A stretch of 38,316 bases of DNA from positions 1-38,316 of the forward strand of contig DYEF01000073.1 of assembly GCA_020725805.1 (NCBI GenBank), in the 5' to 3' direction. Origin of the DNA: Bdellovibrio sp. GTDB taxonomy: Bacteria; Myxococcota; SpSt-1050. This document shows, in pieces, positions 1-38,316 of the stretch. The translations under genes and the position numbers were made by a program. Numbering within the stretch: position 1 is the stretch's first letter; each line of letters begins with the position of its first letter. Below the pieces are notes generated by a model. It was not told the DNA's origin and searched no databases. It saw only the letters and a program-made list of their open reading frames with translations.

Positions 1-400
1 GGCATTTTGTTTACATAGTCCTTGCAAACATAAGGAAACAAGAGGCTTAGAGAGACAGATTGCTTTTAGATAGTAGTAAAATCAATAATCCCTGCTCTCA
101 TACACTCTAAAAATACCAAAATTTTGGGGTATATTCAGGAAATTTTTTGCAATACCAAGTCTAAGGCATTAAAGCACAAATTATTATACCCGCGTAAAAA
201 ATCAAAAAACCACTAAATCGAAAATCCCTAAATCTTAAGTCCCAATCCCTCTACACTATCGCCTTCAGCACTATATCACTAACCAAACTGTGGTCTGTGG
301 ACTATGGACTGTGGACTTGCATTGCCTTCAGCTCTATAGTTTAATAAAACCGCTTTTTGTGCTATTCCAAAAAAAACCAGTTATATCCCGTCATCAAAAT
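1..400. other. Non-coding stretch downstream of the dcw operon
   Basis: I see no convincing gene here. The stretch is AT-rich and lies beyond the stop codon of the last gene of the minus-strand operon. It contains a near-palindrome at about 113-132 (ATACCAAAA followed by TTTTGGGGTAT) and a four-copy heptamer repeat at 289-316. The words GCCTTCAGC and CTATA recur on both sides of that heptamer. A possible transcription terminator for the dcw operon must lie here, but no strong GC hairpin followed by a T run is evident. No tRNA-like cloverleaf was found by eye. Confidence 0.6.
289..316. repeat. Heptanucleotide tandem repeat, four copies of TRTGGWC
   Basis: Four head-to-tail 7-base units are read directly: TGTGGTC, TGTGGAC, TATGGAC and TGTGGAC. 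The period is exact and only two units differ from the consensus, by one base each. It lies in the non-coding stretch after the operon. Short heptamer tandem repeats of this kind are known in intergenic regions of several bacterial groups. Whether this family recurs elsewhere in the genome cannot be seen from one window. Confidence 0.8.
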
Positions 401-892
401 CTAATTTATAGATTCAGAAAGCCTTCTTATAAAGTTCTCCTCATTAAAAACCGGCACATCCGGAAATATCTCTTTACACATCTTTGCGAATATCCCGTCG
501 GAATAACCGGCAATATCCTCGTCCCTAAGATTTCTGAATACCTTGCAATCCCCATTTCCGCACGAGGGAGAACGACTCTTCAGAATAAAGAGGTCGACCC
601 TTTTCAGTTTCTTCAGAAAATTTACTGAAAATCCTTCGAGTCTTCTCTTCAGTCTGGCACCTGTCGATTTCTGAATCAGGAGAATGTGTTTTCCTTTTGC
701 TATAATTCTGATTGGTCTTCTTGGCACCCCGAGCCCTATCTCCATCTCGGGACAGACGCTGACGATTATGTATCCTTTTGCTCTGAGAATCCTTCTTATG
801 TCATATTCCCTGACTACACCATCATACCTGCATCTGAATCCAAGCAGACAGGCCGAGACAACTGCTCTCTTCCTCAGAGACCTATTTTTCAA
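401..892 (-). CDS. DUF523 family protein
   Basis: This small cytosolic protein (about 163 aa) belongs to the DUF523 family, whose function is not established. It shows the family's N-terminal [13 protein letters not shown] motif, a [11 protein letters not shown] segment, the SRSPSCGNG motif and the closing AGYSDGIFA segment, so the conserved cysteines of the family are present. The frame is open back to 970, deep inside ftsZ. I chose a TTG at 892 because it puts the family motif about ten residues from the start; ATG codons at 925 and 937 are alternatives. It overlaps the end of ftsZ by 11 bases and so is probably translationally coupled as the last gene of the dcw operon. The family call is solid; the start is uncertain. 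Confidence 0.82.
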
Positions 893-2060
893 AGTTCTTC
901 TGTTTTCTGATAAATGCGGGGACATCTCTTGGCTCATCGATCGGGACACTCGGATTATTCCCCATATCACCGATAGCAGTAACGATCTTTTCGGTCTCGT
1001 CTACTATCGGAAGACCGGGCTGTATCTTGCTCACTCTCTTCTGTGCCGGTATATCCCTGTCGACAAAGAGGTCGTTGGTAAATATCTCCCGCTTGTGCTT
1101 CTCGGTACGGTCAAAGCCTGTTGCAAAAATGGTAATCTTGATCTCGTCGTCGGCCATTCTGTCATCTATCACTGCACCGAAGATTATATTGGCATCGGGT
1201 GCAGCCGCCTCCGTAATCGAGTGACAGGCCTCATTGACCTCATTAAGGCTCATATTTACCGAACCTGTGACATTTATCAGCACTCCCTGTGCACCGTCGA
1301 TCTTGACATTCTCCAGAAGCGGTGATGAGACTGCCTCGTTGGCGGCCTCTATTGCCTTCTTCTCTCCCGACTTTCTTCCTGTCCCCATAAGTGCAAGACC
1401 CTGATTGGACATAATCGCCTTGACATCGGCGAAATCGACGTTGATGAGACCGGGGACATTGATTATATCGGTCACACCCTGCACCGCATTCAGAAGGACA
1501 TTGTCAACCATTAAAAAGGCTGTCTTGAACGAGACATTCCCTGCAACGGAGAGGAGTCTCTGGTTCGGAATTACTATAAGGGTGTCAACGTGTTTCTTGA
1601 GTTCGCTTATTCCGTTTAAGGCCTGATTGAGTCTCTTTCTTCCCTCGAATTCGAACGGTTTCGTAACCACACCTACTGTCAGAATTCCCATCTCCTTTGC
1701 GATACTGGCAACGACCGGTGCCGCACCTGTACCCGTACCACCACCCATTCCGGCGGTTATGAATGCCATATCGGTCCCAGAGAGATAATCAGCGATCTGA
1801 TTCTTTACCTCCTCTGCGGCATTCTTCCCTACCTCCGGATTTGCACCTGCGCCGAGCCCTCTCGTGCTCTTGGGCCCGAGCTGAACCTTTATCGGCGCCA
1901 GATTCTTTTCGAGACTCTGTACGTCTGTATTCATTGCCACAAACTCGACTCCCTGAATCCCCGACGAAATCATAGTATTCAGTGCATTGGTCCCTCCGCC
2001 TCCCACCCCGATGACCTTGATTACCGCATTCTTCTTTGCTTCCTCAATAATACTTATCAT
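882..2060 (-). CDS. ftsZ: Cell division GTPase FtsZ
   Basis: FtsZ is the tubulin-like GTPase that polymerises into the cytoplasmic Z ring. The 392-residue protein has the GTP-binding tubulin signature GGGTGTG at residues 106-112, an N-terminal [10 protein letters not shown] nucleotide loop, and the T7 synergy loop NVDFADVK at about 207-214, which completes the GTPase site of the neighbouring subunit. It ends with the conserved tail peptide DVPAFIRKQ (379-387), the docking site for FtsA and other partners, after a rather short linker. An AAAGGAGG Shine-Dalgarno precedes the ATG. It follows ftsA by 31 bases. Length and motifs are normal. Confidence 0.98.
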
Positions 2061-2091
2061 AATAAACCTCCTTTAAATTCCTTCCCGGTTA

Positions 2092-3324
2092 TTAAAACGA
2101 ATCCTTTACATACTGCATAAATCTCGAAAGCATGCCGCCCTTCTTCTTCCTGTTGAAATCGGACATTGTGGCATTCTGTCCGTAAAATCCGTAAAGCAGA
2201 AGCCCCAGAACCTCGGCATATTCGAGCTTGTTGTTGATAACGTCCTTTATGCCTGTTATTCTGTCAGAAAGGATATTCCCTATTCTGACCGGCATACCGA
2301 AAAGGTCCTCTGCAAGCTCAAAGATTCCGTCTATATACGCAGTCCCTCCGGTGAGCACAATACCCGAACCTATCTTCTCCATCGAGCCCGTCGACTGCAA
2401 CTCCTTGAGAACCAGTTCGAATATCTCCTCGATCCTCGGCTGTATGATATCGGCGAGCATCTGCCTTGCCAGAGAACGCGGCGGTTTACCTCCTACAGAA
2501 GGCACCTCAACATATTCGGTCTTTGATACCCTCGAGGACATTGCACAGCCGAATTTCTTCTTTATCTTTTCGGCATCCTCGGGCGGTGTCCTGAGACCTA
2601 TTGCCACATCATTCGTTATATTCACACCACCGAGCCCGATTGATGAGACAAAAGAGATCGAGCCCTGATGAAACATCGCAATATCGGTTGTCCCGCCACC
2701 GATGTCAAGAAGTGCGACACCGAGGTCTTTTTCTGCCGGAGTAAGAACCGCAAATGACGAGGCATAGGCACCGTAGACTACCTGTTTTACGCTGAAACCC
2801 GCACGGCTGACACATTTGACGATATTCTGTACCACGGATGTGGCGGCCAGTATGAGATAAACCTTTGCCTCAAGCCTCACACCGCTCATCCCTATCGGCT
2901 CCTTGATACCCTCCTGCTTGTCCACGATATACTCCTGAGGGAGTACGTGAATCAGTTCCTGATCCTGCGGTACCTGAACCGATTTGGCTATGTCAATGAC
3001 CTTCTCCACATCGTCATACGAGACCTCCTCCTTCTTGATGGCTGCCATTCCCTTCGAGGTGATTCCCTTGATATGATTTCCGGAAATCCCCACATATAAT
3101 TCCTTCACCTCACAGCCGGCCATCCTCTCCGCAATCGAGACTGCCTCCGCAATTGCATTTACGGTATCTTCGATGTTGATAATCACACCTTTCTTGACAC
3201 CCGTCGACTCGACACACCCGAAGCCGAGTATCGAGAGTTGTGATTCCTTCGTCTCGGCAATGAGCGCCACAACCTTCGAAGTCCCGATGTCAATCCCTGC
3301 AATGATATTTTCCCTCTTTCCCAT
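2092..3324 (-). CDS. ftsA: Cell division protein FtsA
   Basis: FtsA is the actin-like ATPase that tethers FtsZ filaments to the inner face of the membrane. The 410-residue protein shows the actin/HSP70 phosphate loops GIDIGTSK (10-17) and LLDIGGGTTD (205-214), the adenosine motif VLTGGTA (about 323-329), and the FtsA-specific 1C (SHS2) region near residues 84-165. It ends in an amphipathic helix, GGMLSRFMQYVKDSF (396-410), which is the membrane-targeting element. It lies between ftsQ and ftsZ, the usual order. No abnormality is seen. Confidence 0.97.
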   Translation of the reverse strand: MGKRENIIAGIDIGTSKVVALIAETKESQLSILGFGCVESTGVKKGVIINIEDTVNAIAEAVSIAERMAGCEVKELYVGISGNHIKGITSKGMAAIKKEEVSYDDVEKVIDIAKSVQVPQDQELIHVLPQEYIVDKQEGIKEPIGMSGVRLEAKVYLILAATSVVQNIVKCVSRAGFSVKQVVYGAYASSFAVLTPAEKDLGVALLDIGGGTTDIAMFHQGSISFVSSIGLGGVNITNDVAIGLRTPPEDAEKIKKKFGCAMSSRVSKTEYVEVPSVGGKPPRSLARQMLADIIQPRIEEIFELVLKELQSTGSMEKIGSGIVLTGGTAYIDGIFELAEDLFGMPVRIGNILSDRITGIKDVINNKLEYAEVLGLLLYGFYGQNATMSDFNRKKKGGMLSRFMQYVKDSF

Positions 3325-3341
3325 AGTGCCCTCCTTAAGGG

Positions 3342-4151
3342 TTATTTCCTCTGTTTGGTCCTCATAGTATATATCCCTTCCCGGTTTATATCCAGATATA
3401 CAATCTCAGGACTGATATCTGAATTCCTTGCCTCATTCAGTATCACATTAAGGATACTGAGCTTCTTATCGTAATTGCCCTGTCCAAGTCTTATCTCGAA
3501 TGTATTCTTAGCCGAAATAATGGTGATTTCCCCGCTTTTCTCGAGCAGAACCTCGGAGATGGTTATGTGCGGAAAGAGTTTTTCGAACTTCTGCACGACT
3601 TCGAATACCGTCAGAATCTTCTGTCTGTAGTATTCAGTCCTCTCGAGATAATCCTCCTTCGAGATACCTGATATAACAGGGAAATCAAAGAGCTCATCTG
3701 TCTCGAGTTTCTTGAAGACAACCGCATTCTCATCGATAAGATATATCTGCGAGAAGTTAATAAACATCACAGGAGTGTATTCAATCACATCAATACTTAC
3801 CCTGTCGGGCAGATGCTTGTGCACCGCTACCTTCTTTATCCACGGGTGATTCTTTATCTGTTCTGCAGCCTTGTCGGACGAGAACGAAAAGATATTCTCC
3901 CCGAGAGATATGCCCGAGAGCCCTATAATATCCTCTGCGTATGAATGCCTCGTCCCGAATACATTTATCCTCTTTACGGCAAAATATCCGGATGTCCTGA
4001 CATATCTGTAAAGCTTAAATATTCCGAACACAGATGCCGCAGCAAAGACCAGAACAATAAAGAGAGTAAAGTTTCTGATAAATAATCCGCGCACGAGCCT
4101 CATTCTGGCCACATAACGGCGGTTATTTCTCTTCTTTACCCTGATAGACAT
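3342..4151 (-). CDS. ftsQ: Cell division protein FtsQ (POTRA domain)
   Basis: FtsQ is a bitopic membrane protein that links FtsA/FtsZ to the periplasmic FtsL and FtsI part of the divisome. The 269-residue protein has a basic cytoplasmic N-terminus, one transmembrane helix at about 27-47, a POTRA domain at about 58-127 (containing ENIFSFSS and HPWIKKVAVHKHLPD), and a beta-rich C-terminal FtsQ domain. It starts two bases after the ddl stop and precedes ftsA. Sequence identity in this family is low, so the call rests on architecture plus position. Confidence 0.93.
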   Translation of the reverse strand: MSIRVKKRNNRRYVARMRLVRGLFIRNFTLFIVLVFAAASVFGIFKLYRYVRTSGYFAVKRINVFGTRHSYAEDIIGLSGISLGENIFSFSSDKAAEQIKNHPWIKKVAVHKHLPDRVSIDVIEYTPVMFINFSQIYLIDENAVVFKKLETDELFDFPVISGISKEDYLERTEYYRQKILTVFEVVQKFEKLFPHITISEVLLEKSGEITIISAKNTFEIRLGQGNYDKKLSILNVILNEARNSDISPEIVYLDINREGIYTMRTKQRK

Positions 4152-4153
4152 CC

Positions 4154-5242
4154 TCAGTAACTCCTTACAAGGGACGAACGTTGTCTCTCTCTTGCAAATG
4201 CAAGGGAGATCAGTCTTCTGACCAGTTTTTTATAACTCAGGCCACAGGCTTTCCACATCATCGGAAACATCGAAATCCCGGTAAACCCCGGAATGGTATT
4301 TATTTCATTTACAAAGAGCTCCTTTCCGCTCAAAAAGAAGTCCACACGTGCCATACCTTCAAGTCCGCAGGCAACATATGCCTTTACTGCCGTCTCTTTT
4401 ACCAGTCTCTCTGTCTTTCTGTCTATATCTGCCGGTACAACTGTCTTAGAGCCTTCCTTGATATATTTTGCCTCATAGTCATAAAATTCATTTACAGGGA
4501 TTACCTCCCCGGGGACCGCGGCCTCAGGTCTCTCGTTCCCCATTACAGCGCACTCTATCTCTCTTCCGCTGATGGACTTTTCAATAATCACCTTGATGTC
4601 ATATCTGAATGCAAACCTAACAGCCCTGCGCAATCCGTCCGCATTCTTTGCCTTACTTATCCCCACAGACGAGCCCAGATTCGCCGGTTTGACGAAGAGC
4701 GGATATCCGAACTCTTTTGCGGCCATCTTCATAATTTTCTGTTTCTCTTTCTCGCTCATATATTTCATCACTGTAAAAAACGGCACTATCTTTATACCGT
4801 TATCACGCAAAACTCTCTTGCAGACCTCCTTGTCCATACAGACCGCTGAGGCGAGGACACCACCGCCCACATACGGAAGATTCACCATCTCGAAGAGCCC
4901 CTGAATCGTCCCGTCCTCACCGAATGTCCCGTGAAGAACCGGAAATGCCACATCAAGTCTTGTGACTCTCTTTGCACCGCTTTTCCCCAGAACGACAAGA
5001 TACGGACTCCCGTTCTCAAATGAGAGTGTACAGATATCCCCCTTCCCTATAAGCTCACTGAAATCACCGATACCAAAGAGATTCTTTCCTGCATACCTGA
5101 AGGTCCCGTTCTTCTCTATCCCGAGCAGATAGACATCGAATTCTTCTCTGTCGATTGCGTTATATACATTTCTGGCGGACCTGAGACTGACCTCGTGCTC
5201 ACCCGACCTGCCACCGAATACAAGTAAGAGATTCTTCTTCAT
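4154..5242 (-). CDS. ddl: D-alanine--D-alanine ligase
   Basis: Ddl joins two D-alanines with ATP to make the dipeptide that MurF adds to the peptidoglycan stem. The 362-residue ATP-grasp enzyme begins with the diagnostic GGRSGEHEVSL (10-20). It has the ATP-grasp FVKPANLGSSVGI segment and the C-terminal Mg/ATP-binding EINTIPGFTGISMFP segment that follows a RVDFF strand. These residues match D-Ala-D-Ala ligases rather than D-Ala-D-Lac relatives, though the specificity is inferred from motifs only. It is separated from the murB stop by one base and is probably co-translated. Confidence 0.96.
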   Translation of the reverse strand: MKKNLLLVFGGRSGEHEVSLRSARNVYNAIDREEFDVYLLGIEKNGTFRYAGKNLFGIGDFSELIGKGDICTLSFENGSPYLVVLGKSGAKRVTRLDVAFPVLHGTFGEDGTIQGLFEMVNLPYVGGGVLASAVCMDKEVCKRVLRDNGIKIVPFFTVMKYMSEKEKQKIMKMAAKEFGYPLFVKPANLGSSVGISKAKNADGLRRAVRFAFRYDIKVIIEKSISGREIECAVMGNERPEAAVPGEVIPVNEFYDYEAKYIKEGSKTVVPADIDRKTERLVKETAVKAYVACGLEGMARVDFFLSGKELFVNEINTIPGFTGISMFPMMWKACGLSYKKLVRRLISLAFARERQRSSLVRSY

Positions 5243-5243
5243 A

Positions 5244-6164
5244 TCAAAACTCCCCTAAAAGTCTTATCTCGAGTTCAAGTCTGATGCCGAAGAGCTTCTG
5301 CACCTCCGAACGCGCAATATCTATAAGTTTTATAACAGATTTTGCATCCGCCTTCCCCCTGTTGATGATAAAGTTGGCGTGCATCTGGGATATCTCGGCG
5401 TCATTCAGTCTCAGTCCCTTAAGTCCGGCGAGTTCGATCAGTCTGCCGGCAGAATCCTCCTTCGGGTTTTTGAATACCGAACCGGCTGAGGGATATCCGT
5501 ACGGCTGGGATTTCTTTCTGTATTGTCTGAGTTCCTCTATGCTCTTTATCGACACATCCCTGCCTCCGTCCCTCAATACGACCTCGGCCGATAAAATTAC
5601 CGAATCCTCCGGAATACCGCACTCACGGTACGAAAAGAATATCCTCTCCCTCTCGATAGTCTCTATTTCACCCATCTCCCGCACCAGAGTCAGACTCTTT
5701 ACAATATCCGCCATCTCTCCCAGACGTGTACCGGCATTACCGGCGATTGCACCACCTACACTCCCCGGAATACCGAAACAGAATTCAGTGCCGATATAAC
5801 CCTTTTTCACGGCAAATTCGTTGAGTCTCCTCAGCGGTTCACCCGCCATCACATTCAGATGAACCTTCTGCTTCTCCTTTTTAATAACCTTTATACCCCT
5901 TAATGAGTTGGCGAGTTTGATTACGCACCCCTTAAGACCCGAATCCGAGACGAGTATATTGGTGCCGGCGCCTATGACATATCTCTTTATGCCGTTTTTA
6001 TCGAGGAAGTGAATAGCCCTGATAAGGTCATCCTGACTCTTGGGAATATAGAGCAGTTCGGCAGGGCCGCCGATTCTGAATGATGTATGCTTTCTGAGCG
6101 GTTCGTCGGCAAGAAAAGACCCTTCTACCAGAATGCGCATCTCTTTAATCCAGTCCTTCTTCAT
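5244..6164 (-). CDS. murB: UDP-N-acetylenolpyruvoylglucosamine reductase MurB
   Basis: MurB is the FAD enzyme that reduces UDP-GlcNAc-enolpyruvate to UDP-MurNAc with NADPH. The 306-residue protein has the FAD-binding motifs HTSFRIGGPA (26-35), GAGTNILVSD (65-74) and FGIPGSVGGA (130-139). It also has SAGSVFKNP (226-234), whose second serine is the proton donor. The compact form with YPSAGS is the type II MurB also found in Gram-positives and many deep-branching groups. The ATG overlaps the murC stop (ATGA) and has an AAAGGAG ribosome site inside the murC end, so it is translationally coupled. Confidence 0.96.
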   Translation of the reverse strand: MKKDWIKEMRILVEGSFLADEPLRKHTSFRIGGPAELLYIPKSQDDLIRAIHFLDKNGIKRYVIGAGTNILVSDSGLKGCVIKLANSLRGIKVIKKEKQKVHLNVMAGEPLRRLNEFAVKKGYIGTEFCFGIPGSVGGAIAGNAGTRLGEMADIVKSLTLVREMGEIETIERERIFFSYRECGIPEDSVILSAEVVLRDGGRDVSIKSIEELRQYRKKSQPYGYPSAGSVFKNPKEDSAGRLIELAGLKGLRLNDAEISQMHANFIINRGKADAKSVIKLIDIARSEVQKLFGIRLELEIRLLGEF

Positions 6165-7534
6165 CTCACCTCTCCTTTGAGAAACTCCTCCCCGATTTTA
6201 TAGACCGAGCCTGCCCCTATTGTAAGAATCAGGTCACCCGGCCCGGCATTTTCACTGAGGTATCTGACTATCCCGTTGAAGTCCGGCATATAAAGTGCCG
6301 TCCTGTTCCCGAGTCTTCTAATATTTTCGAGAAGAACAGACGAGGTTACTCCTTCAACCGGAGTCTCCTGTGCGGAGTATATCTCCATAAGAATCAGGTC
6401 CGGAACATCTTTGAAAAGATTAGCAAAATCCTCCATAAGCAACTGCGTGCGGCTGTATCTGTGAGGCTGAAAGACCACAAAGACCCTTTTTCTGTTCAGA
6501 AGTTCAGCGGTTTTGAGAGTAGCCATTATCTCGGTGGGATGATGTCCGTAATCATCTATTACGAGAACTCCGTTCTTCTCACCTTTGACCTGAAATCTCC
6601 TCCCGATACCCTTAAACGAAGAGAGGCTGCCGTTGATGACGTCAAACGGTATGTTCAGTTCATCTCCGACAACCACGGTGGCGAGGGAGTTCAGGACATT
6701 ATGACGTCCCCTCATACTGGTCTTTATCCGTCCCAGATATTCTCCCCCCTTGATAATATCAAATTCCGAACCACCGGAATCCATCACGATATTCGAAGCG
6801 GCATAATCACAGTTTTCAGAGAATCCGTATGTTATCACACGTTTTGATATTCTCGGGAGAATCTCTCTGACCGCCTCATCTTCCGCACAGGCTATTACAA
6901 ATCCGTAAAAAGGAACCTTACCGGCAAACTCGACAAATGCCTCCTTGACTGCATCGAAGTTCTTGTAGAAATCCAGATGCTCCCTGTCGATATTGGTAAT
7001 AACCGCAACGGTAGGTAAAAGTGAGAGGAATGAACCGTCGCTCTCATCGGATTCGGCTATAAGATAATCCCCGCTTCCCAGAATGGCATTCGTCCCGAAT
7101 CTGTTGAGCCTCCCGCCGATAATTACTGTCGGGTCAAGCCCCGCATCGATAAACATCGTTGAAATCAGAGACGTTGTGGTAGTCTTGCCGTGCGCACCGG
7201 ATACGAGTATGGAGTATTTCATCCTCACGAGTTCGGAGAGTAGTTCGGCCCTCCTTATAACAGGTATCTTAAGCTGGTGAGCCCTTACTATCTCGGGATT
7301 ATCGCTTTTTATCGAAGAGGAATAGATAAGCACATCCTTATTTTCGGCATTTTCACCTTTGTGCCCGATTACGACCGGAATACCGAGTTTTCTGAGTCTT
7401 GCAATATTGTCATTCTCGGAGATATCGGAGCCGGAGATTTCGAATCCGAGGTTAAAAAAGACCTCTGCAAGGCCGGACATACCTATTCCGCCGATACCGA
7501 CAAAGTGCATCTTTCTGAATCTTATGCGAATCAT
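6161..7534 (-). CDS. murC: UDP-N-acetylmuramate--L-alanine ligase MurC
   Basis: MurC adds the first amino acid, L-alanine, to UDP-MurNAc with ATP in the cytoplasm. The 457-residue protein has the three Mur-ligase domains: a nucleotide-binding GIGGIGMSG (13-21), the ATP P-loop GAHGKTTTT (113-121) with the Mg-binding NIDREHLD region (181-188), and the C-terminal domain with DDYGHHPTE (327-335), a MurC-specific signature. It overlaps murG and murB by four bases each, in an unbroken series of coupled genes. Confidence 0.97.
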   Translation of the reverse strand: MIRIRFRKMHFVGIGGIGMSGLAEVFFNLGFEISGSDISENDNIARLRKLGIPVVIGHKGENAENKDVLIYSSSIKSDNPEIVRAHQLKIPVIRRAELLSELVRMKYSILVSGAHGKTTTTSLISTMFIDAGLDPTVIIGGRLNRFGTNAILGSGDYLIAESDESDGSFLSLLPTVAVITNIDREHLDFYKNFDAVKEAFVEFAGKVPFYGFVIACAEDEAVREILPRISKRVITYGFSENCDYAASNIVMDSGGSEFDIIKGGEYLGRIKTSMRGRHNVLNSLATVVVGDELNIPFDVINGSLSSFKGIGRRFQVKGEKNGVLVIDDYGHHPTEIMATLKTAELLNRKRVFVVFQPHRYSRTQLLMEDFANLFKDVPDLILMEIYSAQETPVEGVTSSVLLENIRRLGNRTALYMPDFNGIVRYLSENAGPGDLILTIGAGSVYKIGEEFLKGEVR

Positions 7535-8619
7535 CCTCTCTTCCCTTTCACACTTGCAACTATAAAATCCATTATCTCGCGGGCCGCCTCCGGCTTTGCA
7601 ATCCTCCCTGCCTGCTCGGACATATTCTTAAGTCTCTGCGGGTCGTTTTTCAGTGATATAATAGTCTCTGCAAGTATCAGAGGTGTAAGGTCCTTCTGCT
7701 CGAGCATAACGGCAGCCCCGGCATTGACGAGTTCGATGGCATTCAGTCTCTGATGGTCGTCTGCCGCAAAGGGATACGGAATCAGGACAGAAGGTTTCTT
7801 GCAGACGGTTATCTCTGCAATCGATGTTGCACCCGAACGGCAGATAACCAGATCCGCTGCCCTGTATGCAGTGGACATATCCTCTATAAATTCAGTTACA
7901 TAGGCGCTCACACCGGCATCCGAATATTTCTTCTTAATATCCTCGAAATCCTTCTTCCCTGTCTGATGAGTAATATTGACTGTCTCTCCCCGCTCTGCAA
8001 TTATCTTCATCGCCTCCGCCACGACATTATTGACAAAATGAGCACCCTGCGAACCGCCGAATACAAGTATGGTGAAATATCTGTCATCTATCGATTCACT
8101 CAGGTAATTGTTGAAGAGCTGGCGGCGGACAGGATTTCCGAGCCATTCGACATTCTTGTTCTTGAAATACTTATATGAATTCTTGAACGCCGTGATTATT
8201 GCATATACGAATCTGGAGAGAATCCTGTTTGTAAAGCCCGGGACGATGTTCTGCTCCAGAAGGAAACTCTTCTTCTTCATCAGATACGCAGCAATTATTA
8301 CCGGAGCACAGGCATAACCTCCAGAACCGATTACGGCATCGGGATTGAATTTTCTTATTACAGACATAGCCCTGATAATGGCTACAGGCAGCGATACAAG
8401 TCCCGAGATGAATCCGTAGATACCCTTCCCTCTTAGCGGTTTTACGTTCAGGAAGACCGCATCATAACCCTTCTGCGGGAGAATCTCGCGCTCTATTCCA
8501 CGTTCTGCACCCACAAAGAGAACCTCATTACCCTTTTTACGCTGCAGAATCTCCTCGGCCAGCGCAATCGCCGGAAAGAGATGTCCGCCTGTACCTCCGC
8601 CTGAAAGCAGAAATTTCAT
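7531..8619 (-). CDS. murG: Lipid II synthase MurG (GlcNAc transferase)
   Basis: MurG transfers GlcNAc from UDP-GlcNAc to lipid I at the inner face of the cytoplasmic membrane, giving lipid II. The 362-residue GT-B enzyme shows the glycine-rich loops GGGTGGHLFPA (7-17) and GGSQGAH (188-194), QNIVPGFTNR (123-132) near the acceptor site, and the UDP-binding CRSGATSIAE segment (260-269) followed by PYPFAADDHQ. It overlaps ftsW and murC by four bases, so flippase/polymerase and lipid II synthase are made together. Confidence 0.97.
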   Translation of the reverse strand: MKFLLSGGGTGGHLFPAIALAEEILQRKKGNEVLFVGAERGIEREILPQKGYDAVFLNVKPLRGKGIYGFISGLVSLPVAIIRAMSVIRKFNPDAVIGSGGYACAPVIIAAYLMKKKSFLLEQNIVPGFTNRILSRFVYAIITAFKNSYKYFKNKNVEWLGNPVRRQLFNNYLSESIDDRYFTILVFGGSQGAHFVNNVVAEAMKIIAERGETVNITHQTGKKDFEDIKKKYSDAGVSAYVTEFIEDMSTAYRAADLVICRSGATSIAEITVCKKPSVLIPYPFAADDHQRLNAIELVNAGAAVMLEQKDLTPLILAETIISLKNDPQRLKNMSEQAGRIAKPEAAREIMDFIVASVKGKRG

Positions 8620-9782
8620 ACCTTCCCCTTTCTTGCCATTCTGTCCACCATAACACCCAGATCTGTCTTGAGCGCATCTGCATCCTCAACCGCATTATTG
8701 CTGTTGAGATAGATGTTGTTCAGAATTCCCACACCGGCAAGAGAGAATATTATTGACGAACCCCCGTAACTGATGAACGGAAGCGTAAGTCCCTTTGTCG
8801 GGATAAGACTCATAACGACCGCTGTATTTATCAGCACCTGATATGCAAACATTATCGTTATTGCAGACCCAAGATACATCCCGAAAAGGTCTCTTGCCCT
8901 CAATGCTATCCTGAATCCGGCAATTATGAATATAAGAAAGAAGACCATCAGAACGGTGACACCTGCAAAGCCCGTCTCCTCCCCTATAATCGAGAGAATG
9001 AAATCCGTATGTGCAGCGGGCAGATAGAGGAGTTTCTGCTTACTCATACCAAGTCCCTGACCGAATAGTCCGCCCGAACCGAGCGAAATAAGGGATTCGT
9101 AGATCTGATAGCCTATCGTATCCTTGTGTACCTCCGGATCAAGAAACGCCATAATCCTTGCACGTTTATAGGGAGAGCGCATAATGATATAATAAACAGC
9201 CGGGATTGCAGCTATTACGAGTCCGAAGATATAACTGAGCCTGGTTCCAGCGATAAAATAGAGAGATAAAAACGTAAAGAGCAGAAGTACGGTAGTACCG
9301 AAATCCGGTTGTTTCAGAAGGATTACAGCCACTATCATCATCACAAAGAGGCCCGGCAGAAATCCGCCCTTGAAGGAACTGATCTTCTCCTGTGATTTGC
9401 TTATAAGGTAGGAGATATAAATTACAAAGCCGTATTTCAGTATTTCAGATGGCTGAAATGTAATAAAACCAAGATTTATCCATCGTCTTGCCCCGTTCTT
9501 AATAACTCCTATCTTTGGGATGTAGACCATAAGCACAAGCAGAATGCAGATGGATATAATCAGATACGGGTGTCTCTTGAAGACCGAATAATCGGTCCTC
9601 GAGAGAATAACCATAGCCACAAGCCCTATCCCGACATACAGAAGATGCTTGAAGAGGAAGTACTCGGGATTATCAAACCGCTTATATGCATATACAGAGG
9701 AACTGGAATAAATAAAGACTATACCTATCGACACAAGTACCAGTACGGTGTAATTCAGAATCCTGTTGTAATTCGTATTCAT
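8616..9782 (-). CDS. ftsW: Septal peptidoglycan polymerase FtsW (SEDS family)
   Basis: FtsW is the SEDS-family glycosyltransferase that polymerises lipid II at the septum together with FtsI. The 388-residue protein has about ten hydrophobic helices, the conserved KNGARRWINLG segment after helix 3, the FQPSEILK motif, the large extracellular loop with GQGLGMSKQK and HTDFI, and the family signature PFISYGGSS near the end. It is flanked by murD and murG with four-base overlaps. In the dcw position FtsW rather than RodA is the expected member. Confidence 0.95.
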   Translation of the reverse strand: MNTNYNRILNYTVLVLVSIGIVFIYSSSSVYAYKRFDNPEYFLFKHLLYVGIGLVAMVILSRTDYSVFKRHPYLIISICILLVLMVYIPKIGVIKNGARRWINLGFITFQPSEILKYGFVIYISYLISKSQEKISSFKGGFLPGLFVMMIVAVILLKQPDFGTTVLLLFTFLSLYFIAGTRLSYIFGLVIAAIPAVYYIIMRSPYKRARIMAFLDPEVHKDTIGYQIYESLISLGSGGLFGQGLGMSKQKLLYLPAAHTDFILSIIGEETGFAGVTVLMVFFLIFIIAGFRIALRARDLFGMYLGSAITIMFAYQVLINTAVVMSLIPTKGLTLPFISYGGSSIIFSLAGVGILNNIYLNSNNAVEDADALKTDLGVMVDRMARKGKV

Positions 9783-11146
9783 TTTTTACCCTCCAGTTTT
9801 CTGACTATTTCCCTGAATCTTTCGCCCCTCTCCTCGTAGTTTGTAAACATATCATAACTCGAACAGGCCGGGGAGAGAAGGAGAACATCATCTGGCTTTG
9901 CGACCTCGAATCCTCTTCTGACAGCACCCTCGAAATCAGTCCCCCAGTTCTCTATATCGGCGATACCGCCGAGGTCTTTCAGAATAATTGGCGCCGCCTC
10001 GCCTATGGCAATTATCTTTTTTACCCTCTTTTTTACAAGTTCCGAGAGTTGTGTATACGGGGTCCCCTTGTGTCTCCCACCTGCTATCCAGATAATCCCT
10101 TTTTCAAACGAGCTGAGTGCCACATAAGTTGAATCCACATTCGTAGCCTTGGAATCGTTATAAAACCTTACACCGTTTATCTCCGCCACAAGTTCAATAC
10201 GGTGGGATAAACCCTTAAACGAATTAATCCCGTTCTCAATCTGTTCAGGCCCTGCCCCGTACAGGAGCGCAGCAGCCGATGCGGCCAGAACGTTCTCGAG
10301 GTTGTGGAGTCCCACGAGATTACGGTTATTAAACAGTACGGAGACCGGACGTCCGGATGCAGCCGATTCGATCCTGAATCCTTCTCTGTTACCCGATGCA
10401 AAAACCGACGCATTCCTGTTCTCTTTCGAGAAGAAGACCTTTTGGAAAACGAATCTCTCCGTAGCCTTCATAAGGTCTGCACAGTCGTAGTTCAGGACAA
10501 CTGGTGAATCCTCTTTCAGATTCCTGAAGATATTGAGTTTGGCATCAATATATTCCTGATAACTACTGTATCTGTCCAGATGGTCAGGCGAGAGATTGGT
10601 AAATACAGTAATATGCGGTCTGAACTCCTCTATATCCTCCAGCATAAACGAACTGACCTCGGCCACGGCCACATCATATCTCTTATTGCCGAGAGGAAGA
10701 TTCGAAAGTGCATTCCCTATATTTCCTCCCACAAAGGCGCTGATACCCGCACTGTTCAGAATGTGACCTATGAGCGCCGTCGTGGTGGACTTGCCGTTTG
10801 TCCCCGTAACCGCAATTACGGGTATGTCGATAAATCTGTATGCAAACTCAAGTTCACTAAGTACGGGTATATTCTGCTTTTTCAGTTCCCTCTTCACCTC
10901 GTCAGGGAGTTTAACGCCGGGACTCAGAAGCAGCAGGTCGAACTCCGTGATTCTCCCGAACGAATTCTTCCCTGTCTCAAACTCAATCCCGTGCCTTCTG
11001 AGAATATCGGTTGTATCTTTTATCTCCTCCCCGCTCTTTTTATCAGATACAAAGACGGTTGCTCCGAGGCTTTTTGCAAGCAGGGCACCGGCAATGCCCG
11101 ACCTCGCAGCACCTAATACAAAAATCTTTTTGCCGTCAATCCTCAT
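9779..11146 (-). CDS. murD: UDP-MurNAc-L-alanine--D-glutamate ligase MurD
   Basis: MurD adds D-glutamate to UDP-MurNAc-L-Ala with ATP. The 455-residue protein has the Rossmann-like N-terminal domain (GAARSG at 12-17), the P-loop GTNGKSTTT (115-123), the NLSPDHLDRY magnesium/ATP region, and the MurD signature NDSKATNVDST that positions the nucleotide. The next gene, ftsW, overlaps its end by four bases, and mraY ends five bases upstream. Length and motifs are ordinary. Confidence 0.97.
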   Translation of the reverse strand: MRIDGKKIFVLGAARSGIAGALLAKSLGATVFVSDKKSGEEIKDTTDILRRHGIEFETGKNSFGRITEFDLLLLSPGVKLPDEVKRELKKQNIPVLSELEFAYRFIDIPVIAVTGTNGKSTTTALIGHILNSAGISAFVGGNIGNALSNLPLGNKRYDVAVAEVSSFMLEDIEEFRPHITVFTNLSPDHLDRYSSYQEYIDAKLNIFRNLKEDSPVVLNYDCADLMKATERFVFQKVFFSKENRNASVFASGNREGFRIESAASGRPVSVLFNNRNLVGLHNLENVLAASAAALLYGAGPEQIENGINSFKGLSHRIELVAEINGVRFYNDSKATNVDSTYVALSSFEKGIIWIAGGRHKGTPYTQLSELVKKRVKKIIAIGEAAPIILKDLGGIADIENWGTDFEGAVRRGFEVAKPDDVLLLSPACSSYDMFTNYEERGERFREIVRKLEGKK

Positions 11147-11151
11147 CTTAT

Positions 11152-12246
11152 CTACCTCAGTTTGAGAGTGGCGATTCCCGAGATTGCCAGAATAATTGCG
11201 ATAATCCAGAACCTGATAATCACCTTCGTCTCCGGCCAGCCCTTCTTCTCGAAATGATGGTGCAGCGGTGCCATCCTGAAGATTCTCTTCTGCATAGTCT
11301 GGTACGAGACGACCTGCATAATTACCGAGAGTGCCTCTATCAGGAAGAGACCGTTTACTATCATCGAGACGATCTCCATCTTTATCAGGACTGCAACTGT
11401 CCCGAGTGATGCCCCGAGTGAAAGGGAACCCACATCACCCATAAATATCTCTGCAGGATAGAAATTGTACCATAGAAATCCGATTCCCGCCCCGATCAGC
11501 GAGGCAATAAAGACAGTCAGTTCGCCGGCGCCGTCGATATATGCAATCTTGAGGTACTCGGCGATATTGAAGCCCGCAAGTACCGTCCCCGCCCCGTATG
11601 CAAGAATGAGGAAGGCAGTTGCTGAAATAAGAGTGGGACCAATCGCCAGACCGTCGAGACCATCCGTGAGATTCAGTGCATTTGCCGTACCGACAATTAC
11701 AAGCCCTGCAAACAGGAGATAAAAATAACTTATATCGGGATGAAATATCTCGGTCTTTACAAACGGCAGACTCAATCTGGTGTCGAAACCGAACCACTTT
11801 ATTATTACAGCAAAGGTTACAAAGACCAGAACGAATTCAACGAGAAGCCTTATTTTTCCCGGAAGCCCCTTCGAACTTTTGTTCTTGAATTTCGAGAGGT
11901 CATCAAAGAGTCCCACCAGACCAAATCCTGTACACATAATCAGCGAGACAATCACATAGATATTTTTGTAGTCTGCCCAGAGGAGAGTGGAGATAATGAT
12001 TGCTGTCAGCATCGCAATCCCGCCCATAGTGGGAGTTCCGGCCTTTTTGAAATGAGTCTCGGGTCCGTCATCCCTGATATTCTGCCCGAGCTCCCTCTTT
12101 CTGAAATATTCAATCATTCTCGGAATCATAAAATAGACAATCAGAAACGAAAGAACGGCGGCAAGAACCATTCTGAATGTAGGATATCTGAATACATTAA
12201 AAGCGGAGAAATAAGTCTTCAGACCAAAAAAGAAATAGTAAAGCAT
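11152..12246 (-). CDS. mraY: Phospho-N-acetylmuramoyl-pentapeptide-transferase MraY
   Basis: MraY moves phospho-MurNAc-pentapeptide to undecaprenyl phosphate, forming lipid I in the cytoplasmic membrane. The 364-residue polytopic protein shows the MraY signature DDGPETHFKKAGTPTMGG (59-76), the catalytic NLTDGLDGLAIG loop, the aspartate-bearing IFMGDVGSLSLG segment, and the histidine cluster APLHHHFEKKGW near the C-terminus. About ten transmembrane helices are visible. It lies between murF and murD, the standard order. Confidence 0.97.
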   Translation of the reverse strand: MLYYFFFGLKTYFSAFNVFRYPTFRMVLAAVLSFLIVYFMIPRMIEYFRKRELGQNIRDDGPETHFKKAGTPTMGGIAMLTAIIISTLLWADYKNIYVIVSLIMCTGFGLVGLFDDLSKFKNKSSKGLPGKIRLLVEFVLVFVTFAVIIKWFGFDTRLSLPFVKTEIFHPDISYFYLLFAGLVIVGTANALNLTDGLDGLAIGPTLISATAFLILAYGAGTVLAGFNIAEYLKIAYIDGAGELTVFIASLIGAGIGFLWYNFYPAEIFMGDVGSLSLGASLGTVAVLIKMEIVSMIVNGLFLIEALSVIMQVVSYQTMQKRIFRMAPLHHHFEKKGWPETKVIIRFWIIAIILAISGIATLKLR

Positions 12247-12256
12247 AAGTCCCTCT

Positions 12257-13660
12257 TTATAAAATTGCCTTCAGCTCCTCCACCACCTTCTCCATATGCA
12301 TCGAATGGGAGCCCTTTATCAGAACCGCCGAATTCCCCCTGACAAGTTTCTTTACAACCGAAACGGCATCCTGATGACTGACCGCCATAAAGATTCTGTT
12401 CTCCGGATATCCCGCCTTTATTGCGCCCTCCTTAAGAGCGGAAATCTCTCTTCCGAACAGAATCAGTGCATCTATATTCTTAAGTTCGGCTACAAGCAAA
12501 CCTATCTTCTGGTGCAATGCCGCTGAATGAAGACCAAGCTCCAGCATATCTGCCAGCACAGCTATTCTCTGATTCACCTCTGCCTGAGAAAGGAATCTCA
12601 GTGCACTCTCGACAGATGCGGGGTTTGCATTGTATGAATCGTCGATAATGGTAGTCCCGCCTGATCTCAGTATATTCATCCTCCCTTTTACCGGACTCAG
12701 TTTTTCGGCACCTTCCTTTATCTCTTCGGCGCTGAGTCCCGCGGCAACCGCGGCTGATGCTGCCACAAGGAGGTTTTCTACTATATGAAGACCCGGAACG
12801 GGCAGCCTTACAGAGAGAGGTCTGCCATATATCCTGAGTTTTACATCGGTATAATCATTCTGTAAAAGAGGTTCGGACAGGAGCATAACATCGGCATCTG
12901 TCTCTCTGGAACAGGTAACCTTCTTCCTTTTGAGAGATTCTGCCGCATTCCTTATCATTTCATCACCGAGATTTATAACGCAGATACAATCAGCCGGAGA
13001 GTTTTCGAAGAGTTCCCACTTTGCCTTCAAAACACCTTCTATGGAACCGACTCCCTCCAGATGGGCCGGTCTGACATTTGTAATCATCGCTATATGAGGT
13101 GCTGATATCTCGGCAAGTCTCTTTATCTCCCCGAAGGCATTCATCCCCATTTCGAGCACAGCAAAATCGGTATCGGACTCGACCCTGAAAGAAGTCAGAG
13201 GCAGTCCTATGAGGTTGTTGAGATTCCCCTCGGTTCTGATAACCTTATTGTTTACCGACAGCATCGATGCCAGCAGTTCCTTGGTCGTTGTCTTGCCGCA
13301 GCTGCCTGTAATGGCTATTCTCTTTGCCTTTTTGCTCTTCAGATAGGCCGATGCGAGGTCTCCCAGAGCCTTCAGGGTATCGGGAACTGTAAAGACAGTT
13401 ACATCCTGAATCTTATTCCCTGTTTTCTCCCTTACCTTTTCGTACATATCCTTCCTGACAACTATACCCGTATGTCCGTTATCAATTGCCTGAGAGACAA
13501 AATCGTGTCCGTCAAAACGTTCTCCGGTGAGTGCAAAGAAGAGTCCCTTTGTCTGTGAAACCCTCGAATCGGTCGATATGCTCAGAAACTCATCGTTCTT
13601 CGCTCCTGCAAATTCGGTCCTGAAGGTTTTCAGTATCATTTCGAGTTTGAGCGGGTCCAT
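12257..13660 (-). CDS. murF: UDP-MurNAc-tripeptide--D-Ala-D-Ala ligase MurF
   Basis: MurF attaches the D-Ala-D-Ala made by Ddl to complete the pentapeptide. The 467-residue Mur ligase has the N-terminal substrate domain with STDSR (29-33), the P-loop GSCGKTTTK (119-127), TNVRPAHLEGVGS in the central domain, and the MurF-specific DDSYNANPAS in the C-terminal part. It starts two bases after murE ends. The assignment over MurC, MurD or MurE rests on the DSYNANP motif and the SCGKTT loop. Confidence 0.97.
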   Translation of the reverse strand: MDPLKLEMILKTFRTEFAGAKNDEFLSISTDSRVSQTKGLFFALTGERFDGHDFVSQAIDNGHTGIVVRKDMYEKVREKTGNKIQDVTVFTVPDTLKALGDLASAYLKSKKAKRIAITGSCGKTTTKELLASMLSVNNKVIRTEGNLNNLIGLPLTSFRVESDTDFAVLEMGMNAFGEIKRLAEISAPHIAMITNVRPAHLEGVGSIEGVLKAKWELFENSPADCICVINLGDEMIRNAAESLKRKKVTCSRETDADVMLLSEPLLQNDYTDVKLRIYGRPLSVRLPVPGLHIVENLLVAASAAVAAGLSAEEIKEGAEKLSPVKGRMNILRSGGTTIIDDSYNANPASVESALRFLSQAEVNQRIAVLADMLELGLHSAALHQKIGLLVAELKNIDALILFGREISALKEGAIKAGYPENRIFMAVSHQDAVSVVKKLVRGNSAVLIKGSHSMHMEKVVEELKAIL

Positions 13661-13662
13661 AA

Positions 13663-15177
13663 TCAGTCCTTCCCCCTTTCGTCAAAAGCCTTTTGGGCCT
13701 CTTCGATATCCGAAAAGTGTCTCTTTGTGGTCCCTTCGATGATGTAGTCTTCGTGACCTTTGCCGGCTATAAGGATGATATCACCTCTTTTGGCAACGGA
13801 TACAGCTTTCCTGATTGCCTGAGCCCTGTCAGGAATTATGCAATATACCCTTTCATCGCCACCTGAAAGGCCATCTGCTGCTACCTTTACAAAGCCTTTA
13901 TCCATCCCCTCCTCGATATCTGCAATTATTCTAAGCGGGTCCTCGGTTCGCGGGTTGTCGCTTGTAATAATGACTATATCTGCGTATTCACATACCGCCG
14001 CTGCCATAAGCGGTCTCTTTCCCCGGTCCCGGTCCCCGCCTGCACCGAATACTGTAATAATCTTTCTGTGACTGAGTCTCTTCAAGGCAGAAAGGACATT
14101 TCTTAGTGCATCGTCACTGTGTGCATAATCCACAAGGCATCTGATACCGTATCCGTTGCTGACCTTCTGCAGTCTTCCCGGGACATACCCAAGATTCCTG
14201 ATACCCTCTGCTATATCCGAGGACTTAATCCCGAGCAGATACATAGCACCGCACGAAGCCATAATGTTATAAAGATTGTGGAGTCCGATGAGACTGCTCT
14301 CAATCTGCAGTAACTCTCCGTCTACAGACAGATCTGCCCTGATATTATCATCGCCAATCTCATATTTTATACAGTGCACAAACGCACTTTTCTCCTCAAG
14401 TGAATATCCGAATATTCTCGGGAAATCCGAATCAAGAAGCCGTCTTCCGTATTCATCATCGGTATTGACAAGTGCCGCAGAATCATTATTCCTGCTGTAA
14501 CCTTTCGAGAAGAGCAGCCGCTTGGCGCTGAAATAATCTTCCATATCGCTGTGAAAATCCAGATGGTCCCTCGAAAGGTTGGTAAATATCACAACATCAA
14601 ATTTAAGGGCCTGAGTCCTTCTGAGTCTGAGTCCGTGAGACGAGACCTCCATCACGACAAGTCCGGTCTTTGCCTCTCTCATTTCAGACAGAACCTTCAT
14701 AAGTCTGAGCGGGTCGGGCGTTGTATTCGGCGCGGGAAGTGTCCTGCCGCCGAACCTGTAGTTTATCGTACCGATAACACCGGCACTGAGACCAGAGGCT
14801 GCGGAGATTGATTCAATCAGAAATGTCACGGAAGATTTTCCGTTTGTCCCTGTCACCCCTACCATCTTCATATCCTTATAGGGATGCTTATAAAATCTGG
14901 CAGCGACAGTATTCATAGCATCCGTAATGTCCGGAACAAATATATAACTGCCTTCAGGTATAAGACTCTTAATCTCCCTGTCACTGATGACTGCCGCACC
15001 TTTGCCTGTCACCTCAGGTACAAATCTGAGTCCGTCATCTCTGGTTCCCTTTACAGCAAAGAAGAGTGCGCCGGGTGTAACCTCTCTCGAATCGGAGGTA
15101 ATACAGTTAACGATAAAATCCTCTTTTATTCTCTTATCGATAACAGGCATACCATTTATCAGTTCAGAAAGCCTCAT
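13663..15177 (-). CDS. murE: UDP-MurNAc-dipeptide--meso-diaminopimelate ligase MurE
   Basis: MurE adds the third residue of the stem peptide. The 504-residue protein has the P-loop GTNGKSS (110-116), the HLDFH motif, a lysine in the SAKRLLF segment (K219) at the position that is carbamylated in Mur ligases, and DNPR at 407-410. DNPR is the amino-acid selectivity motif of meso-diaminopimelate enzymes; lysine-adding enzymes differ there. This is direct evidence for a meso-DAP wall. It overlaps ftsI by four bases. Confidence 0.97.
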   Translation of the reverse strand: MRLSELINGMPVIDKRIKEDFIVNCITSDSREVTPGALFFAVKGTRDDGLRFVPEVTGKGAAVISDREIKSLIPEGSYIFVPDITDAMNTVAARFYKHPYKDMKMVGVTGTNGKSSVTFLIESISAASGLSAGVIGTINYRFGGRTLPAPNTTPDPLRLMKVLSEMREAKTGLVVMEVSSHGLRLRRTQALKFDVVIFTNLSRDHLDFHSDMEDYFSAKRLLFSKGYSRNNDSAALVNTDDEYGRRLLDSDFPRIFGYSLEEKSAFVHCIKYEIGDDNIRADLSVDGELLQIESSLIGLHNLYNIMASCGAMYLLGIKSSDIAEGIRNLGYVPGRLQKVSNGYGIRCLVDYAHSDDALRNVLSALKRLSHRKIITVFGAGGDRDRGKRPLMAAAVCEYADIVIITSDNPRTEDPLRIIADIEEGMDKGFVKVAADGLSGGDERVYCIIPDRAQAIRKAVSVAKRGDIILIAGKGHEDYIIEGTTKRHFSDIEEAQKAFDERGKD

Positions 15178-17510
15178 TCTCCCTGCTCCCTTTTCAGGTG
15201 CAATACAATCTTTCTGTCCTTTGGAATGGACGAAAAAGGCGGAGGAATCTGTCTGTAGACCTTCCCCGACCCTATTATAGTTATGTTCATATCCTTCGGC
15301 CTGAGATAGCCGAGTGCATCCCTGAGTGAAAGTCCCGTCAGGTCAGGGACCTCGTCCTCGTAGAAATAACGGCTCTGTCTGGACTCCTCGGGGATATCAG
15401 CCACAGACTCATCCGTAACCGATGATACCGCCTTTTTACGGTCATTTTTGGATTCATCGGCAGAGCCCCCCGCAAAGATTCCCAGATATTTCAGCGTTCT
15501 GGTTGCTATTGCGCTGAAAACCGGCGCCGCCACCACACCACCGTAAACCTCCTGCTGCGGCTCGTCAATTGAGACCAGAATCACGAGCTCCGCGTCGTCG
15601 GCCGGCAAAAATCCTACAAAGGTACCGATTCGTTTATCCGAATAACCCTTCGTCAGCGGGTCCACCTTCTGTGCAGTCCCTGTCTTCCCTGCCACACTGA
15701 AACCCTCTACCCTTGCCCTCGTACCGGTTCCGCCCTCCTCTGTTACCCTCTTCATCATCTGAATCAGTTTCAGGGCATTATCGGCCGAAATGACCCGCTC
15801 TCTCCTTAATGGAGAAAATTCCTTTATAGTCAGGTTGGTCCTCGAATCAACGATACTGTCCACTATCCTCGGTGACACATACATACCCTTGTTTGCAATC
15901 ACCGCAAAGGCAGATGCAATCTGAAGCGGGGTAGCAGCCACAGTCTGTCCAAAGGATACCGTTGCAACGGTTATATCCGGCCATCTCTGAAATGACGGAA
16001 AAATCCCCTTTGATTCTGCGGGAAGGCCTATACCCGTGGGCATCCCGAACCCGAATCTTCTCAGATAATCTGCAAGTCTCTCGCCGCCGAGTTTCAGTCC
16101 GACCTTTGCCGTACCGATATTGCTGGAGAATTTCAGAATATCCTCGACCGACAGGACCCCGTGCGGATGGGCATCCTTTATGGTTCTCGACCCTATCTTC
16201 ATCTCACCGTTCTGACAGTCAAAGGTAGTATCCTTCGTTACAAGATTCTCCTCCAGCGCAGCGGCTATCGTAAAGACCTTCATGACGGAGCCGGGCTCAA
16301 ACGGAGAAGAGATTGAATTATTGACACGCACCTGTGCGGCATATTTGTTGTAGTTGTTGCTGTCAAAATACGGATAATTGGCCATTGCCAGAACATCTCC
16401 GGTCTTCGGATTAAGGACAATGGCATAACCTGCTGTTGCGTTATACTTCCTGACCCCCTGTTCGAGTTCGGTCTCGACTATATGCTGAATATTTGCATCA
16501 ATCGTAAGTATTACCCTGTTACCCTCTGCCATTTTGGCCTGAACATTCTCTCCCGTACAGATTTCATTACCCGATGCATCCCGGATTCCGCTGATATACT
16601 GATACTCACCCTTGAGACTCTCGTTGAACTGCAGTTCTATACCGCCCGCTCCCTCCTGATCGACATTCGTAAATCCTATTATATGGGATGCGAGCCTTTT
16701 CTGGGGATACGCCCTTTTGTTCTCCTTAATCAGCCCAAACGCATTCGTATAAAAGAACGGATTTTTGGGTGCATAGGACGAAAATATCAGTTCTATCAGA
16801 TATCTGTTGAGTGCCCTTAGCTGTTCCCTCTCATAGTCCGTAAGTTCATTATAATCTCTCTGATTAAAATCCCTGACCTCTCTTAAAAGGATATTGCCTG
16901 TCTGAGTCATTCTGGAGTATGTACTCTTGTCGAGATTCAGTTTCTTATACAGATATCTTTCATTCAGAAGAGAATTCAGATATGCAAGGCTGTAATCCGT
17001 ACCGCCCTTTATACCAAGTTTCTCCCTGATTGCGGTAATGAGTTTTCTGAGGTCACCCTTCTTCTCGAACTCCTTTTCATAAAAACCCCCGGCCCCTCTT
17101 ATCCTCAGCGCAATATTTTCATCCAGCAGTCGCTGAACCCATACAAAAGGCCTCTCGTCACTGAATATCCTGAGAAGTTCCTTTTCAGGTCTTTTAAGCA
17201 TATCGGCAAGTATATGGGCGAAGTATTTTCTCTCATTATCGTCCGCAAACTTCTGTGGTTTGGCAAATAGAGAAAACCTCTCGACGGTAATTGCGAGCTC
17301 TACGCCGTTCCGGTCGGAGATTGTACCCCTCTTCGGCGTCAGTTCAATAGCCTTTTCGTGCTGACTCGTGGCAAGACTGGAATACTTCCTTACTTCCTTT
17401 ATCTGCAATCCTGATGCCCTGTGCACAATCAGCAGTGTAACGCAGACAATAAATCCTATCAGGATAATAATCCTGATTTTGATTCCTCTTGTCCTCTCCC
17501 TGTCTCTCAT
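15174..17510 (-). CDS. ftsI: Septal transpeptidase FtsI (class B PBP) with PASTA domain
   Basis: FtsI (PBP3-type) cross-links septal peptidoglycan in the periplasm and partners FtsW. One transmembrane helix (about 11-30) is followed by the pedestal domain with RGTISDRNG (61-69). The transpeptidase domain has S408-V-M-K411 (catalytic serine), S462-S-N464 and K609-T-G611. A single PASTA domain (about 718-775, starting VPDLTGLSLRDAL) ends the protein. At 778 residues it is much longer than the 588-residue E. coli protein. Part of the difference is PASTA; the rest is about 150 extra charged residues near 110-260 within the pedestal. It overlaps ftsL and murE by four bases each. Confidence 0.95.
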   Translation of the reverse strand: MRDRERTRGIKIRIIILIGFIVCVTLLIVHRASGLQIKEVRKYSSLATSQHEKAIELTPKRGTISDRNGVELAITVERFSLFAKPQKFADDNERKYFAHILADMLKRPEKELLRIFSDERPFVWVQRLLDENIALRIRGAGGFYEKEFEKKGDLRKLITAIREKLGIKGGTDYSLAYLNSLLNERYLYKKLNLDKSTYSRMTQTGNILLREVRDFNQRDYNELTDYEREQLRALNRYLIELIFSSYAPKNPFFYTNAFGLIKENKRAYPQKRLASHIIGFTNVDQEGAGGIELQFNESLKGEYQYISGIRDASGNEICTGENVQAKMAEGNRVILTIDANIQHIVETELEQGVRKYNATAGYAIVLNPKTGDVLAMANYPYFDSNNYNKYAAQVRVNNSISSPFEPGSVMKVFTIAAALEENLVTKDTTFDCQNGEMKIGSRTIKDAHPHGVLSVEDILKFSSNIGTAKVGLKLGGERLADYLRRFGFGMPTGIGLPAESKGIFPSFQRWPDITVATVSFGQTVAATPLQIASAFAVIANKGMYVSPRIVDSIVDSRTNLTIKEFSPLRRERVISADNALKLIQMMKRVTEEGGTGTRARVEGFSVAGKTGTAQKVDPLTKGYSDKRIGTFVGFLPADDAELVILVSIDEPQQEVYGGVVAAPVFSAIATRTLKYLGIFAGGSADESKNDRKKAVSSVTDESVADIPEESRQSRYFYEDEVPDLTGLSLRDALGYLRPKDMNITIIGSGKVYRQIPPPFSSIPKDRKIVLHLKREQGE

Positions 17511-17899
17511 TTAGTCTGTCCTATAAAACTATTCCCCTTCTCGTCAATACCTTTTCTGATCTCGACAATCTCTCCGGGTACCGGATATCTCATATTCAGT
17601 TTCTCGGTTGCATACTTTTCAATCCTCGCAGGTGAAATGAGAACCGAAAACTGCGATTTGAGAACCTTGTTTTCGTCGAGCAGCATCTTCTGTTTCTTAT
17701 TTTCCACGGGAACGATATAGCTGTATTTTATGACCTGATTCCGCACATAGAGGTGTACAACTGAGACCGTTACAAAAATTAGGCAGATTATCAGCATCGG
17801 CAGGAGAAACATCCAGTATGATGCAAGACCCCTGATACCCTCTTTCTTCTTCTGTCCCTTAACGGTACTGCTGTAACTTATGTAGGATATCTCCTCCAT
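17507..17899 (-). CDS. ftsL: Cell division protein FtsL-like
   Basis: This 130-residue bitopic protein sits exactly where ftsL is found, between rsmH and ftsI. It has a short cytoplasmic N-terminus rich in lysine, one transmembrane helix (about 29-53), and a heptad-like periplasmic segment (about 60-95) with the ISPARIEKYATEKLNMRYP pattern, similar to the IE..A...LGM motif of FtsL/LPXTG-free DivIC relatives. FtsL works with FtsB and FtsQ to activate FtsWI. Similarity in the family is weak, so the call rests on topology, motif and position. Its ATG directly abuts the rsmH stop. Confidence 0.88.
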   Translation of the reverse strand: MEEISYISYSSTVKGQKKKEGIRGLASYWMFLLPMLIICLIFVTVSVVHLYVRNQVIKYSYIVPVENKKQKMLLDENKVLKSQFSVLISPARIEKYATEKLNMRYPVPGEIVEIRKGIDEKGNSFIGQTK

Positions 17900-18826
17900 C
17901 TATTCCTCCTTTTTCTTATCGCCAAAACTGATTGCCCGCAGTCTGGCACTGCGCGAGCGGGGATTCTGCCTCATCTCTTCATCGGAGGGAACAATAACCT
18001 TCTTGTTGATGAGTTTTGCAAAACAGGTTTCCCCGTTCGTCTCGATATATTTCTGCTGTACAAATTTTCTGAAAATATTCTTTACGATCCTGTCCTCTAC
18101 GGAATGGAAAGAGATAACGACAGCGACAGAATCGGGCTTCATCATAAGCGGGAGTTTTACGAGAAATTCCGTAAGATTTCCGACCTCATCGTTTACCATC
18201 ATCCTGATTGCCATAAAGACCCTTGTAACAGGGTCAATCCTTCTGCTCCGCGGGAGATATCTGCACCTTCTTAGATAATCAGCAAAAGCCAGTGAATCAT
18301 CGGGCATTCTTTTTGTGAAGTAGAGCTTTATATATTGGGCTATCTTTAATGATTTTGAGATATCTCCGAAATGCTCGAGTCCGTATGCCAGATTTTCACA
18401 GTCTATGCCGGCAAGAAACTGATAGGCAGTCGGCGAACTACTTCTGTCGAACCGCATATCGAGAGGTCCGCCCTTCATAAAACTGAATCCGCGTGACGGA
18501 TTATCGATCTGATGGGAAGAGAACCCAAGGTCTGCCACAACCCCGTCCACTCTTTCAAAACCCGCCTGCCTGACAATTTTTACAGCATCCCTGAAATTCC
18601 CCTTGAGAGGAAAGAATCTGTCTTTGAACTCATTTTTGAGGGAGGCCGCATTACTCAGGGCATCATCATCCAGATCAGAAGCGATTACAACTCCGCCCTT
18701 TTCGAGAATCGCCCTGCTGTGTCCTCCTCCGCCGAGAGTTGCATCGAAATAGACCTTGCCTTCTGATACCTTAAGAAGGTCTGTAACCTCGTCTTTCATT
18801 ACAGTTATATGTCTGTACTCGCTCAT
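17900..18826 (-). CDS. rsmH: 16S rRNA (cytosine-1402-N4)-methyltransferase RsmH (MraW)
   Basis: RsmH methylates N4 of C1402 in 16S rRNA using S-adenosylmethionine. The 308-residue protein begins with HITVMKDEV, followed by the SAM-binding DATLGGGGHS (28-37), ADLGFSSHQID, GFSFMKGGPLDMR and VVISFHSVEDRIVK motifs that define the family. The frame could extend to a TTG at 18856, but I chose the ATG at 18826 because GGGAAGG lies about eight bases before it and because family members begin a few residues before HITV. It follows the small STAS-like gene in the operon. Confidence 0.96.
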   Translation of the reverse strand: MSEYRHITVMKDEVTDLLKVSEGKVYFDATLGGGGHSRAILEKGGVVIASDLDDDALSNAASLKNEFKDRFFPLKGNFRDAVKIVRQAGFERVDGVVADLGFSSHQIDNPSRGFSFMKGGPLDMRFDRSSSPTAYQFLAGIDCENLAYGLEHFGDISKSLKIAQYIKLYFTKRMPDDSLAFADYLRRCRYLPRSRRIDPVTRVFMAIRMMVNDEVGNLTEFLVKLPLMMKPDSVAVVISFHSVEDRIVKNIFRKFVQQKYIETNGETCFAKLINKKVIVPSDEEMRQNPRSRSARLRAISFGDKKKEE

Positions 18827-18861
18827 ATCAGACCTTCCCGGCACAGGGCCGAACAATCAAA

Positions 18862-19224
18862 TCAGTTTCTGTAGGAAGAGAAACTATTTGCAAACGTATA
18901 CTGAGATTTCAGGACAGATATGTCGTTTATAACCTCAAAATGCTCAGGAACCCTCTCTACATTCAGGATATCTATCAGAGTCTTCTTTGAACAGAGAATA
19001 ATCAGCCTGACACCACTCTTTCTGAGTTTATTCTTTATGTTTATCAGCGAATCGAAAGCGTGTCTCTGAATATGTTCTCCGCCGGAAATATCAAGTACAA
19101 AAATTCTGTTGCCGCAGTTTATCTCCTTCGACATCTCTCTTAAGAAATCGGCTATATCAGTTAGCCCCACCGGACCGTTTAGTGAAAACCAGACCAGTCC
19201 CTCTGAAAAGGTCTTCCTCATCAT
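18862..19224 (-). CDS. Small STAS-like protein inserted in the dcw operon
   Basis: This 120-residue protein resembles STAS (anti-sigma factor antagonist) domains in length and beta-alpha pattern: a first strand GLVWFSLNG, a helix, the strand RIFVLDISG, a helix, the strand VRLIILCS, and a final helix. In SpoIIAA-type proteins the strand FVLDLS is followed by IDSSG, whose serine is phosphorylated. Here the matching stretch reads HIQRHAF, so the usual phosphorylatable serine and glycine are missing. It has a strong AAGGAGGG ribosome site before tandem ATG codons (19224, 19221). It lies between mraZ and rsmH, where no gene normally occurs. Function unknown; the STAS call is fold-pattern inference. 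Confidence 0.6.
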   Translation of the reverse strand: MMRKTFSEGLVWFSLNGPVGLTDIADFLREMSKEINCGNRIFVLDISGGEHIQRHAFDSLINIKNKLRKSGVRLIILCSKKTLIDILNVERVPEHFEVINDISVLKSQYTFANSFSSYRN

Positions 19225-19233
19225 AGTCCCTCC

Positions 19234-19692
19234 TTAAAGTTTCAGATTGAGTTTCTGAGCCTTCCTGATAAGCTCTTCTGCAGAGAATCTGAGCCTTGAC
19301 TCGACCTCCTCTGCATATACGTCCTTTGCCCACAGCTCCATCCTGTCCCCGATACCCGTAATAATGCCCTCGGACCTTATCCCGGCGTAATCCTTTAGGT
19401 CCTGTCTCAAAACGAAGCGTCCCTGTTTATCGAACTCCGTTTCGAACGCATAGGTGGTGTAGATTCTCCTGAAAACCTCCGCATCCTCGTCATAGGAAGG
19501 AAACTTCGAAAGTTCTGCAATAATATTTCTGTGAAGCTTTTCGGGGAGAACCTGAATATTCTTCCTGATACCCTTGACCAGCACAATCTTATTCGAATAA
19601 TCTTCGAGCAGAATATTTCTGAAGACAGAAGGGATAATCAGCCGCGACTTCTGATCCAATAGAAACTGGAAATTTCCGATGAGATTACTCAC
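19234..19692 (-). CDS. mraZ: Transcriptional regulator MraZ
   Basis: MraZ is the DNA-binding regulator that heads dcw clusters and represses or tunes its own operon. The 152-residue protein has the two tandem AbrB-like half-domains of the family: LLDQKSRLIIPSVFR near residues 11-25 and FDKQGRFVLRQDL in the second half, each with the D-x-(K/Q)-x-R core. The start is a GTG with no good Shine-Dalgarno; the bases upstream are instead part of a repeated TGGTGTA motif (see the operator). It is the first gene of the minus-strand operon. Confidence 0.94.
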   Translation of the reverse strand: MSNLIGNFQFLLDQKSRLIIPSVFRNILLEDYSNKIVLVKGIRKNIQVLPEKLHRNIIAELSKFPSYDEDAEVFRRIYTTYAFETEFDKQGRFVLRQDLKDYAGIRSEGIITGIGDRMELWAKDVYAEEVESRLRFSAEELIRKAQKLNLKL

Positions 19693-19695
19693 TTT

Positions 19696-19751
19696 TACAC
19701 CACCATCTGGAATCTGATGCCACTATACACCACAATACACCATTTAGTCAA
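19696..19751 (-). promoter_or_regulatory. mraZ promoter with 10-base phased TGG operator repeats
   Basis: On the minus strand a -35 TTGACT (19751-19746) and a -10 TATAGT (19727-19722) are separated by 18 bases, giving a leader of roughly 20-25 bases before the mraZ GTG. TGG begins at 19742, 19732, 19722 and 19702, all on one 10-base phase with only 19712 missing; three of the four copies extend to TGGTGTA. MraZ operators in E. coli are TGGG-type direct repeats on a 10-base period, so this is a probable autoregulatory site overlapping the spacer, the -10 element and the ribosome site. Confidence 0.75.
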
Positions 19752-19769
19752 ACAAAAATTAAATAATTG

Positions 19770-19798
19770 TTGACTCTTTTCAGGTTATACTTTAATAA
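19770..19798 (+). promoter_or_regulatory. Promoter of the metalloprotease lipoprotein gene
   Basis: On the plus strand TTGACT (19770-19775) is followed 17 bases later by TAATAA (19793-19798). A strong AAGGAG ribosome site lies just before the ATG at 19834. This promoter is divergent from, and only about 20 bases from, the mraZ -35 element, so the 141-base gap carries both. Confidence 0.6.
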
Positions 19799-19833
19799 AA
19801 TGGCATTTTTATCCGTAATAATAAGGAGTTAGG

Positions 19834-21702
19834 ATGAGAATTTTAATAACTACTTTAAGTATTCTTCTTCTCCACTTTCTTTATGCCTGTGGCTCTACTA
19901 CCCTTCTCGACGAACCGGACATTATTCTGAACAGCAATGATACTTCGGTTTCTGATTCGGGTACTAATGATATATCTTCAGATGTTCAGGAGGATGCATC
20001 TCTGCCTGATACAGGGTATGACACTGGAAGTCCTGAAAAATGCGATAATAAAGAGGCGTGCAATTATTTGCTGAAAGAAGATAAATTGTGTGAAGGGAGC
20101 TGTATCTTTCAGGAGCACAGCCTGAGTTGCGACGGTAATGTCTTTAACAATCTATGCTATCAGATCGAACCACCTCAGGAGCCTGTTCAGCCGAAAGTGG
20201 TTGACGGCATCAAAATAACTCCGCCGTTAATCCCCATGTATATAACCGAAGGAGACAGACTTGAAATTACACTTATTCTGACCAACTCCGAAGAGAAGAA
20301 GAAAGAACTCTCATATTCATACAAAAATCCCGACAACTGGGAGATATTTCCGGAGAATTTCAGCCAGTCAGGGACGCTCAGTTTCGATGCATTAGAGGCA
20401 AAGACGCTCAGATTCAATGCAAATGCACTCAGGTCAAATATGTTCAACACCTATTACAGCCCGGTTATTACATTCTACTTCAATGACGTCGTTTACGAAA
20501 TCTATATCTGGATTAAATTTCCCGGGAATGAAGGATATATAAGGTGCAACGATTTGTTCTACCCTCCCAGTTACTGTCTGAATCAGAACTGTTCGGGATA
20601 TGCATACTACAATACAGCGGTCTGCTGCGAAAACATATTCTATCCCGGCTCCTCCTGCTGCTCCGACAGTGACTGTACAAAAAGCGTCTGCATAGACGGC
20701 AAATGTGTATATCAGGTCCCGGGCATATTTCTTGCCAATTCAACACTCATTCAGAACAACCGTATACTTGTAATTCTTTCGGATTACGATGGATTCGAAG
20801 AGAAAGACCTGTGTAAAGACAAATCTCAGGACCCCAAATATAACATAAGTACCAAAGAAATCGAAGAGTATTATTCTACCATCATCTATAACAGGACGAA
20901 GAGACAAAATGTAATCAATTTCAAATGGGAAATACTTGCAGGATTCAGAGCCGAGAGATTCATTACGGACAACAGATACGATTTTCAGTCCTATAAAGAC
21001 GGACTTCAGAAATATCTCAACGACCTCGGATGCGGGATAAATTTCGAGGATTATGACAAGCTCATTATTATCTCTCCGCGCCTCGACCTTATGGGATTCG
21101 GAGGAATGGCATTCGGCAACGGCTATATAGGACAGGTCACCTATGCTAATTATTATATAACCATTCACGAACTTGCACATTCTTTCGGAGCAAGTGACTT
21201 ATACCTCGATCTCGGCGGAAACTTCCAGTACCTAAAATCTATTATGGCAGCTAATCTCGGGGGCTTCGATTTCCCCGAAGATAAAGTTACATGGGGAGAG
21301 ATTGGTCTCGGAGATATAGATAAAAACGGTGTCATCGACCTCTTCGAATTTGCAAAATTCCCCGAAAAGATCGTCATCAGGAATATAAAGGCAAATCTGA
21401 CATATAAAGACAGTGTCGAAATCTCGTTTGAGCCGATGCTTCTGGAAAACAATAAACTGAAAAAGGGGATATTCTACTCATATTACATCGAACTCCCCGA
21501 ATATAATGCGGCTATGGATTTATATGGCACACCCTATATAGCATTCGATCAGTATTCGGTCGACCTGAACAAAATAAGGGAGACGAAGAAGCTCAAGATA
21601 AGAATCAAGACCCAATACAGATACTCTGATGCTGAATTCAGAAGCAGACTTCTGACCTTCGACAAGACATACGAAATAGACGTAGGAGAGATAAAAGAAT
21701 AG
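19834..21702 (+). CDS. Putative secreted lipoprotein zinc metalloprotease with EF-hand loop
   Basis: This 622-residue exported protein starts with a signal peptide ending in a lipobox-like LYAC (Cys19), then a Ser/Asp-rich linker (about 30-65), a Cys-rich segment (70-110), a beta-rich domain (about 123-230), and a second Cys module around 238-291 containing CCSDSDCTKSVC. The catalytic region has H445-E-L-A-H449 followed by G452 and D455 (HExxHxxGxxD), resembling M6/metzincin-type proteases, with SIMAANLGG downstream as a possible Met-turn. Residues 494-505, DIDKNGVIDLFE, fit the canonical 12-residue EF-hand calcium loop. It is divergent from mraZ and convergent with the next gene (8 bases apart). 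Protease activity and substrate are inferred. Confidence 0.75.
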   Translation: MRILITTLSILLLHFLYACGSTTLLDEPDIILNSNDTSVSDSGTNDISSDVQEDASLPDTGYDTGSPEKCDNKEACNYLLKEDKLCEGSCIFQEHSLSCDGNVFNNLCYQIEPPQEPVQPKVVDGIKITPPLIPMYITEGDRLEITLILTNSEEKKKELSYSYKNPDNWEIFPENFSQSGTLSFDALEAKTLRFNANALRSNMFNTYYSPVITFYFNDVVYEIYIWIKFPGNEGYIRCNDLFYPPSYCLNQNCSGYAYYNTAVCCENIFYPGSSCCSDSDCTKSVCIDGKCVYQVPGIFLANSTLIQNNRILVILSDYDGFEEKDLCKDKSQDPKYNISTKEIEEYYSTIIYNRTKRQNVINFKWEILAGFRAERFITDNRYDFQSYKDGLQKYLNDLGCGINFEDYDKLIIISPRLDLMGFGGMAFGNGYIGQVTYANYYITIHELAHSFGASDLYLDLGGNFQYLKSIMAANLGGFDFPEDKVTWGEIGLGDIDKNGVIDLFEFAKFPEKIVIRNIKANLTYKDSVEISFEPMLLENNKLKKGIFYSYYIELPEYNAAMDLYGTPYIAFDQYSVDLNKIRETKKLKIRIKTQYRYSDAEFRSRLLTFDKTYEIDVGEIKE

Positions 21703-21710
21703 CCGTTCTG

Positions 21711-24479
21711 CTACAATCCGTTGCTTATCCTGATCGTATAGGAATCACACTGATAGGGTGCATTCGGATTTCTGTAAACCTTTATGAAATATACTTTGGA
21801 ATTGTCATTGCAGCAGTTGGTCGTAAAGTTATTGGTTACACAGGTGGTCGTGCAGGGATTTTCACCCTCATAAGGACCGCCCGGCACTACATCCGACCTG
21901 AAATTAGTCCTCCACTGGAAAACCGTGTCATTTATACACTTTACATTTGCATTGTTGCAGTCATTCTCCCTTATCTCGAGCAAATATGCATTGTCCGGAT
22001 TATTCAGAAAGCTCACAGTAAAGTTGAAATTATCTCCGCCGTTGTTTCTGTCAGCATTGATATCATCCCGCGCTACAACCCTGTACCAGTCTTCGTCATT
22101 CTGAGGAATAATCTTTGCAGTTATATCGAGGTATGTCTGCGCACTGTCGATAAATTCGCTCTGTATGGCAAGTGCCCCGGCACAGGTATTCCCCACACCC
22201 TGAATGTCATTGGAGTCTGCCTGACACTCACATCCGTTGGAATAGATCTGGTCAACATCGTAATACCCGAAGTTACAGGAAGTAATCCTGCACCCGCCCT
22301 GATAACACTCGGTCGTCGCATTTTGCGGCGGGGGACATAACACATTGATATTTCCTTCATCAGTAAGGCCGTTGCAGTCATTATCCTTCCCGTCACAAAT
22401 CTCCTTCGGGTCAGCAGTTTTCACGCAGTTGTATTCGCAGCCGTTAGAGTTATCCGGTGCATTCAGGTCACCGTTGAGGTCATAGTAATCCGCAAGACAG
22501 GAGTAAAGGCAACCGGTTCCGCAGGTACAGATGCCGCTCGTATTATTTCTTGCAGGGCAGCACGTCTTACCTGAGCCCGACAGCGGGATTACTACATTGA
22601 AATTGGACTTTCTGTCGCTGTTCTTAATCGAAATTGCACCTGTTCTCTGCGTCGGCTGGCCATTCTGCTGTGAACCGACGGATGGCACAAAGGCAACATT
22701 TATAGCTACCTTCTGGGCAGAATCCAGTATAATGGGCATATTTGGGATATTGGAAAGAACAAAATCCGAACTGGAACCGATTGTCAGTTCGATTGAAGAG
22801 ATAATAAGCTGTCCGAACCCCGCATTGGAAATATTTATCGTCCTGATATCAGATGAGCAATTCTGTGATGTATCATAAAGAACAACTCCGAAATCCAGAC
22901 TCGAATTATCCACACTAATCGTCGGGTCAATCGCACTGGCGGTCACAGGAACGAATACATTGTCATTACCAATCGAATCATTCGACCTGATATTGATTTT
23001 GGTTGAAACCGTCTCTATTGATTTCGGAGCATACTTTACAGTAAACGTAGTTGAACCCCCCGGAGTAATATTTATCGGAGTCTGAACCGGCTGATTATTT
23101 ACAAGGAGAGTAAGCGATGTCCCCGGGTTTTCGATAAGTGCATCGGTAATGACAAGATTTACCTTTCCGTCATTCTTTGCAACAATCTGTTCGGTCTTTT
23201 CGTCATTTACCTGAACGGTGCCAAAATCCACCACCTGCTTATCAAGTGTAAGTTTCGGACCCTGATAATTACACTGTGCCTTTATCAGTATAGTCGTCGA
23301 ACCGTCGTCAGGTGTAGAATTATTGCCAACCGTATCAATATCAGGGTCATTTGTATTGAATGTTATCACCGAAGCCTCATCAAATTTGTCCTCATTGCAT
23401 TTGAACGTTATTTCGATGAAATATACCTCTGACGGATTGTCATAGATTGGAGTATTAACAGCGTTCTGGGTATCGATATTGTTATAGATCTTCATATCGA
23501 AAGTATTGTTCGAGGCGCTCGTTTTGGTGAGGTATAGTTTTGATATTTCCAGAATCGCCTCACTTGCAACATTAGTAAAATATATTCTCTTCTTTACAGA
23601 CTTACCGGACTCTGCGTTTCCCAAATCCACTGTATACTGATACGGGTTGGTAGTAGGTGGCCACAACCTTTTATTAAAATCCTTTTCATCCACTATTGCA
23701 AAATCAGGGCTGTCTTTATATGACGATACAATAGGCAGTTTGAACTGAGGCTTATTCTCATCATTTGAAATAATCAATATGTTCCCCTTGTCGGGAGTTG
23801 CATCGTCCTGACAGTACTGTACCTCGATATCTATCGATGAACCTGCTGCAATATTGCCGGGTATCTGAATCGGGATATTGAGTGTAAATCTCGGGGTCTG
23901 CGGCGGTTCCGGGTTGGTTCCGGATTCAAAATCAATCATCGTAATCCTGAGATCGGCACTTCCGACATTCTGAATCTTGAATGTCCTCTTCGAGCACTGA
24001 CCAAAGAATACCGCACCGAAATTGATGACCTGAGGGTCGACGAAAAGAACAGGACGGTTCTTTTCGACACACTGGTGGGTATTGAGGTCACATATCTTAC
24101 TGGCATCCTTACAATCCTTGTCTTCATCACAATAAAAGGAGACATCCGTCAAAACAACATCTGTACCGGCATCTTCAGTAATAACATCGGTTACCTTCAC
24201 ACACTTTCCGTTTATACATTCAGTATCGGGCTCCATGCAGTCCAGATTGTTCTTACAGACCTCTCCCCCGTCAGGCCTTGACGGCACGCATATCTTCTTA
24301 ACAGGGTCACACTCATAACCGCTCTTGCACTGGGCACTGTTTGAACACTTCTGAATACCCACATCCGGCTGGGTACCCGTATCGTTTTCAGACGGTGTAG
24401 TATTATCACTGCACATTACCAGCAGAACAAATACGGAAATCACAACAATCACATACAACATTGTCCTGATAAAATTCAT
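21711..24479 (-). CDS. Exported ASH/SPD-2-like multidomain protein with MopE motif
   Basis: This protein is 922 residues from the ATG at 24479, chosen because AAGGAG precedes it; the frame is open to 24518. It has a hydrophobic N-terminus ending LLVMC (Cys23, a non-ideal lipobox), then three C-x-C Cys modules (about 45-64, 75-93, 117-137). Several immunoglobulin-like beta domains of the ASH/SPD-2 type follow, each opening with a pattern such as VDPQVINFGAVFFG or LDKQVVDFGTVQV. A Cys-rich region with the MopE-type DGKDNDCNGLTDEG (about 693-707) comes next, and then a C-terminal domain of PPC-like character with ENPCTTTC. No catalytic motif is seen. It starts 40 bases after its larger paralogue and shares its C-terminal domain. 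Confidence 0.8.
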   Translation of the reverse strand: MNFIRTMLYVIVVISVFVLLVMCSDNTTPSENDTGTQPDVGIQKCSNSAQCKSGYECDPVKKICVPSRPDGGEVCKNNLDCMEPDTECINGKCVKVTDVITEDAGTDVVLTDVSFYCDEDKDCKDASKICDLNTHQCVEKNRPVLFVDPQVINFGAVFFGQCSKRTFKIQNVGSADLRITMIDFESGTNPEPPQTPRFTLNIPIQIPGNIAAGSSIDIEVQYCQDDATPDKGNILIISNDENKPQFKLPIVSSYKDSPDFAIVDEKDFNKRLWPPTTNPYQYTVDLGNAESGKSVKKRIYFTNVASEAILEISKLYLTKTSASNNTFDMKIYNNIDTQNAVNTPIYDNPSEVYFIEITFKCNEDKFDEASVITFNTNDPDIDTVGNNSTPDDGSTTILIKAQCNYQGPKLTLDKQVVDFGTVQVNDEKTEQIVAKNDGKVNLVITDALIENPGTSLTLLVNNQPVQTPINITPGGSTTFTVKYAPKSIETVSTKINIRSNDSIGNDNVFVPVTASAIDPTISVDNSSLDFGVVLYDTSQNCSSDIRTINISNAGFGQLIISSIELTIGSSSDFVLSNIPNMPIILDSAQKVAINVAFVPSVGSQQNGQPTQRTGAISIKNSDRKSNFNVVIPLSGSGKTCCPARNNTSGICTCGTGCLYSCLADYYDLNGDLNAPDNSNGCEYNCVKTADPKEICDGKDNDCNGLTDEGNINVLCPPPQNATTECYQGGCRITSCNFGYYDVDQIYSNGCECQADSNDIQGVGNTCAGALAIQSEFIDSAQTYLDITAKIIPQNDEDWYRVVARDDINADRNNGGDNFNFTVSFLNNPDNAYLLEIRENDCNNANVKCINDTVFQWRTNFRSDVVPGGPYEGENPCTTTCVTNNFTTNCCNDNSKVYFIKVYRNPNAPYQCDSYTIRISNGL

Positions 24480-24519
24480 ATCCTTACTCCTTAGGACTAT
24501 TTTACATTCTTTTGACAAC

Positions 24520-27500
24520 CTACGAACCGTTTGTAATCTTCAGAGTATAAGTGCTGCAGGTTGTGGCGGCCCCGGCCCTTCTGTAAACCTTAATGTAGTA
24601 TGTAGCGGTGTAACTGTGGCAGCAGTTGCTTATAAAATCACTGCTTGTACAGCTTGCGGTACAGGGATTCTCTCCCTCGTTCTTACCGTTCCCGTCAACA
24701 TCTCCCCTGAAGTTCATATTATATTCGTACTTTACATCATCAGAACAAACTTTATTGTTGTTATCCACGACATTCCTGTAGACCTCAATCTGAAATTCAC
24801 AGGAGGCAGGAACAGACGGATTACAACCCACAATTTCGACTATAAAATGGAAATTATTGTAACCTGCAGTGGCCACATCCTGTGCAACGACCTTATACCA
24901 GTCCGCATCTCCGGTCGGGACAATGTTCTTGCCGGTCACTTCCACATATTGCTTCAGCGAATCCTGAAGTGTCCCGAGGTCGATAGCCGTTGCGGAGGTA
25001 TTTCCTAAATTGTTTCTGTCGTTGTCATCCTGCCTGCATTCACAACCGTCCGAATATATCCCGTTGACATTATAGTAGGTCGCATTGCATCCCGTAATTA
25101 CACAAGCCGAACTCTGGCAGGCAACCGAAGATGCCTGAGGCGGTATTGTACAGATGTTGCCGCAACCGTTACAGTTGCTTACGTCATTTGTTATATTTGT
25201 CTCACAGCCATCCGCATATCCGTTCTTGCAATCCATGTATCCGGTATTGCAGGAGGCAATTCCACAGGTGCTGTTCTCACACTTTGCCGTCCCGTTTGCA
25301 ACTGTACAATTCGTGGTACAACTTCCGCAAGCATTGATATTGTTGCTCGTATCCGTCTCACAGCCATCGGAGGGATTGGTATTGCAGTCCCTGAATGTCC
25401 CGAGGCAATAGTCAATTGCGCAGACTTTGTTCACACACTTTGCCTGAGCATTGTTGAGCTGACAGATATAATTACAGTAGCCACAGTTATTAACACTTGT
25501 TGCAATATTTGTCTCACAACCTGTATCTGCCTTACCATCGCAGTCCCTGTAATCCCCTATACAGCTGTCTATTGCACACTGACCTGCAACACACTTCGGA
25601 TTTGCATTATTGAGACTGCATACATAGTAACAATCACCGCAGTTATTGACATCTCCTGCGACATATATTTCACAGCCGGTCGAATAGACTCCGTCACAGT
25701 CCTTGAATCCGCTGTCGCACTTGTCAATAACACAAAAACCATTGACGCACTTCGAGGTTGCATTCGGGGCAGAACACTTCTTGTTGCACCCGCCGCAGTT
25801 ATTGACATCCGTATTGGTATTTGTCTCACAACCATCTGCATATCCGTTCTTGCAGTCTTTATACGGAGTGTTGCACCTGTCTATCTCACACACCCCATTA
25901 TTGCATTTCGGTACTCCATTAAGCACAGAACATATTGTAGAACAATTTCCACAGTGGTTTACATCGCTCTGAGTTGATGTCTCACACCCGGTGCTATATA
26001 ACTTATCACAGTCTCCGTAAAACTGGTCGCAGGATGCTATCTCACAGCTCCCGTTCGAACATTTTGGTGTTCCGTTTGCCACTACGCATTCATTTTTGCA
26101 AACCCCGCAATGATTGGTTGATGTATTGATATTTGTCTCACACCTGTCACTCATATCGTTGTTACAATCAGAAAATCCGTTAGGACAGGCAAATCCTATA
26201 CCAGCGACATTAATATACTTTACCTGATTATCCTTATCGCTCGATTTTATCTCAATGGCACCTTTTATCTGATTCGGGTCAGATGATACTGAAGGCATAA
26301 ACTTTACTCCAAACTGTAAAGTCTCCTGTCCGTCGCCCTTCAGAAACACAGGGAACTGCTGCGGGAGATTGACAAGAATAAAGTCACTGCTCGAACCAAC
26401 GCTCAGGGCTATAGAATTGACAGAGAGCGTTCCCTTCCCGCTGTTATAGATAGTCATACTAACAACGGCAGACTCCTTGCCGAGTTCGATCACCCCAAAA
26501 TTGATATCAGTATCAGGATTTATTACTAAGTTCGGGTCGGTCCCGCTTGCATAAAGTCTGACCTCAATGAGCGGATTATTCGGGTCATTGGATTTTATCA
26601 CGATCTTATTGAACTGGTCGCCCTGAGATTTAGGAGCAAATTTGACCTTGACTTCGACACAGGCTCCTCCCTGCAATGTCCCTCCTAATTTGGACGGAGA
26701 GATTGTATAGTCAGTATTCGGGTTGTCAAAACCGGATGTCCCGTCTATTACAAGGGCATCCTCACCGGTATTGCAGATATTGAAAATATCCTCACTGGAC
26801 AATCCTACCTGAACCTCGCCGAAATTGATTTCTGTCCTGTCGACATTAATCCCGGGCGGCACATATCCCGCCTGCCCAACAATATTGATTGTCAGCTCCC
26901 CGCTGTCATCAATATAATCATTGTTAATATCTGAATCATTTGTGGCAATGACCATACGCGTATGTTCGCTGGCTTCCTTCTCCTGCGGCACATATCTGAT
27001 ATAAAGGTCGACCATCTCTCCGGCACTGATATAAAACGGGGCCGTGTATTTGGTATTGGGGTCAAGAGGTGAACGCATCTCTATTTCTATTTTATTTCTG
27101 CTCATCTGGGTAATATTCGCACTTTTGATTGCGATAATTCCGTCCTCCGACTGATTCAGGAAAGTAACCATCATCTCTTTTGTATTCCCTACAGGAATAT
27201 TTCCAAGGTCGATTCCGTAGGAGTTAGTAGCGCCTGACTGCGGATACAATAATTTTGGCGGATTTGTGCTTCTGTCCACAATAACGAGATCGGGCGGTTT
27301 CTTGTATTTGCTGCTCAAAAAGACCTTGATACTCGGGTTTGTGATATCTGAACTGTTTATCACAAGAAAGCCGTTGTCAGGCTGGGCATCATCCTGTTTA
27401 TAGGTTACATCTACATTCAGGGTATCATTCGGCTGAAGAACAGCAGGAATATTCTTTTCGGTTGTCCTTGTAAATCTCGGATGTTCAGGGTCGGGGTTTG

Positions 27501-28035
27501 TATTACTCTCGAAGTCGACCATATAGATTGTCAGCGGACCATTCCCTATATTGGTTATAACAAGCGTCTTCTTAATTGCCTGTCCAAACTGGACACTGCC
27601 GAAGTCGAGCTTCTCCGGGTCTACCTTTATTCTCCCGCCGTATACACAGGAATGTGTCTCGAGATTACATACAAAGCCATCCGGACACTCGGAATTGTAA
27701 TTGCACTTAATAGATTCAACCGGAGTTATATCGACACCCGTCTCTTCACCGCCTGCATCAACTGATTTCTTCTGACATACAGAATTGACGCACTCCTCAT
27801 CGGGACTACAATCTGTGGAATTACGGCAGGTTGTAATGGTCCCGCCATCCTTCTTTACGCAGATATTATTTACACAGCTCTCGTCCTTATCACACTGTGC
27901 GGAATTCTTACAGGGCTTTTGTGTCCCTCCGCTGTCTTCGAGGAAAGAAGAGACATCGCCGCTGCACTGGGGAAACATAATTGCAGCGGACACAGCAATA
28001 CCCAATACAAATATTATCAGAGTCTTTTTAATCAT
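24520..28035 (-). CDS. Exported ASH/SPD-2-like protein with seven Cys-rich repeats
   Basis: This 1171-residue exported protein is the paralogue of its downstream neighbour. A signal peptide (about 1-24, ending MFPQC, not a clean lipobox) leads into three Cys modules (42-59, 70-87, 111-130). About four ASH/SPD-2-like beta domains follow, opening with VDPEKLDFGSVQFG, VDRTEINFGEVQVG and INPDTDINFGVIELG among others. Then come seven 52-residue repeats with eight cysteines each (about 614-983), and a C-terminal domain with ENPCTASC ending in TLKITNGS. The ATG has an AGGAGGG ribosome site and a strong promoter upstream. The fold suggests a cell-surface structural or adhesive role; no enzyme motif was found. 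Confidence 0.8.
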   Translation of the reverse strand: MIKKTLIIFVLGIAVSAAIMFPQCSGDVSSFLEDSGGTQKPCKNSAQCDKDESCVNNICVKKDGGTITTCRNSTDCSPDEECVNSVCQKKSVDAGGEETGVDITPVESIKCNYNSECPDGFVCNLETHSCVYGGRIKVDPEKLDFGSVQFGQAIKKTLVITNIGNGPLTIYMVDFESNTNPDPEHPRFTRTTEKNIPAVLQPNDTLNVDVTYKQDDAQPDNGFLVINSSDITNPSIKVFLSSKYKKPPDLVIVDRSTNPPKLLYPQSGATNSYGIDLGNIPVGNTKEMMVTFLNQSEDGIIAIKSANITQMSRNKIEIEMRSPLDPNTKYTAPFYISAGEMVDLYIRYVPQEKEASEHTRMVIATNDSDINNDYIDDSGELTINIVGQAGYVPPGINVDRTEINFGEVQVGLSSEDIFNICNTGEDALVIDGTSGFDNPNTDYTISPSKLGGTLQGGACVEVKVKFAPKSQGDQFNKIVIKSNDPNNPLIEVRLYASGTDPNLVINPDTDINFGVIELGKESAVVSMTIYNSGKGTLSVNSIALSVGSSSDFILVNLPQQFPVFLKGDGQETLQFGVKFMPSVSSDPNQIKGAIEIKSSDKDNQVKYINVAGIGFACPNGFSDCNNDMSDRCETNINTSTNHCGVCKNECVVANGTPKCSNGSCEIASCDQFYGDCDKLYSTGCETSTQSDVNHCGNCSTICSVLNGVPKCNNGVCEIDRCNTPYKDCKNGYADGCETNTNTDVNNCGGCNKKCSAPNATSKCVNGFCVIDKCDSGFKDCDGVYSTGCEIYVAGDVNNCGDCYYVCSLNNANPKCVAGQCAIDSCIGDYRDCDGKADTGCETNIATSVNNCGYCNYICQLNNAQAKCVNKVCAIDYCLGTFRDCNTNPSDGCETDTSNNINACGSCTTNCTVANGTAKCENSTCGIASCNTGYMDCKNGYADGCETNITNDVSNCNGCGNICTIPPQASSVACQSSACVITGCNATYYNVNGIYSDGCECRQDDNDRNNLGNTSATAIDLGTLQDSLKQYVEVTGKNIVPTGDADWYKVVAQDVATAGYNNFHFIVEIVGCNPSVPASCEFQIEVYRNVVDNNNKVCSDDVKYEYNMNFRGDVDGNGKNEGENPCTASCTSSDFISNCCHSYTATYYIKVYRRAGAATTCSTYTLKITNGS
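25087..26195 (-). repeat. Seven in-frame 52-residue (156-base) Cys-rich repeats
   Basis: Seven tandem units encode a pattern like xxxDCxxGxxDGCETNxxxDVNNCGxC, then xxxC, xxxxAxxKC, xxxxC and xIxxC, with eight cysteines per unit. An eighth incomplete unit ends in GIYSDGCEC. The units are diverged at the DNA level, so this is an old protein-level duplication rather than a fresh tandem repeat. Similar CETN/NCG.C repeats are common in secreted proteins of myxobacteria and relatives. Confidence 0.85.
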
Positions 28036-28069
28036 AGCAGCCCTCCTGAATTTGAGTGCTTACAATAAC

Positions 28070-28098
28070 ATTATATAGAAAATCATTACTATTTGCAA
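28070..28098 (-). promoter_or_regulatory. Promoter of the two-gene ASH protein operon
   Basis: On the minus strand TTGCAA (28098-28093) is followed after 17 bases by a perfect -10 TATAAT (28075-28070). It sits between the queC stop (28099) and the ATG at 28035. It should drive the 1171-residue gene and, through a 40-base gap, the downstream paralogue. Confidence 0.65.
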
Positions 28099-28779
28099 TT
28101 ATTTATTTAACATTCTGACGGCAACAGGGTCTTTCTGACCTGCCCCCTCAAACCCTCTTGCCCTCAAAAGACAGGATTCACATCTCAGGCAGGGGATTTT
28201 ATCCGAACTGTAGCAGGACCAGGTATATTCATAGGGGACACCCATTTCAATCCCTTTTCTGACAATCTCTGCCTTTGACATACTGATAAGCGGAGCGACA
28301 ATTTTCAGTTCCGGCACCCTCGTTCCTCTTCTGACTGCCTTCTCGAAGTTTTCTATGAAAGAAATCCGGCAATCCGGATATCCCGACGAGTCAGCCTCAA
28401 CGGCACCGATATAGATATATTCCGCACCGAATCTGTCAGCCACAGCGGCAGCAACGGAGAGCATTATTCCGTTTCTGAAAGGGACATATGTGGAAGGTAT
28501 TCTGTCTTTCTTAAACGCCGGCAGGGGTATCTTTCCCTCACCCTTAATCAGCGTCGAGCCGCCGATCTGTCTGAGAAAATCCATATCGATTATAATCTTT
28601 TTCTTTACCCTGTAGTATCTGCTCAGTTTATTGAAACACCATAGTTCTCTCTTCTCGGTCCTCTGATGATAGTTGAAGTGAAGTGCAATAACAGAGTGTC
28701 TTTCAGCTGCAATTGCGAGTGTTGTCGCAGAATCCATTCCGCCCGAAAGAAGGACTACTGCCTTATCTCTCTTTCTCAT
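28099..28779 (-). CDS. queC: 7-cyano-7-deazaguanine synthase QueC
   Basis: QueC converts 7-carboxy-7-deazaguanine and ammonia to preQ0 with ATP, a step of queuosine biosynthesis. The 226-residue protein has the PP-loop SGGMDS (12-17), the YVPFRNGIMLS segment, the GAVEADSSGYPDCR motif, and the zinc cluster C189, C197, C200, C203. Its start overlaps the end of queE by 17 bases. Confidence 0.96.
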   Translation of the reverse strand: MRKRDKAVVLLSGGMDSATTLAIAAERHSVIALHFNYHQRTEKRELWCFNKLSRYYRVKKKIIIDMDFLRQIGGSTLIKGEGKIPLPAFKKDRIPSTYVPFRNGIMLSVAAAVADRFGAEYIYIGAVEADSSGYPDCRISFIENFEKAVRRGTRVPELKIVAPLISMSKAEIVRKGIEMGVPYEYTWSCYSSDKIPCLRCESCLLRARGFEGAGQKDPVAVRMLNK

Positions 28780-29401
28780 TTCCCCATATCCATCTGTGGA
28801 GGTTAGGATTGTATTTTACATTGAGATGCGCCTCGAGAATCCAGATAGCAAGTTCATTCGGTTTCAGATATCCGTCAGCAGGCGAGAAGAATATATTCTC
28901 TGTCTTTGAATCGATTTTGTATTCCCTAATCTTGTTTACAGACCATACAAAGTCCTTCTGAGAGGCTATAACAAACTTTACACAGTCCTTCGGCTTCAGA
29001 CAACCAATGTTCTCATACCTGTTGTAATCAGAATAGCCGCTGTCGGGCGTTTTGAGGTCCATAACGATAATTGCATCCGAACAATACCTTGAGATATCAA
29101 AACTGCCGTTCGTCTCGATAGAAAGCACAAATCCGTTACCGGTAATCATATTGCTCAGTTCAAGAGATTCCTTCTGCATCAGAGGTTCACCGCCGGTAAG
29201 CATTACATGTCTCCAGTCGAGTCTCTTTACCTCCCTTAATATCTCACCGATACTCATTTCCCTGCCATATTCAAGGGCATACTTCGTATCACAGTAGGAG
29301 CAGTTCATATTACATCCGGCAACCCTGATAATTGTAGTCGGAACTCCGGCAAGATAGGTCTCACCCTGAATACTCTGATATATTTCACATATCCTCATCA
29401 A
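28763..29401 (-). CDS. queE: 7-carboxy-7-deazaguanine synthase QueE (radical SAM)
   Basis: QueE is the radical-SAM enzyme that rearranges 6-carboxytetrahydropterin to 7-carboxy-7-deazaguanine. The 212-residue protein has SIQGE near the N-terminus, the 4Fe-4S cysteines C30-x3-C34-x2-C37, and the SAM-contacting MLTGGEPLMQ motif. Two adjacent ATG codons (29401, 29398) overlap the queD stop, so translation is coupled. The family is compact and this length is normal. Confidence 0.95.
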   Translation of the reverse strand: MMRICEIYQSIQGETYLAGVPTTIIRVAGCNMNCSYCDTKYALEYGREMSIGEILREVKRLDWRHVMLTGGEPLMQKESLELSNMITGNGFVLSIETNGSFDISRYCSDAIIVMDLKTPDSGYSDYNRYENIGCLKPKDCVKFVIASQKDFVWSVNKIREYKIDSKTENIFFSPADGYLKPNELAIWILEAHLNVKYNPNLHRWIWGNEKER

Positions 29402-29769
29402 TCCTCCTCATATCTGCAACAGGAGTCATCCGATTCCCATATAGTCACGGCAATCTTTTTCGCCCCCGATTCCAGAAGCCTCTTCTTCGACTCTGAATAA
29501 ATTATCATCGCTATATTCTCAGTGGTCGGATTTTTTGAGAAGAAGAGTTCGAGCCTGTTTAGTTCGGTATGGTCGAACTTCTCAATAACCTCTTTCAGTA
29601 TTCTTTTAAGGTCCTTGTAATCGATTGCAAGGCCTGTCTCATCCAGCCTGTCAAATCCCGCCTCCAGTTCAACCTTCCAGTTATGCCCGTGAAGGGCCTC
29701 GCACTTCCCCTTATAACCCCTCAGATAATGTGCCGCTGCAAAATCGTCTCTGACTCTCAGGTAAAACAT
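29398..29769 (-). CDS. queD: 6-carboxy-5,6,7,8-tetrahydropterin synthase QueD
   Basis: QueD turns 7,8-dihydroneopterin triphosphate into 6-carboxytetrahydropterin, the first committed step toward queuosine. The 123-residue protein has the zinc histidines H14, H27 and H29, the catalytic C23 in KCEALHGHNW, the FDHTELN motif, and PTTENIA near the end. It heads the queD-queE-queC operon. Upstream on the minus strand, two purine-rich ribosome-site-like stretches (AAGGAGG and GGGAGGA) lie in tandem before the ATG. folE and queF are not in this window. Confidence 0.95.
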   Translation of the reverse strand: MFYLRVRDDFAAAHYLRGYKGKCEALHGHNWKVELEAGFDRLDETGLAIDYKDLKRILKEVIEKFDHTELNRLELFFSKNPTTENIAMIIYSESKKRLLESGAKKIAVTIWESDDSCCRYEED

Positions 29770-30156
29770 CTTAAAAAATCCTCCCGCTACCTCCTTATAC
29801 TATAAACTTTTCTGTTTGTTCAAGATAATTCAGACAGAAGACTATGAAGACTATTTTATAGAATACTGATTATCTGCAATCTGCCTGATTCTCCGGAAAT
29901 TTTGGTTTGTCATATCGAACCAGAACTTATTTATCATTTTTCCAAAAAATCCGACCTTACCCCTGAAAAATGAAATTAGAAACAATTATAAACTTATAAA
30001 GCAACATAATAGATCCTGTCGCCATATTGCAAAACCTATAAAGTCCGGTCAAAAGAACGGTCCGGTTTGTATATTTAACACAATCTTAACATATACCTTA
30101 ACCAAAATTTAACAATCTGAATTATCACTGTCTGCGGCTTCAAAAAGGAGGTAGCT
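29770..30156. other. Divergent intergenic region between queD and pstS
   Basis: These 387 bases separate the leftward queD operon from the rightward pst operon. The pstS side contains four TTAACA-type Pho boxes (30075-30114) and an AAAAAGGAGG ribosome site. Farther left, GTCCGGT occurs twice in direct orientation at 30043-30049 and 30060-30066. The queD side is AT-rich; I saw no clear sigma-70 promoter and nothing matching the short preQ1 riboswitch consensus. No gene is evident. Confidence 0.65.
30075..30114 (+). promoter_or_regulatory. Pho box cluster upstream of pstS
   Basis: Four direct repeats are read: TTAACA (30075-30080), TTAACA (30086-30091), TTAACC (30098-30103) and TTAACA (30109-30114), spaced 11, 12 and 11 bases apart. 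TTAACA-like repeats on an 11-base period are the classical PhoP binding arrangement of Bacillus, and E. coli PhoB uses the same period. A weak -10-like TATCAC (30123-30128) follows. This predicts induction of the pst operon by phosphate starvation. Confidence 0.8.
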
Positions 30157-31188
30157 ATGAAGTCTTTTAGTGTGATTTCGTTATTACTTTTCCTGCTTGC
30201 GGGATTTAATCAGGCGTTTGCCGAGGACCTTACCGGTGCCGGTGCATCATTTCCCTATCCTCTCTACTCCAAAATGTTCAGTGAATACGGCAAGCAGAAT
30301 AAAATGAATATCAACTATCAGTCAATTGGCTCCGGCGGCGGAATCAAGCAGCTCCTCGCAAAGACCATTGACTTCGGGGGTTCGGATGCAATTATGTCGG
30401 ATGAACAGCTCTCAAAGGCACCCGGAAAGATTCTGCACATCCCGACCTGTCTCGGCGCCGTTGTCATCGTCTATAATCTGAATATCAAGGGCGAGCTAAA
30501 ACTCACCCCTGATATCATTGCAGATATATTCCTCGGCAAGATTACAAAGTGGAACGATGCCAGAATCGCAGACCTCAATAAGGATATCAAACTCCCCGAT
30601 GCAAATATCAGCGTGGTACACCGTTCGGATGGTTCAGGAACTTCGGCAATCTTCACAGACTATCTCTCAAAGGTCTCCTCGGAATGGAAAGAGAAGGTAG
30701 GGAGCGGGACATCGGTCAACTGGCCGGTAGGTCTCGGCGGCAAAGGTAATGAGGGTGTTGCCGGACTCGTAAAACAGGTCCCCAATTCAATAGGTTATGT
30801 AGAGCTTATATATGCCCTTCAGAACAAGATGAGCTATGCAACGATTCAGAACAAATCCGGGAAATTCATAAAACCGACTCTTGAGTCGACAAGCAAGGCA
30901 GCAGAGATAGCTATGCCGGATGATATGAGGGTCTCCTTAGCCGATACGGAATCACCGGACGGATATCCTATAGCAGGTTTTACATATATACTCGTCTATC
31001 AGGAGCAGAAATACGACAACAGGACAATCGATAAGGCAAAATCACTCTACAAACTCCTTAACTGGATGATTAACGACGGCCAGAAGTTTACAACACCGCT
31101 CCACTATGCCCCTCTGCCGGAGGCCGCAAAGACAAAGGCTCAGGCTCTCATCAAATCGATTACATTCGACGGAAAAGCCCTTGAATAA
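30157..31188 (+). CDS. pstS: Phosphate-binding periplasmic protein PstS
   Basis: PstS captures inorganic phosphate in the periplasm and delivers it to the PstCAB transporter. The 343-residue protein has a signal peptide with probable cleavage after AFA (residue 22), the mature N-terminus EDLTGAGASFPYPLY, the phosphate-contacting GSGGG segment, DFGGSDA, and HRSDGSGTSAIF. These residues match the E. coli type, without a lipobox. A strong AAGGAGG site precedes the ATG. It is the first gene of pstS-pstC-pstA-pstB-phoU. Confidence 0.97.
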   Translation: MKSFSVISLLLFLLAGFNQAFAEDLTGAGASFPYPLYSKMFSEYGKQNKMNINYQSIGSGGGIKQLLAKTIDFGGSDAIMSDEQLSKAPGKILHIPTCLGAVVIVYNLNIKGELKLTPDIIADIFLGKITKWNDARIADLNKDIKLPDANISVVHRSDGSGTSAIFTDYLSKVSSEWKEKVGSGTSVNWPVGLGGKGNEGVAGLVKQVPNSIGYVELIYALQNKMSYATIQNKSGKFIKPTLESTSKAAEIAMPDDMRVSLADTESPDGYPIAGFTYILVYQEQKYDNRTIDKAKSLYKLLNWMINDGQKFTTPLHYAPLPEAAKTKAQALIKSITFDGKALE

Positions 31189-31197
31189 ACAGGCTCT

Positions 31198-32088
31198 ATG
31201 AGTCATTTTTTTTCAAAAGAGAGAAGGAGTGAAACCATTTTCAGGTGGCTCCTTCTCTCTTCATCTTTTCTGATTATACTAATCATTTTCTCCATCGCCC
31301 TGACGCTGGTCATTGAATCATTCCCTTCTATAAAACACAACGGGCTTTCACTCCTGACAGGGGACATTTGGGACCCCGTCTCCGAGAAATACAGCGTGCT
31401 GCCGTTCATTGTCGGCACATTCATCACCTCGATACTCGCCCTCATAATCTCAATACCCTTTTCAATTGCCGCATCACTCTACCTCGGCGAATATGCAGAG
31501 GGCAAAAGGTCCAGCATAATAATCAAATCCGTTCTCGACCTGCTCGCGGGAATCCCCTCAATCATATACGGTTTCTGGGGTCTTATGGTCCTCGTCCCGG
31601 TAGTCAGAAAATTCGAGGAAATACTCGGGATTCCGCCTCTCGGGATAGGTATCTTCACCGCATCTCTCATTCTTTCCATTATGATTATCCCGTACACGAC
31701 ATCGATAGCCAGAGAGGTAATAAGACTCGTTCCGCAGGATATAAAGGAGGCAGCCTATTCGCTCGGTGCAACAAGATTCGAGGTAATAAGGGATATCGTT
31801 ATTCCTTATGCAAAATCGGGGATCTTTGCGGGCATTCTCCTCTCATTCGGCAGAGCATTCGGTGAGACAATGGCGGTCACAATGGTAATCGGAAATGCAA
31901 ACTATATCCCCAAAAGTCTTTTTGCCCCTGCCAATACTATGGCAAGCGTTATTGCAAACGAGTTTGCGGAGGCGACATCAGACCTCTACCTCTCGACACT
32001 CGTAAGTCTCGGTCTCGTCCTGCTAATTACATCTCTCGTGGTCAACTCGATTGGCAGGTTTATCATCACCAGATTTTATGTGAAGTAA
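31198..32088 (+). CDS. pstC: Phosphate ABC transporter permease PstC
   Basis: PstC is one of the two inner-membrane subunits of the high-affinity phosphate transporter. The 296-residue protein has about six hydrophobic helices, the LLAGIPSIIYGFWGL segment, and the binding-protein-dependent permease loop EAAYSLGATRFEVIRDIVIP that docks to PstB, followed by GRAFGETMAV. It starts nine bases after pstS with only a weak ribosome site, so it probably relies on coupling. Confidence 0.95.
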   Translation: MSHFFSKERRSETIFRWLLLSSSFLIILIIFSIALTLVIESFPSIKHNGLSLLTGDIWDPVSEKYSVLPFIVGTFITSILALIISIPFSIAASLYLGEYAEGKRSSIIIKSVLDLLAGIPSIIYGFWGLMVLVPVVRKFEEILGIPPLGIGIFTASLILSIMIIPYTTSIAREVIRLVPQDIKEAAYSLGATRFEVIRDIVIPYAKSGIFAGILLSFGRAFGETMAVTMVIGNANYIPKSLFAPANTMASVIANEFAEATSDLYLSTLVSLGLVLLITSLVVNSIGRFIITRFYVK

Positions 32089-32095
32089 GACAGAT

Positions 32096-32947
32096 ATGAA
32101 CGATTTTCCGGCATACAGAAGAAGAGAAATTACAGACAAGATAGTCAGGATAGCAATATACATTACAACGTTTACGATATTAATACCGCTTTTGCTGATA
32201 TTCGGCTTCATAATAAAAAACGGTATCAGCAATATATCGGTCGGTTTTCTTATAAATAATCCTGTGCCCGTAGGAGAGGAAGGCGGAGGAATTCTGAATG
32301 CCATACTCGGGACATTTATTCTGATAATACTATCATCACTGATTGCAGTACCTTTCGGGATAACGGCCGGAATCTTTCTCTCGGAGAACAGCAATAAAAA
32401 ATACGCCCAGTATATAAGCACACTCGTCGATGTCTTTCAGGGAATACCGTCAATAGTGCTCGGTATTGTGGCTTACGTATGGATTGTGCTTCCGCTTAAG
32501 AAATTCTCTGCTATCTCCGGCGCAGTTGCACTCAGTATTATGATGCTGCCCACAATAATCAAGGCAACCGAAGAGACCCTCAAGATGATTCCCTATACAC
32601 TGAAAGAGGCGGCCTACTCTTTGGGTGTACCCTATCACCGCACCATTCTCAAGGTCATTCTCCCCGCAGCACTCTCAGGGATTCTCTCGGGAACACTCGT
32701 ATCTATAGGAAGAATATCGGGAGAGACCGCACCTCTCTTATTTACTGCATTCGGAAGCAATATTCTCGAACTGAACATATTCAAGCCGATGAATTCACTC
32801 CCGCTTCTGATCTACAACTATGCCAAGAGCCCCTATCCGGAGTGGCACGAACTCGCATGGGCCGCCTCTTTTGTACTGATAACAATCGTATTTATATTCA
32901 ATCTTCTTGCAAGTATCGGAGAGAAAAAATGGAAGATCAAGTTTTAA
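32096..32947 (+). CDS. pstA: Phosphate ABC transporter permease PstA
   Basis: PstA pairs with PstC to form the membrane channel of the phosphate transporter. The 283-residue protein has six predicted helices, the VFQGIPSIVLGIVAY segment and the permease coupling loop KEAAYSLGVPYHRTILKVIL, then GRISGETAPLL. It lies seven bases after pstC, and its last 19 bases overlap the start of pstB. Confidence 0.95.
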   Translation: MNDFPAYRRREITDKIVRIAIYITTFTILIPLLLIFGFIIKNGISNISVGFLINNPVPVGEEGGGILNAILGTFILIILSSLIAVPFGITAGIFLSENSNKKYAQYISTLVDVFQGIPSIVLGIVAYVWIVLPLKKFSAISGAVALSIMMLPTIIKATEETLKMIPYTLKEAAYSLGVPYHRTILKVILPAALSGILSGTLVSIGRISGETAPLLFTAFGSNILELNIFKPMNSLPLLIYNYAKSPYPEWHELAWAASFVLITIVFIFNLLASIGEKKWKIKF

Positions 32948-33687
32948 GCATCCGCAATCTGAATGCATATTTCGGGGATTTCCACGCAGTCAAGAATGTG
33001 AGTATGAAGGTCTACAAGAACACAATAACTGCGATTATGGGTCCGTCCGGCTGCGGGAAGACGACGCTTATCAGATGTGTCAACAGGCTTCACGAACTGA
33101 CCGAAGGGGCATATACAACAGGCGAGATATTCCTGCGGAACAACAATATATTATCGATGAACCCCATTGTCATCCGCCGCCAGATTGGTATGGTTTTTCA
33201 GAAGCCGAACCCGTTCCCTACAATGAGTATATACGACAATGTTGTTGCAGGATACAAAATAAACGGAATTAAGATAGATAAGACAGAAATGGATGCAATA
33301 GTGGAGTCGTCTCTCAAAAAGGCAGTTCTGTGGGACGAGGTAAAGGATAAACTCAGGCAGAAGGGAGTCTTTCTCTCAGGGGGGCAGCAACAGAGACTCT
33401 GTATCGCACGGGCAATAGCAATGAAGCCCGAGATAATACTTCTTGACGAACCCACATCCGCACTCGACCCGAAATCGACTCTCAAGATCGAAGAACTGCT
33501 CGAGGAACTCAAGAAAGACGTAACCATACTTATCGTCACACACAATATTGCACAGGCAGCAAGGATATCGGATTATACTGCATTTATGTATCTTGGAGAG
33601 CTTATCGAATACGACAAATCCGACAAGATGTTTACAAGTCCTTCTGACCCGAAGACAAACGAATACCTGAAAGGTTGTTTTGGATAA
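32929..33687 (+). CDS. pstB: Phosphate ABC transporter ATP-binding protein PstB
   Basis: PstB is the ATPase that powers phosphate uptake through PstCA. The 252-residue protein has Walker A GPSGCGKTT (38-46), the Q-loop MVFQKPNPFP typical of PstB, the signature LSGGQQQR, Walker B IILLDEPTSALDP, and the switch histidine in VTHNIAQA. The frame is open back to 32842, but I chose the ATG at 32929, which has GGAGAG before it and matches the usual PstB N-terminus. Confidence 0.97.
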   Translation: MEDQVLSIRNLNAYFGDFHAVKNVSMKVYKNTITAIMGPSGCGKTTLIRCVNRLHELTEGAYTTGEIFLRNNNILSMNPIVIRRQIGMVFQKPNPFPTMSIYDNVVAGYKINGIKIDKTEMDAIVESSLKKAVLWDEVKDKLRQKGVFLSGGQQQRLCIARAIAMKPEIILLDEPTSALDPKSTLKIEELLEELKKDVTILIVTHNIAQAARISDYTAFMYLGELIEYDKSDKMFTSPSDPKTNEYLKGCFG

Positions 33688-33698
33688 AGGAGAGGAAT

Positions 33699-34376
33699 AT
33701 GCTTGAAAGTGCAATCAATGAAATCAAACAGAGAATAGTAGAATATTCCATATTCGCTGAGACGATGATCGAGAAATCCATCAAGGGACTTCTGGAAAAG
33801 GACAGAGGCCTGCTGGAACAGATAATCAGCGAAGATGAGAATCAGGCAAACAGACGGGAGATCGAAATCGAGAATCAGGGGGTCTCGATAATTGCCCGTT
33901 TTTCCCCAAAGGCAAAGGAACTCAGAACAATACTTATGATATTAAAAATGAATAACGACCTCGAGAGAATCTGTGACCACGCAGTTGATATTTCTGAGAG
34001 TTCACTCTATTTGATAGAAAAACCACAATTAAAACCATTTATCGATATACCAAGAATGGCTACACTCACAATGCAGATGCTCTCAGAGGCGATAGATTCA
34101 TTTATAGAAGAAGATCCTATGAAGGCAAATGAAGTACTAAAAAAAGATGATATCATTGACGATTTTAGAGATCAAATCTTACGAGAGCTGGTTACATATA
34201 TGTCCACGGATATGAATACTATAGAGAGAGCACTCAGAATTCTCAATATTGCAAGACACCTCGAGAGGATTGCAGACCTATCAACAAACATATGCGAAGA
34301 TGTAATATATATGGTCGAGGGGAGAAATATCAAGCATCACTTCTCATTATCAAAAGAGAAACCGGAAGAGGATTAA
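33699..34376 (+). CDS. phoU: Phosphate transport regulator PhoU
   Basis: PhoU is the cytoplasmic helical protein that couples PstB to the PhoR sensor and restrains the Pho response. The 225-residue all-helical protein has two PhoU three-helix repeats, each with the metal-binding E/D-x3-D signature: NNDLERICDHAVDI in the first and ARHLERIADLSTNICED in the second. AAAGGAGAGG precedes the ATG at 33699, so the upstream ATG at 33675 is rejected. It ends the pst operon; no phoR/phoB genes follow. Confidence 0.96.
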   Translation: MLESAINEIKQRIVEYSIFAETMIEKSIKGLLEKDRGLLEQIISEDENQANRREIEIENQGVSIIARFSPKAKELRTILMILKMNNDLERICDHAVDISESSLYLIEKPQLKPFIDIPRMATLTMQMLSEAIDSFIEEDPMKANEVLKKDDIIDDFRDQILRELVTYMSTDMNTIERALRILNIARHLERIADLSTNICEDVIYMVEGRNIKHHFSLSKEKPEED

Positions 34377-34406
34377 AATCTTTATTGTATGTTCTCTGAG
34401 TTAAAA

Positions 34407-34470
34407 CCACCTTTACCAGTTTTATCAGTTGTAGTATAACCCTGTCTCTTCTATAAAGTATTGTCCAATA
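34407..34470 (-). pseudogene. Decayed Rhs core fragment next to phoU
   Basis: Read on the minus strand from 34466, codons give GQYFIEETGLYYN followed at once by a TGA (34427-34425). This is the same peptide that begins the core piece of the three intact Rhs fragments to the right. Beyond the stop, similarity resumes as ACTGGTAAAGGTGG, matching the core CTGGTGGAGGTGG. No open frame or start remains. It is a remnant of a fourth copy and marks the left edge of the Rhs array. Confidence 0.8.
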
Positions 34471-34490
34471 AATTGTGTCATTAACACATT

Positions 34491-35543
34491 TTACCTAATA
34501 ACTGTACCAGCATTTATATCCTTTTTAATTCCATCTAAAATAATTTTATCTTCTATACTCATTAGCTCTTTCTTGCAAAAATATGAATGTGTTAAAATAT
34601 TAAATAAATCATTTAACAAATAAGATCCTATCCCTTCATTATAACTATCTGTCTGGAAAAATGCCAATATCTCTTTAATCTGTGGGTCATATAAATACAA
34701 CTTCACAGAAGGACATACATTTCTTTCAATATTCTTAATATAATATAAGCTTTCGTTCTCTATATCCCTGTGAGAAAAAATAAACTCTAGTTTACTATCA
34801 ATAATATTCTTAATCCTATTGTCCATATAGCATTTATGTTTTATTCCTTTGTTAAGATCAAATATTTCATAACATAGATCAAAGAAATTAATCCTTAATA
34901 TTTCTATTTCCGGCGATAGAGTATCTTCAACCTCTTTTATTAAATATAATCCATTAAAATCATACAAAGTATTAATACATTCATTTTGATGCATTTCATT
35001 ATTAATATGAGAACCAATTTCCTCCTTTATAAAAAATAATTCAGGAATATTCATAAAATAATTAAGTTTTTCATAATACATAAGATTCGCTAATTCTTTA
35101 TCATTCTCAAAATCTCTACAATACTCATATTCCCATATATTATTAATTATCAACAATGGATAGGAATTCACATATTTATTTAGGTTTGAGATGCTGTCCA
35201 TACAGGCACATATAGACTTTGAGTCAAAGACAACAACACTTTTTGTAAGACATAAATCAATACCATATACATATCTCTCAGCCTCCTTAATACAGGAGTT
35301 TTTATCGATAAAATCACTCTTACTTAACATTTCTTCTAGCCAAAGACTACCTTCCTTGTCTATCTCACATAAAATAGTCTTATCATTCGAATATCTCTTA
35401 TAGTAATATTGATTCTTAGAACCTATACAAAATTCATAAACATAATATTGATGTCCTACTTCATCTAGAACATAGAAGCAAGATGTTTCCCCTATATTAA
35501 CCTGAGCAAATAATGCTATTAAGAAAATTGAATTCATATACAT
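34491..35543 (-). CDS. Uncharacterised protein, candidate immunity to the metalloprotease tip
   Basis: I do not recognise this 350-residue protein. It has a hydrophobic N-terminus (MNSIFLIALFAQVNIG) that looks like a short export signal or membrane anchor. A long acidic, Asn/Tyr/Ile-rich sequence with scattered cysteines follows, with no obvious catalytic motif. It begins 11 bases after the stop of the HEIAH tip gene, in the position where Rhs immunity genes occur; ATG codons lie at 35543 and 35537. Its base composition is strongly AT-rich, unlike phoU next to it. The immunity role is inferred only from position and predicted location. Confidence 0.5.
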   Translation of the reverse strand: MYMNSIFLIALFAQVNIGETSCFYVLDEVGHQYYVYEFCIGSKNQYYYKRYSNDKTILCEIDKEGSLWLEEMLSKSDFIDKNSCIKEAERYVYGIDLCLTKSVVVFDSKSICACMDSISNLNKYVNSYPLLIINNIWEYEYCRDFENDKELANLMYYEKLNYFMNIPELFFIKEEIGSHINNEMHQNECINTLYDFNGLYLIKEVEDTLSPEIEILRINFFDLCYEIFDLNKGIKHKCYMDNRIKNIIDSKLEFIFSHRDIENESLYYIKNIERNVCPSVKLYLYDPQIKEILAFFQTDSYNEGIGSYLLNDLFNILTHSYFCKKELMSIEDKIILDGIKKDINAGTVIR

Positions 35544-35554
35544 CTACCTGGATT

Positions 35555-36097
35555 CTATCTGGATCTACAACAATAAGGTATATGCTCATCTGCCCACCTA
35601 TCAGCATCAGAATCACTTGAAATATTTAATACGGCATGAGCAATTTCGTGAAGTACAGTATAACAAGTATATTTACAATTCCCTCTTTCGTTATTAGTTA
35701 TTACTATACTATATGAACCAACTTCTGTATAACCACAACATTTACCTTCCCCTGAAGGACAACCAACACCTATTGAGTCACATTTCCAATATATAGTCTT
35801 AGCATAATTAGAGGTATTATCATCTCCATATAAATAAATACACAACAAGCAGTGATTTACATTCTTACATCTTAACCCTTTGGGATCAATATTATATATA
35901 GGGTTACCATGTACGTAGCTGCAACAATTAGGATATATAAGCTTTAAATCAAAATCCTCATTAAGAAGAATTTTATCAAATTCCACATACCTCCCCACCT
36001 CCCTCTCATACCACCTCCACCAGTTGTAGTATAACCCTGTCTCTTCTATGTAATATTGTCCAGGGAAGCGGAAATTATTTATTGTTCTCTCGACCAT
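35555..36097 (-). CDS. Orphan Rhs tip: short core piece plus HEIAH zinc-protease-like toxin
   Basis: This 180-residue frame starts inside the Rhs core (VERTINNFRFPGQYYIEET, residues 2-20) and keeps the GLYYNWWRWYEREVGRY core strand. The core ends with YVHGNPIYNIDPKG (61-74). The following unique tip (75-180) has eleven-plus cysteines and H150-E-I-A-H154, with acidic residues downstream in SDADRWADEH (162-172) as possible third zinc ligands. This is the arrangement of a zincin-type peptidase toxin. It lacks the Rhs body, signal and transport domains, so it is a displaced C-terminal module. It is followed at once by a candidate immunity gene. Confidence 0.72.
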   Translation of the reverse strand: MVERTINNFRFPGQYYIEETGLYYNWWRWYEREVGRYVEFDKILLNEDFDLKLIYPNCCSYVHGNPIYNIDPKGLRCKNVNHCLLCIYLYGDDNTSNYAKTIYWKCDSIGVGCPSGEGKCCGYTEVGSYSIVITNNERGNCKYTCYTVLHEIAHAVLNISSDSDADRWADEHIPYCCRSR

Positions 36098-36127
36098 TAG
36101 AACAAGTTTCTAACTGACACTGAGTGT

Positions 36128-36517
36128 TTAACTCTTACCTTCTTTATTTTTGAAAAAGAAATATACACTCTTAGTAACAACTAATAAAACCAAGAAGAGA
36201 ATTATACATGATAATAGTATTATAAATTTAAGTGATACCTCACCATTTAAGTAATTGAAAAACATACTTATTATTAGGAAAAAAAAGAAAATTAAAGAAT
36301 TTATTAAAAGTATTGAAATAATAGCATAATTTTTTAATGGTAAAAACCCCCATATAATTCCTACACTAAACATAAATACATGGAAACTTATTAGCAACTT
36401 AAAGTCAAACTTAAATATGAAATTAAGAATAATTATTATTGAGGATGTAATAATAAAAGATATTATCAGTACAATACCTCTTATTTGTATTTCTTTTCTT
36501 ACCTCATCGTTTATCAT
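36128..36517 (-). CDS. Four-helix membrane protein, candidate immunity to the second Cys-rich tip
   Basis: This 129-residue protein consists almost wholly of four hydrophobic helices with short polar links, beginning MINDEVRKEIQIRG. The ATG at 36517 has GGAGGA seven bases before it and is preferred over one at 36532. It starts 30 bases after the tip gene at 36548-37003 and before the next orphan tip. I recognise no family. A polytopic partner placed directly after a toxin module fits immunity against a membrane-acting toxin; this is inference. Confidence 0.5.
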   Translation of the reverse strand: MINDEVRKEIQIRGIVLIISFIITSSIIIILNFIFKFDFKLLISFHVFMFSVGIIWGFLPLKNYAIISILLINSLIFFFFLIISMFFNYLNGEVSLKFIILLSCIILFLVLLVVTKSVYFFFKNKEGKS

Positions 36518-36547
36518 ACAATATTCCTCCATCTCAATAAATACTGA

Positions 36548-37003
36548 TTAACATCTATCTTTCATACAATAGCAATATTCATTAAAACAAGCAATAATAG
36601 CGACTATTTCGGGGATACCAAAGATTATATCACACGCTATTACACAGCAAGGTGGATTTGGTGACAACATACATCCCATAATACATATATCCCACGCATC
36701 AGCAATTGCCAACCCGAGTTCTAAAAGGCAGTCTCTAAGTTTGGCACTATCACATTTAATTAATCCTGTTTTATCATAAAAAATCAGTGGATTATTACTA
36801 ACATATTCATAAAGACTAAAATTGTCTCCTTTATTATTTCTTATTCTTTCTACTTGAATATATTGTGAGGTATTCCAATTATACCACCTCCACCAGTTGT
36901 AATATAGTCCTGTCTCTTCTATGAAATATTGTCCGGGAGATCTAAAATTATTCTTTGTCCTCTCAACCAATATACTTCTCACTCTATTGTTTAAAATATA
37001 CAA
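36548..37003 (-). CDS. Orphan Rhs tip: short core piece plus Cys-rich toxin candidate
   Basis: This 151-residue frame carries a core remnant (ILVERTKNNFRSPGQYFIEE at 11-30, then GLYYNWWRWY) and the end of the core as FSLYEYVSNNPLIFYDKTG (62-80). A 70-residue tip with 11 cysteines (84-151) follows, including hydrophobic runs CLLELGLAIADAW and IIFGIPEIVAIIACF. The tip is not a family I know; the alternation of hydrophobic segments and Cys pairs suggests a disulfide-bonded, membrane-active peptide. The core's usual DPIG motif is degenerate here (QVERIR). It starts 19 bases after the previous candidate immunity gene. Confidence 0.65.
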   Translation of the reverse strand: MYILNNRVRSILVERTKNNFRSPGQYFIEETGLYYNWWRWYNWNTSQYIQVERIRNNKGDNFSLYEYVSNNPLIFYDKTGLIKCDSAKLRDCLLELGLAIADAWDICIMGCMLSPNPPCCVIACDIIFGIPEIVAIIACFNEYCYCMKDRC

Positions 37004-37022
37004 AGTTGATAAATCTCAATAT

Positions 37023-37562
37023 CTATTCTTCTCTTTCATTACCCAATGTTCTAATATATTTCCTATATATGTATTCTTCTCTAAATATGATACCAAATAC
37101 AAAAAATAAATATGAAAGTGGTAATATAAAATACATATATCCTAATCCTGATTTTAAATAAGCTACTATCCAAGAACATATTCCATACGTCCCGGATAAA
37201 AGAAATAATACCATAAATATTTTTATAATCAGAGTTTTTAGGTTATCATTCTTTTTATAATCACTGTTTTTTCCACTCATTTTATCTCCTCTCACTTTAC
37301 CTGTTATCTTATTTATTACTAAATTTGAAAGCACAAAAATACTAATGCATATATGTACTAATGAATCTCTTTGATCAATATAATAAGGCCAGTGGTAAAT
37401 CACAATATTGCATATATTACTAACTTCACATATATTATTAATGTTTCCATTTTTTTCATATTTTTCATAAAAAAGTACAAAATTAACTTGCGGTGCAAAT
37501 AATATTATTAAAAAACACATTATTAAAAAAACGTCATAAATTGTTATTTTTATTCTTTTCAT
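37023..37562 (-). CDS. Four-helix membrane protein, candidate immunity to the first Cys-rich tip
   Basis: This 179-residue polytopic protein has four predicted helices (about 7-25, 70-86, 112-135, 140-160) and a charged C-terminus. The start is the ATG at 37562, whose bases overlap the stop codon of the Rhs tip gene (ATGA), so translation is coupled; the frame's longer ATG at 37619 lies inside that gene. No family is recognised. Tight coupling to the toxin-tip gene and membrane topology suggest immunity to a membrane-targeting toxin, by inference. Confidence 0.55.
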   Translation of the reverse strand: MKRIKITIYDVFLIMCFLIILFAPQVNFVLFYEKYEKNGNINNICEVSNICNIVIYHWPYYIDQRDSLVHICISIFVLSNLVINKITGKVRGDKMSGKNSDYKKNDNLKTLIIKIFMVLFLLSGTYGICSWIVAYLKSGLGYMYFILPLSYLFFVFGIIFREEYIYRKYIRTLGNEREE

Positions 37563-38296
37563 GCGGCTACTACTACTGGTGCAAATTCTAAGAGAAGACA
37601 ACCTATACATATAGCACAACTTACCTTAAAACCTAAATCGACTAAATCAGGAAGGGGATTCCCCATACATAAAGACATACATTTCAAATAATCTTCATTG
37701 GATTTAACTCTACATTTATCTTTGCATTTCTCAGAACAATTATACTTTTTTATCTTATCCTTTAGTTCTTTCTCGCCTAAGCATAATGCACAAGCAAGTA
37801 AGCATCCGGGAGAAGGAACTGGTATTTGGCCGTTAAAGTCTATATACCTGACTGAGTTATTATAGGAATAATGATATGAACTAAGTAAATTAAAACTCAT
37901 ATTTATATGGCTATATTTTGATAATGGTAATACTTGTGAAACCAAATCAGTTTCATAATACCTTCCCACATCACTCTCATACCACCTCCACCAGTTGTAG
38001 TATAAGCCTGTCTCTTCTATATAATATTGTCCCGGGAAGCGGAAGTTATTTGTTGTTCTCTCAACCAAAATATTCACCTTCCCAAACGGTTCATAATCTC
38101 CATACCACGCAATTTGTCCATTCTCATCAGTTAATACCTGCGGTGTCCCGAGATGGTCATCGTGATAAAATCTTTTTCCTTCCATTTTCAAATAAATATT
38201 ACCACCAAACTTATCCCCAGTAAAGAGTATTGTACTATTGGTGCTACTATTGGTGCCAGTTACAAATCTGGCACGCAAATTGATGTAGTAAACCAT
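37559..38296 (-). CDS. Truncated Rhs protein: core end plus Cys-rich C-terminal tip
   Basis: This 245-residue frame contains the conserved end of an Rhs/YD-repeat shell: GKRFYHDDHLGTPQVLTDEN (40-59), DYEPFG (67-72), FRFPGQYYIEETGLYYNWWR (85-104) and a degenerate core end YHYSYNNSVRYIDFNG. A unique tip (157-245) with 11 cysteines follows, containing CLLACALC and FKVSCAICIGCLLLEF. A TAA at 38309-38311 closes the frame just upstream of the ATG, and no ribosome site is seen, so the Rhs N-terminal part is missing, frameshifted or in another gene outside the window. It is the first of three tip genes in the array. Confidence 0.7.
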   Translation of the reverse strand: MVYYINLRARFVTGTNSSTNSTILFTGDKFGGNIYLKMEGKRFYHDDHLGTPQVLTDENGQIAWYGDYEPFGKVNILVERTTNNFRFPGQYYIEETGLYYNWWRWYESDVGRYYETDLVSQVLPLSKYSHINMSFNLLSSYHYSYNNSVRYIDFNGQIPVPSPGCLLACALCLGEKELKDKIKKYNCSEKCKDKCRVKSNEDYLKCMSLCMGNPLPDLVDLGFKVSCAICIGCLLLEFAPVVVAA

Positions 38297-38316
38297 TATT
38301 GGTGGTTTTTATTGGA

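Follow-up and report, generated by a model that had tools for sequence, protein, structure and literature searches.

An inherited STAS-domain gene between mraZ and rsmH in the division cluster of part of the Myxococcota

Few gene orders in bacteria are as conserved as that of the dcw cluster, and the locus described here raises the question of why a gene for a STAS-domain protein should stand within it, between mraZ and rsmH. The gene lies on a 38,316-nucleotide contig of a Bdellovibrio sp. genome classified in the Myxococcota (GCA_020725805.1, DYEF01000073.1), and this whole stretch is called the window below. From mraZ to ftsZ, the dcw genes are all on the minus strand of the window and in the usual order (Table 1; the genes past ftsI were named from their translations and gene order, without profile searches). 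The STAS gene starts 9 nt downstream of the mraZ stop codon and is followed by rsmH, whose likely start is an inner ATG at 18826; the ftsL-like gene reaches 34.7 bits on TIGR02209 (cut-off 42.45), FtsL still being its best match. A preliminary description of the locus had placed the gene between mraZ and rsmH, behind a strong ribosome site, and both statements hold: the Pfam matches of the neighbours bear out the position, and an AAGGAGG is present. A study of dcw gene order used, according to its main text, 17 genes of the cluster, and neither 'STAS' nor 'Myxococc' occurs in that text (PMC8871954). Elsewhere in the window, a 1171-aa protein (24520-28035, minus strand) carries many Cys-rich repeats of the type DxNxCGxCxxxC after choice-of-anchor-like segments, and its 935-aa neighbour (21711-24518) looks related to it. 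Three ORFs within 35555-38296 (minus strand) have in common a stretch like VERTxNNFRxPGQYxIEETGLYYNWWRWY, resembling the ends of RHS-type cores, followed by differing tails.

Table 1. Features of the division cluster in the window
Feature	Position	Strand	Description
dcw-STAS gene	18862..19224	-	120 aa, ATG start, STAS domain only
AAGGAGG ribosome site of the STAS gene	19229..19235	-	overlaps the mraZ stop codon; read from sequence
mraZ	19234..19692	-	PF02381 60.6 bits (cut-off 23); 79.1 bits on TIGR00242 (cut-off 98.35, not reached)
rsmH (mraW)	17900..18856	-	PF01795 255.2 bits (cut-off 27); TIGR00006 259.1 bits
ftsL-like gene	17507..17899	-	PF04999 22.6 bits, just below the cut-off of 22.9; cluster position
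ftsI-like penicillin-binding protein (FtsI-type transpeptidase)	15174..17510	-	PF00905 267.5 bits
ftsZ	882..2060	-	named from translation and gene order
Three GTGG-like repeats, 10-base spacing, upstream of mraZ	19720..19743	-	candidate MraZ boxes
Promoter-like TTGACT-18-TATAGT upstream of mraZ	19722..19751	-	consensus match only

The product of the gene is a STAS protein by both profile and fold. It passes the PF01740 model (E 9e-8, 32.3 bits, cut-off 22.6), as do nine of the ten members of the dcw-STAS family that were scanned, the exception being a short form from family f13 (L071, 21.4 bits). The AlphaFold2 model, computed from the window protein with 18 relatives (pLDDT 85.7, pTM 0.79), has TM1442, TM1081 and SpoIIAA as its best Foldseek matches (E 2.4e-5 to 9e-5), and VIA-align superimposes it on SpoIIAA bound to SpoIIAB (1thn_B) with a Z of 13.7 and 2.3 Å over 110 residues. 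A search of the solved structures by sequence returned chance matches only (best E 0.47). The 120-residue STAS-like protein of the preliminary description is thus borne out, and the structure prediction proposed there as a check gave a SpoIIAA-like fold and not an unrelated one. In its own genome the gene is the sole PF01740 match; a second, weak match (G000:C95, L141, E 0.094) does not match the family model, and STAS_2 has no match in the window protein or anywhere in that genome. The dcw-STAS proteins of f13 (L064:2249-2548, minus strand; L071:828-1127, plus strand) are short forms of 100 aa with an alignment gap after the loop considered below; one of the two scanned lies just below the STAS cut-off, and this form may be decaying or specialised.

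The distinctive part of the protein is the loop in which SpoIIAA is phosphorylated, at S58. The window loop H51-I-Q-R54-H55-A replaces (x)-M-D-S-S-G, and IQRHA aligns with the MDSSG of another STAS protein, L109. Columns were counted on an alignment that sets 45 dcw-STAS copies beside 17 other STAS proteins, namely L109 and 16 of the same phylum; the counts do not include G121, a near copy, or G122, L127 was added for the alignment, and L124 and L141, the latter without a family-model match, were kept out of the comparison set. At the column of the SpoIIAA phosphoserine, Ser is found in 1/45 dcw copies (33 have Arg and three have His) versus 14/17 other STAS proteins. The preceding column is Tyr or Phe in 40/45 dcw copies, and a His four places before the phosphosite is present in 44/45 of them versus 1/17 of the others. 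The window copy keeps this loop His (H51), followed by Arg-His at 54-55, so that H55 occupies the phosphoserine column and neither loop place holds Ser or Thr; the common dcw-STAS loop is DYRG, from which its QRHA differs. Exceptions at the phosphosite pair occur in f23 (Cys-Ser, Tyr-Ala, Ser-Ala or Tyr-Asn, one copy keeping Ser), f25 (Tyr-Gly), f13 (Tyr-Ala), one f30 copy (Tyr-Gly) and f31 (Tyr-Met), and the f26 copy has His-Arg and lacks the loop His. The basic loop residue is missing in f13, f23, f25 and one f30 copy. As read from these columns, nearly the whole family has, in place of the SpoIIAA/RsbV phosphoserine, a loop of the type His-x-[DN]-[YF]-[RH] (Q-R-H in the genus of the window). 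The earlier statement that IQRHA stands for IDSSG and that the phosphosite is absent was therefore right, and it extends to nearly the whole dcw family.

The position of the gene is equally a property of a family. Against 58 genomes the window protein had three matches, its own genome, one of the same genus (72% identity) and one of the same order (34% over the matched part), and in all three the gene is between mraZ and rsmH. A profile made from these three copies found a match in 149 of the 195 genomes of the phylum, at a loose limit (E <= 1). The mraZ-rsmH gap was then scored in 62 loci (60 mraZ loci fetched, mostly one per genus, and two obtained earlier): 39 contain a STAS-like ORF and 23 do not, L060 and L022 being counted among the latter since they gave shadow ORFs in other frames. 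With the window, the insertion is present in 40 of 63 loci; both f30 genomes, added later, have it as well. A further 20 genomes were queried for rsmH, six of which had no match; the remaining 14 gave one locus each, two of them with STAS (one f26, one f23), the second rsmH-like place of G040 (L156) and a sub-threshold locus (L157) being excluded. The gene is present in 12 of the 31 families sampled (f1, f2, f9, f13, f23 and f25 to f31) and absent from 19 (f3 to f8, f10 to f12, f14 to f22 and f24). No sampled family is mixed, several being represented by a single locus. In some genomes of STAS-positive families neither mraZ nor rsmH was matched (G178 in f9, G190 in f31), and f22 has an rsmH locus without mraZ.

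In named genomes, scanned with five sequences of f9, the Myxococcaceae, the order mraZ-STAS-rsmH was found at 28 of 29 loci. Of these 28, 27 bear the titles Myxococcus (including M. xanthus), Corallococcus, Pyxidicoccus, Archangium, Hyalangium, Citreicoccus or Myxococcaceae bacterium, and the last that of Comamonas; the remaining locus, from an Oscillospiraceae record, has a DSSG loop and neither mraZ nor rsmH beside the STAS gene. The locus titled Comamonas sp. KCTC 72670 (L107, BNCN01000001.1) has a Myxococcus-type mraZ-STAS-rsmH region, and its title looks wrong. The only other phylum sampled, that of the Oscillospiraceae genome (G195), gave a match in 176 of 299 genomes; among its 30 best loci, none has mraZ or rsmH within about 1.5 kb, as judged with models made from Myxococcota sequences, and 22 have a DSSG loop. 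A scan of the genome-contig database with the single window protein gave no relative of the window copy, and nothing among 50,697 phage records and 72,556 plasmid records matches the protein. Part of the Myxococcota thus inherits the dcw-STAS gene as a member of the cluster, with a conserved place and direction. To see in it an oddity of one genome would be wrong; the survey of dcw clusters in relatives, suggested at that time, found the same insertion again and again and not a random one peculiar to this genome.

The gene shares its history with its neighbours. Pairwise distances over 42 loci (without L036 and L072) correlate between STAS and RsmH (r 0.85), STAS and MraZ (0.84) and RsmH and MraZ (0.83), with all three permutation values at their floor (0.001). 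An RsmH tree was made of 80 rows, of which 45 have the gene and 35 lack it (L072, with too little rsmH, was not included); on it, presence of STAS needs 3 changes (2-3 in bootstraps) versus 26.5 for shuffled labels. On this tree 41 of the 45 STAS-positive rows fall in one starred group (100/99), and f1 (two rows), f2 and f31 stand apart near the base of the tree, which is unrooted; either one ancient gain followed by losses or two to three separate gains would be possible. When 42 dcw-STAS and 16 other STAS proteins (L127 omitted, and G121 as a near copy) are put on one tree, a single, weakly supported branch (69/26; 70% of bootstrap trees) divides the two sets, and the pair that includes the window copy has a long branch, of 2.1 changes per column. 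That the ORF is more than a chance reading frame follows from the same-genus and same-order copies in the same gap and from the pattern of codon positions, of which the first is 78%, the second 83% and the third only 42% identical in the same-genus comparison. Synonymous sites are saturated between these two genomes, so that no dS was obtained; dN is 0.18 for the STAS gene, 0.17 for ftsI, 0.29 for rsmH, 0.25 for ftsL and 0.10 for mraZ.

The mraZ, STAS and rsmH genes are likely to be on a shared transcript, judging by the letters, because no minus-strand promoter-like site was found between mraZ and rsmH, despite a weak terminator-like site inside the STAS gene on its own strand (19166-19150; two such sites in the stretch versus 1.0 expected). 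Upstream of mraZ, the GTGG-like repeats, which would be MraZ boxes, overlap the -10 of the promoter-like sequence. Neither signal stands out from chance: the window has two matches to the GTGG pattern, with 1.42 expected, and four promoter-like sites were found in the stretch versus 2.5 expected. G002 (L006) and M. xanthus (L098) also have repeats spaced by 10 bases close to the start of mraZ. According to one report, MraZ is a repressor of the dcw cluster and binds to boxes upstream of it (PMC8475190).

Three f9 genomes (G120, G121 and G122; loci L158, L159 and L160) have no MraZ match and keep STAS-rsmH. They are Myxococcaceae of a single genus code (g61), of which a fourth genome, G123, has mraZ. 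The remnant was compared in G120 and G122, where the stretch upstream of mraZ is recognisable and mraZ itself matches over only about 50 bases. Since these genomes retain STAS-rsmH with no detectable mraZ, MraZ is not the sole reason for keeping the STAS gene.

Several explanations compete for the function of this protein. One is an anti-sigma factor antagonist of the SpoIIAA/RsbV type, locked in its unphosphorylated, binding state, that would titrate an anti-sigma kinase in step with the division operon. The closest solved folds are anti-sigma factor antagonists, and L031, a relative from f31, passes TIGR00377 (67.1 bits, cut-off 53.45); it is the only one of four relatives scanned to do so, and the window protein scores just 13.4 bits. 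Short HATPase_c_2 frames (<=210 aa) are among the matches listed for three of 14 STAS-positive genomes (G015, G090 and G185), with none among those listed for the other 11. HATPase_c_2 has 15 matches in the genome of the window, and the top eight are proteins of the histidine-kinase type, one of them CheA-like; all 15 lie in frames of at least 379 aa and the seven lower-ranked ones in frames of at least 510 aa, so a classical RsbW or SpoIIAB partner for the window copy is not indicated among these eight best matches. Moreover, Arg or His in dcw-STAS stands at the phosphosite column, where Ser would meet the ATP of the kinase. We consider a locked antagonist unlikely, and the anti-sigma or stressosome-like partner proposed in the preliminary description finds no support in these kinase-type matches, the single PF01740 match and the lack of Ser/Thr in the loop.

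A partner or regulator of RsmH, the 16S rRNA methylation enzyme encoded immediately downstream, would fit the presence of STAS directly before rsmH at every STAS-positive locus scored, including the three without mraZ, and the antagonism of MraZ and MraW in E. coli, reported in PMC8475190, leaves room for a modulator. Operon gene order is nevertheless weak evidence of contact and 19 of the 31 families make RsmH with no STAS gene before it, which leaves this role distinctly unlikely. That the protein assists or antagonises the repressor MraZ is very unlikely: the STAS gene is immediately downstream of mraZ, its ribosome site overlaps the mraZ stop codon and STAS-MraZ distances correlate (r 0.84), but this correlation is no higher than that of STAS with RsmH and the three f9 genomes keep STAS without a MraZ match. 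These genomes led us to reject MraZ as the only partner. It is more improbable still that the dcw cluster has taken in an MlaB-like STAS protein as subunit of a lipid transporter of the Mla type. The genome of the window has one MlaE (E 1.7e-77) and no STAS_2 match, so that the usual MlaB was not found, and seven of ten family members scanned pass the STAS_2 cut-off; the window copy, however, has no STAS_2 match, the MlaB model NF033618 gives no match to it at E <= 1 and at best 16.4 bits among four relatives scanned (L006; cut-off 90), and no mla genes adjoin, the STAS gene of the window being on contig C69 and the MlaE match on contig C6. An insertion into this genome, random or mobile, could be argued from the 19 STAS-negative families, most of which have mraZ next to rsmH, yet the same place in 12 families, the history shared with the neighbours, a conserved protein and the lack of phage or plasmid matches make it hardly credible; it is rejected.

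The reading that we prefer is a STAS docking protein, independent of phosphorylation and co-expressed with the division operon. Taken as a whole the odds on this statement are about even, its descriptive part being far more secure. The protein would be translated from the mraZ-headed transcript, so that its dose would follow the division operon, and would stay 'on' for docking at all times, with no need of serine phosphorylation. The loop with its His, Tyr and basic residues, on the side through which SpoIIAA contacts its partner, might bind one conserved partner; that the loop is the docking face is our assumption, from the SpoIIAA-SpoIIAB contact. This partner would not be an RsbW-type kinase, nor would it be MraZ alone; a divisome or envelope-synthesis protein from the same operon is the likeliest candidate. 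A role as scaffold or adaptor is possible. The wider idea of a division-cluster protein of the Myxococcota, including M. xanthus, in which a His-x-[DN]-Tyr-Arg loop serves as a fixed divisome or envelope docking surface and a sigma-control fold has been recruited as a structural part, is put forward tentatively, as somewhat less probable than its contrary. Against the docking protein we count the 19 families without the gene, the copies without the basic loop residue, the f23 copy that keeps Ser, the weakly supported branch of the STAS tree and the fact that the genome analysis found no binding partner for the window protein. Because the window copy is on a long branch and has QRHA in place of DYRG, a function found in Myxococcaceae would be carried over to it by inference.

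In the open-licence literature we found neither a description of a STAS gene in the mraZ-rsmH gap, which a subscription paper may contain, nor phenotype data for dcw-STAS, and the papers that mention a STAS domain together with mraZ look unrelated to such a gene. A stable extra dcw member in a model organism, M. xanthus, is therefore absent from the literature found, and it is directly testable there. If the docking protein is real, the STAS fold would have a further use, one that does not depend on phosphorylation, and division, envelope synthesis or rRNA methylation would perhaps gain a new factor; the natural genomes that lack mraZ offer a way to its partner.

Among known systems, SpoIIAA and RsbV are the closest in form: like the window protein, they consist of one STAS domain, about 120 aa long, and share its fold. 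They differ from it in their conserved phosphoserine, which it lacks, and in their place beside a kinase and a sigma factor, whereas the window gene is in the dcw cluster; no stand-alone RsbW-type kinase was recognised among the eight best of the 15 matches in its genome. The main text of a review describes STAS antagonists as acting through a conserved serine and contains neither 'cell division' nor 'Myxo' (PMC8256260). The stressosome proteins RsbS and RsbR also have the fold of the window protein (Z 11.8 by VIA-align for RsbS, 6jhk_B) and, unlike it, carry Ser/Thr phosphosites; given the single PF01740 match, there is no RsbR/RsbS pair in the genome of the window. MlaB is a STAS protein that acts as a fixed subunit and not as a switch, but the window protein and the four relatives scanned do not pass the MlaB model, and the window gene has no mla genes beside it. 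Compared with the canonical dcw cluster, from mraZ to ftsZ, the window has the same neighbours in the same order on one strand and differs by one additional gene, that of the STAS protein.

Follow-up and report, generated by a model that had tools for sequence, protein, structure and literature searches.

Many Rhs tips are without known activity. Two of them, each rich in cysteine and followed by a gene for a small membrane protein, lie at one end of a 38,316-nucleotide contig from Bdellovibrio sp. They raise the question of whether such tips form a new class of membrane-disrupting toxin. We analyzed this stretch as a whole (hereafter the window); it is a complete contig, and its terminal Rhs DNA recurs at several other contig ends. 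The minus strand of the window carries three Rhs core ends in tandem, each with a tip and then a small partner gene. All three tips stand directly behind an Rhs-associated core (TIGR03696), with E-values of 7.8e-15, 4e-14 and 1e-15 for the first, second and third ORF in a profile search. A 122-base core repeat, present at 35975-36096, 36848-36969 and 37946-38067 (minus strand, spanning 35975..38067; 72-89% identity to the reference copy), marks the shared module starts. The array closes with a broken Rhs core remnant of repeat family D2 (34407..34466, minus strand), which is 78-80% identical to the three cores and has a broken frame. G+C content is 29% in the array versus 45% in the other parts of the window. 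Variable tips with an adjacent small gene behind a conserved core are the arrangement of Rhs polymorphic toxin tips, and three modules plus a broken remnant, with core fragments and a second tip that lacks an ATG, are the arrangement of orphan modules. It has been reported that orphan cdiA-CT/cdiI and rhs-CT modules are tandem displaced tip/immunity modules with core remnants and without start signals (PMC3150448). The array has the same tandem layout, core remnants and missing start signals, and differs in its tip families and in being known from sequence; it is a set of displaced ("orphan") Rhs tip/partner cassettes at a contig end, matching the CDI/Rhs orphan-module layout.

The first Rhs ORF (37559..38296, minus strand) comprises a truncated core, also matched by PF03527 (E 1.9e-15), and tip 1. 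The contig ends 20 bases upstream of the ATG of this ORF, the same ATG is closely preceded by an in-frame stop, and any remainder of the Rhs gene would lie beyond the contig. Tip 1 (37562-37831, minus strand) corresponds to residues 156-245 of the ORF (90 aa; GRAVY 0.33), and the start of its 179-aa partner, imm1 (37026..37562, minus strand), overlaps the tip stop codon (ATGA). The second Rhs ORF (36548..37003, minus strand) is a core fragment, with no in-frame ATG before the core, that ends in tip 2 (36551-36766, minus strand; the last 72 aa; GRAVY 0.88). Partner 2, imm2 (36128..36532, coding 36131-36532, minus strand), follows close behind tip 2 and has 134 aa from its first ATG or 129 aa from its second, which GGAGG precedes. 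A simple hydropathy scan found four hydrophobic segments in each partner, in agreement with the original prediction of a four-helix membrane protein behind each tip, and both partners are putative polytopic immunity proteins. The region singled out in that prediction, 36548-38296, does contain both tips, but the partner of tip 2 (36128-36532) falls outside it, and a third tip/partner pair (35555-36097 and 34491-35543) lies beyond the pairs it described.

This third Rhs module (35555..36097, minus strand) consists of a core fragment and a 107-aa tip, tip 3, with 11 cysteines and an HEIAH (HExxH) motif; its 350-aa partner (34491..35543, minus strand) has an N-terminal hydrophobic segment resembling a signal peptide. 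Tip 3 shares 44% identity with a tip from contig C44 (L012, 1-603, plus strand) that is likewise Cys-rich with an HExxH motif, and the partners of both tips begin with a signal-like segment. Tips of this type gave weak matches to PHROGs whose function is not known; tip 3 and the C44 tip are probably periplasmic metalloprotease tips.

A recount confirmed 11 cysteines in each of the first two tips (in 90 aa for tip 1 and 72 aa for tip 2). The CxxC, CC and CxC arrangements that had been ascribed to both are divided between them, so that neither has all three: tip 1 contains three CxxC and four Cx3C spacings and no CC or CxC, and tip 2 contains CC, CxC and two Cx3C spacings and no CxxC. The chance of at least 11 cysteines was 2e-6 for tip 1 and 2e-7 for tip 2 against the protein background of the window, which is raised by exported proteins with many cysteines and by one ORF read in the wrong frame, and 2e-4 and 3e-5, respectively, for random codons of the local base composition.

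As a control, we compared 14 Rhs tips from the window's genome and a sister species, a small sample with boundaries and partner classes assigned by hand from ORF lists, in which two homologous pairs and one fragment mean that the tips are not all independent. Twelve of these were Cys-rich (5.6-15% Cys), among them the two homologous HExxH tips and hydrophilic tips with soluble partners, versus only 2 of 78 closed tips sampled elsewhere in the phylum that reached 5% Cys (pooled Cys 0.68%). Cysteine content did not separate the partner types across the 14 tips (p 0.57), whereas polytopic partners accompanied hydrophobic tips (Mann-Whitney p 0.0003), and we rejected Cys-richness as a mark of membrane toxins. 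Most non-polytopic partners start with a signal-peptide-like hydrophobic segment, the exception being the partner behind the second tip on contig C103 of the sister species (G001). Three exported proteins encoded in the window have many cysteines too (7.0% at 24520-28035, 4.6% at 21711-24518 and 3.1% at 19834-21702), versus less than 1.5% for most of its cell-wall and division genes. Since cysteines are common to genus tips of any partner type and to exported proteins, their abundance most plausibly reflects disulfide bonding in extracytoplasmic proteins. The cysteine signature is a trait of the whole Rhs arsenal of the genus and does not single out a new class of toxin, and the best reading of tips 1 and 2 is that of disulfide-stabilised extracytoplasmic tips. 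This genus-level pattern is informative: together with partners that are mostly polytopic or signal-like and a T6SS sheath that was not found, it suggests that the arsenal works outside the cytoplasm.

Two of the three large exported proteins at 19834-28035 carry HYDIN/DUF1573-like Ig domains. At the end of another contig of the same genome (C15; L073, 1874-2383) we found a Cys-rich tip fragment with 10 cysteines in 92 aa; the gene behind it encodes a protein with two hydrophobic segments, and a core remnant comes next. A Cys-rich Rhs tip and a polytopic partner occur together elsewhere in the phylum too, in genome G076 (L095, G076:C58:12551-17300), where a hydrophilic tip with 9 cysteines in 104 aa, unrelated to tips 1 and 2, precedes a polytopic partner. 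Downstream of it are a second Cys-rich stretch, with an apparently broken frame, and then a further protein, whose hydrophobic segments number about five. Because the G076 tip is hydrophilic and yet has a polytopic partner, the association of hydrophobicity with partner type is not a general rule.

Homology searches agreed with the original claim that neither tip matches a known toxin family: profile searches of Pfam, NCBIfam and PHROGs, as well as PDB sequences, yielded no meaningful match for tip 1 or tip 2. A short-pattern scan found no relative of either tip in contigs of about 85,000 species. A single relative of tip 1 was detected, on contig C64 of its own genome (36% identity over the alignment, nine cysteines aligned, E 1.8e-9), in an open frame of 331 codons that runs to the contig end; 194 other genomes of the phylum contained none. 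The gene after this C64 tip encodes a membrane protein resembling partner 1 (z 3.1, with 4 of 500 shuffles reaching the score); among nine other partner pairs compared, only two C65 partners scored alike. That the relative of the tip also precedes a related membrane protein supports tip 1 and partner 1 as a cognate pair. For tip 2 there was no credible relative in the 194 other phylum genomes, genome contigs, viral contigs or plasmids, so that our view of conservation rests on one relative for tip 1 and none for tip 2. A 29-residue match to tip 2 in the phylum (E 0.002), in whose surroundings we saw no Rhs core, and a match to Penaeidin-4d (E 0.1) were both judged to be chance.

We also asked whether the two tips are related to each other. 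A BLASTP match between them (E 0.004) lay on a Cys-driven stretch, its score was reached by 19 of 1000 Cys-fixed shuffles, and the C64 relative of tip 1 showed nothing against tip 2 (450 of 1000 shuffles); the two tips are not clearly homologous. Partners 1 and 2 showed no similarity. As tips 1 and 2 are not demonstrably related, they are two separate orphan families rather than one class, and the suggestion of a new class of polymorphic toxin tip is not supported, given the dissimilar partners and the generality of cysteines in the genus. We regard it as doubtful, though conceivable, that convergence has produced a class of small, helical Rhs tips that contain disulfide bonds, disrupt membranes and are countered by four-helix immunity proteins in the membrane, and that these two are its first members; most of the Rhs arsenal of the genus would then be rich in disulfides and act outside the cytoplasm.

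AlphaFold2 modelled each tip as three helices at low confidence (mean pLDDT 63.6 for tip 1 from two sequences, and 68.6 for tip 2 from a single sequence), and Foldseek searches of the PDB with these models gave no match below E 1. Matches to ATP synthase c subunits covered short helical hairpins, had E-values of 3 or higher and were set aside. A known nuclease or deaminase fold did not turn up; the models, whose weakness precludes naming any fold, argue with low confidence against a recognisable one in either tip.

Small, hydrophobic, probably helical tips with polytopic partners are also seen in Tse5/Tsi5 and CdiA-CT(EC93)/CdiI, and this likeness points to action at the inner membrane. The orphan Rhs tips 1 and 2 probably act on membranes, each with a membrane protein as its probable immunity. 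In the fuller proposal, which we consider to have about an even chance of being right, each orphan cassette would consist of a conserved Rhs core end, an interchangeable tip and a partner gene. The tips, short, hydrophobic and probably all-helical domains, would fold outside the cytoplasm with disulfides and enter a rival's inner membrane, disturbing its barrier or potential, and the adjacent polytopic protein would neutralise the tip within the membrane of the producer itself. We infer toxicity, disulfides, insertion, immunity and delivery for both tips. The original idea of a membrane toxin with membrane immunity is favored by the hydrophobic tips, the coupled polytopic partners, the helical low-confidence models with no recognisable enzyme fold, and the second tip 1-type pair. 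Its bacteriocin-like step, from cysteines to membrane disruption, is not supported, since the Cys-rich genus tips occur with whatever partner and include those with HExxH.

Three known systems resemble this proposal in part. Tse5 is a T6SS-delivered Rhs effector of Pseudomonas aeruginosa whose tip makes membrane pores, and its immunity protein Tsi5 is an integral membrane protein with two predicted TM regions (PMC9637101). The cassettes share with it an Rhs C-terminal tip without predicted enzyme activity and a putative integral-membrane immunity protein, the membrane activity here being predicted; they differ in having four hydrophobic segments per partner, Cys-rich tips and no VipB sheath gene found. 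CdiA-CT(EC93) is a helical ionophore with a hydrophobic, membrane-localised immunity protein, CdiI, in highly polymorphic pairs, and two-domain tips of that kind join an entry domain to a five-helix ionophore domain (PMC11630599). A small helical tip, a hydrophobic partner and polymorphic pairs are common to both, but the tips described here are single domains of 72-90 aa on Rhs, with 11 cysteines and three helices in weak models; we found no five-helix domain behind an entry domain and did not assign them to the CDI ionophore family. Tox-WTIP is a short pore-forming tip, found also on RHS proteins, with RxxR and Wx[ST]IP motifs in two membrane-spanning helices (PMC3482391). It is likewise a short tip on RHS proteins predicted to act in membranes, but both motifs are absent from tips 1 and 2, as read by eye.

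The evidence also bears on other readings. Tips 1 and 2 could be periplasmic enzymes or binding domains directed at envelope proteins, lipids or peptidoglycan, with cysteines serving stability only and the polytopic partner shielding a membrane-bound target or acting as an anchor. Most genus tips do look extracytoplasmic rather than membrane-like, tip 3 and the C44 tip have HExxH motifs, and the G076 tip with its polytopic partner is hydrophilic; tips 1 and 2, however, are hydrophobic, very short and without a recognisable catalytic motif or enzyme fold, which leaves this reading unlikely. Still less probable is that the cysteine clusters bind metal (zinc or Fe-S) in small metal-binding domains. 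The evidence on cysteines consists of counts and spacing, and the CxxCxxC at the C-terminal end of tip 1 is retained in its C64 relative, but Cys-rich exported proteins and genus tips fit disulfides and no metal-binding family was matched by either tip, so we consider this very improbable.

Alternatively, the displaced tips may be decayed or silent remnants, with selection now acting on the partner as orphan immunity. E. coli EC93 makes an orphan immunity protein and apparently not the orphan CdiA-CT (PMC3150448). Tip 2 has no ATG start, the array is closed by a broken core, and further copies are also broken. Against this, frames are intact in all three tips of the window and nine cysteines align between tip 1 and its relative at 36% identity, and we judge the remnant reading quite unlikely. 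It is compatible with membrane action, as it concerns current use and not mechanism, and tip 2 may be silent until recombination with a complete Rhs gene. Tips 1 and 2 are small, testable membrane-toxin candidates.

As to delivery, the T6SS sheath protein VipB/TssC was not found in the window's genome or in the sister genome by a search that detected an E. coli control, and the tips were not classed as T6SS-delivered, Tse5-like Rhs effectors. Profiles of the YD-repeat shell (TIGR01643, PF25023) had no match in these two genomes, whose assembly breaks within Rhs repeats, and neither a complete Rhs carrier for the tips nor a route for their export was found in these fragmented assemblies. A short contig of the sister species (C32; L037, 379-2256) encodes a 626-aa protein that combines YD-like repeats with an Rhs core; an apparent hydrophobic stretch interrupts the repeats, and nothing in the window's genome matched this protein over its full length. 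Contig C65 of the window's genome (L025, 2923-5197) carries glycine-rich, Cys-poor Rhs tips behind a different core, and their hydrophobic partners resemble each other (z 3.4); these tips are possibly another membrane-acting type.
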